From positions 5,871,595-5,935,594 of the forward strand of contig OX335644.1 in NCBI GenBank assembly GCA_946894095.1: a stretch of DNA of 64,000 bases, given 5' to 3'. The notes beneath the pieces are model-generated. The model had not been told where the DNA came from. It did not search any database and worked only from the letters and a program-made list of their open reading frames with translations. The translations under genes were made by a program, and so were the position numbers. This document shows positions 1-64,000 of the stretch, piece by piece (position 1 is the stretch's first letter; every line of letters starts with the position of its first letter). Origin of the DNA: Incurvaria masculella (lineage: Eukaryota > Arthropoda > Insecta > Lepidoptera > Incurvariidae).

Positions 1-44
1 TACTATAGTATCTTTGGCGGGATGGATATTGGTCGGACTTGGCG

Positions 45-600
45 CCTGTTCCAATGTACTTGATATTTGGTATCTAATATCAGCCAACAAATATCTGTGT
101 CTGCATGTTTTTGTTTTTTCGGTATATGTATCCTGGGTCGCATCATAGATAAATACAAATTTGTGTGAAGATTTACTTTTTGCTTTCATTTCATTCAGCT
201 TAGATTTAAAAAAAACCGGCCTAGTACGAGTCGGACTCACACACGAAGGGTTCCTTACCATCGTATAAGATTTAATTTTTAAAAAATCACGTTTTTTGTA
301 TGGGACCCCCCTTTATTTGCAAATTGAATACACACTCTGTGAAAATTTCAGCTGCCTGCCTATTACGGTTCATGAGATATAGCCCTGTGACAGACGGACG
401 GACGGACGGACGGACAGCGAAGGTTTAGTAATAGGGTTCCGTTTTCACCCTTTGGGTACGGAACCCTAAAAAACAAACACGTGCAGACACAGATATTTGT
501 TGCCCTATATTAAATAATAAATATCAATTAAATTGGAATAGTGGTTTTCAAATCATTAGTTAACTACGTTTGTATGGGAGCATTGCTTGCCATTCATACA
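45..600. mobile_element. piggyBac-type MITE, copy 1, split by SINE family A
   Basis: ATATCTGTGTCTGCATG and the mirrored CAGACACAGATATTTGTTG flank a SINE family A copy at 208-475. The right part ends with TAACTACGTTTGTATGGGAG as in the copies at 26304 and 35639. The outer left terminus is diverged and the TTAA is not evident. Confidence 0.75.
208..475 (+). mobile_element. SINE family A copy, nested in a MITE
   Basis: Head AAAACCGGCCTAGTACGAG resembles a tRNA A box and GGGTTCCTTACC a B box; then GTGACAGACGG, a (GGAC)n run and the end GGGTACGGAACCCTAAAA. No ORF. Pol III promoter assignment is by inspection only. Confidence 0.8.
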
Positions 601-634
601 ATACCTACCAAATATTTTGCGGACAACGTTATTA

Positions 635-850
635 CTCCAAAGTTATTGTATGAAACGCGCAAAATATTCGAACTTTCGGACCTTATAACTTAGAAACCAA
701 ACACAATTTTACAATGCCAACGGTCATCAGACATCTAGTTCGATCAAATAAAGCTATTTTGAGCAATATTTGGTATCTCTGACAAGAAATATGGGCGCGA
801 TCTTCTTTCCCCGTTTGTATGGGGAGTTGAGCGGGATGGCCCACCCCCAT
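635..850 (+). repeat. Interspersed repeat family C, copy 1
   Basis: CGAACTTTCGGACCTTATAA, TCATCAGACATCTAGTTCG, ATCAAATAAAGCTATTTT and GATCTTCTTTCCCC also occur at 29625-29828 (+) and, complementary, at 7045-7235. Type unknown. Confidence 0.8.
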
Positions 851-1959
851 CGACATGTACGTCAATGCCCACCCCACATAAACCTTCGACAGCTCAAACG
901 AACGGTTCTACTATAAAACGTGATTGCGTCGCGTCGCGACACACCGAAGTCTGCGGATTGCGGTTAGCGGTTCTCAACGCACGCAGAAACGAATGAACCT
1001 TCCACGCAAGCGTAACGTCAACATTGTGATAGCTCTTGGTGATAGCTTTCGATATTGCCTCAGCTTATTTATGAGTATGCCTTTTCCTACATGGATGGAT
1101 GTTTGTTCAATTCGTCTTAGCTGGCAATCTGTAATTTTGTATGGCATCAATCGATCGGGTTTCTCATAAGCTGAGGTTGAACCGGTGTGAAATGTGAGAA
1201 AATACGTGAGGTAATTCGATGAATTCCGCACCAATCAGAAGTGGGTTGCAAATATTCTACCCAGTAAGAGTGCAGAGGGTATGACATGTGCATAAACGCT
1301 TCTGATGCAGAATTTAATCGAATTCCCTCACATATCTGCTCAAATTTTAGTCGGTTACCCCCCTAATCTCTGTAGTATTAGTTGTATAGAAAACATTGCT
1401 GTTTGAAATTTTAGGAAGACAATGAAATGTAACCAGGAAAAAAATATTGTTTAAAAATGTATGCTGATAACCTACCAGTTAATTTTCATGTTCACCTTTT
1501 AATTTAATAAGTAACATACTTTTTTTGCATCACCATAATACCGAGTTGGAGAAAAAAGCTGGGAGTCATCAAGAGGGTGCGTCAATATTTCTCGCCATAC
1601 CAAAAATTGCGTGGAGTATTGTTCGTATCTCTTGGGACGGTTCACCTAAGTACCTGTTTGGCTTCGTGGACTCGATGCAGTCCTGTGCGTCTCGTCGACC
1701 ACCCCAAGGAATCCCAGAATTTGGAGACCCTCCAACTCCGAAGGGATGAGAATGAGAATGAGAATGCATTTATTTACCTGTTTATTGTTAAAGTTTTCAG
1801 TCCGCTGCGTTTATGTATGCAGTCGGGTGTGTCATATTCCGATTTCTGTGGGTGTGTCAACTAACTTATTGCTACAAACCTATCACCAGTAGATAAGGGT
1901 GGTCTTTCTCTCATCATCGTCTCTACGGCAGAGTCTCTACCATAGATTCATTATACATA

Positions 1960-2190
1960 CTTACTGGCGTAAGGTCTCTACCATAGATAATGCTCTTCGA
2001 ATCTGCATAGCAGTATTTCTCCGTCCTCTTTCTACCAACGCACAACCTACACAAACTAGAGGATCCAACCGATCCTCTAGACCCTTCATCTATAGTATTG
2101 GTAAACTATGGAATGCGCTCCCTTACCGAGGTATTTACCCCAACCCGGGGTTACTTGAACATGTGAAAAAGCATCCGGCTAGCTGATTTT
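1960..2190 (+). mobile_element. Possible LINE ORF2 C-terminal remnant
   Basis: The + strand reads RSSRPFIYSIGKLWNALP, resembling the RTARLWNSLP-type motif near the end of non-LTR ORF2 proteins. No other motif is visible, so this is tentative. Confidence 0.35.
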
Positions 2191-2234
2191 CGCAGCCCCG
2201 GGCGAGGGCGGGCACATATGTGAGGGCCTAACGT

Positions 2235-2765
2235 GAAGGAGGGCCTAATCGAAGATTTGAATATTTCAAGAAATGCATCGTTTGTCCAAGGCAAAGAATT
2301 GGGCAAGGCACAATTTTGCATGGCGACTGCCATTAAACTAGCAAAATCGCCTTCCAGGGCCTAACGGTTCCCTACCCGTAAAAGTTGTCAAACTTATATC
2401 AAGAAATCACTTGAGAACGATTCATTCTAGGTCCGTATATTTTTATTTTTTTGCAAATATATGTATTTTTCAGTAAAAAAATCTAAAATAAAGTTAAAAA
2501 AAAACAACATTTTCCAATTGTTTTAGCCATTGTTCTCCAATCTGAAAGGTATATTAAAATGAACTAACAATACTAACCAGAGATTACCATCTCTGGTTAG
2601 TATTATAGTTATAGATCTCCCTTCTTTCTTCTTCAGGCGAAAAATAAGGACTGGTATATTTTATTTTACAATTATCACAAGCCATATATTGTGCACTCAC
2701 TCCACGCTAAGAGCATGTAAATAGTTATTACCCGTAGTATGGGGAATTTATAGGGTAACGACTCA
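2235..2765 (+). repeat. Interspersed repeat family E, copy 1
   Basis: GGCGACTGCCATTAAACTAG, CACTTGAGAACGATTCATTC, GTATTTTTCAGTAAAAAAAT and CCCGTAGTATGGGGAATTTA are shared in order with 9920-10290 and 59860-60480. Confidence 0.75.
2569..2604. repeat. Perfect 15-bp stem hairpin
   Basis: AATACTAACCAGAGA and its exact reverse complement around TTACCA. It lies inside the family E copy, where the other copies have different sequence. Confidence 0.9.
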
Positions 2766-2769
2766 CTTA

Positions 2770-3137
2770 ACATATAAGAGACACTTGCAAGCATAGGTAG
2801 GAAATGCGATTACTTAGTCGTAATATGTTGGTTCTATTATCGTTTGAGGAAATATTTTCAGATTATTATGACGATTTTCTGCAGCAACGGCGTAAGCTAA
2901 TGCGTTGATTTCAGCTAAAAAATTGCTCATAACTATGATTATGATTATGGTTTTCGCTTGATGGCCTCTGTCTACTATTTTGTAGACAAATTTTCCAGTG
3001 TCGTGTTTTTGGCTTACTTTTGGTATCACCCTATTTGAACTCTGCCAATTACTATGGAGATTCATGTAGGAGTGGTCAAGGCAGTAAAAAGACTATGCAT
3101 AAAAAATTAAAACTGAAAATGACACTTAATGTTATTG
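2770..3137. other. No feature seen
   Basis: AT-rich sequence between a family E repeat and a SINE; an 83-codon minus-strand ORF shows no recognisable motif. Confidence 0.5.
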
Positions 3138-3419
3138 TTTTTAGGGTTAGGGTACCAAACTAAACCTTATTACTAAGCCTCCGCTGTCTGTCCGTCCGTC
3201 CGTCCATCTGTCAGTCATAGGGCTGTATCTCATGAACCGTAATAGGCAGGTAGCTGAAATTTTCACAAAGTGTGTATTTAGTTTGTTGCTATAACAAATA
3301 GGTAAAATTTAAAAATAATTAACATTAATCGTACAAAAAACTATTTTTTTTGTGTTTAATCTTGTACGATGGCACGGAACCCTTCGTGCGTGAGTCCGAC
3401 TCGCACTTGGCCGGTTTTT
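3138..3419 (-). mobile_element. SINE family A copy
   Basis: Complement of the family: TTTTAGGGTT... start, (GTCC)n run near 3188-3205, and ...CGCACTTGGCCGGTTTTTG at the end, which is the A-box head. Confidence 0.82.
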
Positions 3420-4111
3420 GTAAAATAGGACAACACTTTGAGATGAGCTACTAACTAATATTAGAAAAATCCGAAAATTTAGCAAGTGCGGCGGCGCTTC
3501 GCGATGAATCAGATGAGTTCGGCATTACAATATTATTATGGGCTGGGTGTGTACATACGCGAAACAAGTTGTGGTCTCATGGCGTCACTGATGCCGGGCT
3601 ATCGAGACGTTTTGAGTCACGAAATGTTGGACGTTATGGTGATTTATTTATGCACGTCTATCATAATGGGTTAGTCACGCCATGCGCCATGAGGGTAGGG
3701 TGTTGGAGGGGAGATGACCTCACTTTTACAAACCGCGATAAGTAGGACAAGTTTGTGACGACCAATGAAGATAAATCAATGGTAGGTGACGACCATACAA
3801 AGTGAACGAGTACATATGCATGTAGTCAGGCATGTTATCTGATTTCACATGTATTTAAACCCATAATCTGTCTTTACAATCGGCATAAAAAAATATTATT
3901 TAATTTGACTGTTGAAAAATACGGATGACAAGCTTGGCCGGGATTGAAATCCTAACCCTTGGTATTCGTACATATTTCCATGTCGTTATCCTGGAAACAG
4001 GGTTGTTGGGTTGTATTATTTAGTATCATACGCCTGTTCAGTGGTAGACAGACCAAAGTATTACTTTCGTAAAAGATACTTTAGCGCACTAAGCAAGTAC
4101 CGAGACAAGTT

Positions 4112-4305
4112 TTTTTTATGCAACCTGACATGGATGGCTAATACCACAGAGCTACTGTTATGATATTAGCCTAATACACCACATTCCCGAAGGAATTAGG
4201 TGCCATGCCAGGACCTTCTCTTTATGAGCATGGCTACATTGAACTCGATGGAAAACACGGACAATTTTTCATTGCCGCTTCAACAATAGTTTCATCCAGT
4301 ACCTA
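4112..4305 (-). mobile_element. SINE family B body and tail
   Basis: Minus strand of the family body: ATGGATGGCTAATACCAC, GAATTAGGTGCCATGCCAGG and GAAAACACGGACAATTTTTC. Head missing. Confidence 0.78.
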
Positions 4306-4667
4306 CGTACCTAACTCGCTTTTTCAACAAATATGATATGATGTAGAATCGACCGTGAAGCAAGGGCATATTAATCAAAGAAAGAAAGCTGTAACAAGTA
4401 CTAGCGCATTACCCTCGGCGCGCGCCACAGTAGGCATTGGCCACAGATACAATTGGCATTTTCAAGCAAAACGTATGTGGGTCCAATGTGTGGCGTCTAG
4501 GGTGATGCCCTTTGTACCTACTTTATGAATATCCTACAAGGCTGGACTTGCACCTGGAAGCATACTTTTAGCAGGCATTACGTCTACCAATTCCGTCACC
4601 CGCTGGACACCCATAGTTTAGAATTCTTATTCTCCTTTCAGTTGAAGGAAAATATACATACCCTTTT

Positions 4668-4765
4668 ACTAATAAGCCAAGATCATCGTCTGAATAGTTA
4701 TGGCGATATTTTGTCCTTTTCCCTCGAATTCCAAACTGCATAATTGTATAATTATTCAACGTGGT
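4668..4765 (+). repeat. Decayed relative of the 47805 MITE
   Basis: TTACTAATAAGCCAAGATC, ATTTTGTCCTTTTCCCTCGA and CAAACTGCAT match the left half of 47805-47945; the right inverted arm is degraded. Confidence 0.55.
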
Positions 4766-5199
4766 GCGTTGTCCTAGGCTGCCCGGGCACGACGATTCCA
4801 CTCGCTTCTGCTCTGTACATTTTTTCCTCATCCTTTCGTCAACCATTCGCTCTACATGTCCAAACCATCTTAAAACAGCCTTCTCAATCATCGTCACTAC
4901 ATCTTTTTTCAATTGAAAATGCTCCGTAATCGTAAAATGTCGTAACTATCCGTTTTCTCACGGCAAGTAACCCGTGAACTTTTGACATCACAATGCATAA
5001 CGGACCGCACGAGATTGAATGCCAGCAATAACCTCGAGTTGTGGTTTCGAGGAACGCGCGCGTGGCGTACGCATGTCTTCGCCTCAGTCATGCGGCGGCG
5101 CTACGATGTTACCCAAGTCGGTCTAACTAAACGTATAGAGGGCTGGGCTGCCTTAAAATTTCTTATGCCCGTTTGCACCACTTCGAGCTACAGCAATCC

Positions 5200-5256
5200 C
5201 AAAGTTACCTTTCGGTTACACCATACAAATATGGCATGTAACCGAAAGTTACTTAT
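5200..5256. repeat. Short inverted repeat
   Basis: AAGTTACCTTTCGGTTAC and GTAACCGAAAGTTACTT are near-perfect complements about 20 bp apart. Confidence 0.7.
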
Positions 5257-5689
5257 CGGATTTCAGGTAACTGGAGGTGTTGAAAGCAGGGATCTGTCAC
5301 CCGATTTTCTTTGTAACAGCCATATGCTGACCGCAGCGCTGTCGAGGAGAGATTATCGCTACAATATCTTGTAAAAATGGTGTATGCACCTAATCAAAGT
5401 TTTTTAGTTTTTTTATTCTCTTAGCTCACATTCCTAAAATAAATAGGTGCAATACCTGGACCTATCTCTCATTTAATCTCGATTACATTGATATTGATGG
5501 AAAAAGCTAACCATTTTCAATGTTCGGAACAATCTTTAATTCACTGCTGTACTACATATGTATGTAGACTGCCATTATCCTGCCTAGGTTGTAGAACATT
5601 CAAATTTACAGAATCTGCTGTGTGGGTTCTGCCACGTAAAAATAATGGGTCCACTGCATTTATTTTAGTGCATGTCGTATGGATTCGTC

Positions 5690-6073
5690 ATTCGTGGTTC
5701 GGATCTCACCTAAAACTGTAGGTATCCTTCCTTACTTAATAGGTCGCAGGGGTAATCCTGCCCAGTCTGATATTGATATTGAATCCGTCGAAGCGACAAA
5801 AAAATTGTCAGCGTTTCCCATCCTAACAGTGTGCAGTGCAGGTGAACATTGTCGAACACAATTATCCTATCGCTTATAATACAGCCTTTGGTTTGGACCA
5901 GTTTAAGTGATAGCGAATATTCTTTGTAAATAATTGTAAAAATAAATGAATAAATAAATAGTTCTATGTACCCGTGCAATATAAGCAATGTTCTGGGATG
6001 GCACCTAGTTACCATGTGATGTGTTGGACGAATATCATGACAGGGTGTATAACCCATCTATGTCCAGTTATAT
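5690..6073 (+). mobile_element. SINE family B copy, interrupted
   Basis: GTGGTTCGGATC, CTTACTTAATAGG, GTCGAAGCGAC at 5690-5800, then unrelated sequence, then CCGTGCAATATAAG, GGCACCTAGTTACC, CTATGTCCAGTTATATAAAA at 5970-6073. Confidence 0.68.
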
Positions 6074-6079
6074 AAAAAA

Positions 6080-6356
6080 ACCGGCCAAGTGCGAGTCGGA
6101 CTCGCACACGAAGGGTTCCGTACCATCGTACAAGATTTAACATAAAAATTTAGATTTTTGTATGAGGCCCCCCTTTATTTTTTAATATTTTTTTATTTCA
6201 CCTATTTGTTGTTATAGCGGCAAAATAAAAAAATACACCTGTGAAAATTTCAGCTGCCTACCTATTACGGTTAATGAGATACAGCCCTGTGACAGACGGA
6301 CGGACAGCGGAGGCTTAGTAATAGGTTTCCGTTGGTACCCTTTGGGTACAGAACCC
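6080..6356 (+). mobile_element. SINE family A copy joined to the tail of a family B copy
   Basis: Head CCGGCCAAGTGCGAGTCGG begins directly after the A-run that ends a family B SINE (TCCAGTTATATAAAAAAA). It ends with GGGTACAGAACCCTA. Confidence 0.83.
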
Positions 6357-6433
6357 TATGAACATGAATTAAGAACCCAAAAAAACAAAAAGGTGCATGT
6401 TACTGACAGTCAGGGCGATTTTGTTCTAGAGTG

Positions 6434-6775
6434 GTCAGTCTGAGTTCTCACCTAAATTGGCGTTTACGGCAAACCGATCGACTGGCGTTTTCTCCAAACT
6501 CCATACACGTTTTTACTAGATATTCTGTGGTTTTACTTCTTCAAGCTGTCAAAGTCAAACGCGGACTTCCGATTTGTATGAAAACGCGGAGTGGACGTAA
6601 ACGGTAACGTCGATGTATTTACGGCAACGTTGAGTAAGCTGTCAAATCAAGCTCGGACTCGCAAATGTTAGTTCGCTTAACGCCCACTGCGCGCGCTCTT
6701 CAATTTCTCCATACATTTTAAAACGCCAGTCGATCGGTTTGCCGTAACGCCAATTTAGGTGACAACTTAGACTAC
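6434..6775. mobile_element. MITE with about 58-bp inverted repeats
   Basis: CACCTAAATTGGCGTTTACG and GCAAACCGATCGACTGGCG near 6449-6490 are mirrored at about 6720-6760. The interior contains smaller repeats of the same motif. The ORF read on its minus strand (6968-6642) is not a recognised protein. Confidence 0.8.
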
Positions 6776-7044
6776 CGGCTCTGAACCGGTAACGAACCAG
6801 ACGGGTACGGTCGTTCCTGACAGCCAGTTTTGCCGTCATTATATCCGGGAATAGCGCAAGCACTCGACGAACTTGGGCGACATTATAGTTGCGCCATTCA
6901 AGGGACGGAAATAGCCTCGATGCTGAACGGAGCCACGGAGCGGGCTCACTTCCGTAAATACTATCCACGCGGCAGGACCCGCGGGAATGTGTCGTGTCAC
7001 ATCCGTGTGTTTCCTCCGCGCGGAAATTGATGCGGGCTTACGTT

Positions 7045-7235
7045 GTGGCTGAGGTACTAATCGCCTTCCCGCTCAACTCCCCATGTAAAGGTGGAAAGAA
7101 GATCATGCGAACATTTCTTGTCGGAGATCCAAAATTATACTCAAATAAGCTTTATTTGATCAAACAAGATTTTGGATGGCCATTGGCATTGCGAAATTGT
7201 ATATGGTTCGAAATTTTCGCGCGTTTTGAACAATA
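7045..7235 (-). repeat. Interspersed repeat family C, copy 2
   Basis: Complement of family C: CCGCTCAACTCCCCATG, AAGAAGATCATGCG, AAGCTTTATTTGATC, GAAATTTTCGCGCG. Confidence 0.72.
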
Positions 7236-7992
7236 CGTTTGATTACTCAATGATAAAACATAAAAAAATCAAAAAATCTTAGTCATCCAACCTAGCTTTA
7301 TCTATGAAGCTTCAAAATTTTTTTTTTATTTATTTATTTATCCAATATAACACACATACGTTATGTACAAAACAATGAAATCTAACCAAATCCAACACTA
7401 TGCGCATTGTTAGCTTTTTGGACGTTTTGCATCCTCCTCATCACGAAGACTGACTTTTTCTTTAAATCAGAGACAATGCCAGAGCGCAACCGAACGATTT
7501 TATGCTGTACCCGCGAATGAGTTAGCGCAAGTCATTAGGGGTTGACTACGATCAAAGACGACCATGATGGTGCGGGAGGCAGATCGTAAACTATGAAAAC
7601 TGCCGCGTTCGACGGATCTCTTTGGGCAATGATATGGCTGAGTTTACACCCCAAACAAAATATTACTTAGCAGGGATACTACGGCTGTCGGGGGAGACCA
7701 CTGGGGGTGACCACCGTCGTCCTCTTCAGGCTCCGTTCCTCTGGCATTGAGGTCGGACGCTTCTTGTCTCGAAGCATTCTCGACGCGTCGAACCACATGT
7801 AAATTTATTTAAATTTCTTTATGTGAAATGCTGTGCATCATGTCGCCGCAATGTTTTCTTTTCAAAAGTCCTCCTTCAACTGATCGAACAGCGTGTTGCC
7901 GCGTCACGAACTGTAATCAAACGTCACAGTGTTTTTTTTTTAAGTTGTTTTATGTTATTTATTATGGTTCTACAAGAAAGTTTTAAAAATAA
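7236..7992. other. No feature seen
   Basis: Low-complexity (TTTA)n near 7325-7340; otherwise unremarkable mixed-composition sequence. Confidence 0.5.
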
Positions 7993-8248
7993 GAAACCGG
8001 CCAAGTTCGAGTCGCACTCGCAACTGTATGCATGTGTTCTACTCTAGTGGAGTGTAAACAAACGTTAAATATTAGAAGTGTGTTACATATTTTTTAGGCA
8101 AGCAATTTTTTTAGCAATGTTAGTAGATTGTGTATATACATATTTTGCCGCTATGACAACAAATATGTAAAACTAAAAAATAATAAAAATTAAACGTACG
8201 TACGATGGTACGGAATTCTTCGTGTGCGAGTCCGACTCGCACTTGTTG
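7993..8248. mobile_element. Two SINE family A fragments in opposite orientation
   Basis: 7993-8030 has the + strand head (AAACCGGCCAAGTTCGAG); about 8100-8248 is a minus-strand 5' part ending CGAGTCCGACTCGCACTTG. The pair may be a rearranged copy. Confidence 0.6.
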
Positions 8249-8249
8249 A

Positions 8250-8640
8250 CCAATGGACAAAGAACGCATTTCTTTAAAAAAACAAATCTTAGATTTCCTG
8301 TGACTTCACGACAGCCTTAATCGCAGTCGCCGCCGCGCCGTGCAAAATCGTGCCTTGGTAAATGGACAAAGAATGCATTTCTTAAAATTTTGAAATCTCA
8401 GAGTCCCGCTGCCTTCACAGTCTTAAACTATCGCACCGATATAATATAAACAAATCCTCTACATAGGACTGTGAAACAACGAAAAAATTCAGTTTTCTTT
8501 GTCGGTTAATGACCCTCTGATTTCGAGAAGATACACCTTTAATGGTGGCCCGCCGCCAAGAGTAGCACGTTCTCGCCGATTTCATCATTCCACATCCCGG
8601 GAATTTCGTGAGTGCCATTAAATTGTGAAGTATAATCTGG
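8250..8640 (-). repeat. Family E-related fragments
   Basis: Minus-strand GACAAAGAACGCATTTCTT and CAAATCTTAGATTTCC resemble the start of family E; a second partial copy follows at 8355-8420. Fragmented. Confidence 0.5.
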
Positions 8641-9065
8641 GATGACACTTGGCACCGGGCCGAGGGCGGGGCGGCGGCGGAGGCGGCGGAGGCGTCCTCT
8701 CGTCACTCACCTGCTGTTATTTTGAACACATCTTTTTGTTTATGTTATGTTGTAAGAGGTACCGGTTCTATATGCATTTGCAAGACACGAGGTTTGTTCG
8801 GGCCATCTCGCCCGTACTGTCCGTTACAGAACGGAATCAGGCGGAACGGCTCAGAGCAACGCTCCAGCCTGAACGCCAAAACTGATAAAGTGCAGAGGTG
8901 AACGTCACTTTGATATTAGACAAATTATGTAAAATATCAATCTATCTAAATTCATTAAAAACTCACCTTATTTCCAATCGAAATAGCGTAGTTGTAGGCG
9001 TTTGATAGGTTACGTTTAATTGACAGTTGACAGATATTGCTCCAGTCCCGCGTACCACCGTGGAG
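8641..9065. other. GC-rich run, no gene seen
   Basis: 8655-8695 is a GGC/GGA-rich run in a GC-rich island; the rest is unremarkable. Confidence 0.45.
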
Positions 9066-9319
9066 CAAAAACCGGCCAAGTGCGATTTAGACTCGCACAC
9101 GAAAGGTTCCGTACCATTGTAAAATATTTAATTAAAAAAAATTTTTTGATTGGCTTAATTTTTTTATAGCGGCAAAATAAATAAACACTCTGTGAAAATT
9201 TCAGCTGTCTATCTGTTACGGTTACTGAGATACAGCCCTGTGACAGATGGACGGACGGACGGACAGCGGAGGCTTAGTAATAGGGTTCCATTGGCACCCT
9301 TTGGGTACGGAACCCTAAA
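9066..9319 (+). mobile_element. SINE family A copy
   Basis: AAAACCGGCCAAGTGCGAT head, GGTTCCGTACC B-box-like, GGACGGACGGAC run near 9250, and GGGTACGGAACCCTAAAAA end. Confidence 0.83.
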
Positions 9320-9919
9320 AAGGAGTGATTCCGAACTGTTCTACGGTCAGCGAAAACGACCGAGATAGGTACACGGAACTGTCATTCTGTAAGGCAAAAC
9401 GCAATTTCTTGCTCCTTCTTGCACCGAATGGGACGGAGCATTTTGCCCGAACACATCCACGGTTTAATCTCGTCTTTATTCAACGCATTAAACGTATACG
9501 GTCGAATACGTATAGACAACGATATAGATCAAACTACAGAATAAGTTTTATCAAACATTGTACGTCACTAGTGCCCGAAGAATGGACGCGCCTAAAGTAC
9601 ACGATGATGTATGTACACATGCCGTCTGGGCTTCAGTGGGTCATGATAATTATTGGAGTCACGTCCAGTGCATAACGTTATTACGTCAGGCAGCCCTGCG
9701 CTTGCATCCGCTCCTCGAAATGCGTTCGCGTTCACTTGGGCCCGTGTTTATTCAGTTGGCATCGCCTGCGCAGTGTATGTTTCACGTTCGTCAAGCGTCT
9801 GCTGACCGTAGCATGGTCTTCGCTTTGCGTTGGCTTTCTCGGCTATTATGCATAAGATGAGTCCTCATGCGTGTATAGATCCCGAAGGAGAAATGATCAT
9901 ACGGTGCGGCTATAACCTA
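9320..9919. other. CpG-rich stretch with unrecognised ORFs
   Basis: Relatively CpG-rich for this window, with overlapping ORFs of 116 and 100 codons that show no family motif. Could be a promoter or 5' UTR region; nothing proves it. Confidence 0.3.
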
Positions 9920-10290
9920 CCCGGTATGAGACGGAAAATCTAAGATTTAAACATTTTAAGAAATTCATTCTCCGTCCATTTGCCAAGGCACAATTTGCAC
10001 GGCGACTGCCATTAAATTAGCGAGGCCCTAACGTTTCCCTACCCCTTAATATGCTTGTCAGATTTAATTCAATGTTTTCATCACTTGAGAGAGCTTCATT
10101 CTATGTCCGTATGTTTTTTTTGTAATATCTGTATTTTTCAGTAAAAAAAATCAAACATGAACGTAAAAAAAGACAACTTTTTTCCATTGTTTACTAGCCC
10201 ATATTTTCCAAGAAACGAGTATATCAAAAAAATTAAATCGTACAGTCGTAGATTTCGACAATAAATTTTAGAATCCAAAATTATAAAATC
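9920..10290 (+). repeat. Interspersed repeat family E, copy 2
   Basis: GAAAATCTAAGATTTAAAC, GGCGACTGCCATTAAATTAG, TATTTTTCAGTAAAAAAAAT and ACTAGCCCATATTTTCCAAG, as in the copies at 2235 and 59860. Confidence 0.75.
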
Positions 10291-11082
10291 CTAGTAAAAC
10301 AACAAAAGAATTTTCAAATTTTGCATTAATAGGTGGAACACATAAACTCCTAATGGGGACGCATCAAAAAGTCCAAATAGCATAAGGTCCATCACCCATA
10401 CCGTCCAAAACACTTATGAATACGGATATTTTTAATAAGTTTAGGTTAGGTTAGATTGAATGAATTTTATAATACACACGAAAAATACATACTTATGGAT
10501 GTCCTGAGTTTGAACCTTTTGCTTTTTGGACTTGGCGACCCTTCCTAATCACAAGTTAGAATAGGACCCATTAAACGATGGTTCCGTAGGAAGGGTGAAT
10601 TATTTTCGAACTAAATAAGCCCATACATTTCACAAATTGTTTTTTTACGACTTGTAGTGTATGTATGAAGTAGCTCATGAGTCTTTAACGGCATTCATTC
10701 CAACGGTCAGATGAATACATTTTCAAATAAAAAGTGATTTGTGAAAGAATATATTTGGTAAGTTGATACGGAATCATTTGTGTTCCTAGCAACTAGAACC
10801 CTAAAATATACATACACCAGACCTATTGACGTATAAAGAAGTACACTTCTGACCAGTCCTTTCTCGGCCGGAGGTCATTCGGCAAACACAAGGTTAATTA
10901 GTGTAGACAGAAGTAGTCGTTAGCAGAATTTTGTTTCAGCACTTACGCATTGCGTCTACCAGGCGTCTACAGTGCAGGTTTGTTTGTATATTTAACCTGG
11001 TTTTATTATGATCTATTATTCGCTGACCTCTCTCTCCTTCTCGTTCCCTGAGTCGGGAATGATTTTTTCTCTACTAAGCCTG

Positions 11083-11150
11083 GTTCTCACCAAGGGCTGA
11101 TTAATTATAATCGACACTAAAAGGGCCCTTATTACAAATTATCTTGTTCA
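11083..11150 (+). repeat. Short interspersed repeat family G, copy 1
   Basis: CCTGGTTCTCACCAAGGG, ATAATCGACACT and AAAGGGCCCTTATTAC recur in complementary form at 20322-20380. Confidence 0.65.
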
Positions 11151-11407
11151 ATGCTTAGGTGCCGATTAAGCTATCAGCACATGGTGAATGAGACCATACT
11201 TTTAACTATCAAACGAGTCTACCAAACGTTAGAGCTGCAGAATAGTGTATGCAAACGTTTAATTTACGTTTTTAGATTCCATTAGTTGGAGATACCTATC
11301 ATGATTTTGGCAGCGATATAAAATAGGTTTTACACAATAGTTTTATACAAGCTGGATTTAGGTACGTCAATAGCTGAATTTAACCTGGGAAAGGTTCACG
11401 TCGAACG

Positions 11408-11780
11408 GCTCATAGCCCAGGGACGCGAGGACTTGCCTTGAGTTTCAAAGGTCATGGGTTCAAATCCCCGCCCCCTTCATGCAACACTTTCTTTCTCTTT
11501 CTGAGTTGAATAAGTTAATTTCAACGTCACAACTGCCGTTGTTCGGAATCCATGTAAATCTTCCCCTACTAGGTGGTAGGGTTGTTTAGCCCGCCCGGGT
11601 TTGTACTATCGCGATGGACGAAACGTCGATGAAAAATGTCCGCACTTTGCATCCAGTGCAATCACTGTGTGCTCATAAAGGAAACGTCCTAGGATGGCAC
11701 CTGATTTCTTTGAATGCTGGATGTGATGGGCTAATATCATGACAGTGGGTATCGTTTCACGTTCAGTTACATAAAAAAAA
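11408..11780 (+). mobile_element. SINE family B copy with tRNA-like head
   Basis: Head CGCGAGGACTTGCC and B-box-like GGGTTCAAATCCCC at about 11457-11470, then CTACTAGGTGGTAGGG, CCCGCCCGGG, AAACGTCGATGAAAAA and the tail CAGTTACATAAAAAAA. Confidence 0.8.
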
Positions 11781-12188
11781 CCTACGATAGCAAACCCCAG
11801 AAAAAATACTTAATAGCAAACGGCTGAAGCTTATATCCACGACAACAATGTTCTTATCTTGTGAGTCATAGCCGCCCGTGGTATCAGCTACCTATCTGCT
11901 GTTCTGTAATCCGCATTTCCAATAAGGCCGTAATATCTTTGATGGCTGCCCAACAGCACGGAATGTGTTTTCGATAACGATAAGTGTATTGCTTGCGTAA
12001 CTTTGCATGCAATAATGCTACGCTATAGTTATGCAAAAGATCGTATCAACGGATTCGATCTAGTTTTAGTGGCGCAAACCAGTGTAAAACGGGTCAAGCT
12101 GACTTGGATTTTGTATGGTATCCTCACTATGAAATTAGTCGCCAAATTAATCTCAGATTCCTGGAAGAAAAAAGAGTTCTGAATCCAG

Positions 12189-12223
12189 AGGCCTTATCCA
12201 CTGTGTGCCAGTGGATAAGGCCT
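12189..12223. repeat. Perfect 15-bp stem hairpin at the edge of the large inverted repeat
   Basis: AGGCCTTATCCACTG, loop TGTGC, and the exact complement. It ends 2 bp before the left arm begins and has no counterpart beyond the right arm. Confidence 0.88.
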
Positions 12224-12225
12224 TG

Positions 12226-14362
12226 TAGACCAAGCTCCCATTGCATAAAATCTTACCTCACTCGATTTCTCTACAGACGTGTATTGCAGTGAAAGAAAAC
12301 ACTTGGAAACATCGGTTCATAACAGGTTGCCATTCCGTAAGCTGGTAAAACCATGTTTTTTTTTCGGGTATAAAACCTCTATTTTGACCCAAAATTATCT
12401 CATAAGAATTCACATAGAAAAGTATATGCAGTGAAAGATATGCCTTAGGAGATGAGAACCCGCACAGGCTGCCTCCCCCCACCCTGGAAGGTTCCATGGT
12501 CAGCCAAGTTTAATGAGGCCAAAAAATGGGGTCATTTACCTCATTTGATTTCTCGATGAAATTTGTGCAGAACGATAGCTCGAAATGTGCCATTGATAAA
12601 AATATAAGGTTGCCTGTCATCAGCCTGGTAAAACCCTGTTGTCAGCCGCCTCAAAGGAAACGAAGAAAAATCTTCGGTTTGAGAAAATCTCATGTAGTCA
12701 CTAAATTCAGGGGGGCAATCAGTGCCAATCATGGTATCAAGATAAAATCTATATCCTGACATGCCTGCGCCTCGTTTATTTTGGCAAAAAAGGGTAAAGG
12801 GGTCGACTATGGACTTATTAGTTTTTTGTATTCAATAATGAAAAAAATCATGTTATCGTTTAGAATAGACGTAAAATGAGTACCACCAACCATGACATAA
12901 GTCGAAACCTATACGCACTGACATTTGCACACATTATATGTTTTGAAATAATGAGGGTAAAATAGTCAAATGTTGTCTTTCCATTCGCACAGATGTATGA
13001 TGCCGTTTAGATTCGTGCCCTATGTAATGACATTTTTGAGCTTCATGTTTATTGAAACAATAGAGTAAGTGAGTAAACTGTGTCAATTGGTTGTTATCCT
13101 GCCTGTTTGCATGTATAGGTATAAAGAAAAACATACGCTGCCGCGGAGATGCATCAAGGTATGACGAGTGCCAGTCGTGATTTTAAGTCAAATGAATCGC
13201 ACTGATGTAGTGACAGCCATACATATATTTTTTACATTACTTTAATTTACTTGACTAGTCTGGTTGTTTGATTTTAAATAAATATTCATAATGCCGCTCA
13301 GGTTCTAAGTATTAGGAGTGCTATTCGTGATATAACGTAAAAACCTACACTCTGGAATATAATATTCTCAAACAGTTAGTAAATGACCTTAGTCCGTGGT
13401 CCTTAGAAAAGTTAATGTAAATATGGATTAGAGAAGCAACGTTTGCTGGGGGTTTTCACTTTAGGTGAACAGCCAGTTTATCCAGCCAACCAGAACCAGT
13501 GCAATTGTACTACTGTTGTTCGGTTTATGTTTTTGTTGTTATTTTTTTAATTTAATAAACACATTTTATTTCATTATTTCTTTATCACGCCATTACAAGA
13601 TAAATCTATTCGTCATCAGTTGAATCTAGACTGATTCAGTTTTTCTTACTATTATATCTTCAATACTAAAATTAATGGTATCACCTGCTATCATATGTCT
13701 TACACAATCATAAAATTCCTATGGACCATTCAGCGAGGCGAAAACGGCTCACGTTCTATTTAACTATATTAAATGCCTTCGTTTTTTCTTTGTCTTTTAA
13801 GGCAGATGTGTAGTCACAACCAGTGTAAACCTGCTGAGCTGCATAATACATTTCCTAGCTAGGGAGCTTACTCTATGCAGTTATAAGCCAAATGGCGATG
13901 GTCACTGTAAATCCATATTTCCGAACAATTCGAGAGTAGGTGTAAATTCCCAAAAATAAATATCAAAATTTCTTTAATTAAATTTTTCTAAATCCAAACT
14001 CATCCGCAAACCACTGGCTAAGCTAAACATACTAGACTAGATGCTCGATTTCCAAGCCAAACTCGAGAAGGCTTAGCGCCACGCGATGAGGATGCCGACA
14101 TCGACAAGGCATATACGAGCTTCGTATTCGCACTAACGGACACTGCAGAAAAGCACTTCAGCAAAAGTCGACATGCAGACCGCAGTAAGTTATCAGCAGA
14201 GACGTTGAGGCTCCTGGAAACAAGACGAAATATGAAACCGGAGATCTGGAGTAGTGTCGTGCACAAAACCTCAGCAAGTCCATTCGCCGTGATATTCGCC
14301 GAGAGAATATGAAGTTGGTTGGTGGTTGAGCGCATTACAGAAGAAAATCGAGGCAGTTAAGT
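12226..14362 (+). repeat. Left arm of a 5.4 kb inverted repeat
   Basis: About 2.1 kb that matches the reverse complement of 15388-17605 nearly throughout, with scattered substitutions and small indels. The inner 350 bp (about 14010-14362) are the linker part of an RTE retrotransposon; the outer part includes two diverged tandem segments sharing GTTTTACCAG and GAAATC.A..GAGGTAA. No gene is recognised in it; the mirrored ORFs (such as 12762-12541) are artefacts of the repeat. Confidence 0.93.
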
Positions 14363-14399
14363 CATATATTCGGGTCTTTAAATTTTGTGGAAGGTCAGA

Positions 14400-15790
14400 T
14401 CTCAGAGGGAATTTTAAGCTTTTCGAAGGCAAGTCCAACACAGTTGAATCCGTCTCTCAAACTCCTTAGTCAGTTCTTGTCTACCAAGCCGCAGAATTTG
14501 ACCGAGATATACGTACTCTTCAACCTGTTCGATCACTTCTCTGTCGATATCGATTTGTCCTCCCGTCATGCCCTCGGTCGCCATGACCTTTGTTTTGTCC
14601 CGGTTCATCTTCAGACCTACCTTTACCAATGCTTTATAAAGGTCTTACAGCATGGTCTGAAACTGAACTCGGGAATTCGACAGAAGAACAAAGTCATCGG
14701 CGAAGCGAAGATGAGTGAGAAAATCTCAATTAACATTGATACCCATGTTGTCCCATTCAAGCATCTTGAACACATCTTCCAATGCGTTGGCGAAGAGCTT
14801 AGGTGAGATCACATACCCCTTACGCTTTTACCAAGGAGGATGGATTGGATATTTTCATGAAGACTCACAGTCATGGTCGCGGACCGATACATATTTACGA
14901 TACCTCGATGTAGCGATTCTGCACCTCAGGAGGGAGTATTCAACTGAGTCGAACGCCTTCTCGTAGTCCACGAAGTCTAGGAAGAGCGGCTTGTTGTACT
15001 CCTCGCACTTCAGCACCTTTTGTCTCACAGTAAATATATGATCCATTGTGCCGTATCCTTCTCTAAACCTAGCTGGCTTATGAGGCTGGTACCAATCCAG
15101 CCTTTCTGTCAGCCGACCGAGAGGCTGCCTTTCCGAGAGACAGCAGTTTATCTCATAGACACTAATCTCCGGCAGATCCTCGGTGTAGTTTCTAGCGGGC
15201 GGCGCACGCCTATCAGATTCGATTGGTTTGCTTGGGCTCGGGGTAGGAATTGCGGCGGAGTACAATTCGACATAAAATTCTTCCATTGCCTGAAGTATAT
15301 CCGGATTTCTTGCAGTGACAACCCCATTCGCTCGCTCGATTTTTTAAATTTGTTTGCGCCGGTAGAAAAGGAACAGGCAAACACTTAACTGCCTCGATTT
15401 TCTTCTGTAATGCGCTCAACCACCAACCAACTTCATATTCTCTCGGCGAATATCACGGCGAATGGACTTGCTGATGGTCTTGTTGAGGTTTTTGTGCACG
15501 AGACACTACTGCGGATCTCCCGGTTTCATATTTCGTCGTGTTTCCAGGAGCCTTAACGTCTCTGCTGATAACTTACTGCGGTCTGCATGTCGACTTTTGC
15601 TGAAGTGCTTTTCTGCAGTGTCCGTTAGTGAGGATACGAAGTTCGTATATGCCTTGTCGATGTCGGCATCCTCATCGCGTGGCGCTAAGCATCCTTGAGT
15701 TTGGATTTGAAATAGAGCATCTGGTCTGGTATGTTTAGCTTAGCCAGTGGTTTGTGGATGAGTTTGAATTTAGAGAAATTTAATTAAAGT
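14400..15790 (-). pseudogene. Decayed RTE-type retrotransposon reverse transcriptase (spacer of the inverted repeat)
   Basis: Minus-strand RT pieces in several frames: YGTMDHIFTVRQKV, LFLDFVDYEKAFDSVEYSLL (catalytic Asp), then LFANALEDVFKMLEW, LRFADDFVLLSNS (FADD) and VGLKMNRDKTKVM, then VEEYVYLGQILRLG. Stops and frameshifts separate them. These motifs are those of the RTE/BovB clade. The N-terminal endonuclease is absent. Confidence 0.88.
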
Positions 15791-17605
15791 CCAGCCTTAT
15801 TCTAAGACACTACCTAATTCATTGTTACGATACCGAAATTTTGATATTTATACTTGGGAATTTACACCTACTCTCGAATTGTTCGGAAATATGGATTTAC
15901 AGTGACCATCGCCATTTGGCTTATAACTGCATAGCGTAAGCTCGCTAGCTAGGAAATGTATTATGCAGCTCTGCAGGTTTACACTGGTTGTGACTACACA
16001 TCTGCCTTAAAAGACAAAGAAAAAACGAAGGCATTTAATATAGTTAAATAGAACGTGAGCCGTTTTCGCCTCGCTGAAGTGTCCATAGGAATTTTATGAT
16101 TGTGTACGACAGATGATAGCAGCTGATACCATTAATTTTAGTATTAAAGATATAATAGTAAGAAAAACTTAATCAGATGGTAGTCTAGATTCAACTGATG
16201 ACGAATAGATTTATCTTTTAATGGCGTGATAAAGAAAGAAAGAAATAAAATGTGTTTATTAAATAAAAAAATAACAACAAAAACATAAATCGAACAACAG
16301 TAGTACATTGCACTGGTTCTGGTTGGCTGGATCAACTGGCTCAACTGGCTGGTCACCTGAAGTGAAAACCCCCAGCAAAAATTGCTTCTCTAATCAACAT
16401 TTACATAAACTTTTCTAAGGACCACGGACTAAGGTCACTTACTAACTGTTTGAGAATATTATATTCCAGAGTGTAGGGTTTTACGTTATATCACGAATAG
16501 CACTCCTAATTCTTAGAACCTGAGCGGCATTATGAATATTTATTTAAAATCAAACAACCAGACTAGTCAAGTAAATTAAAGTAATGTAAAAAATATATGT
16601 ATGGCTGTCACTACATCAGTGCGATTCATTTGACTTAAAATCACGACTGGCACTCGTCATACCTTGATGCATCTCCGCGACAGCGTATGTTTTTCTTTAT
16701 ACCTATACATGCAAACAGGCAGGATAACAACCAATTGACACAGTTTACTCACTTACTCTATTGTTTCAATTAACATGAAGCTCAAAAATGTCATTACATA
16801 GGCCACGAATCTAAACGGCATCATACATCTGTGCGAATGGAAAGACAACATTTGACTATTTTACCCTCATTATTTCAAAACATATAATGTGTGCAAATGT
16901 CAGTGCGTATAGGTTTCGACTTATGTCATGGTTGGTGGTACTCATTTTACGTCTATTCTAAACGATAACATGATTTTTTTCATTATTGAATACAAAAAAC
17001 TAATAAGTCCATAGTCGACCCCTGTACCCTTTTTTGCCAAAATAAACGAGGCGCAGGAATGTCAGGGTATGGATTTTATCGTGATACCATGATTGGGACT
17101 GATTGCCCCCCTGAATTTAGCGACTACATGAGATTTTCTCAAACCGAAGATTTTTCTTCGTTTCCTTTGAGGCGGCTGACAACAGGGTTTTACCAGGCTG
17201 ATGACAGGCAACCTTATATTTTTATCAATGGCACATTTCGAGCTATCGTTCTGCACAAATTTCATCGAGAAATCAAATGAGGTAAATGACCCCATTTTTT
17301 GGCCTCATTAAACTTGGCTGACCATGGAACCTTCCAGGGTGGGGGGAGGCAGCCTGTGCGGGTTCTCATCTCCTAAGGCATATCTTTCACTGCATATACT
17401 TTTCTATGTGAAATCTTATGAGATAATTTTGGGTCAAAATAGAGGTTTTAAACCCGAAAAAAAAAACATGGTTTTACCAGGTAACGGAATGGCAACCTGT
17501 TATGAACCGATGTTTCCAAGTGTTTTCTTTCACTGCAATACACGTCTGTAGAGAAATCGAGTGAGGTAAGATTTGATGCAATGGGAGCTTGGTCTATTGC
17601 TTTTT
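15388..17605 (-). repeat. Right arm of the 5.4 kb inverted repeat
   Basis: Reverse-complement partner of 12226-14362. It is continuous with the RTE element in the spacer (the linker region reads on the minus strand as DADIDKAY, SLTDTAEKHFSKSRHADRSK and LSAETLRLLETRRNMKPG), so this arm looks like the original and the left arm the inverted copy. Confidence 0.93.
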
Positions 17606-19194
17606 CACGATTCATTTGTGGCCAATATACGATGTGGTAGTTTGTACCTTATATTTAGAATAACATGTATGGTAAGAGCTGCAAGCAAGTTGTCTAATAG
17701 CATCATCAATCCGACGAATGAATCACTTTTGCATTGAGCTGCATGTCAACAGTCGTGAGTCATCCCGATATCTATTGAGCGCCAGTCTCACTGTGCCTTC
17801 GCGCCGCGCCAACTCGAAATCAGTTTCTATGACGACGGAGATCTAATCAATTCCCAAATTGTTTGCATACCTACCTCTTCTATGACATTAGACACTACAC
17901 TGTTATAAAATCCAACGTCTAGCCTCTGTCGGTCTTTCCGCTTATAAGATCAAATGTTAAATTGTTTTGTATTTTAAGTTCACTTTAAAACTTGAAGTTT
18001 TGTTTCTTGTTAGATCTTTTGTATCTATAAGTATTTTGTATCTAATAATATATTGTTTTAAATAGGCTAGTGTCTACTGTATACGTACATATAGTATAGT
18101 CCATGTTGTGTTCACCGTTTTTTAGAGTATATGCTAGATTACTTCTTAGATTTATGTTTTCAACATGTATAGCATATCATTCTGTGTGTGAACCTAATAA
18201 AAAAAAAGCTTCATTCTTACCGTCAGCTGTAGGCTACTTGCGATCAACCTCTTTTACCTAAGGGTTGAACAGTATGTTAAATATGAAAGAAACCAGGAAT
18301 ACCTACATAAAATAATATATGACCACTATTTGGATAATTCTTTGGTTTGGACCGCGTTTCTCAACTATTAAGTTTTAAGTCCATACATTTTGCATCAATC
18401 AGAAGCATTTATGTAATAACAGCTAAGCTATTACTGGTCGAATATAAGACATCAATTTATGATTGGTGCAGAATTGATCGAATTATTTTACTTATTTTCT
18501 TACGTTTTACGCCGGTTCAGTCCCACCGCCCACGAAAGCGTTTATTACGCGGTTCTTATGTGAATGAAAGCATTGCGATTTCGATGAAACTCGCATTCGG
18601 TGGTGCGAACTGGTCATCCACTAGGAAGCCTGAGCCCGTATATTCTATTTATCGGGAGCCAGAAATGATACGGGCAGAGCACAGGCATGATCCCCTAGTT
18701 GATGGGCCGCCAAATGCGTTTCTTGGTCAGGGATGAGTAGCAGAATTTCGTGCGTTAATTTGGTCGCACCTACATGACTGCTTGCGAAGACGTCTCTGTC
18801 GCGTGGGCGTCACCACATTACCATACTCATTGTTATATTATGTAGCAATATCATATTTGATAATTTGACCTTCATATCGGCCGCTGCTTCTTCGCGGTTC
18901 ATAAGGTGCTGTCATAAAATGAAATTGTGTCTTCTATAGGTACATTTTGAGCCGTTGATGCACGTTTCAGTCAGTTCCTGATAAGGCTATGATGGTTTGT
19001 TAAGTCATTATAGTAATGGGTTATTTTTATTAACTCGACGGATCTATCCATCAGAAACGAGGTCATACATAATTGAGTCCGTTTTTGCCAGGGCATTTTC
19101 GACGAATGAAACCTACTTTCGGAATTTTTGGTAGGTACTAATCAGTTAATCAATATCGATGTAAACACGATTTTGTTTTTTTTTATCGAACCTA
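17606..19194. other. No feature recognised
   Basis: AT-rich. A 129-codon + strand ORF at 18347-18736 has no recognisable domain and is probably chance. Confidence 0.45.
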
Positions 19195-19555
19195 GGCCCA
19201 CAGTGCCACAGGACCACAATGCAGGCACAGATATTGTGCTGTGTGGGTTTACACATGCAAAAGTTATACAATTGGGCCAATTGCATTTATTCTCGTTCCG
19301 GGGATTCATAGTTCGCGGTTACAGTCAACTTTCTTACTTACTAGGTGCTGAGGTTAATCGTACCCGGGTTGGTACCATCACACTGATTGAACGATGGTCG
19401 AGGCGGCAACGATTATTGTCCGTGTTATCCGTCCAATACAATGTAACCGTGCAATATAAGGAAGGTCCTGGCATGGCACCTAAATCTCATGAGGTGTGTT
19501 GGGATAATACCATGACAGTAGGTATTAGCCAACCATGTCCAGTCACATAAAAACA
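19195..19555 (+). mobile_element. SINE family B copy with a third type of head
   Basis: Body from about 19330 (TTACTTACTAGGTGCTGAGG, ACCCGGGTTGGTACCATC, GGTATTAGCCAACCATG). The upstream 130 bp (CACAGTGCCACAGGACC...) resemble neither the tRNA-like nor the 5S-like head; whether they belong to the element is uncertain. Confidence 0.65.
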
Positions 19556-20321
19556 AATATTCACAGAAATGTACTTGTGAAAAAGCAATTAAATCGAAAC
19601 ATTGTTTTTTAAATTATTTCAAAATTACGATTAAGCCCCGGTTGCGCGAAGATACGGCTCAGTTAATCAATGTTCAAACACGTCACTTTTAGTGAACCGC
19701 ACGGATGGAGTTCTATTATGGAGTTGGATTATGGAGTTCCTTCCATACTGTCCACACAAAGTGACGTGTTTAGTCATACGTTGACGTTGATTTTAATTTT
19801 TTGTCCTTTCGCGCACTCAGCTCTTAGTAGGTGGAGTGTATCGCTTCCCTCTGTAAACGTTCTTGCCAAAGATTTAGATTTCTGGTTCTCGCCCAAAAAG
19901 TTATATTTTTTGCTTTGCTGAAACATGAGTCAATATCTAAATACAAATCAACATAGCCCAAATTTTTCGGGTCTAAAAGTTATTTTTCTGGAACGGGAGC
20001 ACATAGAGCACAAGGGACTTATCACAACCCTTAAAACGTCAGTAGCAACAATGGATGGGTGGGAAAGGTTACCGTGCTGCTTGCTGGCTTCCGGCAGATT
20101 CTGCCCGAGATTCTGCCACTAGTACCTCGAAGATTAAACTTTTTCTCAAGAAGAACATAAGGGTGTCCACTCGGGGGCACTGTCTCCGCTAAGAAATTAT
20201 CGGAAGCTCAACGTTCCCTATATTTACGAGTTACGAATAGTTTCCTAAATCCGGCGGAAAGGTAGCCATAATCCTTGTAGCACATGTCATTATATTACTC
20301 AGAGTAATAGATGCCATCCGT
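19556..20321. other. No feature recognised
   Basis: Mixed-composition sequence with short ORFs only. Confidence 0.5.
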
Positions 20322-20380
20322 AATAAAGGCCCTTTAAGTGTCGATTAAAATAAATCAACCCTTGGTGAAAACCAGGTTTA
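20322..20380 (-). repeat. Short interspersed repeat family G, copy 2
   Basis: GTAATAAAGGCCCTTTAAGTG, then AAATCAACCCTTGGTGAAAA and CCAGG: complement of 11083-11150. It abuts MITE F. Confidence 0.65.
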
Positions 20381-20499
20381 CTGTCGTATTCAGAGTGGGC
20401 GGACTAACTTTAGCGCGCGGATTATTGCCGCACTAAACCGGTTTTTGTATGGTTAGTCCGGTGCTAATACCGTTGACTGGCTCACTCTGAATACTACTG
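20381..20499. mobile_element. Small MITE family F, copy 1
   Basis: Inverted ends CTGTCGTATTCAGAG and CTCTGAATACTACTG; GC-rich interior with GTTAGTCCG. A related copy is at 60285-60411. Confidence 0.75.
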
Positions 20500-23400
20500 A
20501 TCAGATTTTCTTAATATCATCTCCATTCGAGGGAACGGTGGCTGCTAAAATGTAGTGTATGGACAAGTGTTTATTTGTGGTTATTTTTTTATTTTTGTCG
20601 TTTCTCGTTATCTTTGTGTATTCGTCGGTCACCCGATTTGCCATGAATCCTTGTATTCCTGGTAACAGCCATACGCACTTTCGCGCTTGCAGGGTTGGGT
20701 GTGGTACCGCATTTTTTAGTTTCCTCCTCTGGAACTCGCTCTGGAAGGATTCTTCCTCCGTGTGAGTCTCTTGCCGTTGAGCTATCAGCTTGTCTAGCTA
20801 GCAATTTTTTAACATTCAGCCTTGTTCATTTTAATTTCTATCACCTCTCAGACTTTTGGAGATATTCGGCCAGGCCGCGCCGCTGCGTCGTTGCTGGCCA
20901 TTGATTTTATAGTTGCTGGCTCAACACGCCATTCGATGCAATCGCATATTTTGTATGTTTATATAGTAGAATGATAATCATTCGATATTTTGTTGTTTGA
21001 TATCCACAATAATCCTAAAAAAACATCGATCGTTTTACGAGAATAACAAAATTTTACTAGACATCTGCTAGTAAAATTTTCTAGCTCGAAAAGTTCTTTT
21101 AACATTATTTTTGATCTCCAACAGTAAATGGGCGAATAGCCATACTTTTAGGATTCCTTGAGATTTTGTAATTCTCGTAACTTTTTAAACCAACAACATG
21201 CTCTAATACTGTTGTTATTTTAGCATTATTATCCGCTTTACGCTTATCTACGCGAAAAAACCCAATTGTGAATGTATATAGGTTGGTTTCAGCTTGACAA
21301 ATATGATAATTTTGGACTCGATAGGAGGAGCTATTGTCCCGAAACTGACCCGAGCGGAGCTGGGATCCTCAGCGAGTACCTATGATATAAAAAAGTGTGC
21401 TATTGCGGCGACGACCACGGCGGTGACCACGGCGACCTTGGCACACAAGTCGCTGCTCTTGAACCAGAAAGCGAAGAGCGCCCACTAGTGTCTTGAATCA
21501 GACAAATAACTCCGCGGCGATATTGTTGGATCTGGGCCGCGGCTCAAATTGCGTGACCCTCTGGGGTTTGCATCGTTTATACAAAAATACAATTTGAAGT
21601 CCGGATCACATTTGAGGGTTCAGAGTTATTCCTTTTCGTCACGTCCGTCTGTTTGTTCGTGTGTCCTAGTGTCATATGTAACGCCTTTAATTCTAATTGC
21701 CTTCGGTGAAAGAGTATGGAAAAAATCAAATTAAAAATAATAAAATAAAAAAAGCTCTAAGTAAACCCAAATAAATAATAGTCTGATAGATAGCCAACCA
21801 TATTTTCTACTTTTACATCAACGTTCTATGTTCACAAAAAAATCAATCCCCGATTTAGCATTCATTGACTAATACAATTTTAATTGTGCCTTCATGGCCG
21901 AATCCGTAACAATAAGAAACAGCGAAAAGCACTCAAAAGAGTCATGAGGCCGATTTTGATAAAAAACGGTAATATTAAACTTTTTTTTCGGTAGGTTACA
22001 ATTTTTCTTTTGTGCTTTGGACAAAGTTGCCGCATCGGGGCAGGCAGAAAAAAAAGTTATATTTTATGACACTTAAAGTTTCTCTCTCATATTATTTAAC
22101 AAGCTTTCCTGAAAAGATACTCGAAATCGAACATAAACGTGCTCCGTCATAAATTCTTGTAATTCGTTCCACAGATACGAAATGGTGGGAGTATTATATT
22201 ATTATACTCGCTCCTTAATTTTCGTCATCAAATAAATGCTATGAAACAAAAGATACAATAGAACCGTTTATAGGTTTCACGGTGCCAAATTATGATGTGG
22301 TAATATAGGTACCTAACCTACCCGAGATCGCTCGTTTGTCCCTTTACGTATACGCCATAGTCATTTACTCCCAGGATATTTGGCCACAAGAGTTTGATGA
22401 CATCGAAAACGTTGAGCAAGCATCAGATAAGTAAGGTCTTTATCTGCTTTATTCTATAACTTTTCTATAACTACAAATACATTCGGATTTCTCGAAATTC
22501 ATAGAAAAGAGGTAGGTACTATGTCTGCTTCGAGCTACGCGTCCATCCACCATTCTTTGAACGTCATGCTACCGGATTGGGACGTAACAATTTTTGCATA
22601 CAACAAATCCGATAGCGTTGAAGAGACTTATCAAAGAAATCAAAACGTACAGACGTAGATCTCCGTTGATTTAAAGATTTTAGATATGCAAAATTTAAGA
22701 AAAATATTTCTTATATGGCAAGAGCCATTTTATGGACTTCGAATGTGCATTGCGTTGGTATCTCTTTAACAAAGGTTGGTCCTTCGGTGACTCGAGGCAA
22801 TATAATCTTTATTTGCAATCTTATTCCACAATGGGTTCGATACGCTATTACCACAGATTTATTAATAATTACCCCAGTCTGCACGCATTTCGTAGTGAAT
22901 GTATTGCCTGGCAGGTATTTCTCATTGTCTCCTTCCTATGCACATTTTATCAGTGTAATAGTTCATCTCGGCAAAATATTTTGTTTTGCTACCACTCCTT
23001 CTCTTTCCGAGCTATCAACTAAAGTCAAGTAATTGTGTACTGCACATGGATACAAACACCACTGTCATGATATATTCCATGGCTACATTGCACTTGCCGG
23101 AATACACGGACATTGCCTCTTTGTGAATAGTTATTTCAATGCGATGGTATCAACCCGGGTGGCATTATCCCCTCATCAAGTAAGGAATCTACCGTTTTAC
23201 TTTTTTTTATTCATTGATTAGTTTTACGCAGTGGAGTTGGAAGAATACCAACACCCAATTATTCGGATTCCTCTCTTGGCAGCTCATCATACTAAATTTT
23301 CTACTCTATACGATGACGTGGATACATTTCCGCGCCTATACATAAATCACAGTATTTGAGTGAAAGCTCGTCTTTGTATGGCGGCAAACAATAATGTGAT

Positions 23401-23718
23401 GCATGAGCCGGCGCACTTGCGTCTTCAGTATTACGTCCTCTGCTTGCGTCACCCTCTTTCGTTGACGACGAAGTCTGCAGTGCAAGTGAATGAGTGAGAT
23501 CATCTGATGATCGGGAACGCTCGTACGCTGAGTCACTGAACGCCAACACGGCTCGTGGGAGACGTAGGACGCAAGTTCCGCGCCCTTTCTTTAGCAGTTG
23601 GCTAGTGTTTCCTAGTCACAGAATAGGTATATGATAGAAGGCGTATACCAAAGGCATACGCTCTCATGTATTTTACCTAGCGTCCCTCTATTTATACGTT
23701 CTCTTTCTCTTATTACAG
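20500..23718. other. No gene established upstream of Myo31DF exon E1
   Basis: Contains a small hairpin (21046-21080, AAAATTTTACTAG mirrored), a SINE B fragment (23060) and short ORFs. The missing N-terminal myosin exon was looked for here and not identified; one phase-compatible but dissimilar candidate is discussed in findings (22375-22430). Confidence 0.45.
23060..23190 (-). mobile_element. SINE family B body fragment
   Basis: Minus-strand fragment with GGCTACATTGCACTTG, ACACGGACATTGCC and GATGGTATCAACCCGGGTGG. Tail and head missing. Confidence 0.6.
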
Positions 23719-23899
23719 ATTTCAAAGCAATCGCATCTATACATATATCGGTGAGGTGCTCGTCTCCGTGAACCCGTACAAGACGCTTAACATATACGAT
23801 GCGGCGCACATGGCGCAGTACCGCGGCCGAGAGATGTTCGAGGTGCCGCCGCACGTGTACGCCGTCGCCGACGCGTGCCAGAGGCTCCTCCGGCAACAG
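23719..23899 (+). CDS. Myo31DF: Myo31DF exon E1 (start of motor domain)
   Basis: Encodes residues 1-60, starting [20 protein letters not shown], the conserved N-terminal motor segment of class I myosins, and ending CQRLLRQQ. The acceptor is strong: a T-rich tract runs into AG at 23717-23718. The donor GTAGGAACT starts at 23900. The first base (a) completes a codon from the preceding exon; the exon ends in phase 0. The 3' two thirds of this exon, plus its donor, is the template of the tandem array that follows. Confidence 0.95.
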
Positions 23900-26800
23900 G
23901 TAGGAACTGAGAACAGATAGCTGCAAGCTAGGGGAGGGCCAAACAGGACGCAAAACATGTACGATGCAGCGCACGAGGCACAGCTCCGCGGCCGCGAGAG
24001 GTTCGAGGTGCCGCCGCACGTGTACGCCGTCGCCGATTCGTGCCAGAAGCTCCTCCGGCAACAGGTAGGAACTGAGAACAGATAGCTGCAAGCTAGCGGG
24101 GGCCACACGGGACGCAAAACATGTACGATGCAGCGCACGAGGCACAGTACCGCGGCCGCGAGAGGTTCGATGCGTGTTAGAGGCTCCTCCGACAACAGGT
24201 AGGAACTGAGGACAGATAGCTGCAAGCTAGGGGAGGGCCAAACAGGACGCAAAACATGTACGATGCAGCGCACGAGGCACAGCTCCGCGGCCGCGAGAGG
24301 TTCGAGGTGCCGCCGCACGTGTACGCCGTCGCCGATTCGTGCCAGAAGCTCCTCCGGCAACAGGTAGGAACTGAGAACAGATAGCTGCAAGCTAGCGGGG
24401 GCCACACGGGACGCAAAACATGTACGATGCAGCGCACGAGGCACAGTACCGCGGCCGCGAGAGGTTCGATGCGTGTTAGAGGCTCCTCCGACAACAGGTA
24501 GGAACTGAGGACAGATAGCTGCAAGCTAGGGGCCCAGTGTTGTCAGCCTCAGTGGCCCAGTGGCGCGACACTTCGGCGATCGCTCTCCGAAGTTAAGCAA
24601 CGCTGGGTCCGGTCTGGTCTTGGATGGGTGACCATTCGACCGTTGAGAGAGGCTGGCCGTGGTTCGGATTCCACGTTAAGCTGTAGGTCCCCTTCCTTAC
24701 TTACTAGGTGGTAGGGTTTATCCCGCCCGGGTTGGTACCATCGCATTGGATGAACGATGGTCAAAGCGGCAATGAAAATTGTCCGTGTTTTCCATCCAGT
24801 TCAATGTAGCCGTGCAATATAAGGAAGGTCCTGGCATGGCACCTAGTTCCCATGTGGTGTGTTGGGCTAATACCATGACCGAACTTGTGGTATTAGCCAT
24901 CCATGTCCAGTCACATAAAAAAAAAAAAAAAAAAAAGGGGGGGGCACAGAGGAGGCAAAACATGTTCGATGCAGCGCACGAGGCAAAGTACCGCGGCTAC
25001 GAGATGTTCGAGGTGCCGCCGCACGTGTACGCCGTCGCCGATGCGTGCCAGAGGCTCCTCCGGCAGCAGGTAGGAACTGAGCCTGATAGCTGCAAGCTAG
25101 GGGGGGCCACACGGGACGCAAAACATGTACGATGCAGCGCACGAGGCACAGTACCGCGGCCGGGAGATGTTCGAGGTGCTGCCGCACGTGTACGCCGTCG
25201 CCAATGCGTGCCAGAGGCTCCTCCGGCAACAGGTAGGAACTGAGCACAGATATCTGCAAGTTAGGGAACCCACACAGGACGTTTAACATATACGATGCAG
25301 CGCACTAGGCACAGTACCGCGGCCGCGAGATGTTCGAGGTGCCGCCGCACGTGTACGCCGTCGCCGACGCGTGCCAGAGGCTCCTCCGGCAACAGGTAGG
25401 AACTGAGGACAGATAGCTGCAAGCTAGGGGGCCTACACAGGGCGCAAAACATGTACGATGCGGCACACGTAGCACAGTACCGCGGCCGCGAGATGTTCGA
25501 GGTGCCTCCCCACGTGTACGCCGTCGCTGACGCGTGCCAGAGGCTCCTCCGGCAACAGGTAGGAACTGAGGACAGATAGCTGCAAGCTAGGGGAGCCACA
25601 AAGGACGCTAAATATGTACAATGCGAGGCACGTCGCACAGTACCGCGCCGGGAGATGCTCGAGGTGCCTCCGCACGTATACGCCCTTGCCGACGCGTACC
25701 ATAGGCTCCTCTGGCAAGAGGTAGAAACTGAGGACAGATAACTGCAAGCTAGGGGGGCCACATAGGACGCTAAACATGTACGATGTCAGTCTCGGTAGCT
25801 CAGTGTGCGACGCCTTGCGAATCGATAAGCTGGGGCAGCACCTTTGAGCGCGGTTAGGTTCTGGGCGAGGTTCTGGGTGGGTGACCATTCTCAACCGTTG
25901 AGGCTGGCCGTGGTTCGGATTCTGCCTTACTTACTAGGTGGTAGGGTTAATCCCGCCCGGGTTGGTACCATCGCATTGAAAGAACGTAGGTCGAAGCGGC
26001 AATGAAAATTGTCCGTGTTTTCCATCTAGTTCAATGTAGCCGAGCAATATAAGGAAGGTTCTGGCATGGCACCTAGTTCCCATGTGGTGTGTTAGGCTAA
26101 TATCTGACTGTCAGTTCGGTATTAGCCATCCATGTCCAATTACATTAAAAAAATGTGGGGCACGTGGCACAGTACCGCAGCCGCGAGATGTTCGAGGTGC
26201 CACCGCACGTGGACGCAGTCGCCGACTCGTGCCAGCAGCTTCTCCGGCAACAGGTACTGAGACCCGCCTGCAACAAGCGAGGGGGGCCAGACAGGTCGCT
26301 TAAGGTCGGCCCGTAAGCACCTGAAAATTTCGCCTCCCATACAAACGTAGTTTACTAATCATTTGAAAACCAATGTTCCAACTTACTTGATATTTGGTAT
26401 CTAACATTAGGCTACAAATATCTGTGTCTGCATGCCTTTGTTTTTTCGGTTAATGTATTCTGGGTCAAACCATAGAGAAAACAAAATTCGTATGAAGATT
26501 TTCTTTTTGCTTTCATTTCATTCGGTTTGGATTTTTCAAAAAAACAAAAGCATGCAGACACAGATATTTGTTACCTGATATTAGATATTAAATATCAATT
26601 TAATTGGAATAGCGGTTTCCAAATTATTAGTAAACTACGTTTGTATGGGGAGCATAGCTTACGGGCCGTTCTTAACATATATTTTACGATGCGGCGCATA
26701 TAATACAGTACCACGGCCGCGAGATGTTCGAGGTGCCGCCGCACGAGTATGCTGCCGTCACCGACGCACGCCTGCAGCTCCTCCGGCAACCTCAAACTTC

Positions 26801-29800
26801 GAAGGGACGTATGGTCTCCTTGTGTATTATTGTAGAACCTTCTTCGCAATGTGGCTGCGATGTATCCTCCAAACTGGCGGCCTTGAATTGAATTTGAAAA
26901 CGCACTTGGCCAGCCCGCATGGTTCTTGCAGCCCACAACGTTCAAAAACTTGTATTTCATGCCAATTTTTGGTAAATTATGAGATTTAAATTCGTGTACA
27001 CATGTTCCAGAGAGTACTTGGACACAATTTAAGCATGATGCAAGTTCAGTATGATAAAATTAATACATGGTTTATACGAGGAAGTGAGGCCATTTGACTG
27101 CTCTAAAGTCATATAATGTCATAACCTTGTAGGAAGCAAGGCTTCCTTATTTGGTTAATGGTTTCCTGTCGGAACACATTGTGTCATACCATATCCATAT
27201 CGCACCATTTTACTACAGTCATGGAGTTTGTCAATATTGCTGGCTCAATCCACTGAAGCACACAGACACACACAATAATCACATAAAACCTTCAGATACG
27301 AACAAAACGTTTCAATGTCAACACATAATGATTCTTAGCTTGAGTTATAGGCTCGAGTTGTGGTTGTAATTTTTTTTAAGAGGATATTCAGAAGAAAGTT
27401 ATTAAAGTTTTTTGTTTACATCAATTTCAATAATAATTTCCCAAAAACCGGCCAAGTGCGAGTAGGACTCGCACACGAAGGGTTCCGTACCATCGTAAGG
27501 GATTAAAAAAAAACATTTTTTTTGTATGGGGCATTATTTTATTTGTTGTAATAGCTGCAAAATAAATACATTATCAATAAAAATTTCAGCTTCCTACCTG
27601 TTACGGTTCATGAGATACAGCCCTGTGACGGACGGACGGACGGACGGACGGACAGCGGAGGCTTAGTAATGGGGTTCCGTTTTTACCCTTTGGGTACGGA
27701 ACCCTAGAAAATGAACATACTGGCCGTTCGACAACGTGGTTTTCTCCGTTGTGGCTCCAGGGTAGAGATTAATGTGTGACGTTGGCTAACGTGTCTCCGT
27801 TGTGGTTCCAAGGTAGAGATTCATTTGCGACATTGGGTAACGTTTCTTCTTTGTGGTTCCAGGGCAGAGACACGTGCGTCCTCATCACCGGCGAGTCGGG
27901 CTCGGGCAAGACGGAGGCGTCAAAGTTCATAATGAAGTACATCGCCGCCAACACCACCCAAGTGCACAGAGAGTACATAGACAGGTGTGTCCTCGACCGT
28001 TTATCTCGTGGCGGTCCCACGTCCACGGTTATATCTGGTCGCGTCGCAAGCAACTTGGCCGCTATGAATTGACCTGTGAGGCTTGTTGAAGTTATTTTGA
28101 CTTTGCAACCGATCCTCTAAATCCTGCCGAGAGTACAACCTTCAAACATGGTGTGAACAAGGACCGGGCCGGCCGGCGAGGCGTCGATGTGAGGCTCTGG
28201 CGTACGCCATATGTCGCGGTTAACATATACAAAATGGACAAGAGATGTTAGGGGGTAACTTACCCACCCTCTAAACCTGACCTTCCACCCCGTGAGTCAT
28301 AATTTCGATTCAAATTAGGTAATCGATATTTATCTACAGACATTCCTGACAAAAATCTGGTTACGCCCATCATAACAGTCATAGATGACTAATGTGATGC
28401 CTGCCTATTAGTAATGTAAACCACGACATAAATGGCATGCACCAGACTGTTCACCAAGAGATGCCCGGCGACGCACGTTGGCTTTGGAACTTTTTCGGGG
28501 GCTGCGCAAACCATGCTGATCTACCAAGTGCGTTACATTCCGTATCAAAGGCCCCAACTTTTATTTTTGGGAAAATACCTCGACATCGGATCGGTTGGTT
28601 CCTGTAGGAGGAATTAATACAGTGTGAGGGTGCATTCTCTGTCTTTTGCACCTTAAACGACGTTAAAATTATATCACATCGCATTCCCGAAGGAAAAAGG
28701 TGTCATGCCAGGGCCATCCCTTTATTGAAGAATGTTTACATCGATCTGGACAGAAAAACAAGATTTTTTTATTGCTGCTTCGACCACCTTCAATGGCATT
28801 ATTCATTGATTGAAAATACTAATGACAGGTCAGGTGGACAATATTGTTTTCAACTTATTTCACTGCTGCCACTCACTAATACAGGGAATTTTCTGATGTG
28901 TCATCTAGGCCTTTATGTTGGCGATAGTAGAAATAATGAACCCTGGTAGAACTGAACTATATCCACCACCCGCTACTGAGCAACGCAGGTAGATAGGTTT
29001 TATATCAGTTACCTACATTCTGATAACATTATCTATATGAAAATGTATCAGTTGAGTTGTATGAAATATGGAGGTGGCGGGTTGTAAGTAGTTAATAAAT
29101 TGTCGTTTTATGCCGATTACTCCGATACGTTCAGCTCTGCAAGCATTTGAGGACAAATCACTTCAATTATTACACGATATCTGAGGGAACCAATGCGACC
29201 TTGGCGGTCTAGCAAAAAATAATACTTTTATGTCTCTTACATCATGCAATTTTAAACCCAATGTAGGTAGGTCTAAGGTAGATTTAAGGCGGCCCAACCC
29301 GGCGGGCCTAACTCATTCGCGGGCACGGTACAAAACCGTGCTGTTGCGCTCTGGGACCTTTTCTGTTTCAAAGAATAAGACAGGCTCCGTGATGAGGAAG
29401 ATGCAACATGTCCACAAAAAAGACAATGTGCATAGTGTATGATTTGGTAAGATTTACGAAAATTTTAATTTCAAAACAACTTATAGCTAAAAGTAAACCA
29501 CGACCGCTGTAGTCAAAAATCTAATAAAAACCAAATAGATCATATATCTTGATTAAATAAGCTATGTCTGATGACTAATCTTTTTACGATGTTCTTACTT
29601 TATCATTGCGTAATCCACCTCCAAAGTTATCGTATAAAACGCGCGAAAAATTCGAACTTTCGGACCTTATAACTTAGAAACTAAACACAATTTTACAATG
29701 CCAATGGTCATCAGACATCTAGTTCGATCAAATAAAGCTATTTTAAGGAAAATTTTGGATCTCTGTCAAGAAATATGGGCGTGATCTTCTTTCCCCTTTT

Positions 29801-32800
29801 GTATGGGGAGATGAGCGGGTTGGGCCACCTTAAGGTCTAGGGTACATTTAATTTTGTGAAAGTCTAACTTTTAGAATGGTCCGTAACTCGGGGGTATGCG
29901 GCGACTTGCATTTCCATGTCCAGGGTGTAAATTCCCGCCCCTTTTATGCACCATTTTGTTTCTCTATTTGAGTTGGATAAGTGCATTTCGTTACAAATGT
30001 GTGTAAGCTATTCTATGGCGTGGAATCCATGTAAAATTGTGGGTTTGAACACCGTTAAATTACTTTCTATCAAATGTTGTTCTTCGCTCTATTGGATAAA
30101 CAAAATTTTTGTTATAATTATCATTAAAATTGTGCTTACAGGGTTAAAAACGTGCTGATACAGTCAAACTCGATCCTAGAAGCGTTTGGGAATGCGAAGA
30201 CGACCCGCAACGACAATTCGTCGCGGTTCGGGAAGTACATGGACATCCACTTCGACTACAAGGGCGACCCGGTCGGCGGCCACATCAGCAACTACCTGCT
30301 GGAGAAGAGCCGCGTCATCCGGCTGCAGCCGGGCGAGCGGAACTTCCACGCCTTCTACCAGGTGAGCCCGTCTAGACCCACGTGCTGATACAGTCGAACT
30401 CTATCCTAGAAGTGTTCTTATCCGTCCCATATGTGCAAACAATACTCGACGTAAGACCCTATTTGCGCTTTGTAGCACAGCAGTGTTTTAATACTATTCA
30501 TTTATTGAGTGATGTAATCTATGTACGTAAAGAATGGCTCACGAAACAATGTGTTGTGGTGAAGATACCGCAGAAAATGAGCAATAGGTTTACATATGGC
30601 TTACATTGCCATTCTGCCCTCACTGTTTACAGCAGAACTCACATATTTCTGCAGTGAATGATGGTCGTGTGTAAAGGATGGACATTTTTTCTCATCTCAA
30701 AAAACGTATCCATCCATTGAATAGTCGTCTTTTATTGCAAGAAGAAAATTACTTGACCTAGAGAATTTAGCAGAGCATTTACGGTCTGACATTTATCAGA
30801 AACAAGACTGTAAGGAAAACTAGAACTAGCGAAACATAGAACTAGCTTGCTCACTATACATTATTCCAACAGACTATTTAGTACTGCTGTGCTTTCTACT
30901 AAATAAATTAGATTGCCCATTTCAATCCGCCCTCTTAACCATTACAGTGGAACCCAAAGGTCACCTGAAAGAAATTTCATCGATGGGTAAGCCTATCTTT
31001 GCGCCCCACATAATATGTTGTTATTGAAAATAACAATAATTGATTGAAGTGACAATTAACAGTGGTCCATATTTTCCATCAATTTCAATGTGAAAGGCTC
31101 ATAAAGGAAAGGTCCTGTGCATAGCACCTATACTTCCTTCGAGAATTACTAATGTCATGATGGTGGGTCTGGTATTACCCATCCATGTCACATAATACTG
31201 TACATATCCAGGATGATTCTGCAAAGGGTCATACATTCAGTTAATTGTTCTAGAAGACAAATTAAAACTTTTATTCTTTGACTAGTTATTGCACTGAATG
31301 AAAAGATGGTCAAAACGGCAATGAAAATTTGTCCATATTTTCCATCCAGTTCAGTGTAGCCGTGCTCATAAAGGACGATCCTGGCATGGCACCTAAGTCC
31401 TTCGGGAATAGAATTGTATTGTATTGTTTATTCATTATCCATAGACAGTACAATCCGATTGATTTGTCATATTTTAACATTGGCAAAACACAACACAGCG
31501 AAGAAGTACTGGCAAGAAACTAGTGTTACAAAAGTGTTACTCCATTTTTTCATTTAAGGTAAAACATGCGGATTGCGGTGTGTTGGGCTGGTACGGTAGG
31601 CATGGTACTGGCCATCCATGTCCGGTCACATAATAAAAAAATACCTGACGCTTGCGCAGTTCCTGAGCGGTGCGGGCGCCCTCACGAAGAAGTTCGGCCT
31701 GTCGTCGGGCGCCTCGTACAAGATCCTCGGCAGCGAGCGGCCGGCGGCGACCGACGGCAAGCTGTTCTCGCTCACCAACAGCGCGTTCACCGCACTCGGA
31801 TTCGAGCAGTCCGTCGTCGAAGACATATGGAGCATCGTGGCGGGCGTCATACTGCTGGTGAGTTCCTATCACTGAAGAGAAAGGAAGAAGTGGCATGTGC
31901 TCGATGTCACTTTGACCATACAATTGTATGGGAATTTGGCCAACCGTCTTATGCCACACAGTCGATACATAGCAACCGCGTGCAAATGTGCTCTAAAAAT
32001 GCATTTGTCAAGTCAGTTCGCACAAAAACCTTTCAATACGTTCACAACTATGTGTGCATGTGGCATGTACGTTTATGTTGGGTTGTTACTTTTGAAAATT
32101 GGAGAAAGTGACAGGGTTGGTAGGTTTTAAAAATTTGAGACACCAATTTTGTCACGCTGGTTCAGGCCGTGAGCCAGGCCATAATGGTCCCTTTTTTCGC
32201 TTTTTGCGACGGGACCTTAAGAAATAAACAATTCACCAATCCATGTGAACGAGTAAAAGGGCAGTGCGCGCGCAGGGCGAGGTGACATTCGTGGGCGGCG
32301 GCGACGCGGGCGAGCTGCGGCTGGCGGGCGGCGCGGGCGGCGCGTGCGCGGCGCTCGGCGTGCCCGCGGAGCGGCTGCGCGCGGCGATGGCGGGCCGCGT
32401 GCTCGCCGCCGGCGGCGACCTCGTCAGCAAGGAGCACACGCTCACCGACGCCGAGTACACGCGCGACGCGCTCGCCAAGGCCGCATACGACCGCCTCTTC
32501 ACCTGGATCGTTCAGCAGGTTCACTTTCAGCGTCATACCCTCACCCTTACACACATAACAACACTACCACAAACACATAACGAAATCTATATCTGTACTA
32601 AAATGTACTAAATAAAGCTGTAGTTTCTTAGGGTTCCGTACCCAAAGGGTGAAAACGGAACCCTATAACTAAGTCTCCGCTGTCCGTCCGTCCGTCCGTC
32701 TGTCATAGGGCTGTATCGCATGAACCATAATAGGTAGGCAACTGAAATTTTCACAGAGTGTGTATTTATGTTGCCGCTATAACAACAAATAGGTAAAATA

Positions 32801-35800
32801 AAAAAAATAAAAAATTAAAGGGTGATCCCATACAAAAAACCTATTTTTTTTTGTTAAATCTTGTACGATGGTTACCCTTCGTGTGCGAGTGCGACTCGCA
32901 CTTGGCCGTTTTTTTTTATTGAACACATTCTAGTCCAGCCGCTGAGAGAATAAACTTTTGGCGTCTGTCAGTTAGCAATGACTAGCGACCAAAGGTGTAG
33001 AGTTGTTTTTTTATTGAACTAATTCTAGTCCAGCAGCTGCTGGACTAGAATGCGTTCTAGCGACGGACAATATGCAAGTAACACTGATATTTGATATGCA
33101 TATATAGGAACTCTAATATTTTTACCAGAAATATCTAAGTAATAATCATATTAGACTACTTGCCTTCGCGTGTTCGGTTTGGGCGTAGGTTTATAATATT
33201 ATTAACCTAATTAATATATCATATTATTACCACATTAGAAATAAAAACATATAAAATTAAATGTTTGTGCCCCAGTATTTTTGGCACATCACTACAAAAA
33301 AATATTGGTTAAATTAACTAATGTAAGAGCTACATAATTATATAATACTACTTTGTTAAAAATCTCCATCTCCATCTCTCATCTGTTCCACAACTATGAT
33401 GCAGATAAACAAAGCGATCGACGTGCCGAGCGGCACCTACAAAAATACTCTGATCGGCGTCCTGGACATCTACGGCTTCGAGATTTTCGACATCAACAGC
33501 TTCGAGCAGTTCTGCATCAACTACTGCAACGAGAAACTGCAGCAACTCTTCATTGGTGAGGGCATTGGAAAAAATATATATATATTGAATGTTTTTTAAT
33601 GGATGTTAAATCAAAGACTTTTATGTCTTGACAGTATTATTATTATATAGACTAACAGCTGCAAGCTGATGCATGTACATTGAGTGCACATTTTTTTTTT
33701 GCAAGTGTTCATTATATTTAATTTAATTATATTATTATTTTTAGTATTTTTTACATGATTTTCAAATTGTTTTTGAAACTGTTCACTGAGCCAGCACTTA
33801 TGACTTCCGGCTCCGGCATCCGGCAGCTTGTTCCAGTGTTCCACAACACGGTTTGACAGAAAGTGTTTCCTCGGGTTGGAATTTAAGCTATTATGATTGA
33901 GTTTCAGAAAATTTCCACAAAGTCTTTGGTCAGTGTTCGGGGAATACATAGCTCTAAGGTTAGGTACGTCATAATGTCTATTTCATATTTTGAAGGTTTC
34001 AGTTATGTCGTCTCGCTGTCTTCGCTCCTCCAGTGAAGCTTCTTTCAAAATAAAGTTCCAGTTCATGTCATTAAGCCATTTATGATGTATACTCCAGGAA
34101 CTTTAGCCTTTAATCAGCACTTAGAAAAACATTAAATCCGAAATGCGATTTTTTTTCTCATAAACGTAGTATTTCATATGGACGTGTGTACATTAAGTTT
34201 GCAACATTTTGGGGGGTCCGGAAGATAGAAATAAAATATGAAATATGTCTAAAAAATGATATCTCCTAAACAAATATTTAGAAATGTTTTTTTAAAATGT
34301 TATATGTTAGCTAATTTTAGGTGTAATATTACTGTGAATTTGCAACAATTTCTTATTTACGGAACTGTGTAATTTTTTTTTTGTACTTTTAATATCTGTA
34401 ATATTTAATATCTGCAAAGCAAATAATGAAAATTCTATTTTATTTTCTGAAATTGGAAACTGACCGCAAAATTCTGTGAAATTTGTAAAATATTGCAAAT
34501 ATTAGAAGCACATTTTTTTTCATTTATAATGCTTACATTCACACAAAAGCTAAACAAAAAATTCGAAATACGTATAAAATCGTTCGTTGTATAGTTTCTA
34601 AAGAATTTAATTTGCTTTTACATATTCTAGAAAGAAATATAGCAATAGCAAGTTAGGTTCGCGGCATAGATTTTTTTTAGTAAAAACTTTTTTTTAAATA
34701 CATTTTCGTAATTACAAAATTGTTGCAAATTCACAGTTACATTACGCCTTAAAAGACTTAACATATCAATTTTTTTAATACCGTTTCTAAATATTTGTTT
34801 AGGAGATATATATTTTTTAATACATTTTAATTTTTTTTTCTATCTTCCGTGCCCCGCTAAATGTTGCAAACTTAATGTAAGCATATGAACATGAAATTAT
34901 ATATTTCTGAGAAAAAAAAAATCATTTCGGATTTCATGTGCTTCTCAAACCGTATCTACCCCGGTCTAGTATGCAAAAGACCAACATCGTCACTCTTGTC
35001 ATTTTGAGCAACTGAGCCCTGATACAGGGTATCAGGGTGTCACGCCAGGCCATGCACAGGAAAATAAAATTATATAATATTTTGAAAATTACAGTGTCGT
35101 GTTCCATGGGAATCTTTCAGAGGATTGTTTCAAGAGGAGAGCTCAGCTGAGTCGATTGTTTTATATAATTGGATGTTTTGAAAATCCCAATGAAGTTCTG
35201 ATGCCCTATTGGGGTTTAAATCAACTGAGCTACGCCACTCACGAGCACGGAGCGACGTGACACAGGATACCCAGCGGTTGACTTTATTCAATGATGTTTT
35301 ATTTATCATGTGTGTTTGTTTCACATGGAACAGAGTTGGTGCTAAAGCAGGAGCAAGAGGAGTACCAGCGCGAGGGCATCACGTGGACACCCATCGACTA
35401 CTTCAACAACCGCGTCATCTGCGAGCTCGTGGACGCTCCGCACAAGGGCATCATCTCCATCATGGACGAGGCCTGCCTCAACCCCACTAAGGTTAGTAGC
35501 CAGAGGGCATCACATAGACATGCATCGAATGTATCAATGTATGTATCTCGCAAAATTTATTTTTTTGCCTATATCAACCCTTTTTCTCTTCTCCATCTAT
35601 GCTAATAACATCTGCATAATTAACCTCTCCATTCTTAAGAACGGCCCGTAAGCTATACTCCCGATACAAACGTAGTTTACTAATCATTTGGAAACCGCTG
35701 CTCCAATTAAATTGATATTTAATATCTACATTATATCAGGTAACAAATATCTGTGTCTGCACGCTTTTGTTTTTTCGAAAAATGCAAAACCGAATGAAAT

Positions 35801-38800
35801 GCAAGCAAAAAGAAAATCTTCATACGAATTTTGTTTTCTCTGTGGTTTGACCCAGAATACATATACCGAAAAAACAAAGACATGCAGACACAGATATTTG
35901 TAGCCTAATATTAGATACCAAATATCAAGTAAGTTGGAACAGTGGTTTTCAAATGATTAGTAAACTACGATTGTATGGGAGGCAATATTTTCTAATGCTT
36001 ACGGCCCCACCTTAAGATCTGTCTACTAAAAAAAAACCAAATAAATATGGAATTTTCGTTAATTGATTCAGGTTAGTTAAACTGACTTCACATGGCGACA
36101 CTAAAGTATTCATATGTTTCAAAACGATGCTAAAAGAAGATTATTGTGAAAAGAATGAACACGCAATAACGTAACCAATAACTTTGTAAAAATTACATTT
36201 AAAGTAGCTTTCAAGGCCAAACCGAACATTTTCTTTTCCACAATAATTGACATTGATTAAGATCTCTGCTTTTTCTCCCACCCCTATTTTAATTTCTCCA
36301 TGTAGTTTTCCTAATAGTATACTGGGCAGACTCGCTCACACGCTATCTTTTTTTTATGTAACTGAACATGGATGGCTAATACCAAACTGACCGTCAGATG
36401 TTAGCCTCACACACCACAGGGAAACTAGGTGCCATGCAAGGACCTTCCTTATATTGCTTGGCTACATTGAACTGGATGGAAAACACGGACATTTTTCATT
36501 GCCGCTTCGACCATTGTAAATTCAATACGATGGTACCACCCCGGGCGGGATTTACCCTACCGCCTATTAAGAAAGGTAGGGGAATGAGCTTTGCACTTTG
36601 TTCCCCATGCGCCCAAACGATCGGTTTTAAAGTGCGCGGTTGTGACGTTGCGTGGTCACGCCGACAGATCTCGGACGGACAGCTGCTGGAGGCGATGGAC
36701 AAGAGGCTGCAGCACCACCCGCACTACACGTCGCGCCAGCTCTCGCCCGCCGACAAGAAGCTCAAGCACTCCGTCGACTTCCGCATCACGTGAGTTGCGA
36801 CCGGTGGCAACTTTATGATCCGCTCGTATCCTAAAATTAATACAAATATTAATATCTCGGTAACTAGACACTTTAGAAAAAAAAATCAAATGTATCTAGG
36901 AAAAACAGAAGGATTGCGTGCGCTATTTTATCACAGTTTGTGGTGTAGGGCCTAGAGAACTTGCCTTTCATGCGAGAGTTTATGGGTTCAAATGCTCGCC
37001 TCGGGCATGCGTCACTTTCTTTCTCTTTCCAAGTTGGATAAGTCAATTTGTCATGGGTGCGACCTGTTCCATGGTTCGAACCCAAGTAAAACTGTAGGTC
37101 CGAATCCTGACCGTCTCGAACCAGCAATGAAAAATTATATCAGTGTTTTTCAATGTAGGAGTGGCTTAAAATGAGAAGGCCCTGGCATGACACACCGCAG
37201 TGTTGGGCTAACACCATGACAGTCAGTGTGGTATTAGCCATCAATGTCCAGTTCCGTTAAAAAACATGTTGGTCAGTATATTGTTTCTTATTCTAGTTTT
37301 TTTTAATAGTTTTTTTTCGTAAAAGAACCTCGCAATTAGTACAAAATGTGATCATGTGTATTTGTTCCCATTCGGCCTTACGAAGCAAAGCTAGTCCTAG
37401 TAAGTTAAAATGTAAGCAAAAAAAATGCCCACCAGCAAATGGAGATGGGATTTATACTTACACCTCCGACATGCTAGTCGAACGCTATACCAATGCACCA
37501 AAGCACTCTTTGTTAAATGAATTCCGTGGAAGATATTGACGATTTCGTATTTTTTTCTCTGGGTTCTCCCATGGTTACCTCATATTCACATTTCACATTC
37601 GTAGGAAGGTTCTTGTCATACATTAAGGAAATCACCTGCACTCTCGAAAGGTTTAGGACAACCGTCACGACATCTCTTAATATGGAGCTCGACATTGTTG
37701 TTTGCGAGCAGTCACTACGCGGGCGACGTGACGTACGCGGTGACGGGCTTCATGGACAAGAACAAGGACTCGCTGTGGCAGGACCTCAAGCGGCTCCTGC
37801 ACTCCTCCACCAACCGCTCCCTCAGCCTCATGTGGCCGGAGGGCGGCACCAACATACAGCAGGTATCAACCGCAATATTCTTTCAATTCCGATTAGATTT
37901 TCTATTGATCGAATGATGCTAACCACCATTTATTCTTGATGTAATCGAATGGTAAACGACAGAACATAGCAGTTTTTTAAACTATTTATTTATTTTTGTA
38001 TAGATTGGGGTTTCTTTTGCTATATACAATGCAAGCGGTCTTCAAAAACAATTTTTTATTAGTATAGGGTGGGATTTATTTTACATATACCTCATGTCAT
38101 ATGTAACGAAGTCTTGTTTTATAGAATGCATTGGAGCCATAATTCAATCACAACAGTGACATTCTGCACTGTACTGGGTCCATCTCGCAGAGGGTTAACA
38201 TTTTAGTTTGTTGATGGCATCTGTGTAAATGTAAATTTATGTACAAGTAAATTAATTAGTTTGGTTAAGTGAATTTATTATTTAAAAAATGTAAAAAAAA
38301 AATTGGTTTTATGTGCAAGGGTGTGTGTGTGTGTGAAAAACTTGTAGACTACCAAATGCTCCAGGTATTGTTATCAGCCAATAATTTAGCAAAGAAGAGA
38401 AGCTGTTCAACCTGCTTTAGTTTTGTGTTTTCCTAAAGAAGTTTTTTTATTTTGTACTTGCATGAATATCATTGTTTAGACATCGAAGCGGCCCCCGTCA
38501 GCGGCGACGCTGTTCCGCGGCTCCATGGCGGCGCTGGTCACGGGGCTGCAGAGCAAGGAGCCGTTCTACGTGCGCTGCGTCAAGCCCAACCCCATTCAGT
38601 CACCAAATGTTTGGGACGAGCAGATTGTAAGTGGCTTGTTTTGTATTTATTGTATAATTATAGACTTTGCACGCTATCCCATAGTCCTCGAAGGAACCCA
38701 TTGCTCCGCGATATTCAGTTATGGGGACCAGATGGAGAATCAAATGGTTTAACATAGAGGTTTTTTATGTCGCCGTGGCTTCACTCACGATGCTGATGGC

Positions 38801-41800
38801 TATCTATTTGGATAATCAATTTAAAAAATATCCAATCGTGACACATAATTTCAAAGAATACCTTTGGTAACACAATAAAACAAAAGCCATGTTGTTGTCA
38901 TGGTGACATTATTTAATGGAATATTTTTGGACAGCTCGACTACTATGAAAATGTACTACTGTAATTTCCCACATGATGCCCAAAATTATGGTCACTCTGA
39001 GAGTGTGGGCCTCATGTTGTTTATTGTTAATTCATCATCCCTAGACAGTACACTGCACTCGGATTTGTCATATTTATCATGGCTCCGTTATAACTATCTT
39101 AATGTACTTTGAAACAAATATCTCGATTTCATAGTTTACCGACAGAAGAGATTAAATGATCCAGAGGATCGGTTGGTCCTTATTTTGGGATATCCACAGT
39201 GTATGGGTGCCTGTTCCACGTTGAGAGACTGTAGAAAGATGTCGTTGTAAAAGTATACTTATTACACTTATTAAGCGTCAAGCAGTTTGCGGAGTGGGCG
39301 TTGAGGTCGGTGTGGGTGCGGTTGGCAGGTGCGGCACCAGGTGGCGTACCTCGGACTGGTGGAGAACGTGCGGGTGCGGCGCGCGGGGTTCGCGTCCCGC
39401 CAGCGCTACGACCGCTTCCTCAAGCGGTACAAGATGCTCTCGCAGTACACGTGGCCCAACTTCAAGCAGGGTAGCGACAAGGACGGCGTGATGGTGCTGC
39501 TGCGCGACCGCGCCGTCACCGACGTGCAGTACGGCCACACCAAGCTCTTCATACGGTGAGGGTTGCACTTGGTCTCGAATATTTGTTTATGCTATTTACG
39601 ATCCATTCTCACGTTTTCGCGGTTATCGAGGCGAACCTAACCTAACCTAACCCAGTTGAGCGCAACTCCTCTCACTCCATAATGCTCTAATTTGAAAAGT
39701 AGGATGTTGTGTTCGACAAACTCAAACTCAAATTCTTTATTGGTTCATACAACATAACTTATATTCACATATTAATTTAAATGAAGACTTGTCAACAATG
39801 TGGATAGTTCGTCGTGTTGTATACCAAATGGCGCTAGCTCAGCTTACTTTGCTAGTCTAACTATACAGGCTGCTGTTTTTCAGCTAGGACACCTATGTGT
39901 GAAGGGGTGTGAGTCTTGTGTGACAAGACAAGGTCAAATACCTTGGAAGGTCAAAAAAAAGCCACCGACCTGTTCATGTTTGTCTAGCGATGTGAGGATT
40001 AGGTTAGTGAGTTCATGTTTAGTTTCACTCACTGAGTTTTCTGGGCAAAATCCAAGTTGGTAGATTGTGAGGCTTTGATTATTGCCCAAAAAGGCTGTTA
40101 TTCCATGTTTACACTTGGTTTTTTCAGATATTTTCGAAAATGCAGGCAAAATCGCAATTGGCCTGTAGTTTTCAGTGAGTGTTTTAGTGCCTTTTTTATG
40201 GAGTGGGATGAGTGTTGCCAGTTCCAACATTTCCGGAAAAGTTCCACTTTCAAAAGAACTGTTTACTAAATATATTATTACTTTAGTTATAGGTTCGTAA
40301 CTTTGTTTTATTAAGTTTATTGAAATACCATGTTTACTAGACAAATATAAATATAGAAATAAAACATAAGTAAATAAACCTAAAACAAAAAAAATACCAC
40401 TCAGTAATTCAAAAACCTGATATATACACATTAGCTTATGAATTTATTAATTATAAACCAAACAAAAAATAATAGCATTATGAGCTATCCATATCGAGTT
40501 CTATAAAATGATACGAGTGAATGTGGTGTGTGGTGGTGGGGGCAGGTCGGCGCACACGCTGCACGCGCTAGAGGAGGCGCGCGCGGAGCTCATCCCCAGC
40601 ATCGTGGTGCTGCTGCAGAAGCTGTGGCGCGGCGCGCTCGCGCGCATGCGCTACCGCAAGATGAAGGCCGCCATCACCATCTACAGGGCGTGGAGGTCGG
40701 TAGCATTCCCCGTGCCCTCTATTCTGTAACTGTCTATAGTCTATTGACAAATGTACCATACTGAACTTAGAAAAAAGAATCCTCGAATGCAGGCCTTGCA
40801 GATGCAAAAACCTATAATGAGTGTAGAATCACAGAAGGATCTTGGTGTAGCTGTTACTGAAAATCTAAAGTGGGAAACCCATATAATAGCAATGGTGTGA
40901 AAACTCCCTCATATTTGTTATAAGGAAAGCTTTCTCATCGATAACCAGTGAACTATTCTTAAAACTTTACAAACAGGAGTCCATATTTCCCTCAAGATAT
41001 TGATGTATTAAAAAGAGTTCAAGAGGTAAAATGCATTGGTCCTGTGAGTCTTCAATTTAAAAGAACAACTCCGAAGGGACGTAGGGTCTCTCTCTATGTT
41101 CTATCGTCCTTACCACGGAGAATGCTCGTCCGCTCACGCTTGTATTATTTTTACGTGCCGGAACCCACATATCACTATCACTGACACACAAAGTGTCTAC
41201 TTGAATGGTCTGTTAAATGTGTGTACATTGATTGGTCCAGAAACTACAAGTGCCGGCAGTACATCGCGAGCCTGCAGCGCAGCTTGGACCGGCGCGGCGT
41301 GATCGCTCAGTGGCCGCCGGCGCCGCGCGGCGTCAACGCACCGCTCATCCACGCCGCCTACCGCCGCTGGCGCGCCTACCTCACGCTCAAGCCCATCCCG
41401 CGCGACCAGTGGCCGCAGCTCAAGTGGGTGCTATCTTAGGCGGGGTAGATCGCGGCCCGTCCCCTCCGCGCGCAAACAGCCGCACAGAACCAAAACAATA
41501 GCGGATTTGACTTCTGCGCTGCCACCATATGGCGCTTGGGTAGGACAGGATCCGATCCGGGCAATATACCAATAGGTTTCACAATACTGTATTGGGGGCA
41601 CAGCCGCGTATATTTAACGTCTCCACGTGGATAACGACGAAACGAATGTCGTGTCGTAAGTTTGCTATTACTGGACAGACAGACTCCGATTATTTGTTTT
41701 GTCTATTTTTTAGGGTTCCGTACCCACAGGGTGCCAACGGAACCCTATTACTAAGCCTCCGCTGTCCGTCCGTCTATCACAGGGCTGTATGTCATGAACC

Positions 41801-44800
41801 GTAATAGGTGGGTAGCTGTAATTTTCACTGATTGTGTATTTATTTTGCCGCCATAACAACGAATAGATACATTTAAAAAAATTATAAAAATTGAAAAAAA
41901 AAAATACAAAAAACATGGTTAAATCTTGTACGATGGTACGGAGCCCTTCGTGGGCGAGTCCGACTCGCACTTGGCCGGTTTTTTATGTAACTGTGCCTGG
42001 TTTGTTAATACCTCACCCACCATAATGATATTAACCCAACACACTGCATTAATTATTATTATTATTATGTTATTTATATCACTAGCAGCTTAAAGCTGAT
42101 GCGTGAATTTCATTTTTCCCGGAGTGCACTTGTATATTAAAAGAATAAATAAAAATGGTATTACTAATATTACTTATGATTCACATTCTATATTTGTTTT
42201 GATTTTATTTATTGGTTGTTGATTGTTTATTATTATTATTGATTATTTGTTATTTTATTTTTTTATTGCCTTTAAGTGTTTGTCTAGTCGGTTTTTAAAT
42301 CCATTTACAGTTTCAGCACTAATGACCTCCTCCGGCAGCTTGTTCCAAGAGTCTACAACTCTGTTCACCAAGAAGTGTTTCCTGGGGTTAGAATTAGATG
42401 CAGAGTGGTTAAGTTTTAAGCTGTGCCCTCTAAGGTGTATGTTTGTATTTTTTGTGAACATTTCTTTGAGATTTGGTAAATTATAGTAATCATTGAGGAT
42501 TTTGTATGTTTCTATGAGGTCCCCCCGCTGGCGGCGTTCCTCCAGGGTGCTGAGTCCGAGAACTTTAAGTCGATGTTCATAACTTTGCTTCTTAAGTGTT
42601 GCAATCATTTTTGTGGCCCGTCTTTGAACGCCTTCCACAAGGTCTATATCCTTTCTAAAATAAGGGTTCCAAATCAGAAAAGCATATTCCAATAAGGGGC
42701 GAACATAGGCCTTATATAATTTTAGGAATAGTTCTGTATTTATGTACGAGAAGGCCTTTCTGATCATGTATAGTAGGGAATTGGCTTTCTTGACGACTTC
42801 TGTGATGTGTGTCTCCCATTTAAGATCTTCTGAAATTGTCACACCGAGATCATGTTGCGTTGTCACTGTCTCAATCATTTTTCCATCAAGCCAGTAAGAG
42901 TGATGTGGATTTTTGGGTCCTAGGTGTAGCACAGTGCATTTACTGGCATTGAGTGACAATAGCCACTCCTTTGTCCAGCCAGAAATCTTGTCAAGGGTGT
43001 CCTGGATTTTTTGCTGGGCGATAATAGGGTTAGCAAAAAATTTGGTATCATCAGCGAAAAGAGAGAAGTTGAGGTGTGTTATCTCTCCTAAATCTGTTAG
43101 GAATACTCCGAAGGCGACTGGGCCGACGACGGATCCTTGTGGTACACCGCTCAGAACTTGGTAAGGTTCAGACATATCCTCTCCAACTCGCACACGAAAC
43201 CGTCTATTTGTCAGAAAATCTCGGAACCATGACAGGAGATTTCCTCGGAAGCCAAAGTGTTCTAATTTATGCAAGAGCCGTTTGGTGGGAACTCTATCAA
43301 AAGCCTTCTCATAGTCCAGGTAAATGATGTCAGTGGGCCGTCTCTCATTCCAATCACACGTCCATTTGTCCACACATTTGAGCAGGTTGGTGACCGTTGA
43401 ACGTCTAGGGACAAATCCATGCTGCTCCTCAAGGATTACATTCTCATGGGCTAGGAAAGCTCTTATTTCCGATATTATTATTTTCTCCATGGCTTTGCAG
43501 ACAATACTCGTCAGGCTAATTGGACGGTAATTGGCTGGGTCGAATTTGTCACCTTTCTTATATATTGGTGTAACTATCGCCTCCTTCCAATCTGTTGGCA
43601 GCTTTCCACATTCAAATGATATAGTCATTATGTGTGCCAAATGGTCGCATAGTTCTGTAGAGCATTCCTTAAGAAAAACTGCGGGCAGTGAGTCGGGTCC
43701 CATGGCGGTGTTGTTTCTGAAGGATTGTAGAGACTTGTACACTGCAGCAGGACTAAACTCTACAGTTTCTATAGAGTTTTCTACTCTTGGAACTCCAATT
43801 TGTGGCATAGGCCCATCGCATTCTCGGACGTGGGATTTTTCAAATTGCTTAGCAAATACATTGGCTATTCCCCGGTGATCAGTAACTATGTCTGTAGAGT
43901 TGTGTGCTCGGAGCGCTGGCGGAATACCCACTTTAGAGGAAAGTTGCTTCCTGATGTACCCATAAAATGATTTGGGCCCAGTCTCTACAATGTGTGTCTC
44001 AAATGACCGCCTCGCTTGTCTTGTTACGCTGACAATGTTGTTATTGATGTTACGATAAGCTGCGTACGCTTTATCGGATTTAACAAGTTGGTAGAGTCTC
44101 CAAAGTTGTTTCTTTTTCTTTACCAATTCAAGAATATCTCTATTAATCCATGGTCTATTGGCAGATATAACTGTTTGTTTGGAGAGAGGTACGTGGGTGT
44201 TAAGTGCATTCTTTGCAATGGATCCAAATTCATTCCATGCTTCTATGATGTCAGTATGTTTATTGTTGAGATTTGCTTCCTTCAGCATTGTAGCTATGGA
44301 TTTATAGTCCGCTTTAAAATAGTTTGGCCGTAGTCTTTTCAGAGGATAGTAGCATCCGCGGTTCTCTATAATTTGTACACTAGCGAGAATAACTAGGTGG
44401 TCGCTCTTACCTACGTTGGGATGGTATTCCAATTTTGTACACAGATTTTCATCATTACACATAATAAGATCTAGAAGTGATTCTTGTTGGTTTCGTTTCC
44501 GAGTTATATTGTTTACTAGTTGATGTAAATTACTACTTGTGTACATTTCTATGAATTTATCGTGTAATGTGTTGTATCCATCAAACTTTTTCGGAGGCCA
44601 GTGGATGTCAGGCAGGTTAAAATCGCCCAGGATAAGTGTGGTGCCTGCCTCGGACGCCTGCTTTATTAAATCGAACAGCTGCTTATCTGACTCCTCCAAT
44701 GTGTAATGTGTTGGTCGGTAGACACCGCCCAGAAGAATATTGAAATTATTGTACTTCAAATCCAACCACAGGGCTTCAACATTGTTATTATGATATATGG

Positions 44801-47800
44801 TGTTTCTTTTAGCTACTATTGGGATATTTTTATGATAGTTTGAAATGTATATTGCTACACCACCCCATTTTTTGCCTCCGCCTCTATCTTGCCGGAACAG
44901 TGTGTATCCAGATATGCTGATGATGCTGTCTCCCACATCAGGTGTTAGATGTGTTTCGGTGATAATAATACATGTTGGTTTTAATTTGTTGATTTCTATA
45001 AGAAGTAGATCAAATTTCGCCGTTAAGGATGCCAGGTTCGTGTAGAAGAAGGTGAATTCGGTGATATTGGATAACATCACTTTTTTGGAATCTGCACTAT
45101 CTTGGGGCAGTTGTTGACATACTTAATAGTGATGTCATCCTCTCCTTTGGCAACCCTCTCCGCCAGTTCTTCCCTCAGCCTTCTCAGTTTGTCCTGCTGG
45201 TAGACCGTGAGGTCAGACTTGGCGGACACGGAGCTCGGTAGCTTCGACCTGTTCTTCAAAACAGCAATGGCTTCTCGCTTACCGGTCATGATGAGCTTGA
45301 GGGGGCGTGGAGTCGTGGAGCCGGGCTTCGGCTTACCGAGGCGGATGAGTGCACGGGGACGAGGCGGCTGCGGCAGAGCGGTGAGCGCTCGTTCCACGTT
45401 GCTCGCGTCCTCCTGTTTGCGCTGCTCCGCATCCTCCGCACTGGACTCAGGAATCCCGAACAGGATGACGTTTGAGCTCCGCAACCTCCTATCTTCAAGC
45501 TCCTCGACCACCATGTCGAGGTTCAGTGCCTCACCCCTACTTTTCTTCATCTCTGCGATTTCCCGTCGGAGGCCACCAATTTCTTCACTGAGGTCATTAA
45601 TGAGCTTCTTCAGACTGGGCAACTGGCGGAGGCCTACCTCGCAGTCTGGACAGAGGTACCGTAGTGATTGGGCGGTGAGAGTTACCACTCTTAGCTCCGT
45701 GGCAGTTAGCCCACTGCACTTAACACAAACGGCTCGCTCACATCCATAACACGATATTTTTGGGTTCTTTTCATCAACTTTTTGTATTTTTTTGTCACAT
45801 TTGTAGCAGGAAGCCATGATATTAACACTTTAACTTGGTTTTATTAGTTAGTGTAGGAATTTATTTTGTTGTTAAAATTTTTTGTATGGAGAGTGTGGGT
45901 AGTTCTTTGTTTACATTCACACTGTAGTTGACAAGTTTTGTTTATACGATTTATCTTATTGAATTCTTATTTCCACAAGGAGATAACACTCTCACTATGG
46001 TTTTAGCACAAGGGCTACAAGTTAAAAACACTTTGGAGTCGTGTCCTATCTTTCCACTGATTTTCGAGAATTTTGATTAGAGAACAAGTGCACTCAATTG
46101 ACAGTTGACAGTTCAATTCCCCCAAGGAATTAGGTGCCATGCCAGGACCTTCCCTTTATGAGCACAGCTACATTGAACTGGATGGGCAACACGGACAATT
46201 TGTAGATTTACGACCGATCACGCATGGGCGATGGGGGTCACCACATTCATTTCACATTCGCTCGTTAGTCCGTGGACGCAAAGGCGAGTGGCGTTACCTC
46301 AACTTAACTTTATCGTGCAATACTTTTATTTAGTTTATTATTATTTGTATTAAAGAACGCATAACAATGATCTGGTTGTGTTGATCAGGATGAAGATAAG
46401 CGCGGCGTCATGCCTGCGCGGGCGGCGCGCGGAATGGGGATCCGGCCGGCAGTGGTTCGGCGACTACCTCGCCATCCCCGCGTACAACCCCAACGCACAA
46501 GCCTATACCGCCGCCATCGCCTCCCTCAAGAAGTCGCATCAGGTACTACCCTATACGTACGAATATGAGCACAGCGCACCGTAAATAAGCCATATGAGCT
46601 GCTCGTAGCTTAGTGGCGCGAGGACTTGCCTAGCATACCAGAGATCTGGGTTTAAATCCTCACCCCGTTCATGCACAGCTTTCTTTCTCTTAGCTGAATA
46701 AGTGAATTTCGTCACGAATGCGAGCTGCTCCATGTTTCGGAATCCATGTAAAACTGTTGGTCCCCTTCCCCTACTAGGTGGTAGGGTTAAAGCCCGCCCG
46801 GGTTAGTACCATCTCATTGGATGAAAAGATGGTCGAAGCGGCAATGAAAAATTGTCCATGTTTTCTATCCAGTTCAATGTTGCTCATGCTCATAAAGGGA
46901 ATCATATCATCAATCATAGCACCCATGATGATTGTTTTTTTGTTGATTGTAGGTGTCGAAGGTTCTATTCTCGTGCCGCGTGCACAAGTTCAACCGGTTC
47001 AACAAAGCATCGGAGCGCTGCCTGCTCGTCACAGATCGTGCCATCTACAAATTGGATGCAGCAAACTTCAAGCCCCTCAAAAAACCTACTCCCATCACTG
47101 ATGTGAGTTTTAAAAACTATAAAAATAGTGATAAAAAATATTTCTCCGGTGTCTGTCCATTTGTCTAACTGACGGCCACAATAATCAATTCTGCAGAAGA
47201 ATATAAATTTTTATCTATAAACATCTAATGGTTATTAGAATTCGCTTCATTCGTCATGTTACAAAAACTAATTTGTGGTCAAAATATATGTTTTCGTAAA
47301 CTATACATCGTATAACAAAAAGATGAGCCCCCACGCACCTTCGTCGCAGTATACATTATTTCCTACCACCACCCTCTTTACCCTTGTGCCTATAAAGTCA
47401 TCTCGTATCCCACGTAGTGAGTTAGGTGTTAACTGGTAAGGTGTACTAACCCTTGATTGATTGAGTGTCAAAATATACCGTTTGCGTTGGCACCAGGTGG
47501 GCGCGGTGCGCTGCATGTCAGGCGACGTGCAGCTGGCGGTGCTGAGCGTGCCGGCCGCCAAGAATGACTTGGTGGTGGGGCTCGTGCCGCCGCAGCCGAC
47601 GCCCGTGTCGGCGGCGGGCGGCGGCGGCGGCGGGGGTGGGCTCCGCACCGCGCCCCCCCCGCCCTCCCGCCCTGACCTCGTCGGCGAACTCGTCGGAGTG
47701 CTCGCCAACCGCTACCACTTGTACGTCTCTCACCACCCCTTATTACTCCCTCTCTTCTAACTATTTATAAATATAAATGTATTTAAATATGTACATATAC

Positions 47801-50800
47801 CCTGTTACCAATAAACCCAGATCAACCTCGGAATTGTTATACATACCATGTTTTGTCCCTTTCGATCGAAATTGAAACTGCATGTCAATGCAAAAGACAA
47901 CACATTGTATAACTATCCCGAGGTTGATTTGGGTTTATTAGTAAAGCCGACACAGGCTACAAATTTTTATTACAAATTGTTTCAAGATACTCTCCATAGT
48001 TCTCAATGCAAATTTCGATCCGCCTGAACCGGCTCTGGAAACATTTCTTCCAGTCTTCCTCCCAGGTCAGAAATGGCTGTTATGTGGGCAGCCATTACTT
48101 TTTCGGCATTTAAATAATACTTTCCTTTTATTTAATCTATACTATTAGGAATAAAAGTAAGTTACAGGGAGCTAAGTCAGGTAAGGTGGAAGAGTTAGGG
48201 TTCAAAACCAGATCCTTGAACAAATGCCATTGTTTATTTATTTATTTATTTATTTTATATTAGACAGGCAGCCTAGGCTGATGTGTCTAAATCGAGTACA
48301 TAGTTCATTGATATATTAACAAAATTTTTTTTTTTTTTAATTAATCGGTTTCAGTTCACTTAGTTGCTTATTTTAAAAATGTATTTATTTAGATAAGCGT
48401 CCAAACGATTCTTAAATTGATTAGTGTTGTTTGCACTTATAATGTCCTCTGGAAGTTGGTTCCAATCGTCAACCACTCTGTTGGTTATGAAGTGCTTCCG
48501 TGTGTTGGTTTTGTGTTCTGTTTTATTCAGTTTTAGAGTGTGGCCACGGAGGTGAGTGTTATGATTGAGTGTGAACATTTCCTTCATTGCTTCACAGTTG
48601 TATTTCTCAGTAAGCATTTTGTACACTTCTATTAAATCGCCTCGCATTCGTCTTTGGTGCAGGGTTGGTAGTTTGAGGGCCTTCAATCTTTCTTCATAGG
48701 GTAAGGTTTTTAGCTGCCAAGGGATTTTTGTAAACTTTCGTTGTACATTTTCCAGTAGAGTGATATCTTTGATGAAGTAGGGTTGCCAGACTTGAAAGGC
48801 GTACTCCAGGAGAGGTCGTACATACGACTTGTAAATTTTGAGTGTAACTTCAGGAGTGAGGTGGCGAAAGGACTTCTTGATGAGATAGGTCATGGAGTTA
48901 GCTCTCTTTATTATCTGTGCAATATGAGGCTCCCACTTTAGATCATGATTTACAAGGACTCCTAGGTCTCTTTGCTGGTGCACTGCAGATAGTCGGGTAT
49001 TGTTTAGAAAGTATGGAAGGTGCGGGTTCTGCTTCCCTAGATGGAGAACAGTGCATTTCTGAATGTTCAGTTTAATCAGCCAGTCCATTGACCACTGGTT
49101 CACTCGGTTTAGGTCTTCTTGTAATTCCCCATGGAGAATATGGGGGTTTGCGAAGAACTTGGAGTCATCTGCTAAGAAGCTCTTGTGACACTCAATAATA
49201 GCGTGGAGGTCAGTTATAAATATATTGAACAGGGTGGTCGAGATTACAGAACCCTGGGGAACTCCACTCCAGGCACGCTTCTTATCGGAGAATACTTCGC
49301 CGACTCGGACGGAGAGTCTTCGGCCTGTCAGGAAGGCCTCGATCCATTTGAGGAGTTGCCCTCGAATGCCGAAGTGTTCTAGCTTTGTAACCAGTCGACG
49401 CAGTGGGACCCGATCGAATGCTTTCTCATAGTCCAAGTATATAACGTCGACTGGCCTGTGATTGTCTAGTTCTGTTGTCCAATTGTTGAGGCATTCGAGT
49501 AGGTTGGTGACGGTCGAGCGCCCTTTCACGAATCCGTGTTGTTGCTCAGCGATCACATGGTGCTGCTCCAAGAAACTTCTAATGTTGGTGTTTATAATTT
49601 TCTCCATGCATTTACAGGCGATGCATGTGAGGCTTATGGGCCTGTAGTTAGTGGGGTCCAATTTATCTCCTTTTTTAAATATTGGAGTGACTAAGGCCTC
49701 CATCTAGTCCTCTGGCAATTTACCACTTGAAAAAGAACACTCCATTACTTGTTGCAAGGGTTTAATTAAGTTACACCTTTTCAGAATAATTGCCGGAATA
49801 CCGTCCGGCCCCATGGCGGAGTCTTCCTTTAATTCAGTGAGTATGTTACTTATGTGGCTCTCAGTGAAGGTGATGTCAGTGATGGAATCTTCAACACGAG
49901 CTATGGTTATTGTTGGAGGCGTGTCTTTGGGTTCGCGTACATAGTTGGCTTCAAACTGGGCAGCGAAGGCATTGGCTACATCGAGGTCGTCAGTAACAAT
50001 TACACCTGCGTGGTTTTTGAGCGTCCGTGGAACTGATGTTTTGGATGACATATTTTGCCTAATATAGCTGTGGAATGCCTTGTCCCCCCGGTTTGCAATG
50101 TTCTTTTCGTATTCCATTCTGGCTTTGCGAGTTAAGGTTAATAGCCGGTTGTTTATTATTCGGTAAGTTCGGTAATCATTTTCGTGTCCTGTTAGTTGGT
50201 ATTTATTCCATTTGGTTTTTTTTTGCTTTATGATGTCAGTTATATATTTTTGTATCCATGGTTTGTTCGAGTGATTTGTGGTGTTACGACTGTTTGGAGA
50301 GTTTTCATTGACTGAGTTCATTAAGGTTGATTTTAATAGTTGCCATTTTTCATTGATTGAGGGCAAGGCATACATAGATTCTATAAGTGATGGCACATTT
50401 AAATCTTGATGAATAGCTTCAAAATTAGCTTTAAAATAGTTTTTTCTGATTTTCTGCGTTGATTTGTTGGGTTTGGTTTCCAACTGTGCTGTGGCAAGAA
50501 GAACTGAATGGTCTGACTTTCCGATGGGTGCATGATGATCAAGTTTAGTTATAAAGTTTTCGTCGTTGCACATGATCAGGTCAAGTAGTGAGGGTCGGTT
50601 TCCATCCCGGAATCTGGTTGGTTGACTGACAATTTGATGCAGATTGCTCTGTAGGTACATTTCCTCAAAGTAAAATTCACGTCCAGGCAGGCTGTGTTGT
50701 ATGGAGTTCAGTGGCCATTTTATTGCTCTATAATTGTTATCAGGGAATTGACCAAATATGCATTAACGGTCTTTGCTAGCCATTTCTGCACAGCTGCAAA

Positions 50801-51352
50801 AACTTTTGGCAATGCCACTGAGTTAATAATGAGTAATACATTCTGAGTTAACCGATCTACAATTTTCTAGCATTCATGTCGCCAGATGGCCACTCTTTGA
50901 GAAAATTAAACCATTTTTCAGATCTAGGTCTAATGTTTTGAGATCTTTGCAATTTTGTTGGCAAATGGCCACCTGGAAACAGCCATACCGACAAACGCTT
51001 ATTGCGTACCATTTCAGAAACACGCCTTGAGGACCCATTTTCTTAACATAGTCGTATTTTTATCGCCCGCGCTCATCGCGCACGTGCACAACGTCGTCAC
51101 CAAACATCCCGCATCAGCGCGCGCTTGAATGGCATGCCACCGTGATACTTCTACAAATGCGATGGTGTCAGGTTGGCGAACGCAGAGCTGCCCGTGGAGG
51201 TGGAGAGCGGCGAGACGACGCGCTGCACGCTCGGCGGCAAGCAGCGCGCGCTGCAGCTCCCCGCGCCCACGCCCGTGTCCTCGCCCACCGCCGCACCCTT
51301 CACGCACGCGCACAACGTCATCACGTACCATCCCGCGTCGGCACGCGCGTGA
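23719..51352 (+). CDS. Myo31DF: Class I unconventional myosin, Myo1D/Myo31DF type (17 exons, N-terminus missing)
   Basis: Actin-based motor ATPase that links F-actin to membranes; in Drosophila the orthologue sets left-right asymmetry (established knowledge). Joined exons: 23719-23899, 27863-27984, 30142-30361, 31660-31857, 32276-32518, 33405-33555, 35334-35491, 36668-36789, 37712-37862, 38480-38626, 39329-39555, 40546-40695, 41241-41423, 46389-46542, 46953-47102, 47497-47720, 51172-51352. All have AG/GT borders and consistent phases, giving 986 residues plus TGA. Window residue numbers: P-loop GESGSGKT 70-77, switch I NAKTTRN 118-124 and NDNSSRFG 124-131, switch II DIYGFE 342-347, DALAK near 305, IQ neck about 659-698, TH1 tail from about 750. 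The family is about 1000-1020 residues, so about 30 N-terminal residues are missing. The first base of exon 1 completes a codon begun in an unseen exon. Assignment to Myo1D rather than Myo1A/C rests on the closeness of motor, neck and tail to insect Myo31DF as I recall it. Confidence 0.93.
24533..24936 (+). mobile_element. SINE family B copy with 5S rRNA-like head
   Basis: The head at about 24575-24632 contains CCGAAGTTAAGCAACG and TTGGATGGGTGACC, which resemble the internal promoter region of animal 5S rRNA. The body (about 24655-24915) is the common family B body (AGGTGGTAGGG, CCCGCCCGGGTTGGTACC, GGTATTAGCCATCCATGTCC) and a 20-base A-tail ends it. It is inserted into a G-run of the exon E1 array, with G-runs on both sides as likely target duplication. 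Confidence 0.85.
25785..26153 (+). mobile_element. SINE family B copy with 5S-like head, inserted in array unit 10
   Basis: The head has GTAGCTCAGTG and GGTTCTGGGTGGGTGACC, a diverged version of the head at 24533. The family B body and a short A-tail follow. It splits the tenth copy of the exon E1 repeat after its codons for MYDV. Confidence 0.82.
26304..26671 (+). mobile_element. piggyBac-type MITE (TTAA target duplication), copy 2
   Basis: The 368-bp element is flanked by TTAA at 26300-26303 and 26672-26675. Termini are inverted (CGGCCCGTAAGC and GCTTACGGGCCG) and a longer inverted segment with CATACAAACGTAGTTTACTA follows inside. The interior has a second mirror pair (ATATCTGTGTCTGCATG and its complement), so the whole can fold into one hairpin. 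It interrupts the last unit of the exon E1 array. No transposase. Confidence 0.85.
26796..26990 (+). mobile_element. Non-LTR retrotransposon C-terminal remnant
   Basis: Begins right after the last array unit with [23 protein letters not shown], matching the [20 protein letters not shown] motif at 41070. Short and broken by a stop. Confidence 0.55.
27444..27706 (+). mobile_element. SINE family A copy in Myo31DF intron 1
   Basis: Complete copy with head AAAACCGGCCAAGTGCGAG, five GGAC repeats and GGGTACGGAACCCTAG end. It ends about 30 bp before the triplicated exon E2 acceptor unit. Confidence 0.83.
27735..27862 (+). repeat. Triplicated acceptor region of Myo31DF exon E2
   Basis: A unit of about 53 bp (GTGGTTCCAGGGTAGAGA type) occurs three times, ending at the true acceptor. 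The upstream versions have CTCCAGGGTAGAGAT and TTCCAAGGTAGAGAT where the real one has TTCCAGGGCAGAGAC; the first keeps an AG and would read Gly-Arg-Asp-stop, the second has AAG. Confidence 0.8.
27863..27984 (+). CDS. Myo31DF: Myo31DF exon E2 (P-loop)
   Basis: Encodes residues 61-100 plus two bases. It holds the ATP-binding P-loop [11 protein letters not shown]; the usual class I form is GESGAGKT, so one Ala is Ser here. Acceptor AG is at 27861-27862 and donor GT at 27985. Two decoy copies of the acceptor region lie just upstream (see separate repeat entry). Confidence 0.95.
28676..28795 (-). mobile_element. SINE family B body fragment in Myo31DF intron 2
   Basis: Minus-strand CATTCCCGAAGGAAAAAGGT, GTCATGCCAGGGCC and TATTGCTGCTTCGACCACC. 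Both ends missing. Confidence 0.65.
29620..29830 (+). repeat. Interspersed repeat family C, copy 3 (Myo31DF intron 2)
   Basis: Close copy of 635-850; ends GAGCGGGTTGGGCCACC followed by TTAA. Confidence 0.8.
29876..30060 (+). mobile_element. SINE family B head and 5' body fragment in Myo31DF intron 2
   Basis: Diverged tRNA-like head with CAGGGTGTAAATTCCCGCCC in the B-box position, then TTTGAGTTGGATAAG and GGAATCCATGTAAAATTGTG. Confidence 0.6.
30142..30361 (+). CDS. Myo31DF: Myo31DF exon E3 (switch I)
   Basis: Encodes residues 101-174: [19 protein letters not shown], then switch I ([13 protein letters not shown]), [14 protein letters not shown] and [10 protein letters not shown], all hallmark motor motifs. 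The first base completes Arg 101 (ag+g). Donor GTGAGC follows CAG at 30361. A short partial copy of this exon's beginning lies about 18 bp after the donor. Confidence 0.95.
30379..30418 (+). repeat. Partial copy of exon E3 start, 18 bp after its donor
   Basis: About 40 bp beginning ACGTGCTGATACAGTC repeat the exon E3 bases coding [12 protein letters not shown] with a few substitutions (it would read [12 protein letters not shown]). It has no acceptor and is cut off at its 3' end. Confidence 0.88.
31050..31200 (+). mobile_element. SINE family B 3' fragment in Myo31DF intron 3
   Basis: GTCCATATTTTCCATC, CTCATAAAGGAAAGGTCCTG, ATGTCATGATGG and TATTACCCATCCATG followed by a short A-rich end. Confidence 0.65.
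31290..31640 (+). mobile_element. SINE family B copy with an insertion, ending at the exon E4 acceptor
   Basis: The first part ends CACCTAAGTCCTTCGGGAAT (about 31412); about 160 bp of other sequence intervenes; the element resumes GCGGTGTGTTGGGCTGG at 31575 and ends GTCCGGTCACATAATAAAAA at 31640. The inserted piece resembles 39000-39100 (TTTATT...ATCC.TAGACAGTACA). Confidence 0.75.
31660..31857 (+). CDS. Myo31DF: Myo31DF exon E4 (motor, upper 50K region)
   Basis: Encodes 66 residues (175-240) from [13 protein letters not shown] through [22 protein letters not shown]. The sequence is more diverged from the fly protein than the other motor exons, but phase and position fit. The acceptor AG (31658-31659) sits about 19 bp after the A-rich tail of a SINE and has no good pyrimidine tract. 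Donor GTGAGT at 31858. Confidence 0.9.
32276..32518 (+). CDS. Myo31DF: Myo31DF exon E5 (motor, TEDS/DALAK region)
   Basis: Encodes residues 241-321, from [12 protein letters not shown] to [10 protein letters not shown], with DALAK near residue 305. Counting 16 residues back from DALAK, the usual rule for the TEDS regulatory site, lands on Asp; that assignment is an inference. The first half is very GC-rich and Ala/Gly-rich compared with the fly sequence. The acceptor region (ending gcgcgcgcag) is poor in pyrimidines. Donor GT at 32519. Confidence 0.92.
32628..32917 (-). mobile_element. SINE family A copy in Myo31DF intron 5
   Basis: Minus-strand copy: TTAGGGTTCCGTACCCAAAG, (GTCC)n run and GCGACTCGCACTTGGCCG. 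Confidence 0.83.
33022..33051. repeat. Perfect 30-bp palindrome
   Basis: ATTCTAGTCCAGCAG followed directly by its reverse complement. A half-site version (CATTCTAGTCCAGCCGCTG) lies 80 bp upstream at about 32927. In Myo31DF intron 5. Confidence 0.9.
33405..33555 (+). CDS. Myo31DF: Myo31DF exon E6 (switch II)
   Basis: Encodes residues 322-371 plus one base: [10 protein letters not shown], then switch II and relay region [20 protein letters not shown] and [10 protein letters not shown]. These are among the most conserved residues of any myosin. Acceptor GCAG at 33401-33404, donor GTGAGG from 33556. Confidence 0.96.
33643..34060 (-). mobile_element. 3' fragment of a related non-LTR retrotransposon
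   Basis: The minus strand codes [20 protein letters not shown] then EHWNKLP, the C-terminal end of ORF2 of the 42-46 kb family, with frame changes upstream. It ends with the same 3' hairpin type (CAGCTTGCAGCTG) and an (ATT)-rich run. In Myo31DF intron 6. Confidence 0.85.
34117..34953. mobile_element. Foldback-like MITE with about 250-bp inverted arms
   Basis: Arms about 34117-34362 and 34700-34953 are inverted copies (shared CCGAAATG, CATTAAGTTTGCAACATTT, ATCTCCTAAACAAATATTTA, ACTGTGAATTTGCAACAATT) at roughly three quarters identity by eye. The AT-rich centre has no ORF. In Myo31DF intron 6. Confidence 0.82.
35334..35491 (+). CDS. Myo31DF: Myo31DF exon E7 (relay helix to lower 50K)
   Basis: Encodes [18 protein letters not shown], then [15 protein letters not shown] and [15 protein letters not shown] (residues 372-424). 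The first two bases complete Glu. Donor GTTAGT at 35492. Just after the donor there is a short, mutated copy of this exon's own middle. Confidence 0.95.
35499..35531 (+). repeat. Partial copy of exon E7 interior, just after its donor
   Basis: AGAGGGCATCACATAGACA and following bases resemble the exon E7 bases CGAGGGCATCACGTGGACA that code EGITWTPID. It is short (about 33 bp) and mutated, so chance similarity is possible but unlikely. Confidence 0.65.
35639..36011. mobile_element. piggyBac-type MITE (TTAA target duplication), copy 3
   Basis: Flanked by TTAA at 35635-35638 and 36012-36015. Termini GAACGGCCCGTAAGC and GCTTACGGCCCCACC; same internal mirror structure as the copy at 26304. It is in the opposite orientation or simply near-palindromic. 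In Myo31DF intron 7. Confidence 0.85.
36352..36575 (-). mobile_element. SINE family B copy in Myo31DF intron 7
   Basis: Minus-strand tail-to-body: TATGTAACTGAACATGGATG, ACTAGGTGCCATGCAAGG, GATGGAAAACACGGACA and ACCACCCCGGGCGGG. Head missing. Confidence 0.75.
36668..36789 (+). CDS. Myo31DF: Myo31DF exon E8 (motor)
   Basis: Encodes [32 protein letters not shown] and VDFRI plus two bases of Thr (residues 425-465). Acceptor GACAG ends at 36667; donor GTGAGT at 36790. A minus-strand SINE family B copy ends about 100 bp upstream. Confidence 0.95.
36940..37266 (+). mobile_element. SINE family B copy with tRNA-like head in Myo31DF intron 8
   Basis: Head TGTAGGGCCTAGAGAACTTG, B-box-like GGGTTCAAATGCTC (about 36983), CTTTCTCTTTCC, GACCTGTTCCATGG, then tail GGTATTAGCCATCAATGTCC. 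The centre of the body is shortened. Confidence 0.75.
37712..37862 (+). CDS. Myo31DF: Myo31DF exon E9 (HYAGDV region)
   Basis: Encodes [32 protein letters not shown] and [11 protein letters not shown] (residues 466-515); the first base completes Thr 465. HYAGDV is a universal myosin motor motif. Acceptor GCAG at 37708-37711, donor GTATCA at 37863. Confidence 0.95.
38318..38335 (+). repeat. (GT)n microsatellite
   Basis: GTGTGTGTGTGTGTGTG in Myo31DF intron 9. Confidence 0.85.
38480..38626 (+). CDS. Myo31DF: Myo31DF exon E10 (actin-binding and SH1 region)
   Basis: Encodes [20 protein letters not shown] and [20 protein letters not shown] (residues 516-564); FYVRCVKPN is the conserved SH-helix region. 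Phase 0 at both ends. Acceptor TTTAG at 38475-38479, donor GTAAGT at 38627. Confidence 0.95.
39329..39555 (+). CDS. Myo31DF: Myo31DF exon E11 (converter)
   Basis: Encodes [40 protein letters not shown] and YGHTKLFI plus two bases of Arg (residues 565-640): the converter and end of the motor. The closeness to the insect Myo31DF sequence here is the main reason for the gene symbol. Donor GTGAGG at 39556. Confidence 0.95.
39633..39653 (-). repeat. Short interstitial telomere-type repeat
   Basis: Four CCTAA/TTAGG units in a row (complement of the insect telomere motif) in Myo31DF intron 11. A two-unit TTAGG run also occurs at 10441-10455. Confidence 0.7.
39719..40431 (-). mobile_element. Internally deleted non-LTR retrotransposon fragment
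   Basis: The minus strand is open for 165 codons with [20 protein letters not shown] and [11 protein letters not shown], the RT finger region, then [15 protein letters not shown]. The lower-coordinate end (39719-39745) has the complement of AATTTGAGTTTGAGTTTG, a 3' end I associate with lepidopteran LINEs. Palm and later motifs are missing. Intron 11. Confidence 0.75.
40546..40695 (+). CDS. Myo31DF: Myo31DF exon E12 (IQ neck)
   Basis: Encodes residues 641-689. An IQ motif is clear ([19 protein letters not shown], pattern Q-x3-RG-x3-R) and a second degenerate IQ starts with [11 protein letters not shown] motifs bind calmodulin or myosin light chains. The acceptor is preceded by a G-rich, pyrimidine-poor stretch. 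Confidence 0.95.
40795..41160 (+). mobile_element. Decayed RT C-terminal fragment of a non-LTR retrotransposon
   Basis: The + strand reads [19 protein letters not shown], the post-palm motif of CR1/Jockey-type RTs, then after stops and frame changes [20 protein letters not shown], a C-terminal motif of such elements. Intron 12. Confidence 0.78.
41241..41423 (+). CDS. Myo31DF: Myo31DF exon E13 (second IQ and start of tail)
   Basis: Encodes [27 protein letters not shown] and [20 protein letters not shown] plus DQWPQL (residues 691-750). The W-P-P and R-W-x-A patterns match the linker and the start of the TH1 tail of Myo31DF. The donor is GTGGGT at 41424; the reading frame would run into a TAG soon after, which supports splicing here. 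The following intron carries the full-length retrotransposon. Confidence 0.93.
41710..41984 (-). mobile_element. SINE family A copy joined to family B tail, Myo31DF intron 13
   Basis: Complete minus-strand copy; its head (CACTTGGCCGGTTTTTT) abuts the A-tail of the minus-strand SINE family B copy at 41985, the same junction as at 6074-6080. Confidence 0.83.
41985..42050 (-). mobile_element. SINE family B tail, left of the nested LINE
   Basis: Minus-strand TATGTAACTGTGCCTGG, then ATATTAACCCAACACACTGC. Continues at 46115 beyond the inserted retrotransposon. Confidence 0.8.
42255..45077 (-). CDS. Retrotransposon ORF2: endonuclease-reverse transcriptase, 940 residues
   Basis: APE-type endonuclease followed by reverse transcriptase, the enzymes of target-primed reverse transcription. 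Endonuclease motifs: N14, E41 (TETHL), GDFN at 151-154 and SDH near 229. RT motifs in order: [79 protein letters not shown]-terminal [20 protein letters not shown] is typical of CR1/Rex/L2-like families. I start it at ATG 45077; an in-frame GTG lies one codon earlier. The start overlaps the ORF1 stop (TGATG), suggesting termination-reinitiation. No inactivating change is visible. Confidence 0.93.
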   Translation of the reverse strand: MLSNITEFTFFYTNLASLTAKFDLLLIEINKLKPTCIIITETHLTPDVGDSIISISGYTLFRQDRGGGKKWGGVAIYISNYHKNIPIVAKRNTIYHNNNVEALWLDLKYNNFNILLGGVYRPTHYTLEESDKQLFDLIKQASEAGTTLILGDFNLPDIHWPPKKFDGYNTLHDKFIEMYTSSNLHQLVNNITRKRNQQESLLDLIMCNDENLCTKLEYHPNVGKSDHLVILASVQIIENRGCYYPLKRLRPNYFKADYKSIATMLKEANLNNKHTDIIEAWNEFGSIAKNALNTHVPLSKQTVISANRPWINRDILELVKKKKQLWRLYQLVKSDKAYAAYRNINNNIVSVTRQARRSFETHIVETGPKSFYGYIRKQLSSKVGIPPALRAHNSTDIVTDHRGIANVFAKQFEKSHVRECDGPMPQIGVPRVENSIETVEFSPAAVYKSLQSFRNNTAMGPDSLPAVFLKECSTELCDHLAHIMTISFECGKLPTDWKEAIVTPIYKKGDKFDPANYRPISLTSIVCKAMEKIIISEIRAFLAHENVILEEQHGFVPRRSTVTNLLKCVDKWTCDWNERRPTDIIYLDYEKAFDRVPTKRLLHKLEHFGFRGNLLSWFRDFLTNRRFRVRVGEDMSEPYQVLSGVPQGSVVGPVAFGVFLTDLGEITHLNFSLFADDTKFFANPIIAQQKIQDTLDKISGWTKEWLLSLNASKCTVLHLGPKNPHHSYWLDGKMIETVTTQHDLGVTISEDLKWETHITEVVKKANSLLYMIRKAFSYINTELFLKLYKAYVRPLLEYAFLIWNPYFRKDIDLVEGVQRRATKMIATLKKQSYEHRLKVLGLSTLEERRQRGDLIETYKILNDYYNLPNLKEMFTKNTNIHLRGHSLKLNHSASNSNPRKHFLVNRVVDSWNKLPEEVISAETVNGFKNRLDKHLKAIKK
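45077..45817 (-). CDS. Retrotransposon ORF1: cysteine-rich zinc domain plus coiled coil, 246 residues
   Basis: Nucleic-acid-binding structural protein of the element (role known from LINE families). Eight cysteines at residues 4, 7, 23, 26, 31, 34, 56 and 59 form a PHD/RING-like zinc module. A predicted coiled coil follows at about 65-95 ([20 protein letters not shown]), then an RRM/CTD-like part with [15 protein letters not shown] and RPLKLIM (about 115-180) as in L1/CR1 ORF1 proteins. It starts at ATG 45817 and its TGA (45079-45077) overlaps the ORF2 ATG. No frameshift or stop is seen. Confidence 0.88.
   Translation of the reverse strand: MASCYKCDKKIQKVDEKNPKISCYGCERAVCVKCSGLTATELRVVTLTAQSLRYLCPDCEVGLRQLPSLKKLINDLSEEIGGLRREIAEMKKSRGEALNLDMVVEELEDRRLRSSNVILFGIPESSAEDAEQRKQEDASNVERALTALPQPPRPRALIRLGKPKPGSTTPRPLKLIMTGKREAIAVLKNRSKLPSSVSAKSDLTVYQQDKLRRLREELAERVAKGEDDITIKYVNNCPKIVQIPKK
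46115..46205 (-). mobile_element. SINE family B body, right of the nested LINE
   Basis: Resumes the same SINE: AAGGAATTAGGTGCCATGCC, GAGCACAGCTACATTGAAC and GGGCAACACGGACAATTTG. With 41985-42050 it reconstructs the normal order of the family body. Confidence 0.8.
46389..46542 (+). CDS. Myo31DF: Myo31DF exon E14 (TH1 tail)
   Basis: Encodes [26 protein letters not shown] and [17 protein letters not shown] (residues 752-802). This is the basic part of the TH1 domain that binds acidic phospholipids. The first base completes Lys 751. Acceptor GATCAG ends at 46388; donor GTACTA at 46543. Confidence 0.93.
46597..46900 (+). mobile_element. SINE family B copy with well-preserved tRNA-like head, Myo31DF intron 14
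   Basis: TAGCTTAGTGGCGCGAGG (A-box-like, 46606) and GGGTTTAAATCCTC (B-box-like, 46648) with normal tRNA spacing, then CTACTAGGTGGTAGGG, CCGCCCGGGTTAGTACC and GGTCGAAGCGGCAATG. Tail truncated about 50 bp before exon E15. Confidence 0.82.
46953..47102 (+). CDS. Myo31DF: Myo31DF exon E15 (TH1 tail)
   Basis: Encodes [35 protein letters not shown] and [11 protein letters not shown] (residues 803-852), the PH-like beta strands of the TH1 domain. Phase 0 at both ends. The acceptor has a good T-run and lies about 50 bp after a SINE family B copy. Confidence 0.94.
47497..47720 (+). CDS. Myo31DF: Myo31DF exon E16 (TH1 tail with Gly/Pro insertion)
   Basis: Encodes residues 853-926: [30 protein letters not shown], then a low-complexity insertion ([10 protein letters not shown], eight Gly in a row, then APPPPSRP), then [15 protein letters not shown]. 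In the fly protein, as I recall it, the matching loop is short and without poly-Gly. Two bases of Leu 927 end the exon; donor GTACGT at 47721. Confidence 0.93.
47805..47945. mobile_element. 141-bp MITE with 38-bp inverted arms in Myo31DF intron 16
   Basis: Arms 47805-47842 and 47908-47945 (TTACCAATAAACCCAGATC and its complement at the far end) differ at about five positions. No ORF. Confidence 0.82.
48230..50740 (-). mobile_element. 5'-truncated non-LTR retrotransposon related to the 42-46 kb element
   Basis: It carries the C-terminal end of the endonuclease, the whole RT and the C-terminal domain, then a 3' UTR with the palindrome CAGCCTAGGCTG and a (ATTT)n terminal run at 48235-48260. The 5' end is lost at about 50740. 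It lies antisense within Myo31DF intron 16. Confidence 0.88.
48360..50660 (-). pseudogene. Truncated ORF2 (endonuclease C-terminus and reverse transcriptase) with one in-frame stop
   Basis: Two open stretches, 50660-49704 (318 residues) and 49703-48360 (447 residues), are one frame divided by a single TAG where the intact relative has a Trp ([22 protein letters not shown] against [19 protein letters not shown]). Motifs: [55 protein letters not shown] and the catalytic FLADDSKFF (LADD in place of FADD), then [20 protein letters not shown]. The frame stays open upstream to about 50735. Otherwise well preserved, so a recent insertion. Confidence 0.9.
51065..51127 (+). pseudogene. Decayed copy of the end of terminal exon E17
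   Basis: Reading + strand it gives [20 protein letters not shown] then TGA, against [19 protein letters not shown] in the real exon 225 bp downstream. No acceptor or upstream exon frame is evident. It lies in intron 16, 45 bp before the true exon. Confidence 0.82.
51172..51352 (+). CDS. Myo31DF: Myo31DF terminal coding exon E17
   Basis: Encodes residues 928-986 and the TGA stop (51350-51352): [35 protein letters not shown], then [13 protein letters not shown]. The first base completes Leu 927. Its last 15 or so codons have a decayed copy just upstream at 51065-51127. Confidence 0.92.
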
Positions 51353-51918
51353 CTCCAGACTGGCTTGCCACTCCTATATCGACTTGATTATCGGGGTTGC
51401 CAGTTGAAATAAGCTTTTTTATGTAAAAGATCAAGGTATTTTATTAGTGCGCGCAGCACCCTATTTTGTTTATTTATTAAATGCATTCACATTGAAACCG
51501 TCCCATCCCGCCCAACGACCTTCATAAAGGTTGCATTGCTGTATGGTCACAAGTGACCATATGGCGAATATAAAAATGTAAATAGTATTATTTCATCAAA
51601 TTAACATTTTGTACTATGCTGCTCTAGATTGCGGATGCTGTTGGATTATGTGTATTTATTATTTGGCCAGTTATATTCAAACTTGTTATATTGTCCTTAA
51701 TTTACAAAATCCAGCATTTCATAGCAGTTCGCCTTTTTTTTGCACCCACGTCATGCCCAATTCCTTCATAGTAGAAGGCCCAAGGAGTCAGAGGCAGAGG
51801 ACTGTGTAGGAGATAGTCTGTCGAGCGCGGACCGTTGAAAAAAACCAGCCGAGTTAGACTGCCCATTTCTGCACCACCGCCTTGATGCCTTCATTATTTT
51901 ACAGAAAGTATTTAATGA

Positions 51919-51924
51919 AATAAA
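51919..51924 (+). promoter_or_regulatory. Candidate polyadenylation signal (proximal)
   Basis: Exact AATAAA, 567 bp after the Myo31DF stop codon, followed by a T/G-rich stretch. Confidence 0.4.
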
Positions 51925-52039
51925 AAAATGTGTCATATTTATTTCAAGTCTATGATGCCATGATTATTAAGTGAAGTTATGTTATTGTATGCTTTGTCAT
52001 GTTAGTGAATATTTATCGTGAGTTAAGTGAGTATTTTTT

Positions 52040-52045
52040 AATAAA
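52040..52045 (+). promoter_or_regulatory. Candidate polyadenylation signal (distal)
   Basis: Exact AATAAA within a T-rich context, 688 bp after the stop codon, followed by T-rich sequence. Confidence 0.45.
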
Positions 52046-53590
52046 ATTTTGATGATGATTATAAATTTTGTATAATTTGATATTCTAATTTTGCCACAAA
52101 TGTATTATTTTATGGTGGTGTTGGAGAAAAATAATGTTTGGTCTTAATGGTCATTTCAGTTAAACCTTGGTCCAGAAACTGGATTGTTCGGCTTACACAA
52201 TCCAGTTTCTGTAAGCCTTCTTACAATAACCTTCTGCTCTGGCTTCCGTCTCTTGACTGACTCGCGTATGCGGAGGCAAAGAACAGAAGGCGAGAGAATA
52301 ACAATACAATCCAGCAATGAATTTCCATAACTTTGCACTATCTGTTTTCATACAGGTGTACATTCTTACAGGCTGCATAGTCAATATTATTTGGACATTT
52401 AAGCCAAAACGACTTCTGTTGTACTCTCCTTACTAATGTAAAGGTGAATGTTAGTCTGGCTTTGGCCTACGACTGCTCCGGCTCTTGGTGGGCGAGTTTG
52501 ATGGATGTGGGACTTGGATTAGAACCCGTACTTCTGGTCCGGTTAGGGGCAGTTCCATGAGTGGCCAGAATGACCCAATCGAGTATCCACCAACTCTAAA
52601 CTGATTCTTATGTAAGGATGCATTTTAATTAACTGTTACTTTTGGGATAAAATTGTTGGGTAAATCCCAAAAAACTTCGATACACTGTCAACACCGAGAT
52701 GCCTTGCGAAAATGTAAGTATATTTCAGTGCATAATAGTAATGAAATCACTTGTAGCTTGCAATTGTTGGTAATTTATTTTTATAATTTGAGGGATACTT
52801 TAAGAAACGAGAATTATCTAGTTGTAAACATGTTGAGTAGTTACATTATGTTGTAACTAAATCACATAGAAATTTTTAAACACAGGGAATATTATCACAT
52901 TTTGCATTTGATGCTTTTATTTTTTCACAAGTTTATACATGATTGTTGTGCGAATTATGAAACCAAATTTATGGATTATGAGAATTATTAAGTTCTAATG
53001 ATTAAGTCATGTTGGTCTTTTTGTTATTTTTTTATTAGACAGGTACTTATTTTAAATGTATGGTGCTGTTGATGAAGAGAAATGTTTTTTATTACAAACA
53101 GTGGAATCCCGATTATCCGGTGTTTGCTTAATTATTCTCATTCCAAATTGTCTATATGAACATCAAGTGGGTATAAGTTATTAAGTCTTTCTTGAAACAA
53201 TTTCACTCACTTTGAACGGCTTCCCGTATGCGGATTTATTTGATTTTTCCCAATATTATTACAGTGTTATAGGATCTTCTAACATTTTCAAAACTTTATT
53301 GCGGTTATAAACGTAAAAAATTACAATACTGCATAATCTGGACTCCACTGGTCTTGTCTGCTTTATGTTTAAGAAAATGCTCTTGCGCTAACAGCGATCA
53401 AATCTATCATCGCGCTTCCTGTCGATATTAAAATGAGATAGCTGTCAACAAAATTGAAAATGGCTATAAGCGCAACAATTTTATATTCAATGCGCCATTA
53501 TAATCTATTAGTGAATAAAACCTCAGCTGATTCGAGGAATTTACTAGAAATTATTTAAATAAATTATTGCCAGTCTACTAAATAAGTTAG

Positions 53591-53890
53591 TTAAAATAAC
53601 CTAAAAACCAGTTCATTGTATTTAGTGACAATCTGTACATTAGGGATTTTTTGTAATATGCTTGTTCTTTTATAATGGTTGTTCCAAATTACGCTCACAG
53701 TAGTTAAGAGCACTGGCACCACATGCTTGGTGGTCATGCTTGCAGAGATTATTATTTGCTCTGTGACCGATGCGAAGTTATCGGTCACTTCAACCTCCAC
53801 CTGCTCACTGTGCTTACTATAAAGAAAGTGCACGAAGGGCAATTTAGTGAGGAATGTCAATAAGTCACCACTACCATACGAGACAGCCAT
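53591..53890 (-). CDS. Unrecognised ORF, 99 codons
   Basis: Starts with ATG and reads MAVSYGSGDLLTFLTKLPFV then HFLYSKHSEQVEVEVTDNFA and TTKHVVPVLLTTVSVIWNN. I do not recognise a family. No signal peptide or membrane segment is clear. It lies 1.5 kb downstream of the myosin end on the opposite strand. It may be a chance ORF; the diverged resemblance to 54175-54561 (see findings) is the only reason it is listed. Confidence 0.2.
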   Translation of the reverse strand: MAVSYGSGDLLTFLTKLPFVHFLYSKHSEQVEVEVTDNFASVTEQIIISASMTTKHVVPVLLTTVSVIWNNHYKRTSILQKIPNVQIVTKYNELVFRLF

Positions 53891-54167
53891 ATATCTCGTT
53901 TAGATATATATTAAATTCGTAGCGTAAACTAACAGTAAATTTTTTTAGCTCCGTCTACCTTGATTATTGAGGAACGATGATTATTTAGATCTATGCAAAA
54001 AAAACTTTTCGCCGACATGTAAAGAATTTTATATGGTATGTGTATGGATAAATATGATATATGGCACTGGTTACAATAATGTAGTTAATCTATTTTCCAA
54101 TAATTAACACATATGTATGGGCTGTTTAAAGTTTTATTTTTAAAACAACATCGAGATGTCATAATAC

Positions 54168-54222
54168 ATTAGTATCAGGAACACATTTGTTTTAGGAACA
54201 CATTTGTATCAGGAACATATTT
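54168..54222 (+). repeat. Short tandem repeat
   Basis: Three diverged units of about 17-20 bp, ATCAGGAACACATTTGT type. Confidence 0.75.
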
Positions 54223-54561
54223 GTGTATTGTATTTTTTTCTGTGTCCTGTAAAAAGCAATCAGAGACAAATGTATCTGTGAATACTGACTGACCCTCACA
54301 GTGTGCCTTTCCCCAAATAGTTGTTATCACTGAAGGAACTTGTACAAAATGAGCGTTGATAATGTCAACTAATACGGAACTGCGTTGCCGTAAGCATAGA
54401 TTATTGTAGTTTAAAATTATTGAAATGAGACAATCGACATCCAGGCCCAATTGTCTGCGGAGTACTTTGTCGCTCTCGCTAGTGCGCTGCGAGCCATTAT
54501 ATCTGTGCCCTGTAGGAGCGCGCGTGTATCTTGGAAAATAAAAAAGTGTGTATCTTGGCAT
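54175..54561 (-). CDS. Unrecognised ORF, 128 codons
   Basis: Reads MPRYTLFYFPRYTRAPTGHR, then KVLRRQLGLDVDCLISIIL and FVQVPSVITTIWGKAHCEG. No family recognised. The C-terminal end runs over a short tandem repeat (54168-54222), which argues against a conserved protein. Confidence 0.2.
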   Translation of the reverse strand: MPRYTLFYFPRYTRAPTGHRYNGSQRTSESDKVLRRQLGLDVDCLISIILNYNNLCLRQRSSVLVDIINAHFVQVPSVITTIWGKAHCEGQSVFTDTFVSDCFLQDTEKNTIHKYVPDTNVFLKQMCS

Positions 54562-55334
54562 CCCCAGTTATATAGCTCTTCGTAAAAATTTGAACCATTT
54601 TATTGCAAAGAATATGGAATAAAAGCATACTAAGATGGATTCATTGTGCATTCAAAAATCTAAAGAGCTCGTAACTGATTTCAGTTCAACATTTTATTAA
54701 GATAAATTCAAAACAATTTGCAGTGAAATTAGCAGTAATGGTCAGTACCTTTTGGTATAATATTATGTAAATAACTATATGCATAGTAGAACCCGGATAA
54801 ACCGGCATCGGTTTAACTGACATCCGCTTTATCCGACTCAGGTTCTGGTCCGCTCTGGTGGACTCTGGTCCACATTAGTTCGCATAGTCGAGGTTTTTCA
54901 TAGTATATTTGTAAATTTATTGAAAGGCGGGCTAAATAAATAGTCCAATATTTTCTCTAATATCATTAATTGTGTCATTAAAAAAAACAAAAAAATAAAT
55001 AAAACGAATGGCGCATATTGATTAAAATTCATGTGCCTTGCTAGAGTGCCATTATTATTTATTGGGAGTTAGCTATTCAAAGATAGGAAGGCTAGCATTT
55101 AGTCATGTTAAGTAAACAATATGGAATAAACATAGACATAGTTATGTTATAAAATAAAGCAGTATTTCCTAAGTCTTTTCATAATTTGTTACCCAGAGGC
55201 TGCATTCAACACAATGCACACGACAAAATAGTTACAGTATAATTTAGATATTTTGTATCCTGCTTCAGAGAACTGTTCTGACTATAATATTTTCAAAATT
55301 TTACACATAGATCTCGTATCGTATCCAGCTAGGA

Positions 55335-55580
55335 CCTTTCATTCAATGCGATGTTACCAACCCAGGGTGGATTAATGTGTTTTCCATCCAGTTCAATGTA
55401 CCCGAGCAATATAAGGAAGGTCGTGGCAGTGCACCTAGTTCCCATGTGGTGTGTTAGGCTAATATCTGCCGTTCCTTTGGTATTAGCCATTCATGTCCAG
55501 TTACATAAAAAAACACCTTGCCACCTAGTAAATAAGGATATTGACCTACGGTTTAACGTGGAATCCGAACCACAAACAAC
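55335..55580 (+). mobile_element. SINE family B 3' part joined to an inverted 5' body piece
   Basis: 55360-55515 has CATCCAGTTCAATGTACC, CACCTAGTTCCCATGTGG and TGTCCAGTTACATAAAAAAA. Directly after it, 55516-55580 is the minus strand of the 5' body (CCACCTAGTAAATAAGG, TTTAACGTGGAATCCGAACC). Confidence 0.7.
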
Positions 55581-56401
55581 ATATTCGTAGAGAGGAGATG
55601 GTCTAAGCAAACTAGATTTGTGTCCACCAAGTGGGTCGCTACGTCACAGCCCACGTGATAAAGAAGGCGTGGCTTAGCGACATTTGCGACATGGCGCTGG
55701 TGGTCTTAGGTTGTGGGACAACATTATGGTCTGCGGCGAAATTTTCGGCGAACAGTCGATTACACGATGAGATTTTGTGTAAAATGTTGCAAACATTACA
55801 CAGGACAAAATAATCTAAAGTTTGTAGGTGGAATTACGTTTCATTTGTCAGTAAAACACCTCATATTTTATCATTTTAGTCAATATTCGAGCATTGTATC
55901 GATGTATCGCTCTTGCTATGTGCCGATAGATGGCGCGCAATCATTTTCGTTTTACCTTAAGAAATGTTGATCTCATGATGCAAATTTTAATGACATTTTT
56001 AAATTTAAATTATTTGAATCCGCGCGAAGGCATAGATTTAAATTTCTAAGGTTTTTTTGTAGAAAAAAACACTTAGTAAAATTTAAAAGGCGCCATCTAG
56101 TTGTAGTGTTGTAACCACTAAGAATAGCTCTCGGAATAGCTGATACCAGAATATCGATTCTTTCGGTAGATGGATTTCGCAAAAATGGGCGGTGCATGAC
56201 CCCACCATGAAGCGATCCCCCGCTTCCCCGCACAGTGTCACGCTGCGATCCTTAGTTATTTGAGTCAAAAACATCTCCTCTCTCCCTCTATCCCCCGTGG
56301 GTACCACTGTTTTCCTTTTAAGTAACTACTGTACCCACAGCACAAAACTATACTTGATGTAAAAGGATTTGAATTTGAATTTTGAATTTTGAATTTGAAT
56401 A

Positions 56402-56541
56402 AGGTGAGTTTATAATAATCTACAAGCCTGTATAAATTTCTCAAAAATTAAAATGGAACAACCTACATTCTTAGCAAAAGTTGTTCTATATCGGATACTG
56501 AATCAACCCTATAAGGCTTGTAGATTATTATAAACTCACCT
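56402..56541. mobile_element. 140-bp MITE with long TIRs and TA target duplication
   Basis: 28-bp near-perfect TIRs (56402-56429, starting AGGTGAGTTTATAATAATC, and 56514-56541) flanked by TA on both sides (56400-56401, 56542-56543). The TA duplication points to a Tc1/mariner-type origin. Confidence 0.88.
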
Positions 56542-56543
56542 TA

Positions 56544-58097
56544 TATATTCCTGTGAATATTTGGAGCAAAAAAGGTAAACATTTTTTTTTTGTGTAACTT
56601 TGGAGTCCATACTTAAAAAAATACATTGAAAGTATAGTCCCACATAGCTTACTTTGTGCACGGCTGAGGTCACCTTTTTTTACTAATATAACTGGCTATG
56701 GATTACAGGTCCTTCAGCCTGAGGTCACCTGTCTTTTGTTACCACATGAAAAAATATCCCCCATTGATAGGGAAAAAAATAAAGCCTGCTGTATGAAAAA
56801 ACCATAGACCTAGCAAGCGCGCGCAGCGAGCTTACAAGACGAAAGAGTGTGGGAGCGAGAGTCCACCCTTTAAATGTCACTTCCGATGAATTAGAGAGTG
56901 ATGGAACATAATTCCCGATGAGACCACATTCAAAATCGTTATCACTACGTAGTGTACAACACATTAAATGTCAAACGTTTTTTCGAAATATCTCGAACAT
57001 TTCTAAAGTTTTCTTAAAGAAAGCAGTGTTGAAGAAATCGTTACCTGTGCCTTTACGGATTGTGAGGTGAACAAGCGCCATAACCGAGAGAAATACACTT
57101 TTCAAAGGTAAAAACGAAATATCAACCTAACCCATTTTCTTGAAATATAAGCCGAAATTCTGCAAATAAAGTAACTGTAATTGTAAATTACGCTTCCTTT
57201 TATCAATATTTATGTAATTTCCTGCGTACTTTTAGGATATCTTGAATACGTGAGAAAATATTTTACTTTGCTAGGGCTTGACAAAGACCTTGGTTTGACA
57301 ATCGATATTTTTTGACAGATCACCACGCGATTCAGACGCCGCGCGCTGCGGCGCCGTGCGGTTCGGTCGTCACTCCTTCCACTGGATAATATATATTGAA
57401 ACTATTTTGGATCTATTTCAAGGTTATTTAAATTACATCATTCTTTACGTTAGTACCCTGCTGGATGAGTTTTATGCAATTGGGCACAATATAAAGTGGC
57501 TAGAGTCCACGTCACAGATTACAAAAATCTCTATTGCTCAGAGCTCTTTTAATTAAAGATGGTCTTTTAATTTCTTGATTGTAGTAATAAATCCTATCTG
57601 ACTCCCATTAAACGTTATTGATGGACGTTGAAGGGAGCTATTTTTCGAAATAAGTAAAAATATGATCGTTTATTTGGTGTTTGTAATCAGAGCCGGCTAA
57701 GTGCTGGGATTGCATTATTTGGAAAACTACCAATTACTTGAAATGATATTGGAAGAGGCTACTTTTTTACCATTTGGTAATCTAGAGAAAAGTATTTTTT
57801 TTTCAGATCGAAATTAACACATTAGCATTTCAATTAATTTTCTTTACAAATTTAATTTTATTTTATTAAAAAAAATCTTGCCGGCCAGTATAACGAAGCA
57901 ACTGATTGTAATTCAACTTTTATAGTTACCTACACCAGGAATTAATTATAATTCTGAATTTCCCTATTCCCTAAAATTTCTGTGTGTGTATTGAATTGTT
58001 CGTGCGAAAAAAGCGTAAACCACACAAACGTACATATGCTTTGGGCGAAATTTTGTTTTTGTTAAATAGCAAAAAGGATTTTCTGGTTTTTTTTTTA
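56544..58097. other. No gene seen
   Basis: Contains a direct repeat CTGAGGTCACCT (56664 and 56720) and CpG-rich sequence near 57320-57365. No recognised ORF. Confidence 0.45.
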
Positions 58098-58470
58098 TTT
58101 ATGCAACCTGACATGTATGGCTAATACCACACAACTACCGTAATGATATAAGCCCAACACACCACATTTCCGAAGGAATTAGGTGCCATGCCAGGAACTT
58201 CCCCGTTATGAGTACGGCTACATAGAACTGGATGAAAAACACTCTTCATTGCCGCTTCGACCATCTTTTAATCCAATGCCATGGTACCAACCCGGAGGGG
58301 CTTAAACCCTACAGTTTCACGTGGATTTCGAACCATGGAGCAGCTCCTTTCTTGACGAAATGCATCTATCCAACTCAGAATGAGAAATAAAGTGGTGCAT
58401 AAACGGTGCGAGCATTTGAACCCAGAACTCTGGTATGCTAGGCAAATCCCCGCGCCACTAGGCTGCAGGC
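58098..58470 (-). mobile_element. Near-complete SINE family B copy with tRNA-like head
   Basis: Minus strand from tail (ATGCAACCTGACATGTATGG) through body (AATTAGGTGCCATGCCAGG, TGGTACCAACCCGGAGG) to the head, with the complement of GGGTTCAAATGC at about 58424 and GCGCCACTAGGCTG at about 58452. Confidence 0.82.
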
Positions 58471-59859
58471 GTTTGCACCAAAAAAAGTACCGGTCATCAA
58501 TAAAAAAAAATGGTAAAAAAACGTTTTTAAAAACAAGCTTGTAATAAGATTTTGAAAATAATCTGAAAATCCTGCTTCCAACGAATGTCACGACGAAAAA
58601 CGTTTTTAGTATCTCTTTCAAAATCTGATTACAATGCTTCAAATGTAGTTGTCGCTGATACTTTTTTTATTTATTTTTTTATCTTGATAACATCATAAAA
58701 CAAATAAGTTGCAAGGGTGCAAAGCCGGAATATCGGAAAATTTCAAAAATAAAGAAAAAAAATATTTTCTCGTTACCACGTGACATCTGACAAAAGGTAT
58801 CATGGGTCAAAACCTTACAAATGACCCCACTTACCTATAAATGAATGTTGTCGGCCGATGTGTCGAACATACTGTATAACGCTCTATCAATCAATGATGT
58901 TGTACTAATAGCCTCGGCACAATAACTTGACAACGTATTTTTTCTATTGGATCAGGGCGGCATACGTTTTAATGAATCAGAAAAAATATAAGTTTTAGGT
59001 ACATTGGCATTGATTGTAAAGTGATAAGGTAACTCATTGACTTAGAGCATTTAGGACGGGAGACGCCAAAGCAGTGCTTTAGCATGCATTCGTTTCTGTA
59101 AATTCTAGTGGGGAGCGGGGAAGTAGGTCCACGCTCACTATGATGGCTTTTCGCACACTCGTGTAAATCTCCGTTGCGTTGAAATGAGCGCACACTAAGA
59201 AATTGAACGAACACAGTAAGAATTCACAGATACATCGAAACCATAACGTTCGTTGCACACGGTCTCCCACCAAATTCTCGCGTAAACTCGCTAGGGACTT
59301 GACATGACGTGTACAGTTATCGATAAAATAAACAGTAGACGTCGATAGTTATAATATAATTTTCATAAATTTTTCACATAGTTTTACTTTTTAGATTCAA
59401 GGAATACACATAATTTGAATTGAATAGTCTTCGGTAACACATATTCTGCAGTAGTCTTGATTGATAAAATATAAGTTAATAATGACTATTGTTTTTTAAA
59501 ATGAAACATTTATTAATAACACACTTATCTGCATTCAATCGTCCTCCCCACCGTTAGATTTCTTAAGTACCTGACTCTAGATAATTAGTCTTCGAATTAA
59601 TAATGTATTTACTAAAAATAAATAATCGACAAGGATCCCTCACAAAGGCACCATCTTATTTATTACAGTCTTTCTTATTTCTATTCACTTTAACATATAT
59701 TAATATTACTTAAAAACATATATTCATACCATAACGCCGCTTCCCCGGAGGTGTAATCAGAGATGATAGAGCGCCCTAAGGTTCGATCACAGCGTACTTC
59801 TTTAGACTTCTTTACATACACATCATTTCATACATTCTATACGATTAAGGCTGTGGTGA

Positions 59860-60480
59860 ACTCACAGAAAATCTAAGATTTGAAAAATTCAAAAGATACA
59901 CTCTTAGTCCATTGGCCAAAGGACAACTTTGCACGACGACTGCCATTAAAATAGCCCAATCGTCTTCCGGGCCCTAACGTTTTCCAATCCTTAAACGTTG
60001 TCAGATTTTAATATATTTTTTATGTTTTTTTTAATATCGGTATTTTTCAGTAAAACTAAATCGGAAATGAACGTAAAAAGGACAACTTTTTCCATTATTT
60101 ATTAGCCAATATTTTCCAATCTAAAAGGTATATGAAAAAATATTTTTTTTTTCATATACCTTTACAAAAATACCTATACCTAATATACCTAATAATATAT
60201 ACCTAATAAAAATAAAACATACAGACGTGGATTTCTACAATATATTTCAGAAAACAAAATTTCAAAAACCTATTAAAATATTAACAGTCGTATTCAGAGA
60301 GAAGCTGTCAAAACTTAGACGATGTTCGCACCGGACTTACCATACAAACACCCGTTTTGTCCGACCTTAATACGGGTGCCAAAGTTAGTCCACCCTCTCT
60401 GAATACGACAGTAAGAGCATGGAAACAGTTATCGCCCGTAGTGTAGGGAATTGATAGGCTCTTTTATGGGTGCTATGTTG
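59860..60480 (+). repeat. Interspersed repeat family E, copy 3, with a nested MITE
   Basis: GAAAATCTAAGATTTG, CGACTGCCATTAAAATAGC, GGTATTTTTCAGTAAAAC, then a small MITE (60285-60411), then AGAGCATGGAAACAGTTATC and GCCCGTAGTGTAGGGAATTG. Confidence 0.75.
60285..60411. mobile_element. Small MITE family F, copy 2, inside family E repeat
   Basis: Inverted ends CAGTCGTATTCAGAGA and TCTCTGAATACGACAG with TA on the outer sides. It interrupts the family E copy, which continues on both sides. Confidence 0.78.
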
Positions 60481-60734
60481 GGTAACGAGACTTATTGGTT
60501 TTTAAAATGAATTAATTTGGTATAAATGTGTCGAATACATTTTTGCGGATTAATTTTTTTGGAAAGAAATGAAATTCTCGTATTAGTATATTTACTCATT
60601 ACAGTCTTAGCCAATTCAAAATTATTATTGACAAAATTTTCGCAGCCCCCTTAAAAGTTCGAAAGCTCATGGGCGTCGTCAGGCACCTTAAGAGGTCCTG
60701 GCCGCGCTTTACATAAAAAAAGTCACTGGCACCT

Positions 60735-60925
60735 CCAGGTCAACTCTGGCCGGGTTGCCAGTGACCCCCGGCCGGGTTGGTACAATCCTATAGAATGAAA
60801 GTTGGTCGACGCTGAAATTGAATTGACCCTTTTATATGTTCAGCTCAATGCAGGCATGCTCAAATATGCGGGAGATTCTAGCATGTCACCTAGTTCCTTA
60901 GGGTATACAGTGTGATGATAATAGT
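60735..60925 (+). mobile_element. Decayed SINE family B body
   Basis: GGCCGGGTTGGTACAATCC, GGTCGACGCTGAAATTG, CAGCTCAATGCAGG and TAGCATGTCACCTAGTTCC follow the family order with many changes. Nested in the 3.05 kb element. Confidence 0.6.
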
Positions 60926-62190
60926 TATGATATCAATCATAAAGTTCCGGTAATATATTATGTAGTTATTAAATAAAATACATTCCAGCCTAGAGAACCA
61001 GGCGAGATACGAAGAAGTTCAATTTGTGTGCAGCTAAACTAGATAAAAGATATAATTAACAGAGACAAATATGTTTATTTAAAGTTTGAGTAGGTACTAA
61101 CTTCTTGCTAGAAATTACAATTGGGTACAGCATTAACGTGTAATCTTCTTTTATAATTAGATAGAATTTGGATTGCAGATTTATCAAAATGTTCAGAACA
61201 CCATTGTGCTTGTTCGTTTTGGTACCCAGGTATCATGATTATTGCAAGATTTTGCCCACAATTGTCGCCTGTACGGATCTAAAAACGCTAAGAAGCAAAT
61301 AAAAAAGTTCATTAAATGGCACTGCATCACAGACACACACAGTACATATACATAACGGTTTAAGTTTACTTCTATTTTGTCCTATATTTCACCCTTACGG
61401 AACCCACTTTCTACGTGTATATTTTAGAAGTAAATGCCCTTATTAACACTTGATATATGATAAAGAACAACATTATTAATGAATGATCCCATTTCTTAAA
61501 TAATATTGTAATAATATTGAATAATTCACTTATTGTCATTGTAAAATTTCCATTTTATTCCACTAATAAAATAATAGTCTAGGTAGCATTGAGAAAATAA
61601 GAATTGATTAATTGTCTTTAATAAATCGACAATCTCCCGAAATCTATATTTGGTGAACATCACTATTCACCCACTCCATATTGTCTATGGTCAGGAGCAG
61701 CAGGCTATCGGGCCGACTAGTCCAGTGCAGCATAGCAATGAGTCAACGAGTGCGCAGATCGATCTACCAATCGGTTGGTAGGCAAATGGTTGATATCGAA
61801 CAGGTTTTATTGTGTTTTACACTCAATTACATTACTTTGAGACTCAAAAATACTTACTGGTGAAAGGTCACATTGTCTTTTTGTAAACTTAATGTTCCTG
61901 ATCTATTTTTGAACCGAAACACACTACAACTCGGTATTTTTGTCTGAAGCGTTTCGCGCACGCAAGGTGGATCGAGTCTAGTAAAATGTACGGAGAAACT
62001 AGTTTTATATAAAACGTATGCCCGCCGAGCCTATGCTTTTGGCAGAGGGGTTAGCCCACCGATGGCGTCTCCCGTCCTAAATGCTCTAAGCTCATTGATC
62101 AAGAAGATAACATGATTACGTCTTTTATTTTTCTTTAATTTCAATTTAAACAGTTAGAAATACATTAACCACCATAATAGCCCAATAATA

Positions 62191-62325
62191 GATACTCAGG
62201 GAAGCGAAAGCGATAAGTTCTCGTGTTCGCTTCTGTCATGATAAAGATGCCTACTTTTTTCTACATAGATTTTACAGAAACGAACACGAGAACTTCTCGT
62301 GATCGCTTTCATGAGTAGACCCCTG
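62191..62325. mobile_element. Hairpin MITE with about 45-bp arms
   Basis: GAAAGCGATAAGTTCTCGTG and TTCGCTTCTGT near 62206-62240 are mirrored by ACAGAAACGAACACGAGAAC and CGCTTTCATGAG near 62275-62320. Lies 100 bp outside the 3.05 kb element. Confidence 0.78.
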
Positions 62326-62429
62326 TCTCTGTGCTCATAGTAAAACATACGAAAAGTATTCATCCGAGTAGCGGTCATCCGCTATGTGTACATTCATGTA
62401 TATAAAATGTCTATAGTTTTTTTCTACTT

Positions 62430-63302
62430 AGCGTATGACGGGTCGAGTTGTGTTTTTGCATGCCTTCCACAAGGAGTAGTTAGTGTCTTTTGAGGCGGTT
62501 ATTGATTCTACGTAGGCTGCGGTGGTTTCGTTTTCAGCCAGATGGATCATTTCCTTTAGCTCGCGTATAGCTTTGTTGAACGCCCGTTTGTCGTCTTTAT
62601 GCCTGCTATTTTGCCAGACTCTTCGTAGTCGTCGCTTTTCGAGAATTTTCGCTCTGATGTTTTCGGGCACCACATTATGTCTTGATTGGAAGTCTTGTAT
62701 TTCAGGTGTACATCTCCAGCAGCTCTCTTGGATTATTGTCGTGAGTTCTTTAAGTGCTAATTCAATGTCATTATTTGTTTTTAAAGCTATTTTGAGCTGT
62801 AGATTTTCTTGCACTAGTTCTCGAAATGATTCCCAATCTGTGTATTTGTTGTATAGGGTCGGTCTTGTTTCATAGTGTGTAACTATGGTACTTACAGTCA
62901 AGACTACAGGAATATGGTTGGTTGAGCTATCAAGACAGCCCTTTATTGAGTGGAAGAGCCGGGATAGACCCTTAGTGATGAAGAAGTCTAGCACATCCGG
63001 TAGCCTCTTGCGATCAGTTGGCCAATGTGTTGGTTCAGACGTTGATATAGGCTTAAGAAAATGACTGTCCATACATTTTTTGAGTTCTCTGCCCCTTGTT
63101 GTTATTAATCTGGATCCCAATGAGTATGTTTAGCGTTCCAGCTATGAACCTCCCTCCAAGTGTCCCAAAATATTGGGTAAGTAGGTCTTCCGTTATTTTA
63201 TATCTAGGGGGGCAGTATACTGAGGAGACATTAAAGTGGCCATGCCTGTCTTCAACCTGTACAGTGGTCGCCTGAATATGGTTGGTTCTGAACTCGGGGA
63301 GA
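62430..63302 (-). pseudogene. Jockey-type retrotransposon, inverted 5' part (endonuclease C-terminus and linker)
   Basis: Minus strand: FLPEFRTNHIQATTVQVED, FNVSSVYCPPRYK, GTLGGRFIAG, a damaged GDFN site, then GSRLITTRGRELKK, TDRKRLPDVLDFF, NHIPVVLTV and ESITASKDTNYSLWKACKN. The GDFN motif has lost its Asp-Phe codons and one further G is missing nearby (about 63115-63135), so the frame breaks there. The segment ends at TTRPVIR, where the + strand part of the same element begins after inversion. Confidence 0.88.
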
Positions 63303-64000
63303 AATCCAATAAGGACTCAGGAAGGAAAATGGGCTAGAACATATCAGGATAAAGCGAACATCTTTGCAAATCACCTTGCAAAGATTTTTATCCCAAATGA
63401 ACCAGGAATTGACGTAGATGAATCACATATTGATGAAGTTATCAACCAAGACTTTCAGCTAGATGTTCCCATAAAGCCCACAACTCCACAAGAACTAATT
63501 AGAACAATTAATAACCTAGTAAACAAAAAGGCTCCAGGCTTCGATCTGATCGACAAAAAGGTACTAAAAGAACTCCCTCGAAAAGCCTTAGTATTTATAA
63601 CATCCCTTTTTAACGGCATGCTCAGAACAGGATGCTTCCCAGCCCTGTGGAAAGTGTCACAAATTATAATGGTACAGAAACCAGGAAAACCTAGCCAGGA
63701 GCTTACCTCTTACAGACCAATCAGTCTGTTGCCGATCTTATCCAACTTATTCGAGAAGATCCTGCTGAAAAGGCTGTTAAATGCTCTCTCGGAACTATCC
63801 ATTATACCAGATCACCAGTTTGGCTTTCGACGGGAACATGCCACGATCGAACAGATACATAGAGTGTGCAAAGCTATTAGGACATCATTTGAACACAGAG
63901 AATATTGCTCCTCCGCCTTCCTGGACATACAGCAGGCATTCGACAAAGTATGGCACAAAGGATTGCTATATAAAATAAAATCACTTCTACCGCACTCATT
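63303..64000 (+). mobile_element. Jockey-type retrotransposon, reverse transcriptase part (runs off the window)
   Basis: The + strand frame is open from about 63306 to the window end: IRTQEGKWARTYQDKANIFA, ELIRTINNLVNKKAPGFDLI, LRTGCFPALWKVSQIIMVQK, YRPISLLPILSNLFEKILLK, HQFGFRREHATIEQIHR and SSAFLDIQQAFDKVWHKGLL (first catalytic Asp). It joins head to head with the inverted 5' part at about 63300-63306. Confidence 0.92.

What the first reader, a model, noticed from the sequence alone, without database searches (positions are those of the whole stretch)
23719..26791. A myosin exon has become a 163-bp tandem satellite inside its own gene
The 3' 108 bases of Myo31DF exon E1, its donor site and about 50 bp of intron are repeated 11 times head to tail. 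The period is 163-164 bp. A 299-bp two-unit block is itself duplicated (23900-24198, 24199-24497). Intron and exon parts look equally conserved, so this is DNA-level amplification, not selection on protein. Each unit keeps the GTAGGAACT donor but no acceptor and no first third of the exon. The spliceosome must choose the first of about 12 near-identical donors. This looks like a coding-exon-derived satellite caught early, with later SINE and MITE insertions.
Basis: partly seen in the sequence, partly recalled or inferred. Interest (0 to 1): 0.92.

Follow-up and report, generated by a model that had tools for sequence, protein, structure and literature searches.

The report
Exon edge repeated inside neighbouring intron
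In a moth or butterfly gene for a motor protein (myosin ID), the end of one coding exon together with its splice site has been copied eleven times into the next intron, and smaller copies of other exon pieces sit in the same gene, which resembles the "exon stuttering" recently described in chickens.

Summary
The array is real. Eleven diverged head-to-tail copies (spacing 162-165 bp, twice 134) of the 3' part of exon E1, its donor and about 33 bp of intron open the next intron of a lepidopteran unconventional myosin ID gene. Two SINE-like elements and a TTAA-flanked MITE interrupt it. A 299-bp dimer is duplicated with 1 mismatch. Divergence among copies is similar at the three codon positions and in intron, so no coding constraint shows. 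Extending E1 to any of the 8 downstream intact donors meets a stop 7 codons on. Corrections: 8 of 11 copies, not all, keep the donor; the exon part is longer and the intron part shorter than stated; 'satellite' is unproven, as the genome search did not complete. E1 meets the published sequence criterion for 'exon stuttering' of chicken dot chromosomes, here in an insect. Splicing, polymorphism and mechanism are untested.

The parts
23719..23899 (+). Exon E1 of the myosin ID gene (source exon)
   Evidence: tblastn with 5 orthologs; E1+E2 aligns without gap in the two myosin-Ib alignments shown
23770..23932 (+). Source segment of the repeat: up to 130 bp of E1, donor GTAGGAACT at 23900, about 33 bp of intron
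23933..24097 (+). Copy U01
24098..24231 (+). Copy U02 (30-31 bp internal deletion)
24232..24396 (+). Copy U03, identical to U01 over the compared core
24397..24532 (+). Copy U04, identical to U02 over the compared core; part of the duplicated 299-bp dimer
24533..24937 (+). SINE-like insertion ending in poly-A; its 3' part recurs in the window
24938..25100 (+). Copy U05
25101..25263 (+). Copy U06
25264..25426 (+). Copy U07, closest to E1 (4.7% different); keeps GAACCC and TTAACATATA of E1
25427..25588 (+). Copy U08
25589..25751 (+). Copy U09, donor altered
25752..25785 (+). First piece of copy U10 (34 bp)
25786..26147 (+). Second, related SINE-like insertion, splitting U10 (ends approximate)
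26148..26299 (+). Second piece of copy U10 (donor altered) and start of U11
26300..26675 (.). MITE, 19-nt terminal inverted repeats including TTAA, in the exon-derived TTAA of U11
26676..26790 (+). Copy U11, donor lost
27743..27844 (+). Two 51-bp copies of the intron's 3' end with acceptor region and the first about 8 nt of E2
   Evidence: 26-bp matches of 84.6% to the junction; alignment
27863..27984 (+). Exon E2
30380..30416 (+). 37-bp copy (92%) of the 5' part of exon E3 (30150-30186), about 18 nt after the E3 donor
35503..35528 (+). Possible 26-bp copy (85%) of a part of exon E7 (35372-35397), about 11 nt after its donor; weak
   Evidence: 30.1 bits against a maximum of 26.5 in 340 shuffled comparisons
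51067..51128 (+). 62-bp copy (79%) of the 3' end of the last exon (51291-51352) with its stop codon, in the preceding intron
   Evidence: not among the rows shown (36 bits or more) of the blastn-short screen

Best explanation
Local DNA-level tandem amplification of a splice-junction-spanning segment ('exon stuttering'), hidden inside the intron by splicing. Steps: (1) an initial tandem duplication joined the intron about 33 bp past the E1 donor back to E1 near position 23770 (joint seen; event inferred). (2) Unequal exchange or slippage multiplied the unit to at least 11 copies and later duplicated a two-unit block (block seen; process inferred). (3) Because each unit starts inside the exon and ends inside the intron, the outermost E1 with its real acceptor and first donor stays intact, so the copies are inherited as intron and decay neutrally (similar divergence at all codon positions shown; splice choice inferred). 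(4) SINE-like and MITE insertions interrupted the array (seen). The same gene shows a smaller repeat at the acceptor of E2 and single copies of pieces of E3, the last exon and possibly E7, so the gene as a whole seems prone to copying such pieces into adjacent introns (inferred). The array most likely has no function.
For: Eleven copies, none elsewhere in the window. Exon intact: 17 coding exons from E1 to the stop match orthologs (the N-terminal about 30 residues were not located). Unit-unit differences per site 0.141, 0.125, 0.187 (codon positions 1, 2, 3) and 0.128 (intron) over 9 units. Extending E1 to any of the 8 downstream GTAGGAACT donors reads into the same stop. Three residues of E1 that none of the 36, 36 and 39 covering orthologs has (N, D, L) are in 9 of 9, 9 of 10 and 11 of 11 copies that hold the codon (translations), so the copies come from this lineage's own exon. 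U01-U08 differ from each other by at most 11.5%, U09-U11 from all other units by 14-28%. In a screen modelled on the published one, 12 hits pass 42.1 bits, all in adjacent introns: 11 for E1, 1 for E3. A more sensitive run adds the last exon; 0 of 150 control segments reach that score.
Against: No RNA, long-read or population data. The near-identical 299-bp dimer could be an assembly duplication. The order-distance correlation is weak once the dimer copies are dropped (r 0.29, 1006 of 10000 permutations as high). Codon position 3 differs somewhat more than 1 and 2. Only E1 and E3 pass in the published style of screen; the last-exon copy passes only with the more sensitive settings, and the E2 repeat holds just about 8 nt of exon, below that screen's 20-nt limit. 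The excess over control segments may partly reflect slower decay of source exons; controls had 2.5-kb flanks against up to 4 kb, could overlap each other, and left out segments with over 10% dispersed-repeat mask and 23600-27900.
Confidence: 0.8

Rival explanations
1. A young satellite DNA family that started from this exon and has spread or will spread in the genome.
For: Head-to-tail units, higher-order 299-bp dimer, distal units more diverged.
Against: Eleven copies at one locus, none elsewhere in the 64-kb window. Genome-wide copy number untested because the search did not complete.
Confidence: 0.1
2. Alternative or mutually exclusive exons: the copies are used as cassette exons or alternative 3' ends of E1.
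For: 8 of 11 copies keep the donor; U01, U03, U05, U06 and U08 have no stop or gap in the E1 frame up to the donor. The SINE-like insertions bring acceptor-like sites (pyrimidine 0.89 and 0.72) upstream of unit donors.
Against: No unit carries the E1 acceptor or its first 51 bp; the best acceptor-like site inside units has pyrimidine 0.67, although real acceptors of this gene range from 0.33 to 0.89 on that crude measure (7 examined); all 8 downstream donors read into a stop when E1 is extended to them. U02, U04 and U07 hold stops, U09 a one-base deletion, U02 and U04 a 30-31 bp deletion; codon positions show no clear constraint.
Confidence: 0.05
3. Assembly artefact (duplicated or misjoined reads).
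For: The 299-bp blocks differ at 1 of 299 sites.
Against: Apart from the pairs U01/U03 and U02/U04, units differ from each other by 6.7-28% and carry private indels and three insertions, which misassembly would not create. At most the dimer duplication could be false.
Confidence: 0.05

Closest known systems
Exon stuttering (sequence stuttering) on chicken dot chromosomes, Hron et al. 2026, PMC12954441 (abstract, found passages and sections 7, 9 and 16 read)
   Same: Lateral part of a coding exon with its adjacent splice donor or acceptor copied in imperfect direct tandems through the adjacent intron; exon itself intact. Paper: 1-44 copies (median 4), exon part 20-187 bp (median 36), span 112-23,555 bp (median 1,751). 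Here 11 copies, exon part up to 130 bp, about 3.0 kb.
   Different: Insect, not bird; window GC 0.409, gene 0.436; array interrupted by inserted elements, whereas the paper calls the bird regions devoid of interspersed repeats; a duplicated 299-bp dimer; length variation between individuals untested.
Tandem exon duplication / mutually exclusive exons (recalled, e.g. Dscam-type arrays)
   Same: Tandem copies of an exon in one gene.
   Different: Only the 3' part of the exon is copied, without its acceptor, and no coding constraint shows.
Intron gain by tandem genomic duplication (e.g. PMC4974935; title and start of abstract seen in the listing)
   Same: Tandem duplication of a segment that carries splice signals.
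   Different: Here an existing intron grows; no new intron is made.
Satellite DNA with higher-order repeats (recalled)
   Same: Tandem units of about 163 bp and a dimeric block.
   Different: One small local array; no evidence of spread.

Membership tests
[quoted passage not shown]
   11 copies of the E1 3' part in the following intron
Exon stuttering (PMC12954441) | BLASTN-short hit of at least 42.1 bits and 20 nt in an adjacent intron, above shuffled control | tested here: met
   E1: 11 hits, 50.1-186 bits; E3: 1 hit, 50.1 bits; 20 shuffles reach at most 28.2. The last exon and E2 do not pass in this form of the screen.
Exon stuttering (PMC12954441) | Copied source lies at the exon border and spans the splice site (more than 90% of cases within 1 base of the border in the paper) | tested here: met
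   Met for E1. The E2 repeat spans the acceptor but holds only about 8 nt of exon; the E3 source starts about 8 nt inside the exon and its copy lies in the following intron, so E3 does not fit this feature.
Exon stuttering (PMC12954441) | Coding exon itself unaltered | tested here: met
   E1 aligns without internal gap to the orthologs that cover it; one predicted protein, P0038, has extra sequence between E1 and E2, probably a gene-model error
Exon stuttering (PMC12954441) | Extensive length variation of the intron between individuals | not testable with these tools
   no population or read data
Exon stuttering (PMC12954441) | Association with GC-rich avian dot chromosomes (an association in the paper, not its criterion; 46 of its 236 introns lie elsewhere) | tested here: not met
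   Lepidoptera; window GC 0.409, gene 0.436, array 0.61
Satellite DNA | Large arrays or many loci in the genome | tested here: inconclusive
   one locus in 64 kb; genome search unanswered
Tandem (mutually exclusive) exons | Each copy has its own acceptor and donor | tested here: not met
   units start inside the exon; best acceptor-like site inside units has pyrimidine 0.67; 3 of 11 have no intact donor
Tandem (mutually exclusive) exons | Copies under coding constraint | tested here: not met
   differences 0.141, 0.125, 0.187 at codon positions 1, 2, 3 and 0.128 in intron

The most novel reading that the evidence does not exclude
Exon stuttering is not a bird peculiarity but a general route by which animal introns grow: duplications that span a splice junction are nearly invisible to selection because the outermost exon copy keeps working. 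In this gene the process hit both ends of one intron and several other exons, and the array may in turn feed changes back into the coding exon by gene conversion, which would account for three motor-domain residues that none of the 36-39 covering orthologs has and that the copies share.
Probability: 0.3. Interest if true: 0.75.

Novelty: new member of a known kind. Interest (0 to 1): 0.55.

Why it matters
It extends a form of genetic instability that its discoverers report from birds (plus gerbil genes, data not shown) to an insect, outside a GC-rich microchromosome, with signs of it at several exons of one gene. It is also a natural test of splice-site choice: nine donors identical over GTAGGAACT, eight of them over 18 nt, compete in one transcript, and extending E1 to any but the first brings a stop. 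The three insertions and the near-identical dimer help to order the events.

Tried and rejected
Protein-level selection on the copies was tested by codon position and not supported. Alternative exon use was examined through acceptor quality and reading frame and judged unlikely. A G-quadruplex motif (four runs of 3 or more G with loops of 1-7) in 23701-27900 was sought on both strands and not found. Rfam gave no match for the window at gathering scores nor for 24500-26160 at E 0.1, so my impression that the first SINE-like element has a 5S-rRNA-like head is unconfirmed. Literature searches gave one paper on exon stuttering; in the listings shown (10 of 16 papers, 8 of 17, the full lists in the others) I saw no insect case by title or start of abstract. 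They cover open-licence PMC papers only. Falling similarity with distance along the array stands out only if the dimer copies are counted. I found no way to compare the DNA with related species: the collections I could use hold prokaryotes, viruses and plasmids, and metagenome scans were capped at 0.

Full report
WHAT IS THERE. Exon E1 (23719-23899) encodes part of the motor domain of an unconventional myosin. A search with the joined exon translations (730 residues) scored 7978 candidates and listed 120; the first 31 rows, 27 named (all moths or butterflies; that placing of the genera is mine) and 4 unnamed, are 75-81% identical, most of the named ones called unconventional myosin ID or myosin-IA. 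Myosin ID is the family of Drosophila Myo31DF (recalled; row P0095 carries that name). tblastn with five orthologs places 17 coding exons in order from 23.7 to 51.35 kb; boundaries beyond E1 and E2 are approximate, and the N-terminal about 30 residues were not located. E1 joins E2 (27863-27984) without gap in the two alignments shown with solved myosin Ib, so the intron is 23900-27862.

THE ARRAY. The intron opens with 11 further copies of the E1 3' part, most with its donor and about 33 bp of intron. Spacings are 165, 134, 165, 134, 572 across the first insertion, then 163, 163, 163, 162. In the copy closest to E1 (U07) the match starts at 23770 and runs 130 bp to the exon end at 93%; the eight other matches of 101 bp or more start at 23778-23799. 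GTAGGAACT occurs nine times in the window, at E1 and eight copies; an 18-nt context is identical at eight of the nine. Copies differ from E1 by 4.7-16.7%. U01-U08 differ from each other by at most 11.5%, U09-U11 from all other units by 14-28%. The correlation of order with distance is r 0.47 (12 of 10000 permutations as high) with all 11 units and r 0.29 (1006 of 10000) without U03 and U04. The 299-bp block 23900-24198 recurs at 24199-24497 with one mismatch: a recent duplication or an assembly duplication.

INSERTIONS. Two related SINE-like elements (about 24533-24937 and 25786-26147) share parts with many other places in the window. A 376-bp element with 19-nt terminal inverted repeats that include TTAA (26300-26675) has a 93% copy at 35635-36016. 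It sits in the TTAA that unit U11 inherited from the exon, so it entered an existing copy (inference).

NO VISIBLE CODING CONSTRAINT. Over nine units, pairwise differences per site are 0.141, 0.125 and 0.187 at codon positions 1, 2 and 3, and 0.128 in the intron part; variable sites are 20 of 38, 15 of 38, 23 of 38 and 12 of 31. Position 3 is somewhat higher, but far from what I would expect of a conserved coding exon. U03 and U04 were dropped from these counts because they duplicate U01 and U02.

SPLICING (inferred). If E1 were extended to any of the eight downstream GTAGGAACT donors, translation would hit the same stop at 23918. In the acceptor-side repeat the first extra copy reads GGT AGA GAT TAA after its AG, also a stop (sequence). 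So only the outermost pair of sites gives the protein. Of 219 AGs examined in 23905-26800, the best inside units has pyrimidine 0.67 in the 18 nt before it; the SINE-like elements bring sites with 0.89 and 0.72. Seven acceptors taken as real range from 0.33 to 0.89 by the same measure, so it discriminates poorly, and some of those seven may be misplaced.

ORIGIN IN THIS LINEAGE. In the repeated part of E1, N, D and L at three positions occur in 0 of 36, 0 of 36 and 0 of 39 orthologs that cover them, and a fourth residue (A) in 3 of 36 (40 proteins, P0001-P0041 without the caddisfly P0032; 4 unnamed, a few species more than once). N is in 9 of 9, D in 9 of 10 and L in 11 of 11 copies that hold the codon (translations). 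The copies were therefore made after these changes, or exon and copies have exchanged sequence since.

MORE OF THE SAME IN THIS GENE. The acceptor end of the same intron carries two extra 51-bp units (27743-27844) of intron tail, acceptor region and about 8 nt of E2; the AG of the second unit is shifted by one base. A blastn-short screen modelled on the published one, with rows of 36 bits or more kept, gave 12 hits, all of 42.1 bits or more and all in adjacent introns: 11 for E1 and one for E3, whose 5' part is copied just after its donor; 20 shuffles reach 28.2 bits. A more sensitive run added the last exon (62 bp, 79%, 54.5 bits, stop codon included, in the preceding intron) and a weak 26-bp copy of E7 (30.1 bits; 340 shuffled comparisons reach 26.5). 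By that run 3 of 17 exons have copies at 42.1 bits or more against 0 of 150 control segments. The control is imperfect: 2.5-kb flanks against up to 4 kb, segments that may overlap, no segments with over 10% dispersed-repeat mask or in 23600-27900, and source introns decay faster than exons.

COMPARISON. The published phenomenon is exon stuttering on chicken dot chromosomes (PMC12954441; abstract, passages and sections 7, 9 and 16 read). [quoted passage not shown] Length variation between individuals, one of its three main features, could not be tested, and its chromosomal setting is absent: this is an insect, window GC 0.409. [quoted passage not shown]). In the listings of my searches I saw no insect case (calls named in Tried and rejected).

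VERDICT. A real, well-defined, probably functionless array; a new member of a recently described kind, in a distant branch of animals. The word satellite is not supported yet. Interest 0.55.

Noticed in passing
27743-27844: The acceptor end of the same intron has its own 51-bp tandem repeat spanning the intron-E2 junction, so both splice junctions of one intron are duplicated.
   Followed up: yes
30380-30416; 51067-51128; 35503-35528: Short local copies of parts of exon E3, the last exon and possibly E7 lie roughly 10-45 bp from splice sites, perhaps templated insertions.
   Followed up: partly
24707 and 25937: Both SINE-like insertions bring an acceptor-like site (TTACTTACTAG) upstream of unit donors, which could make cryptic exons.
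   Followed up: partly
24533-24660: By eye the first SINE-like element has a 5S-rRNA-like head; Rfam gave no match at E 0.1.
   Followed up: partly
42255-45817 and 48360-50660 (- strand): Long open frames that look by eye like a non-LTR retrotransposon (reverse transcriptase and an upstream frame) and a second one in two frames, inside two introns of the gene.
   Followed up: no
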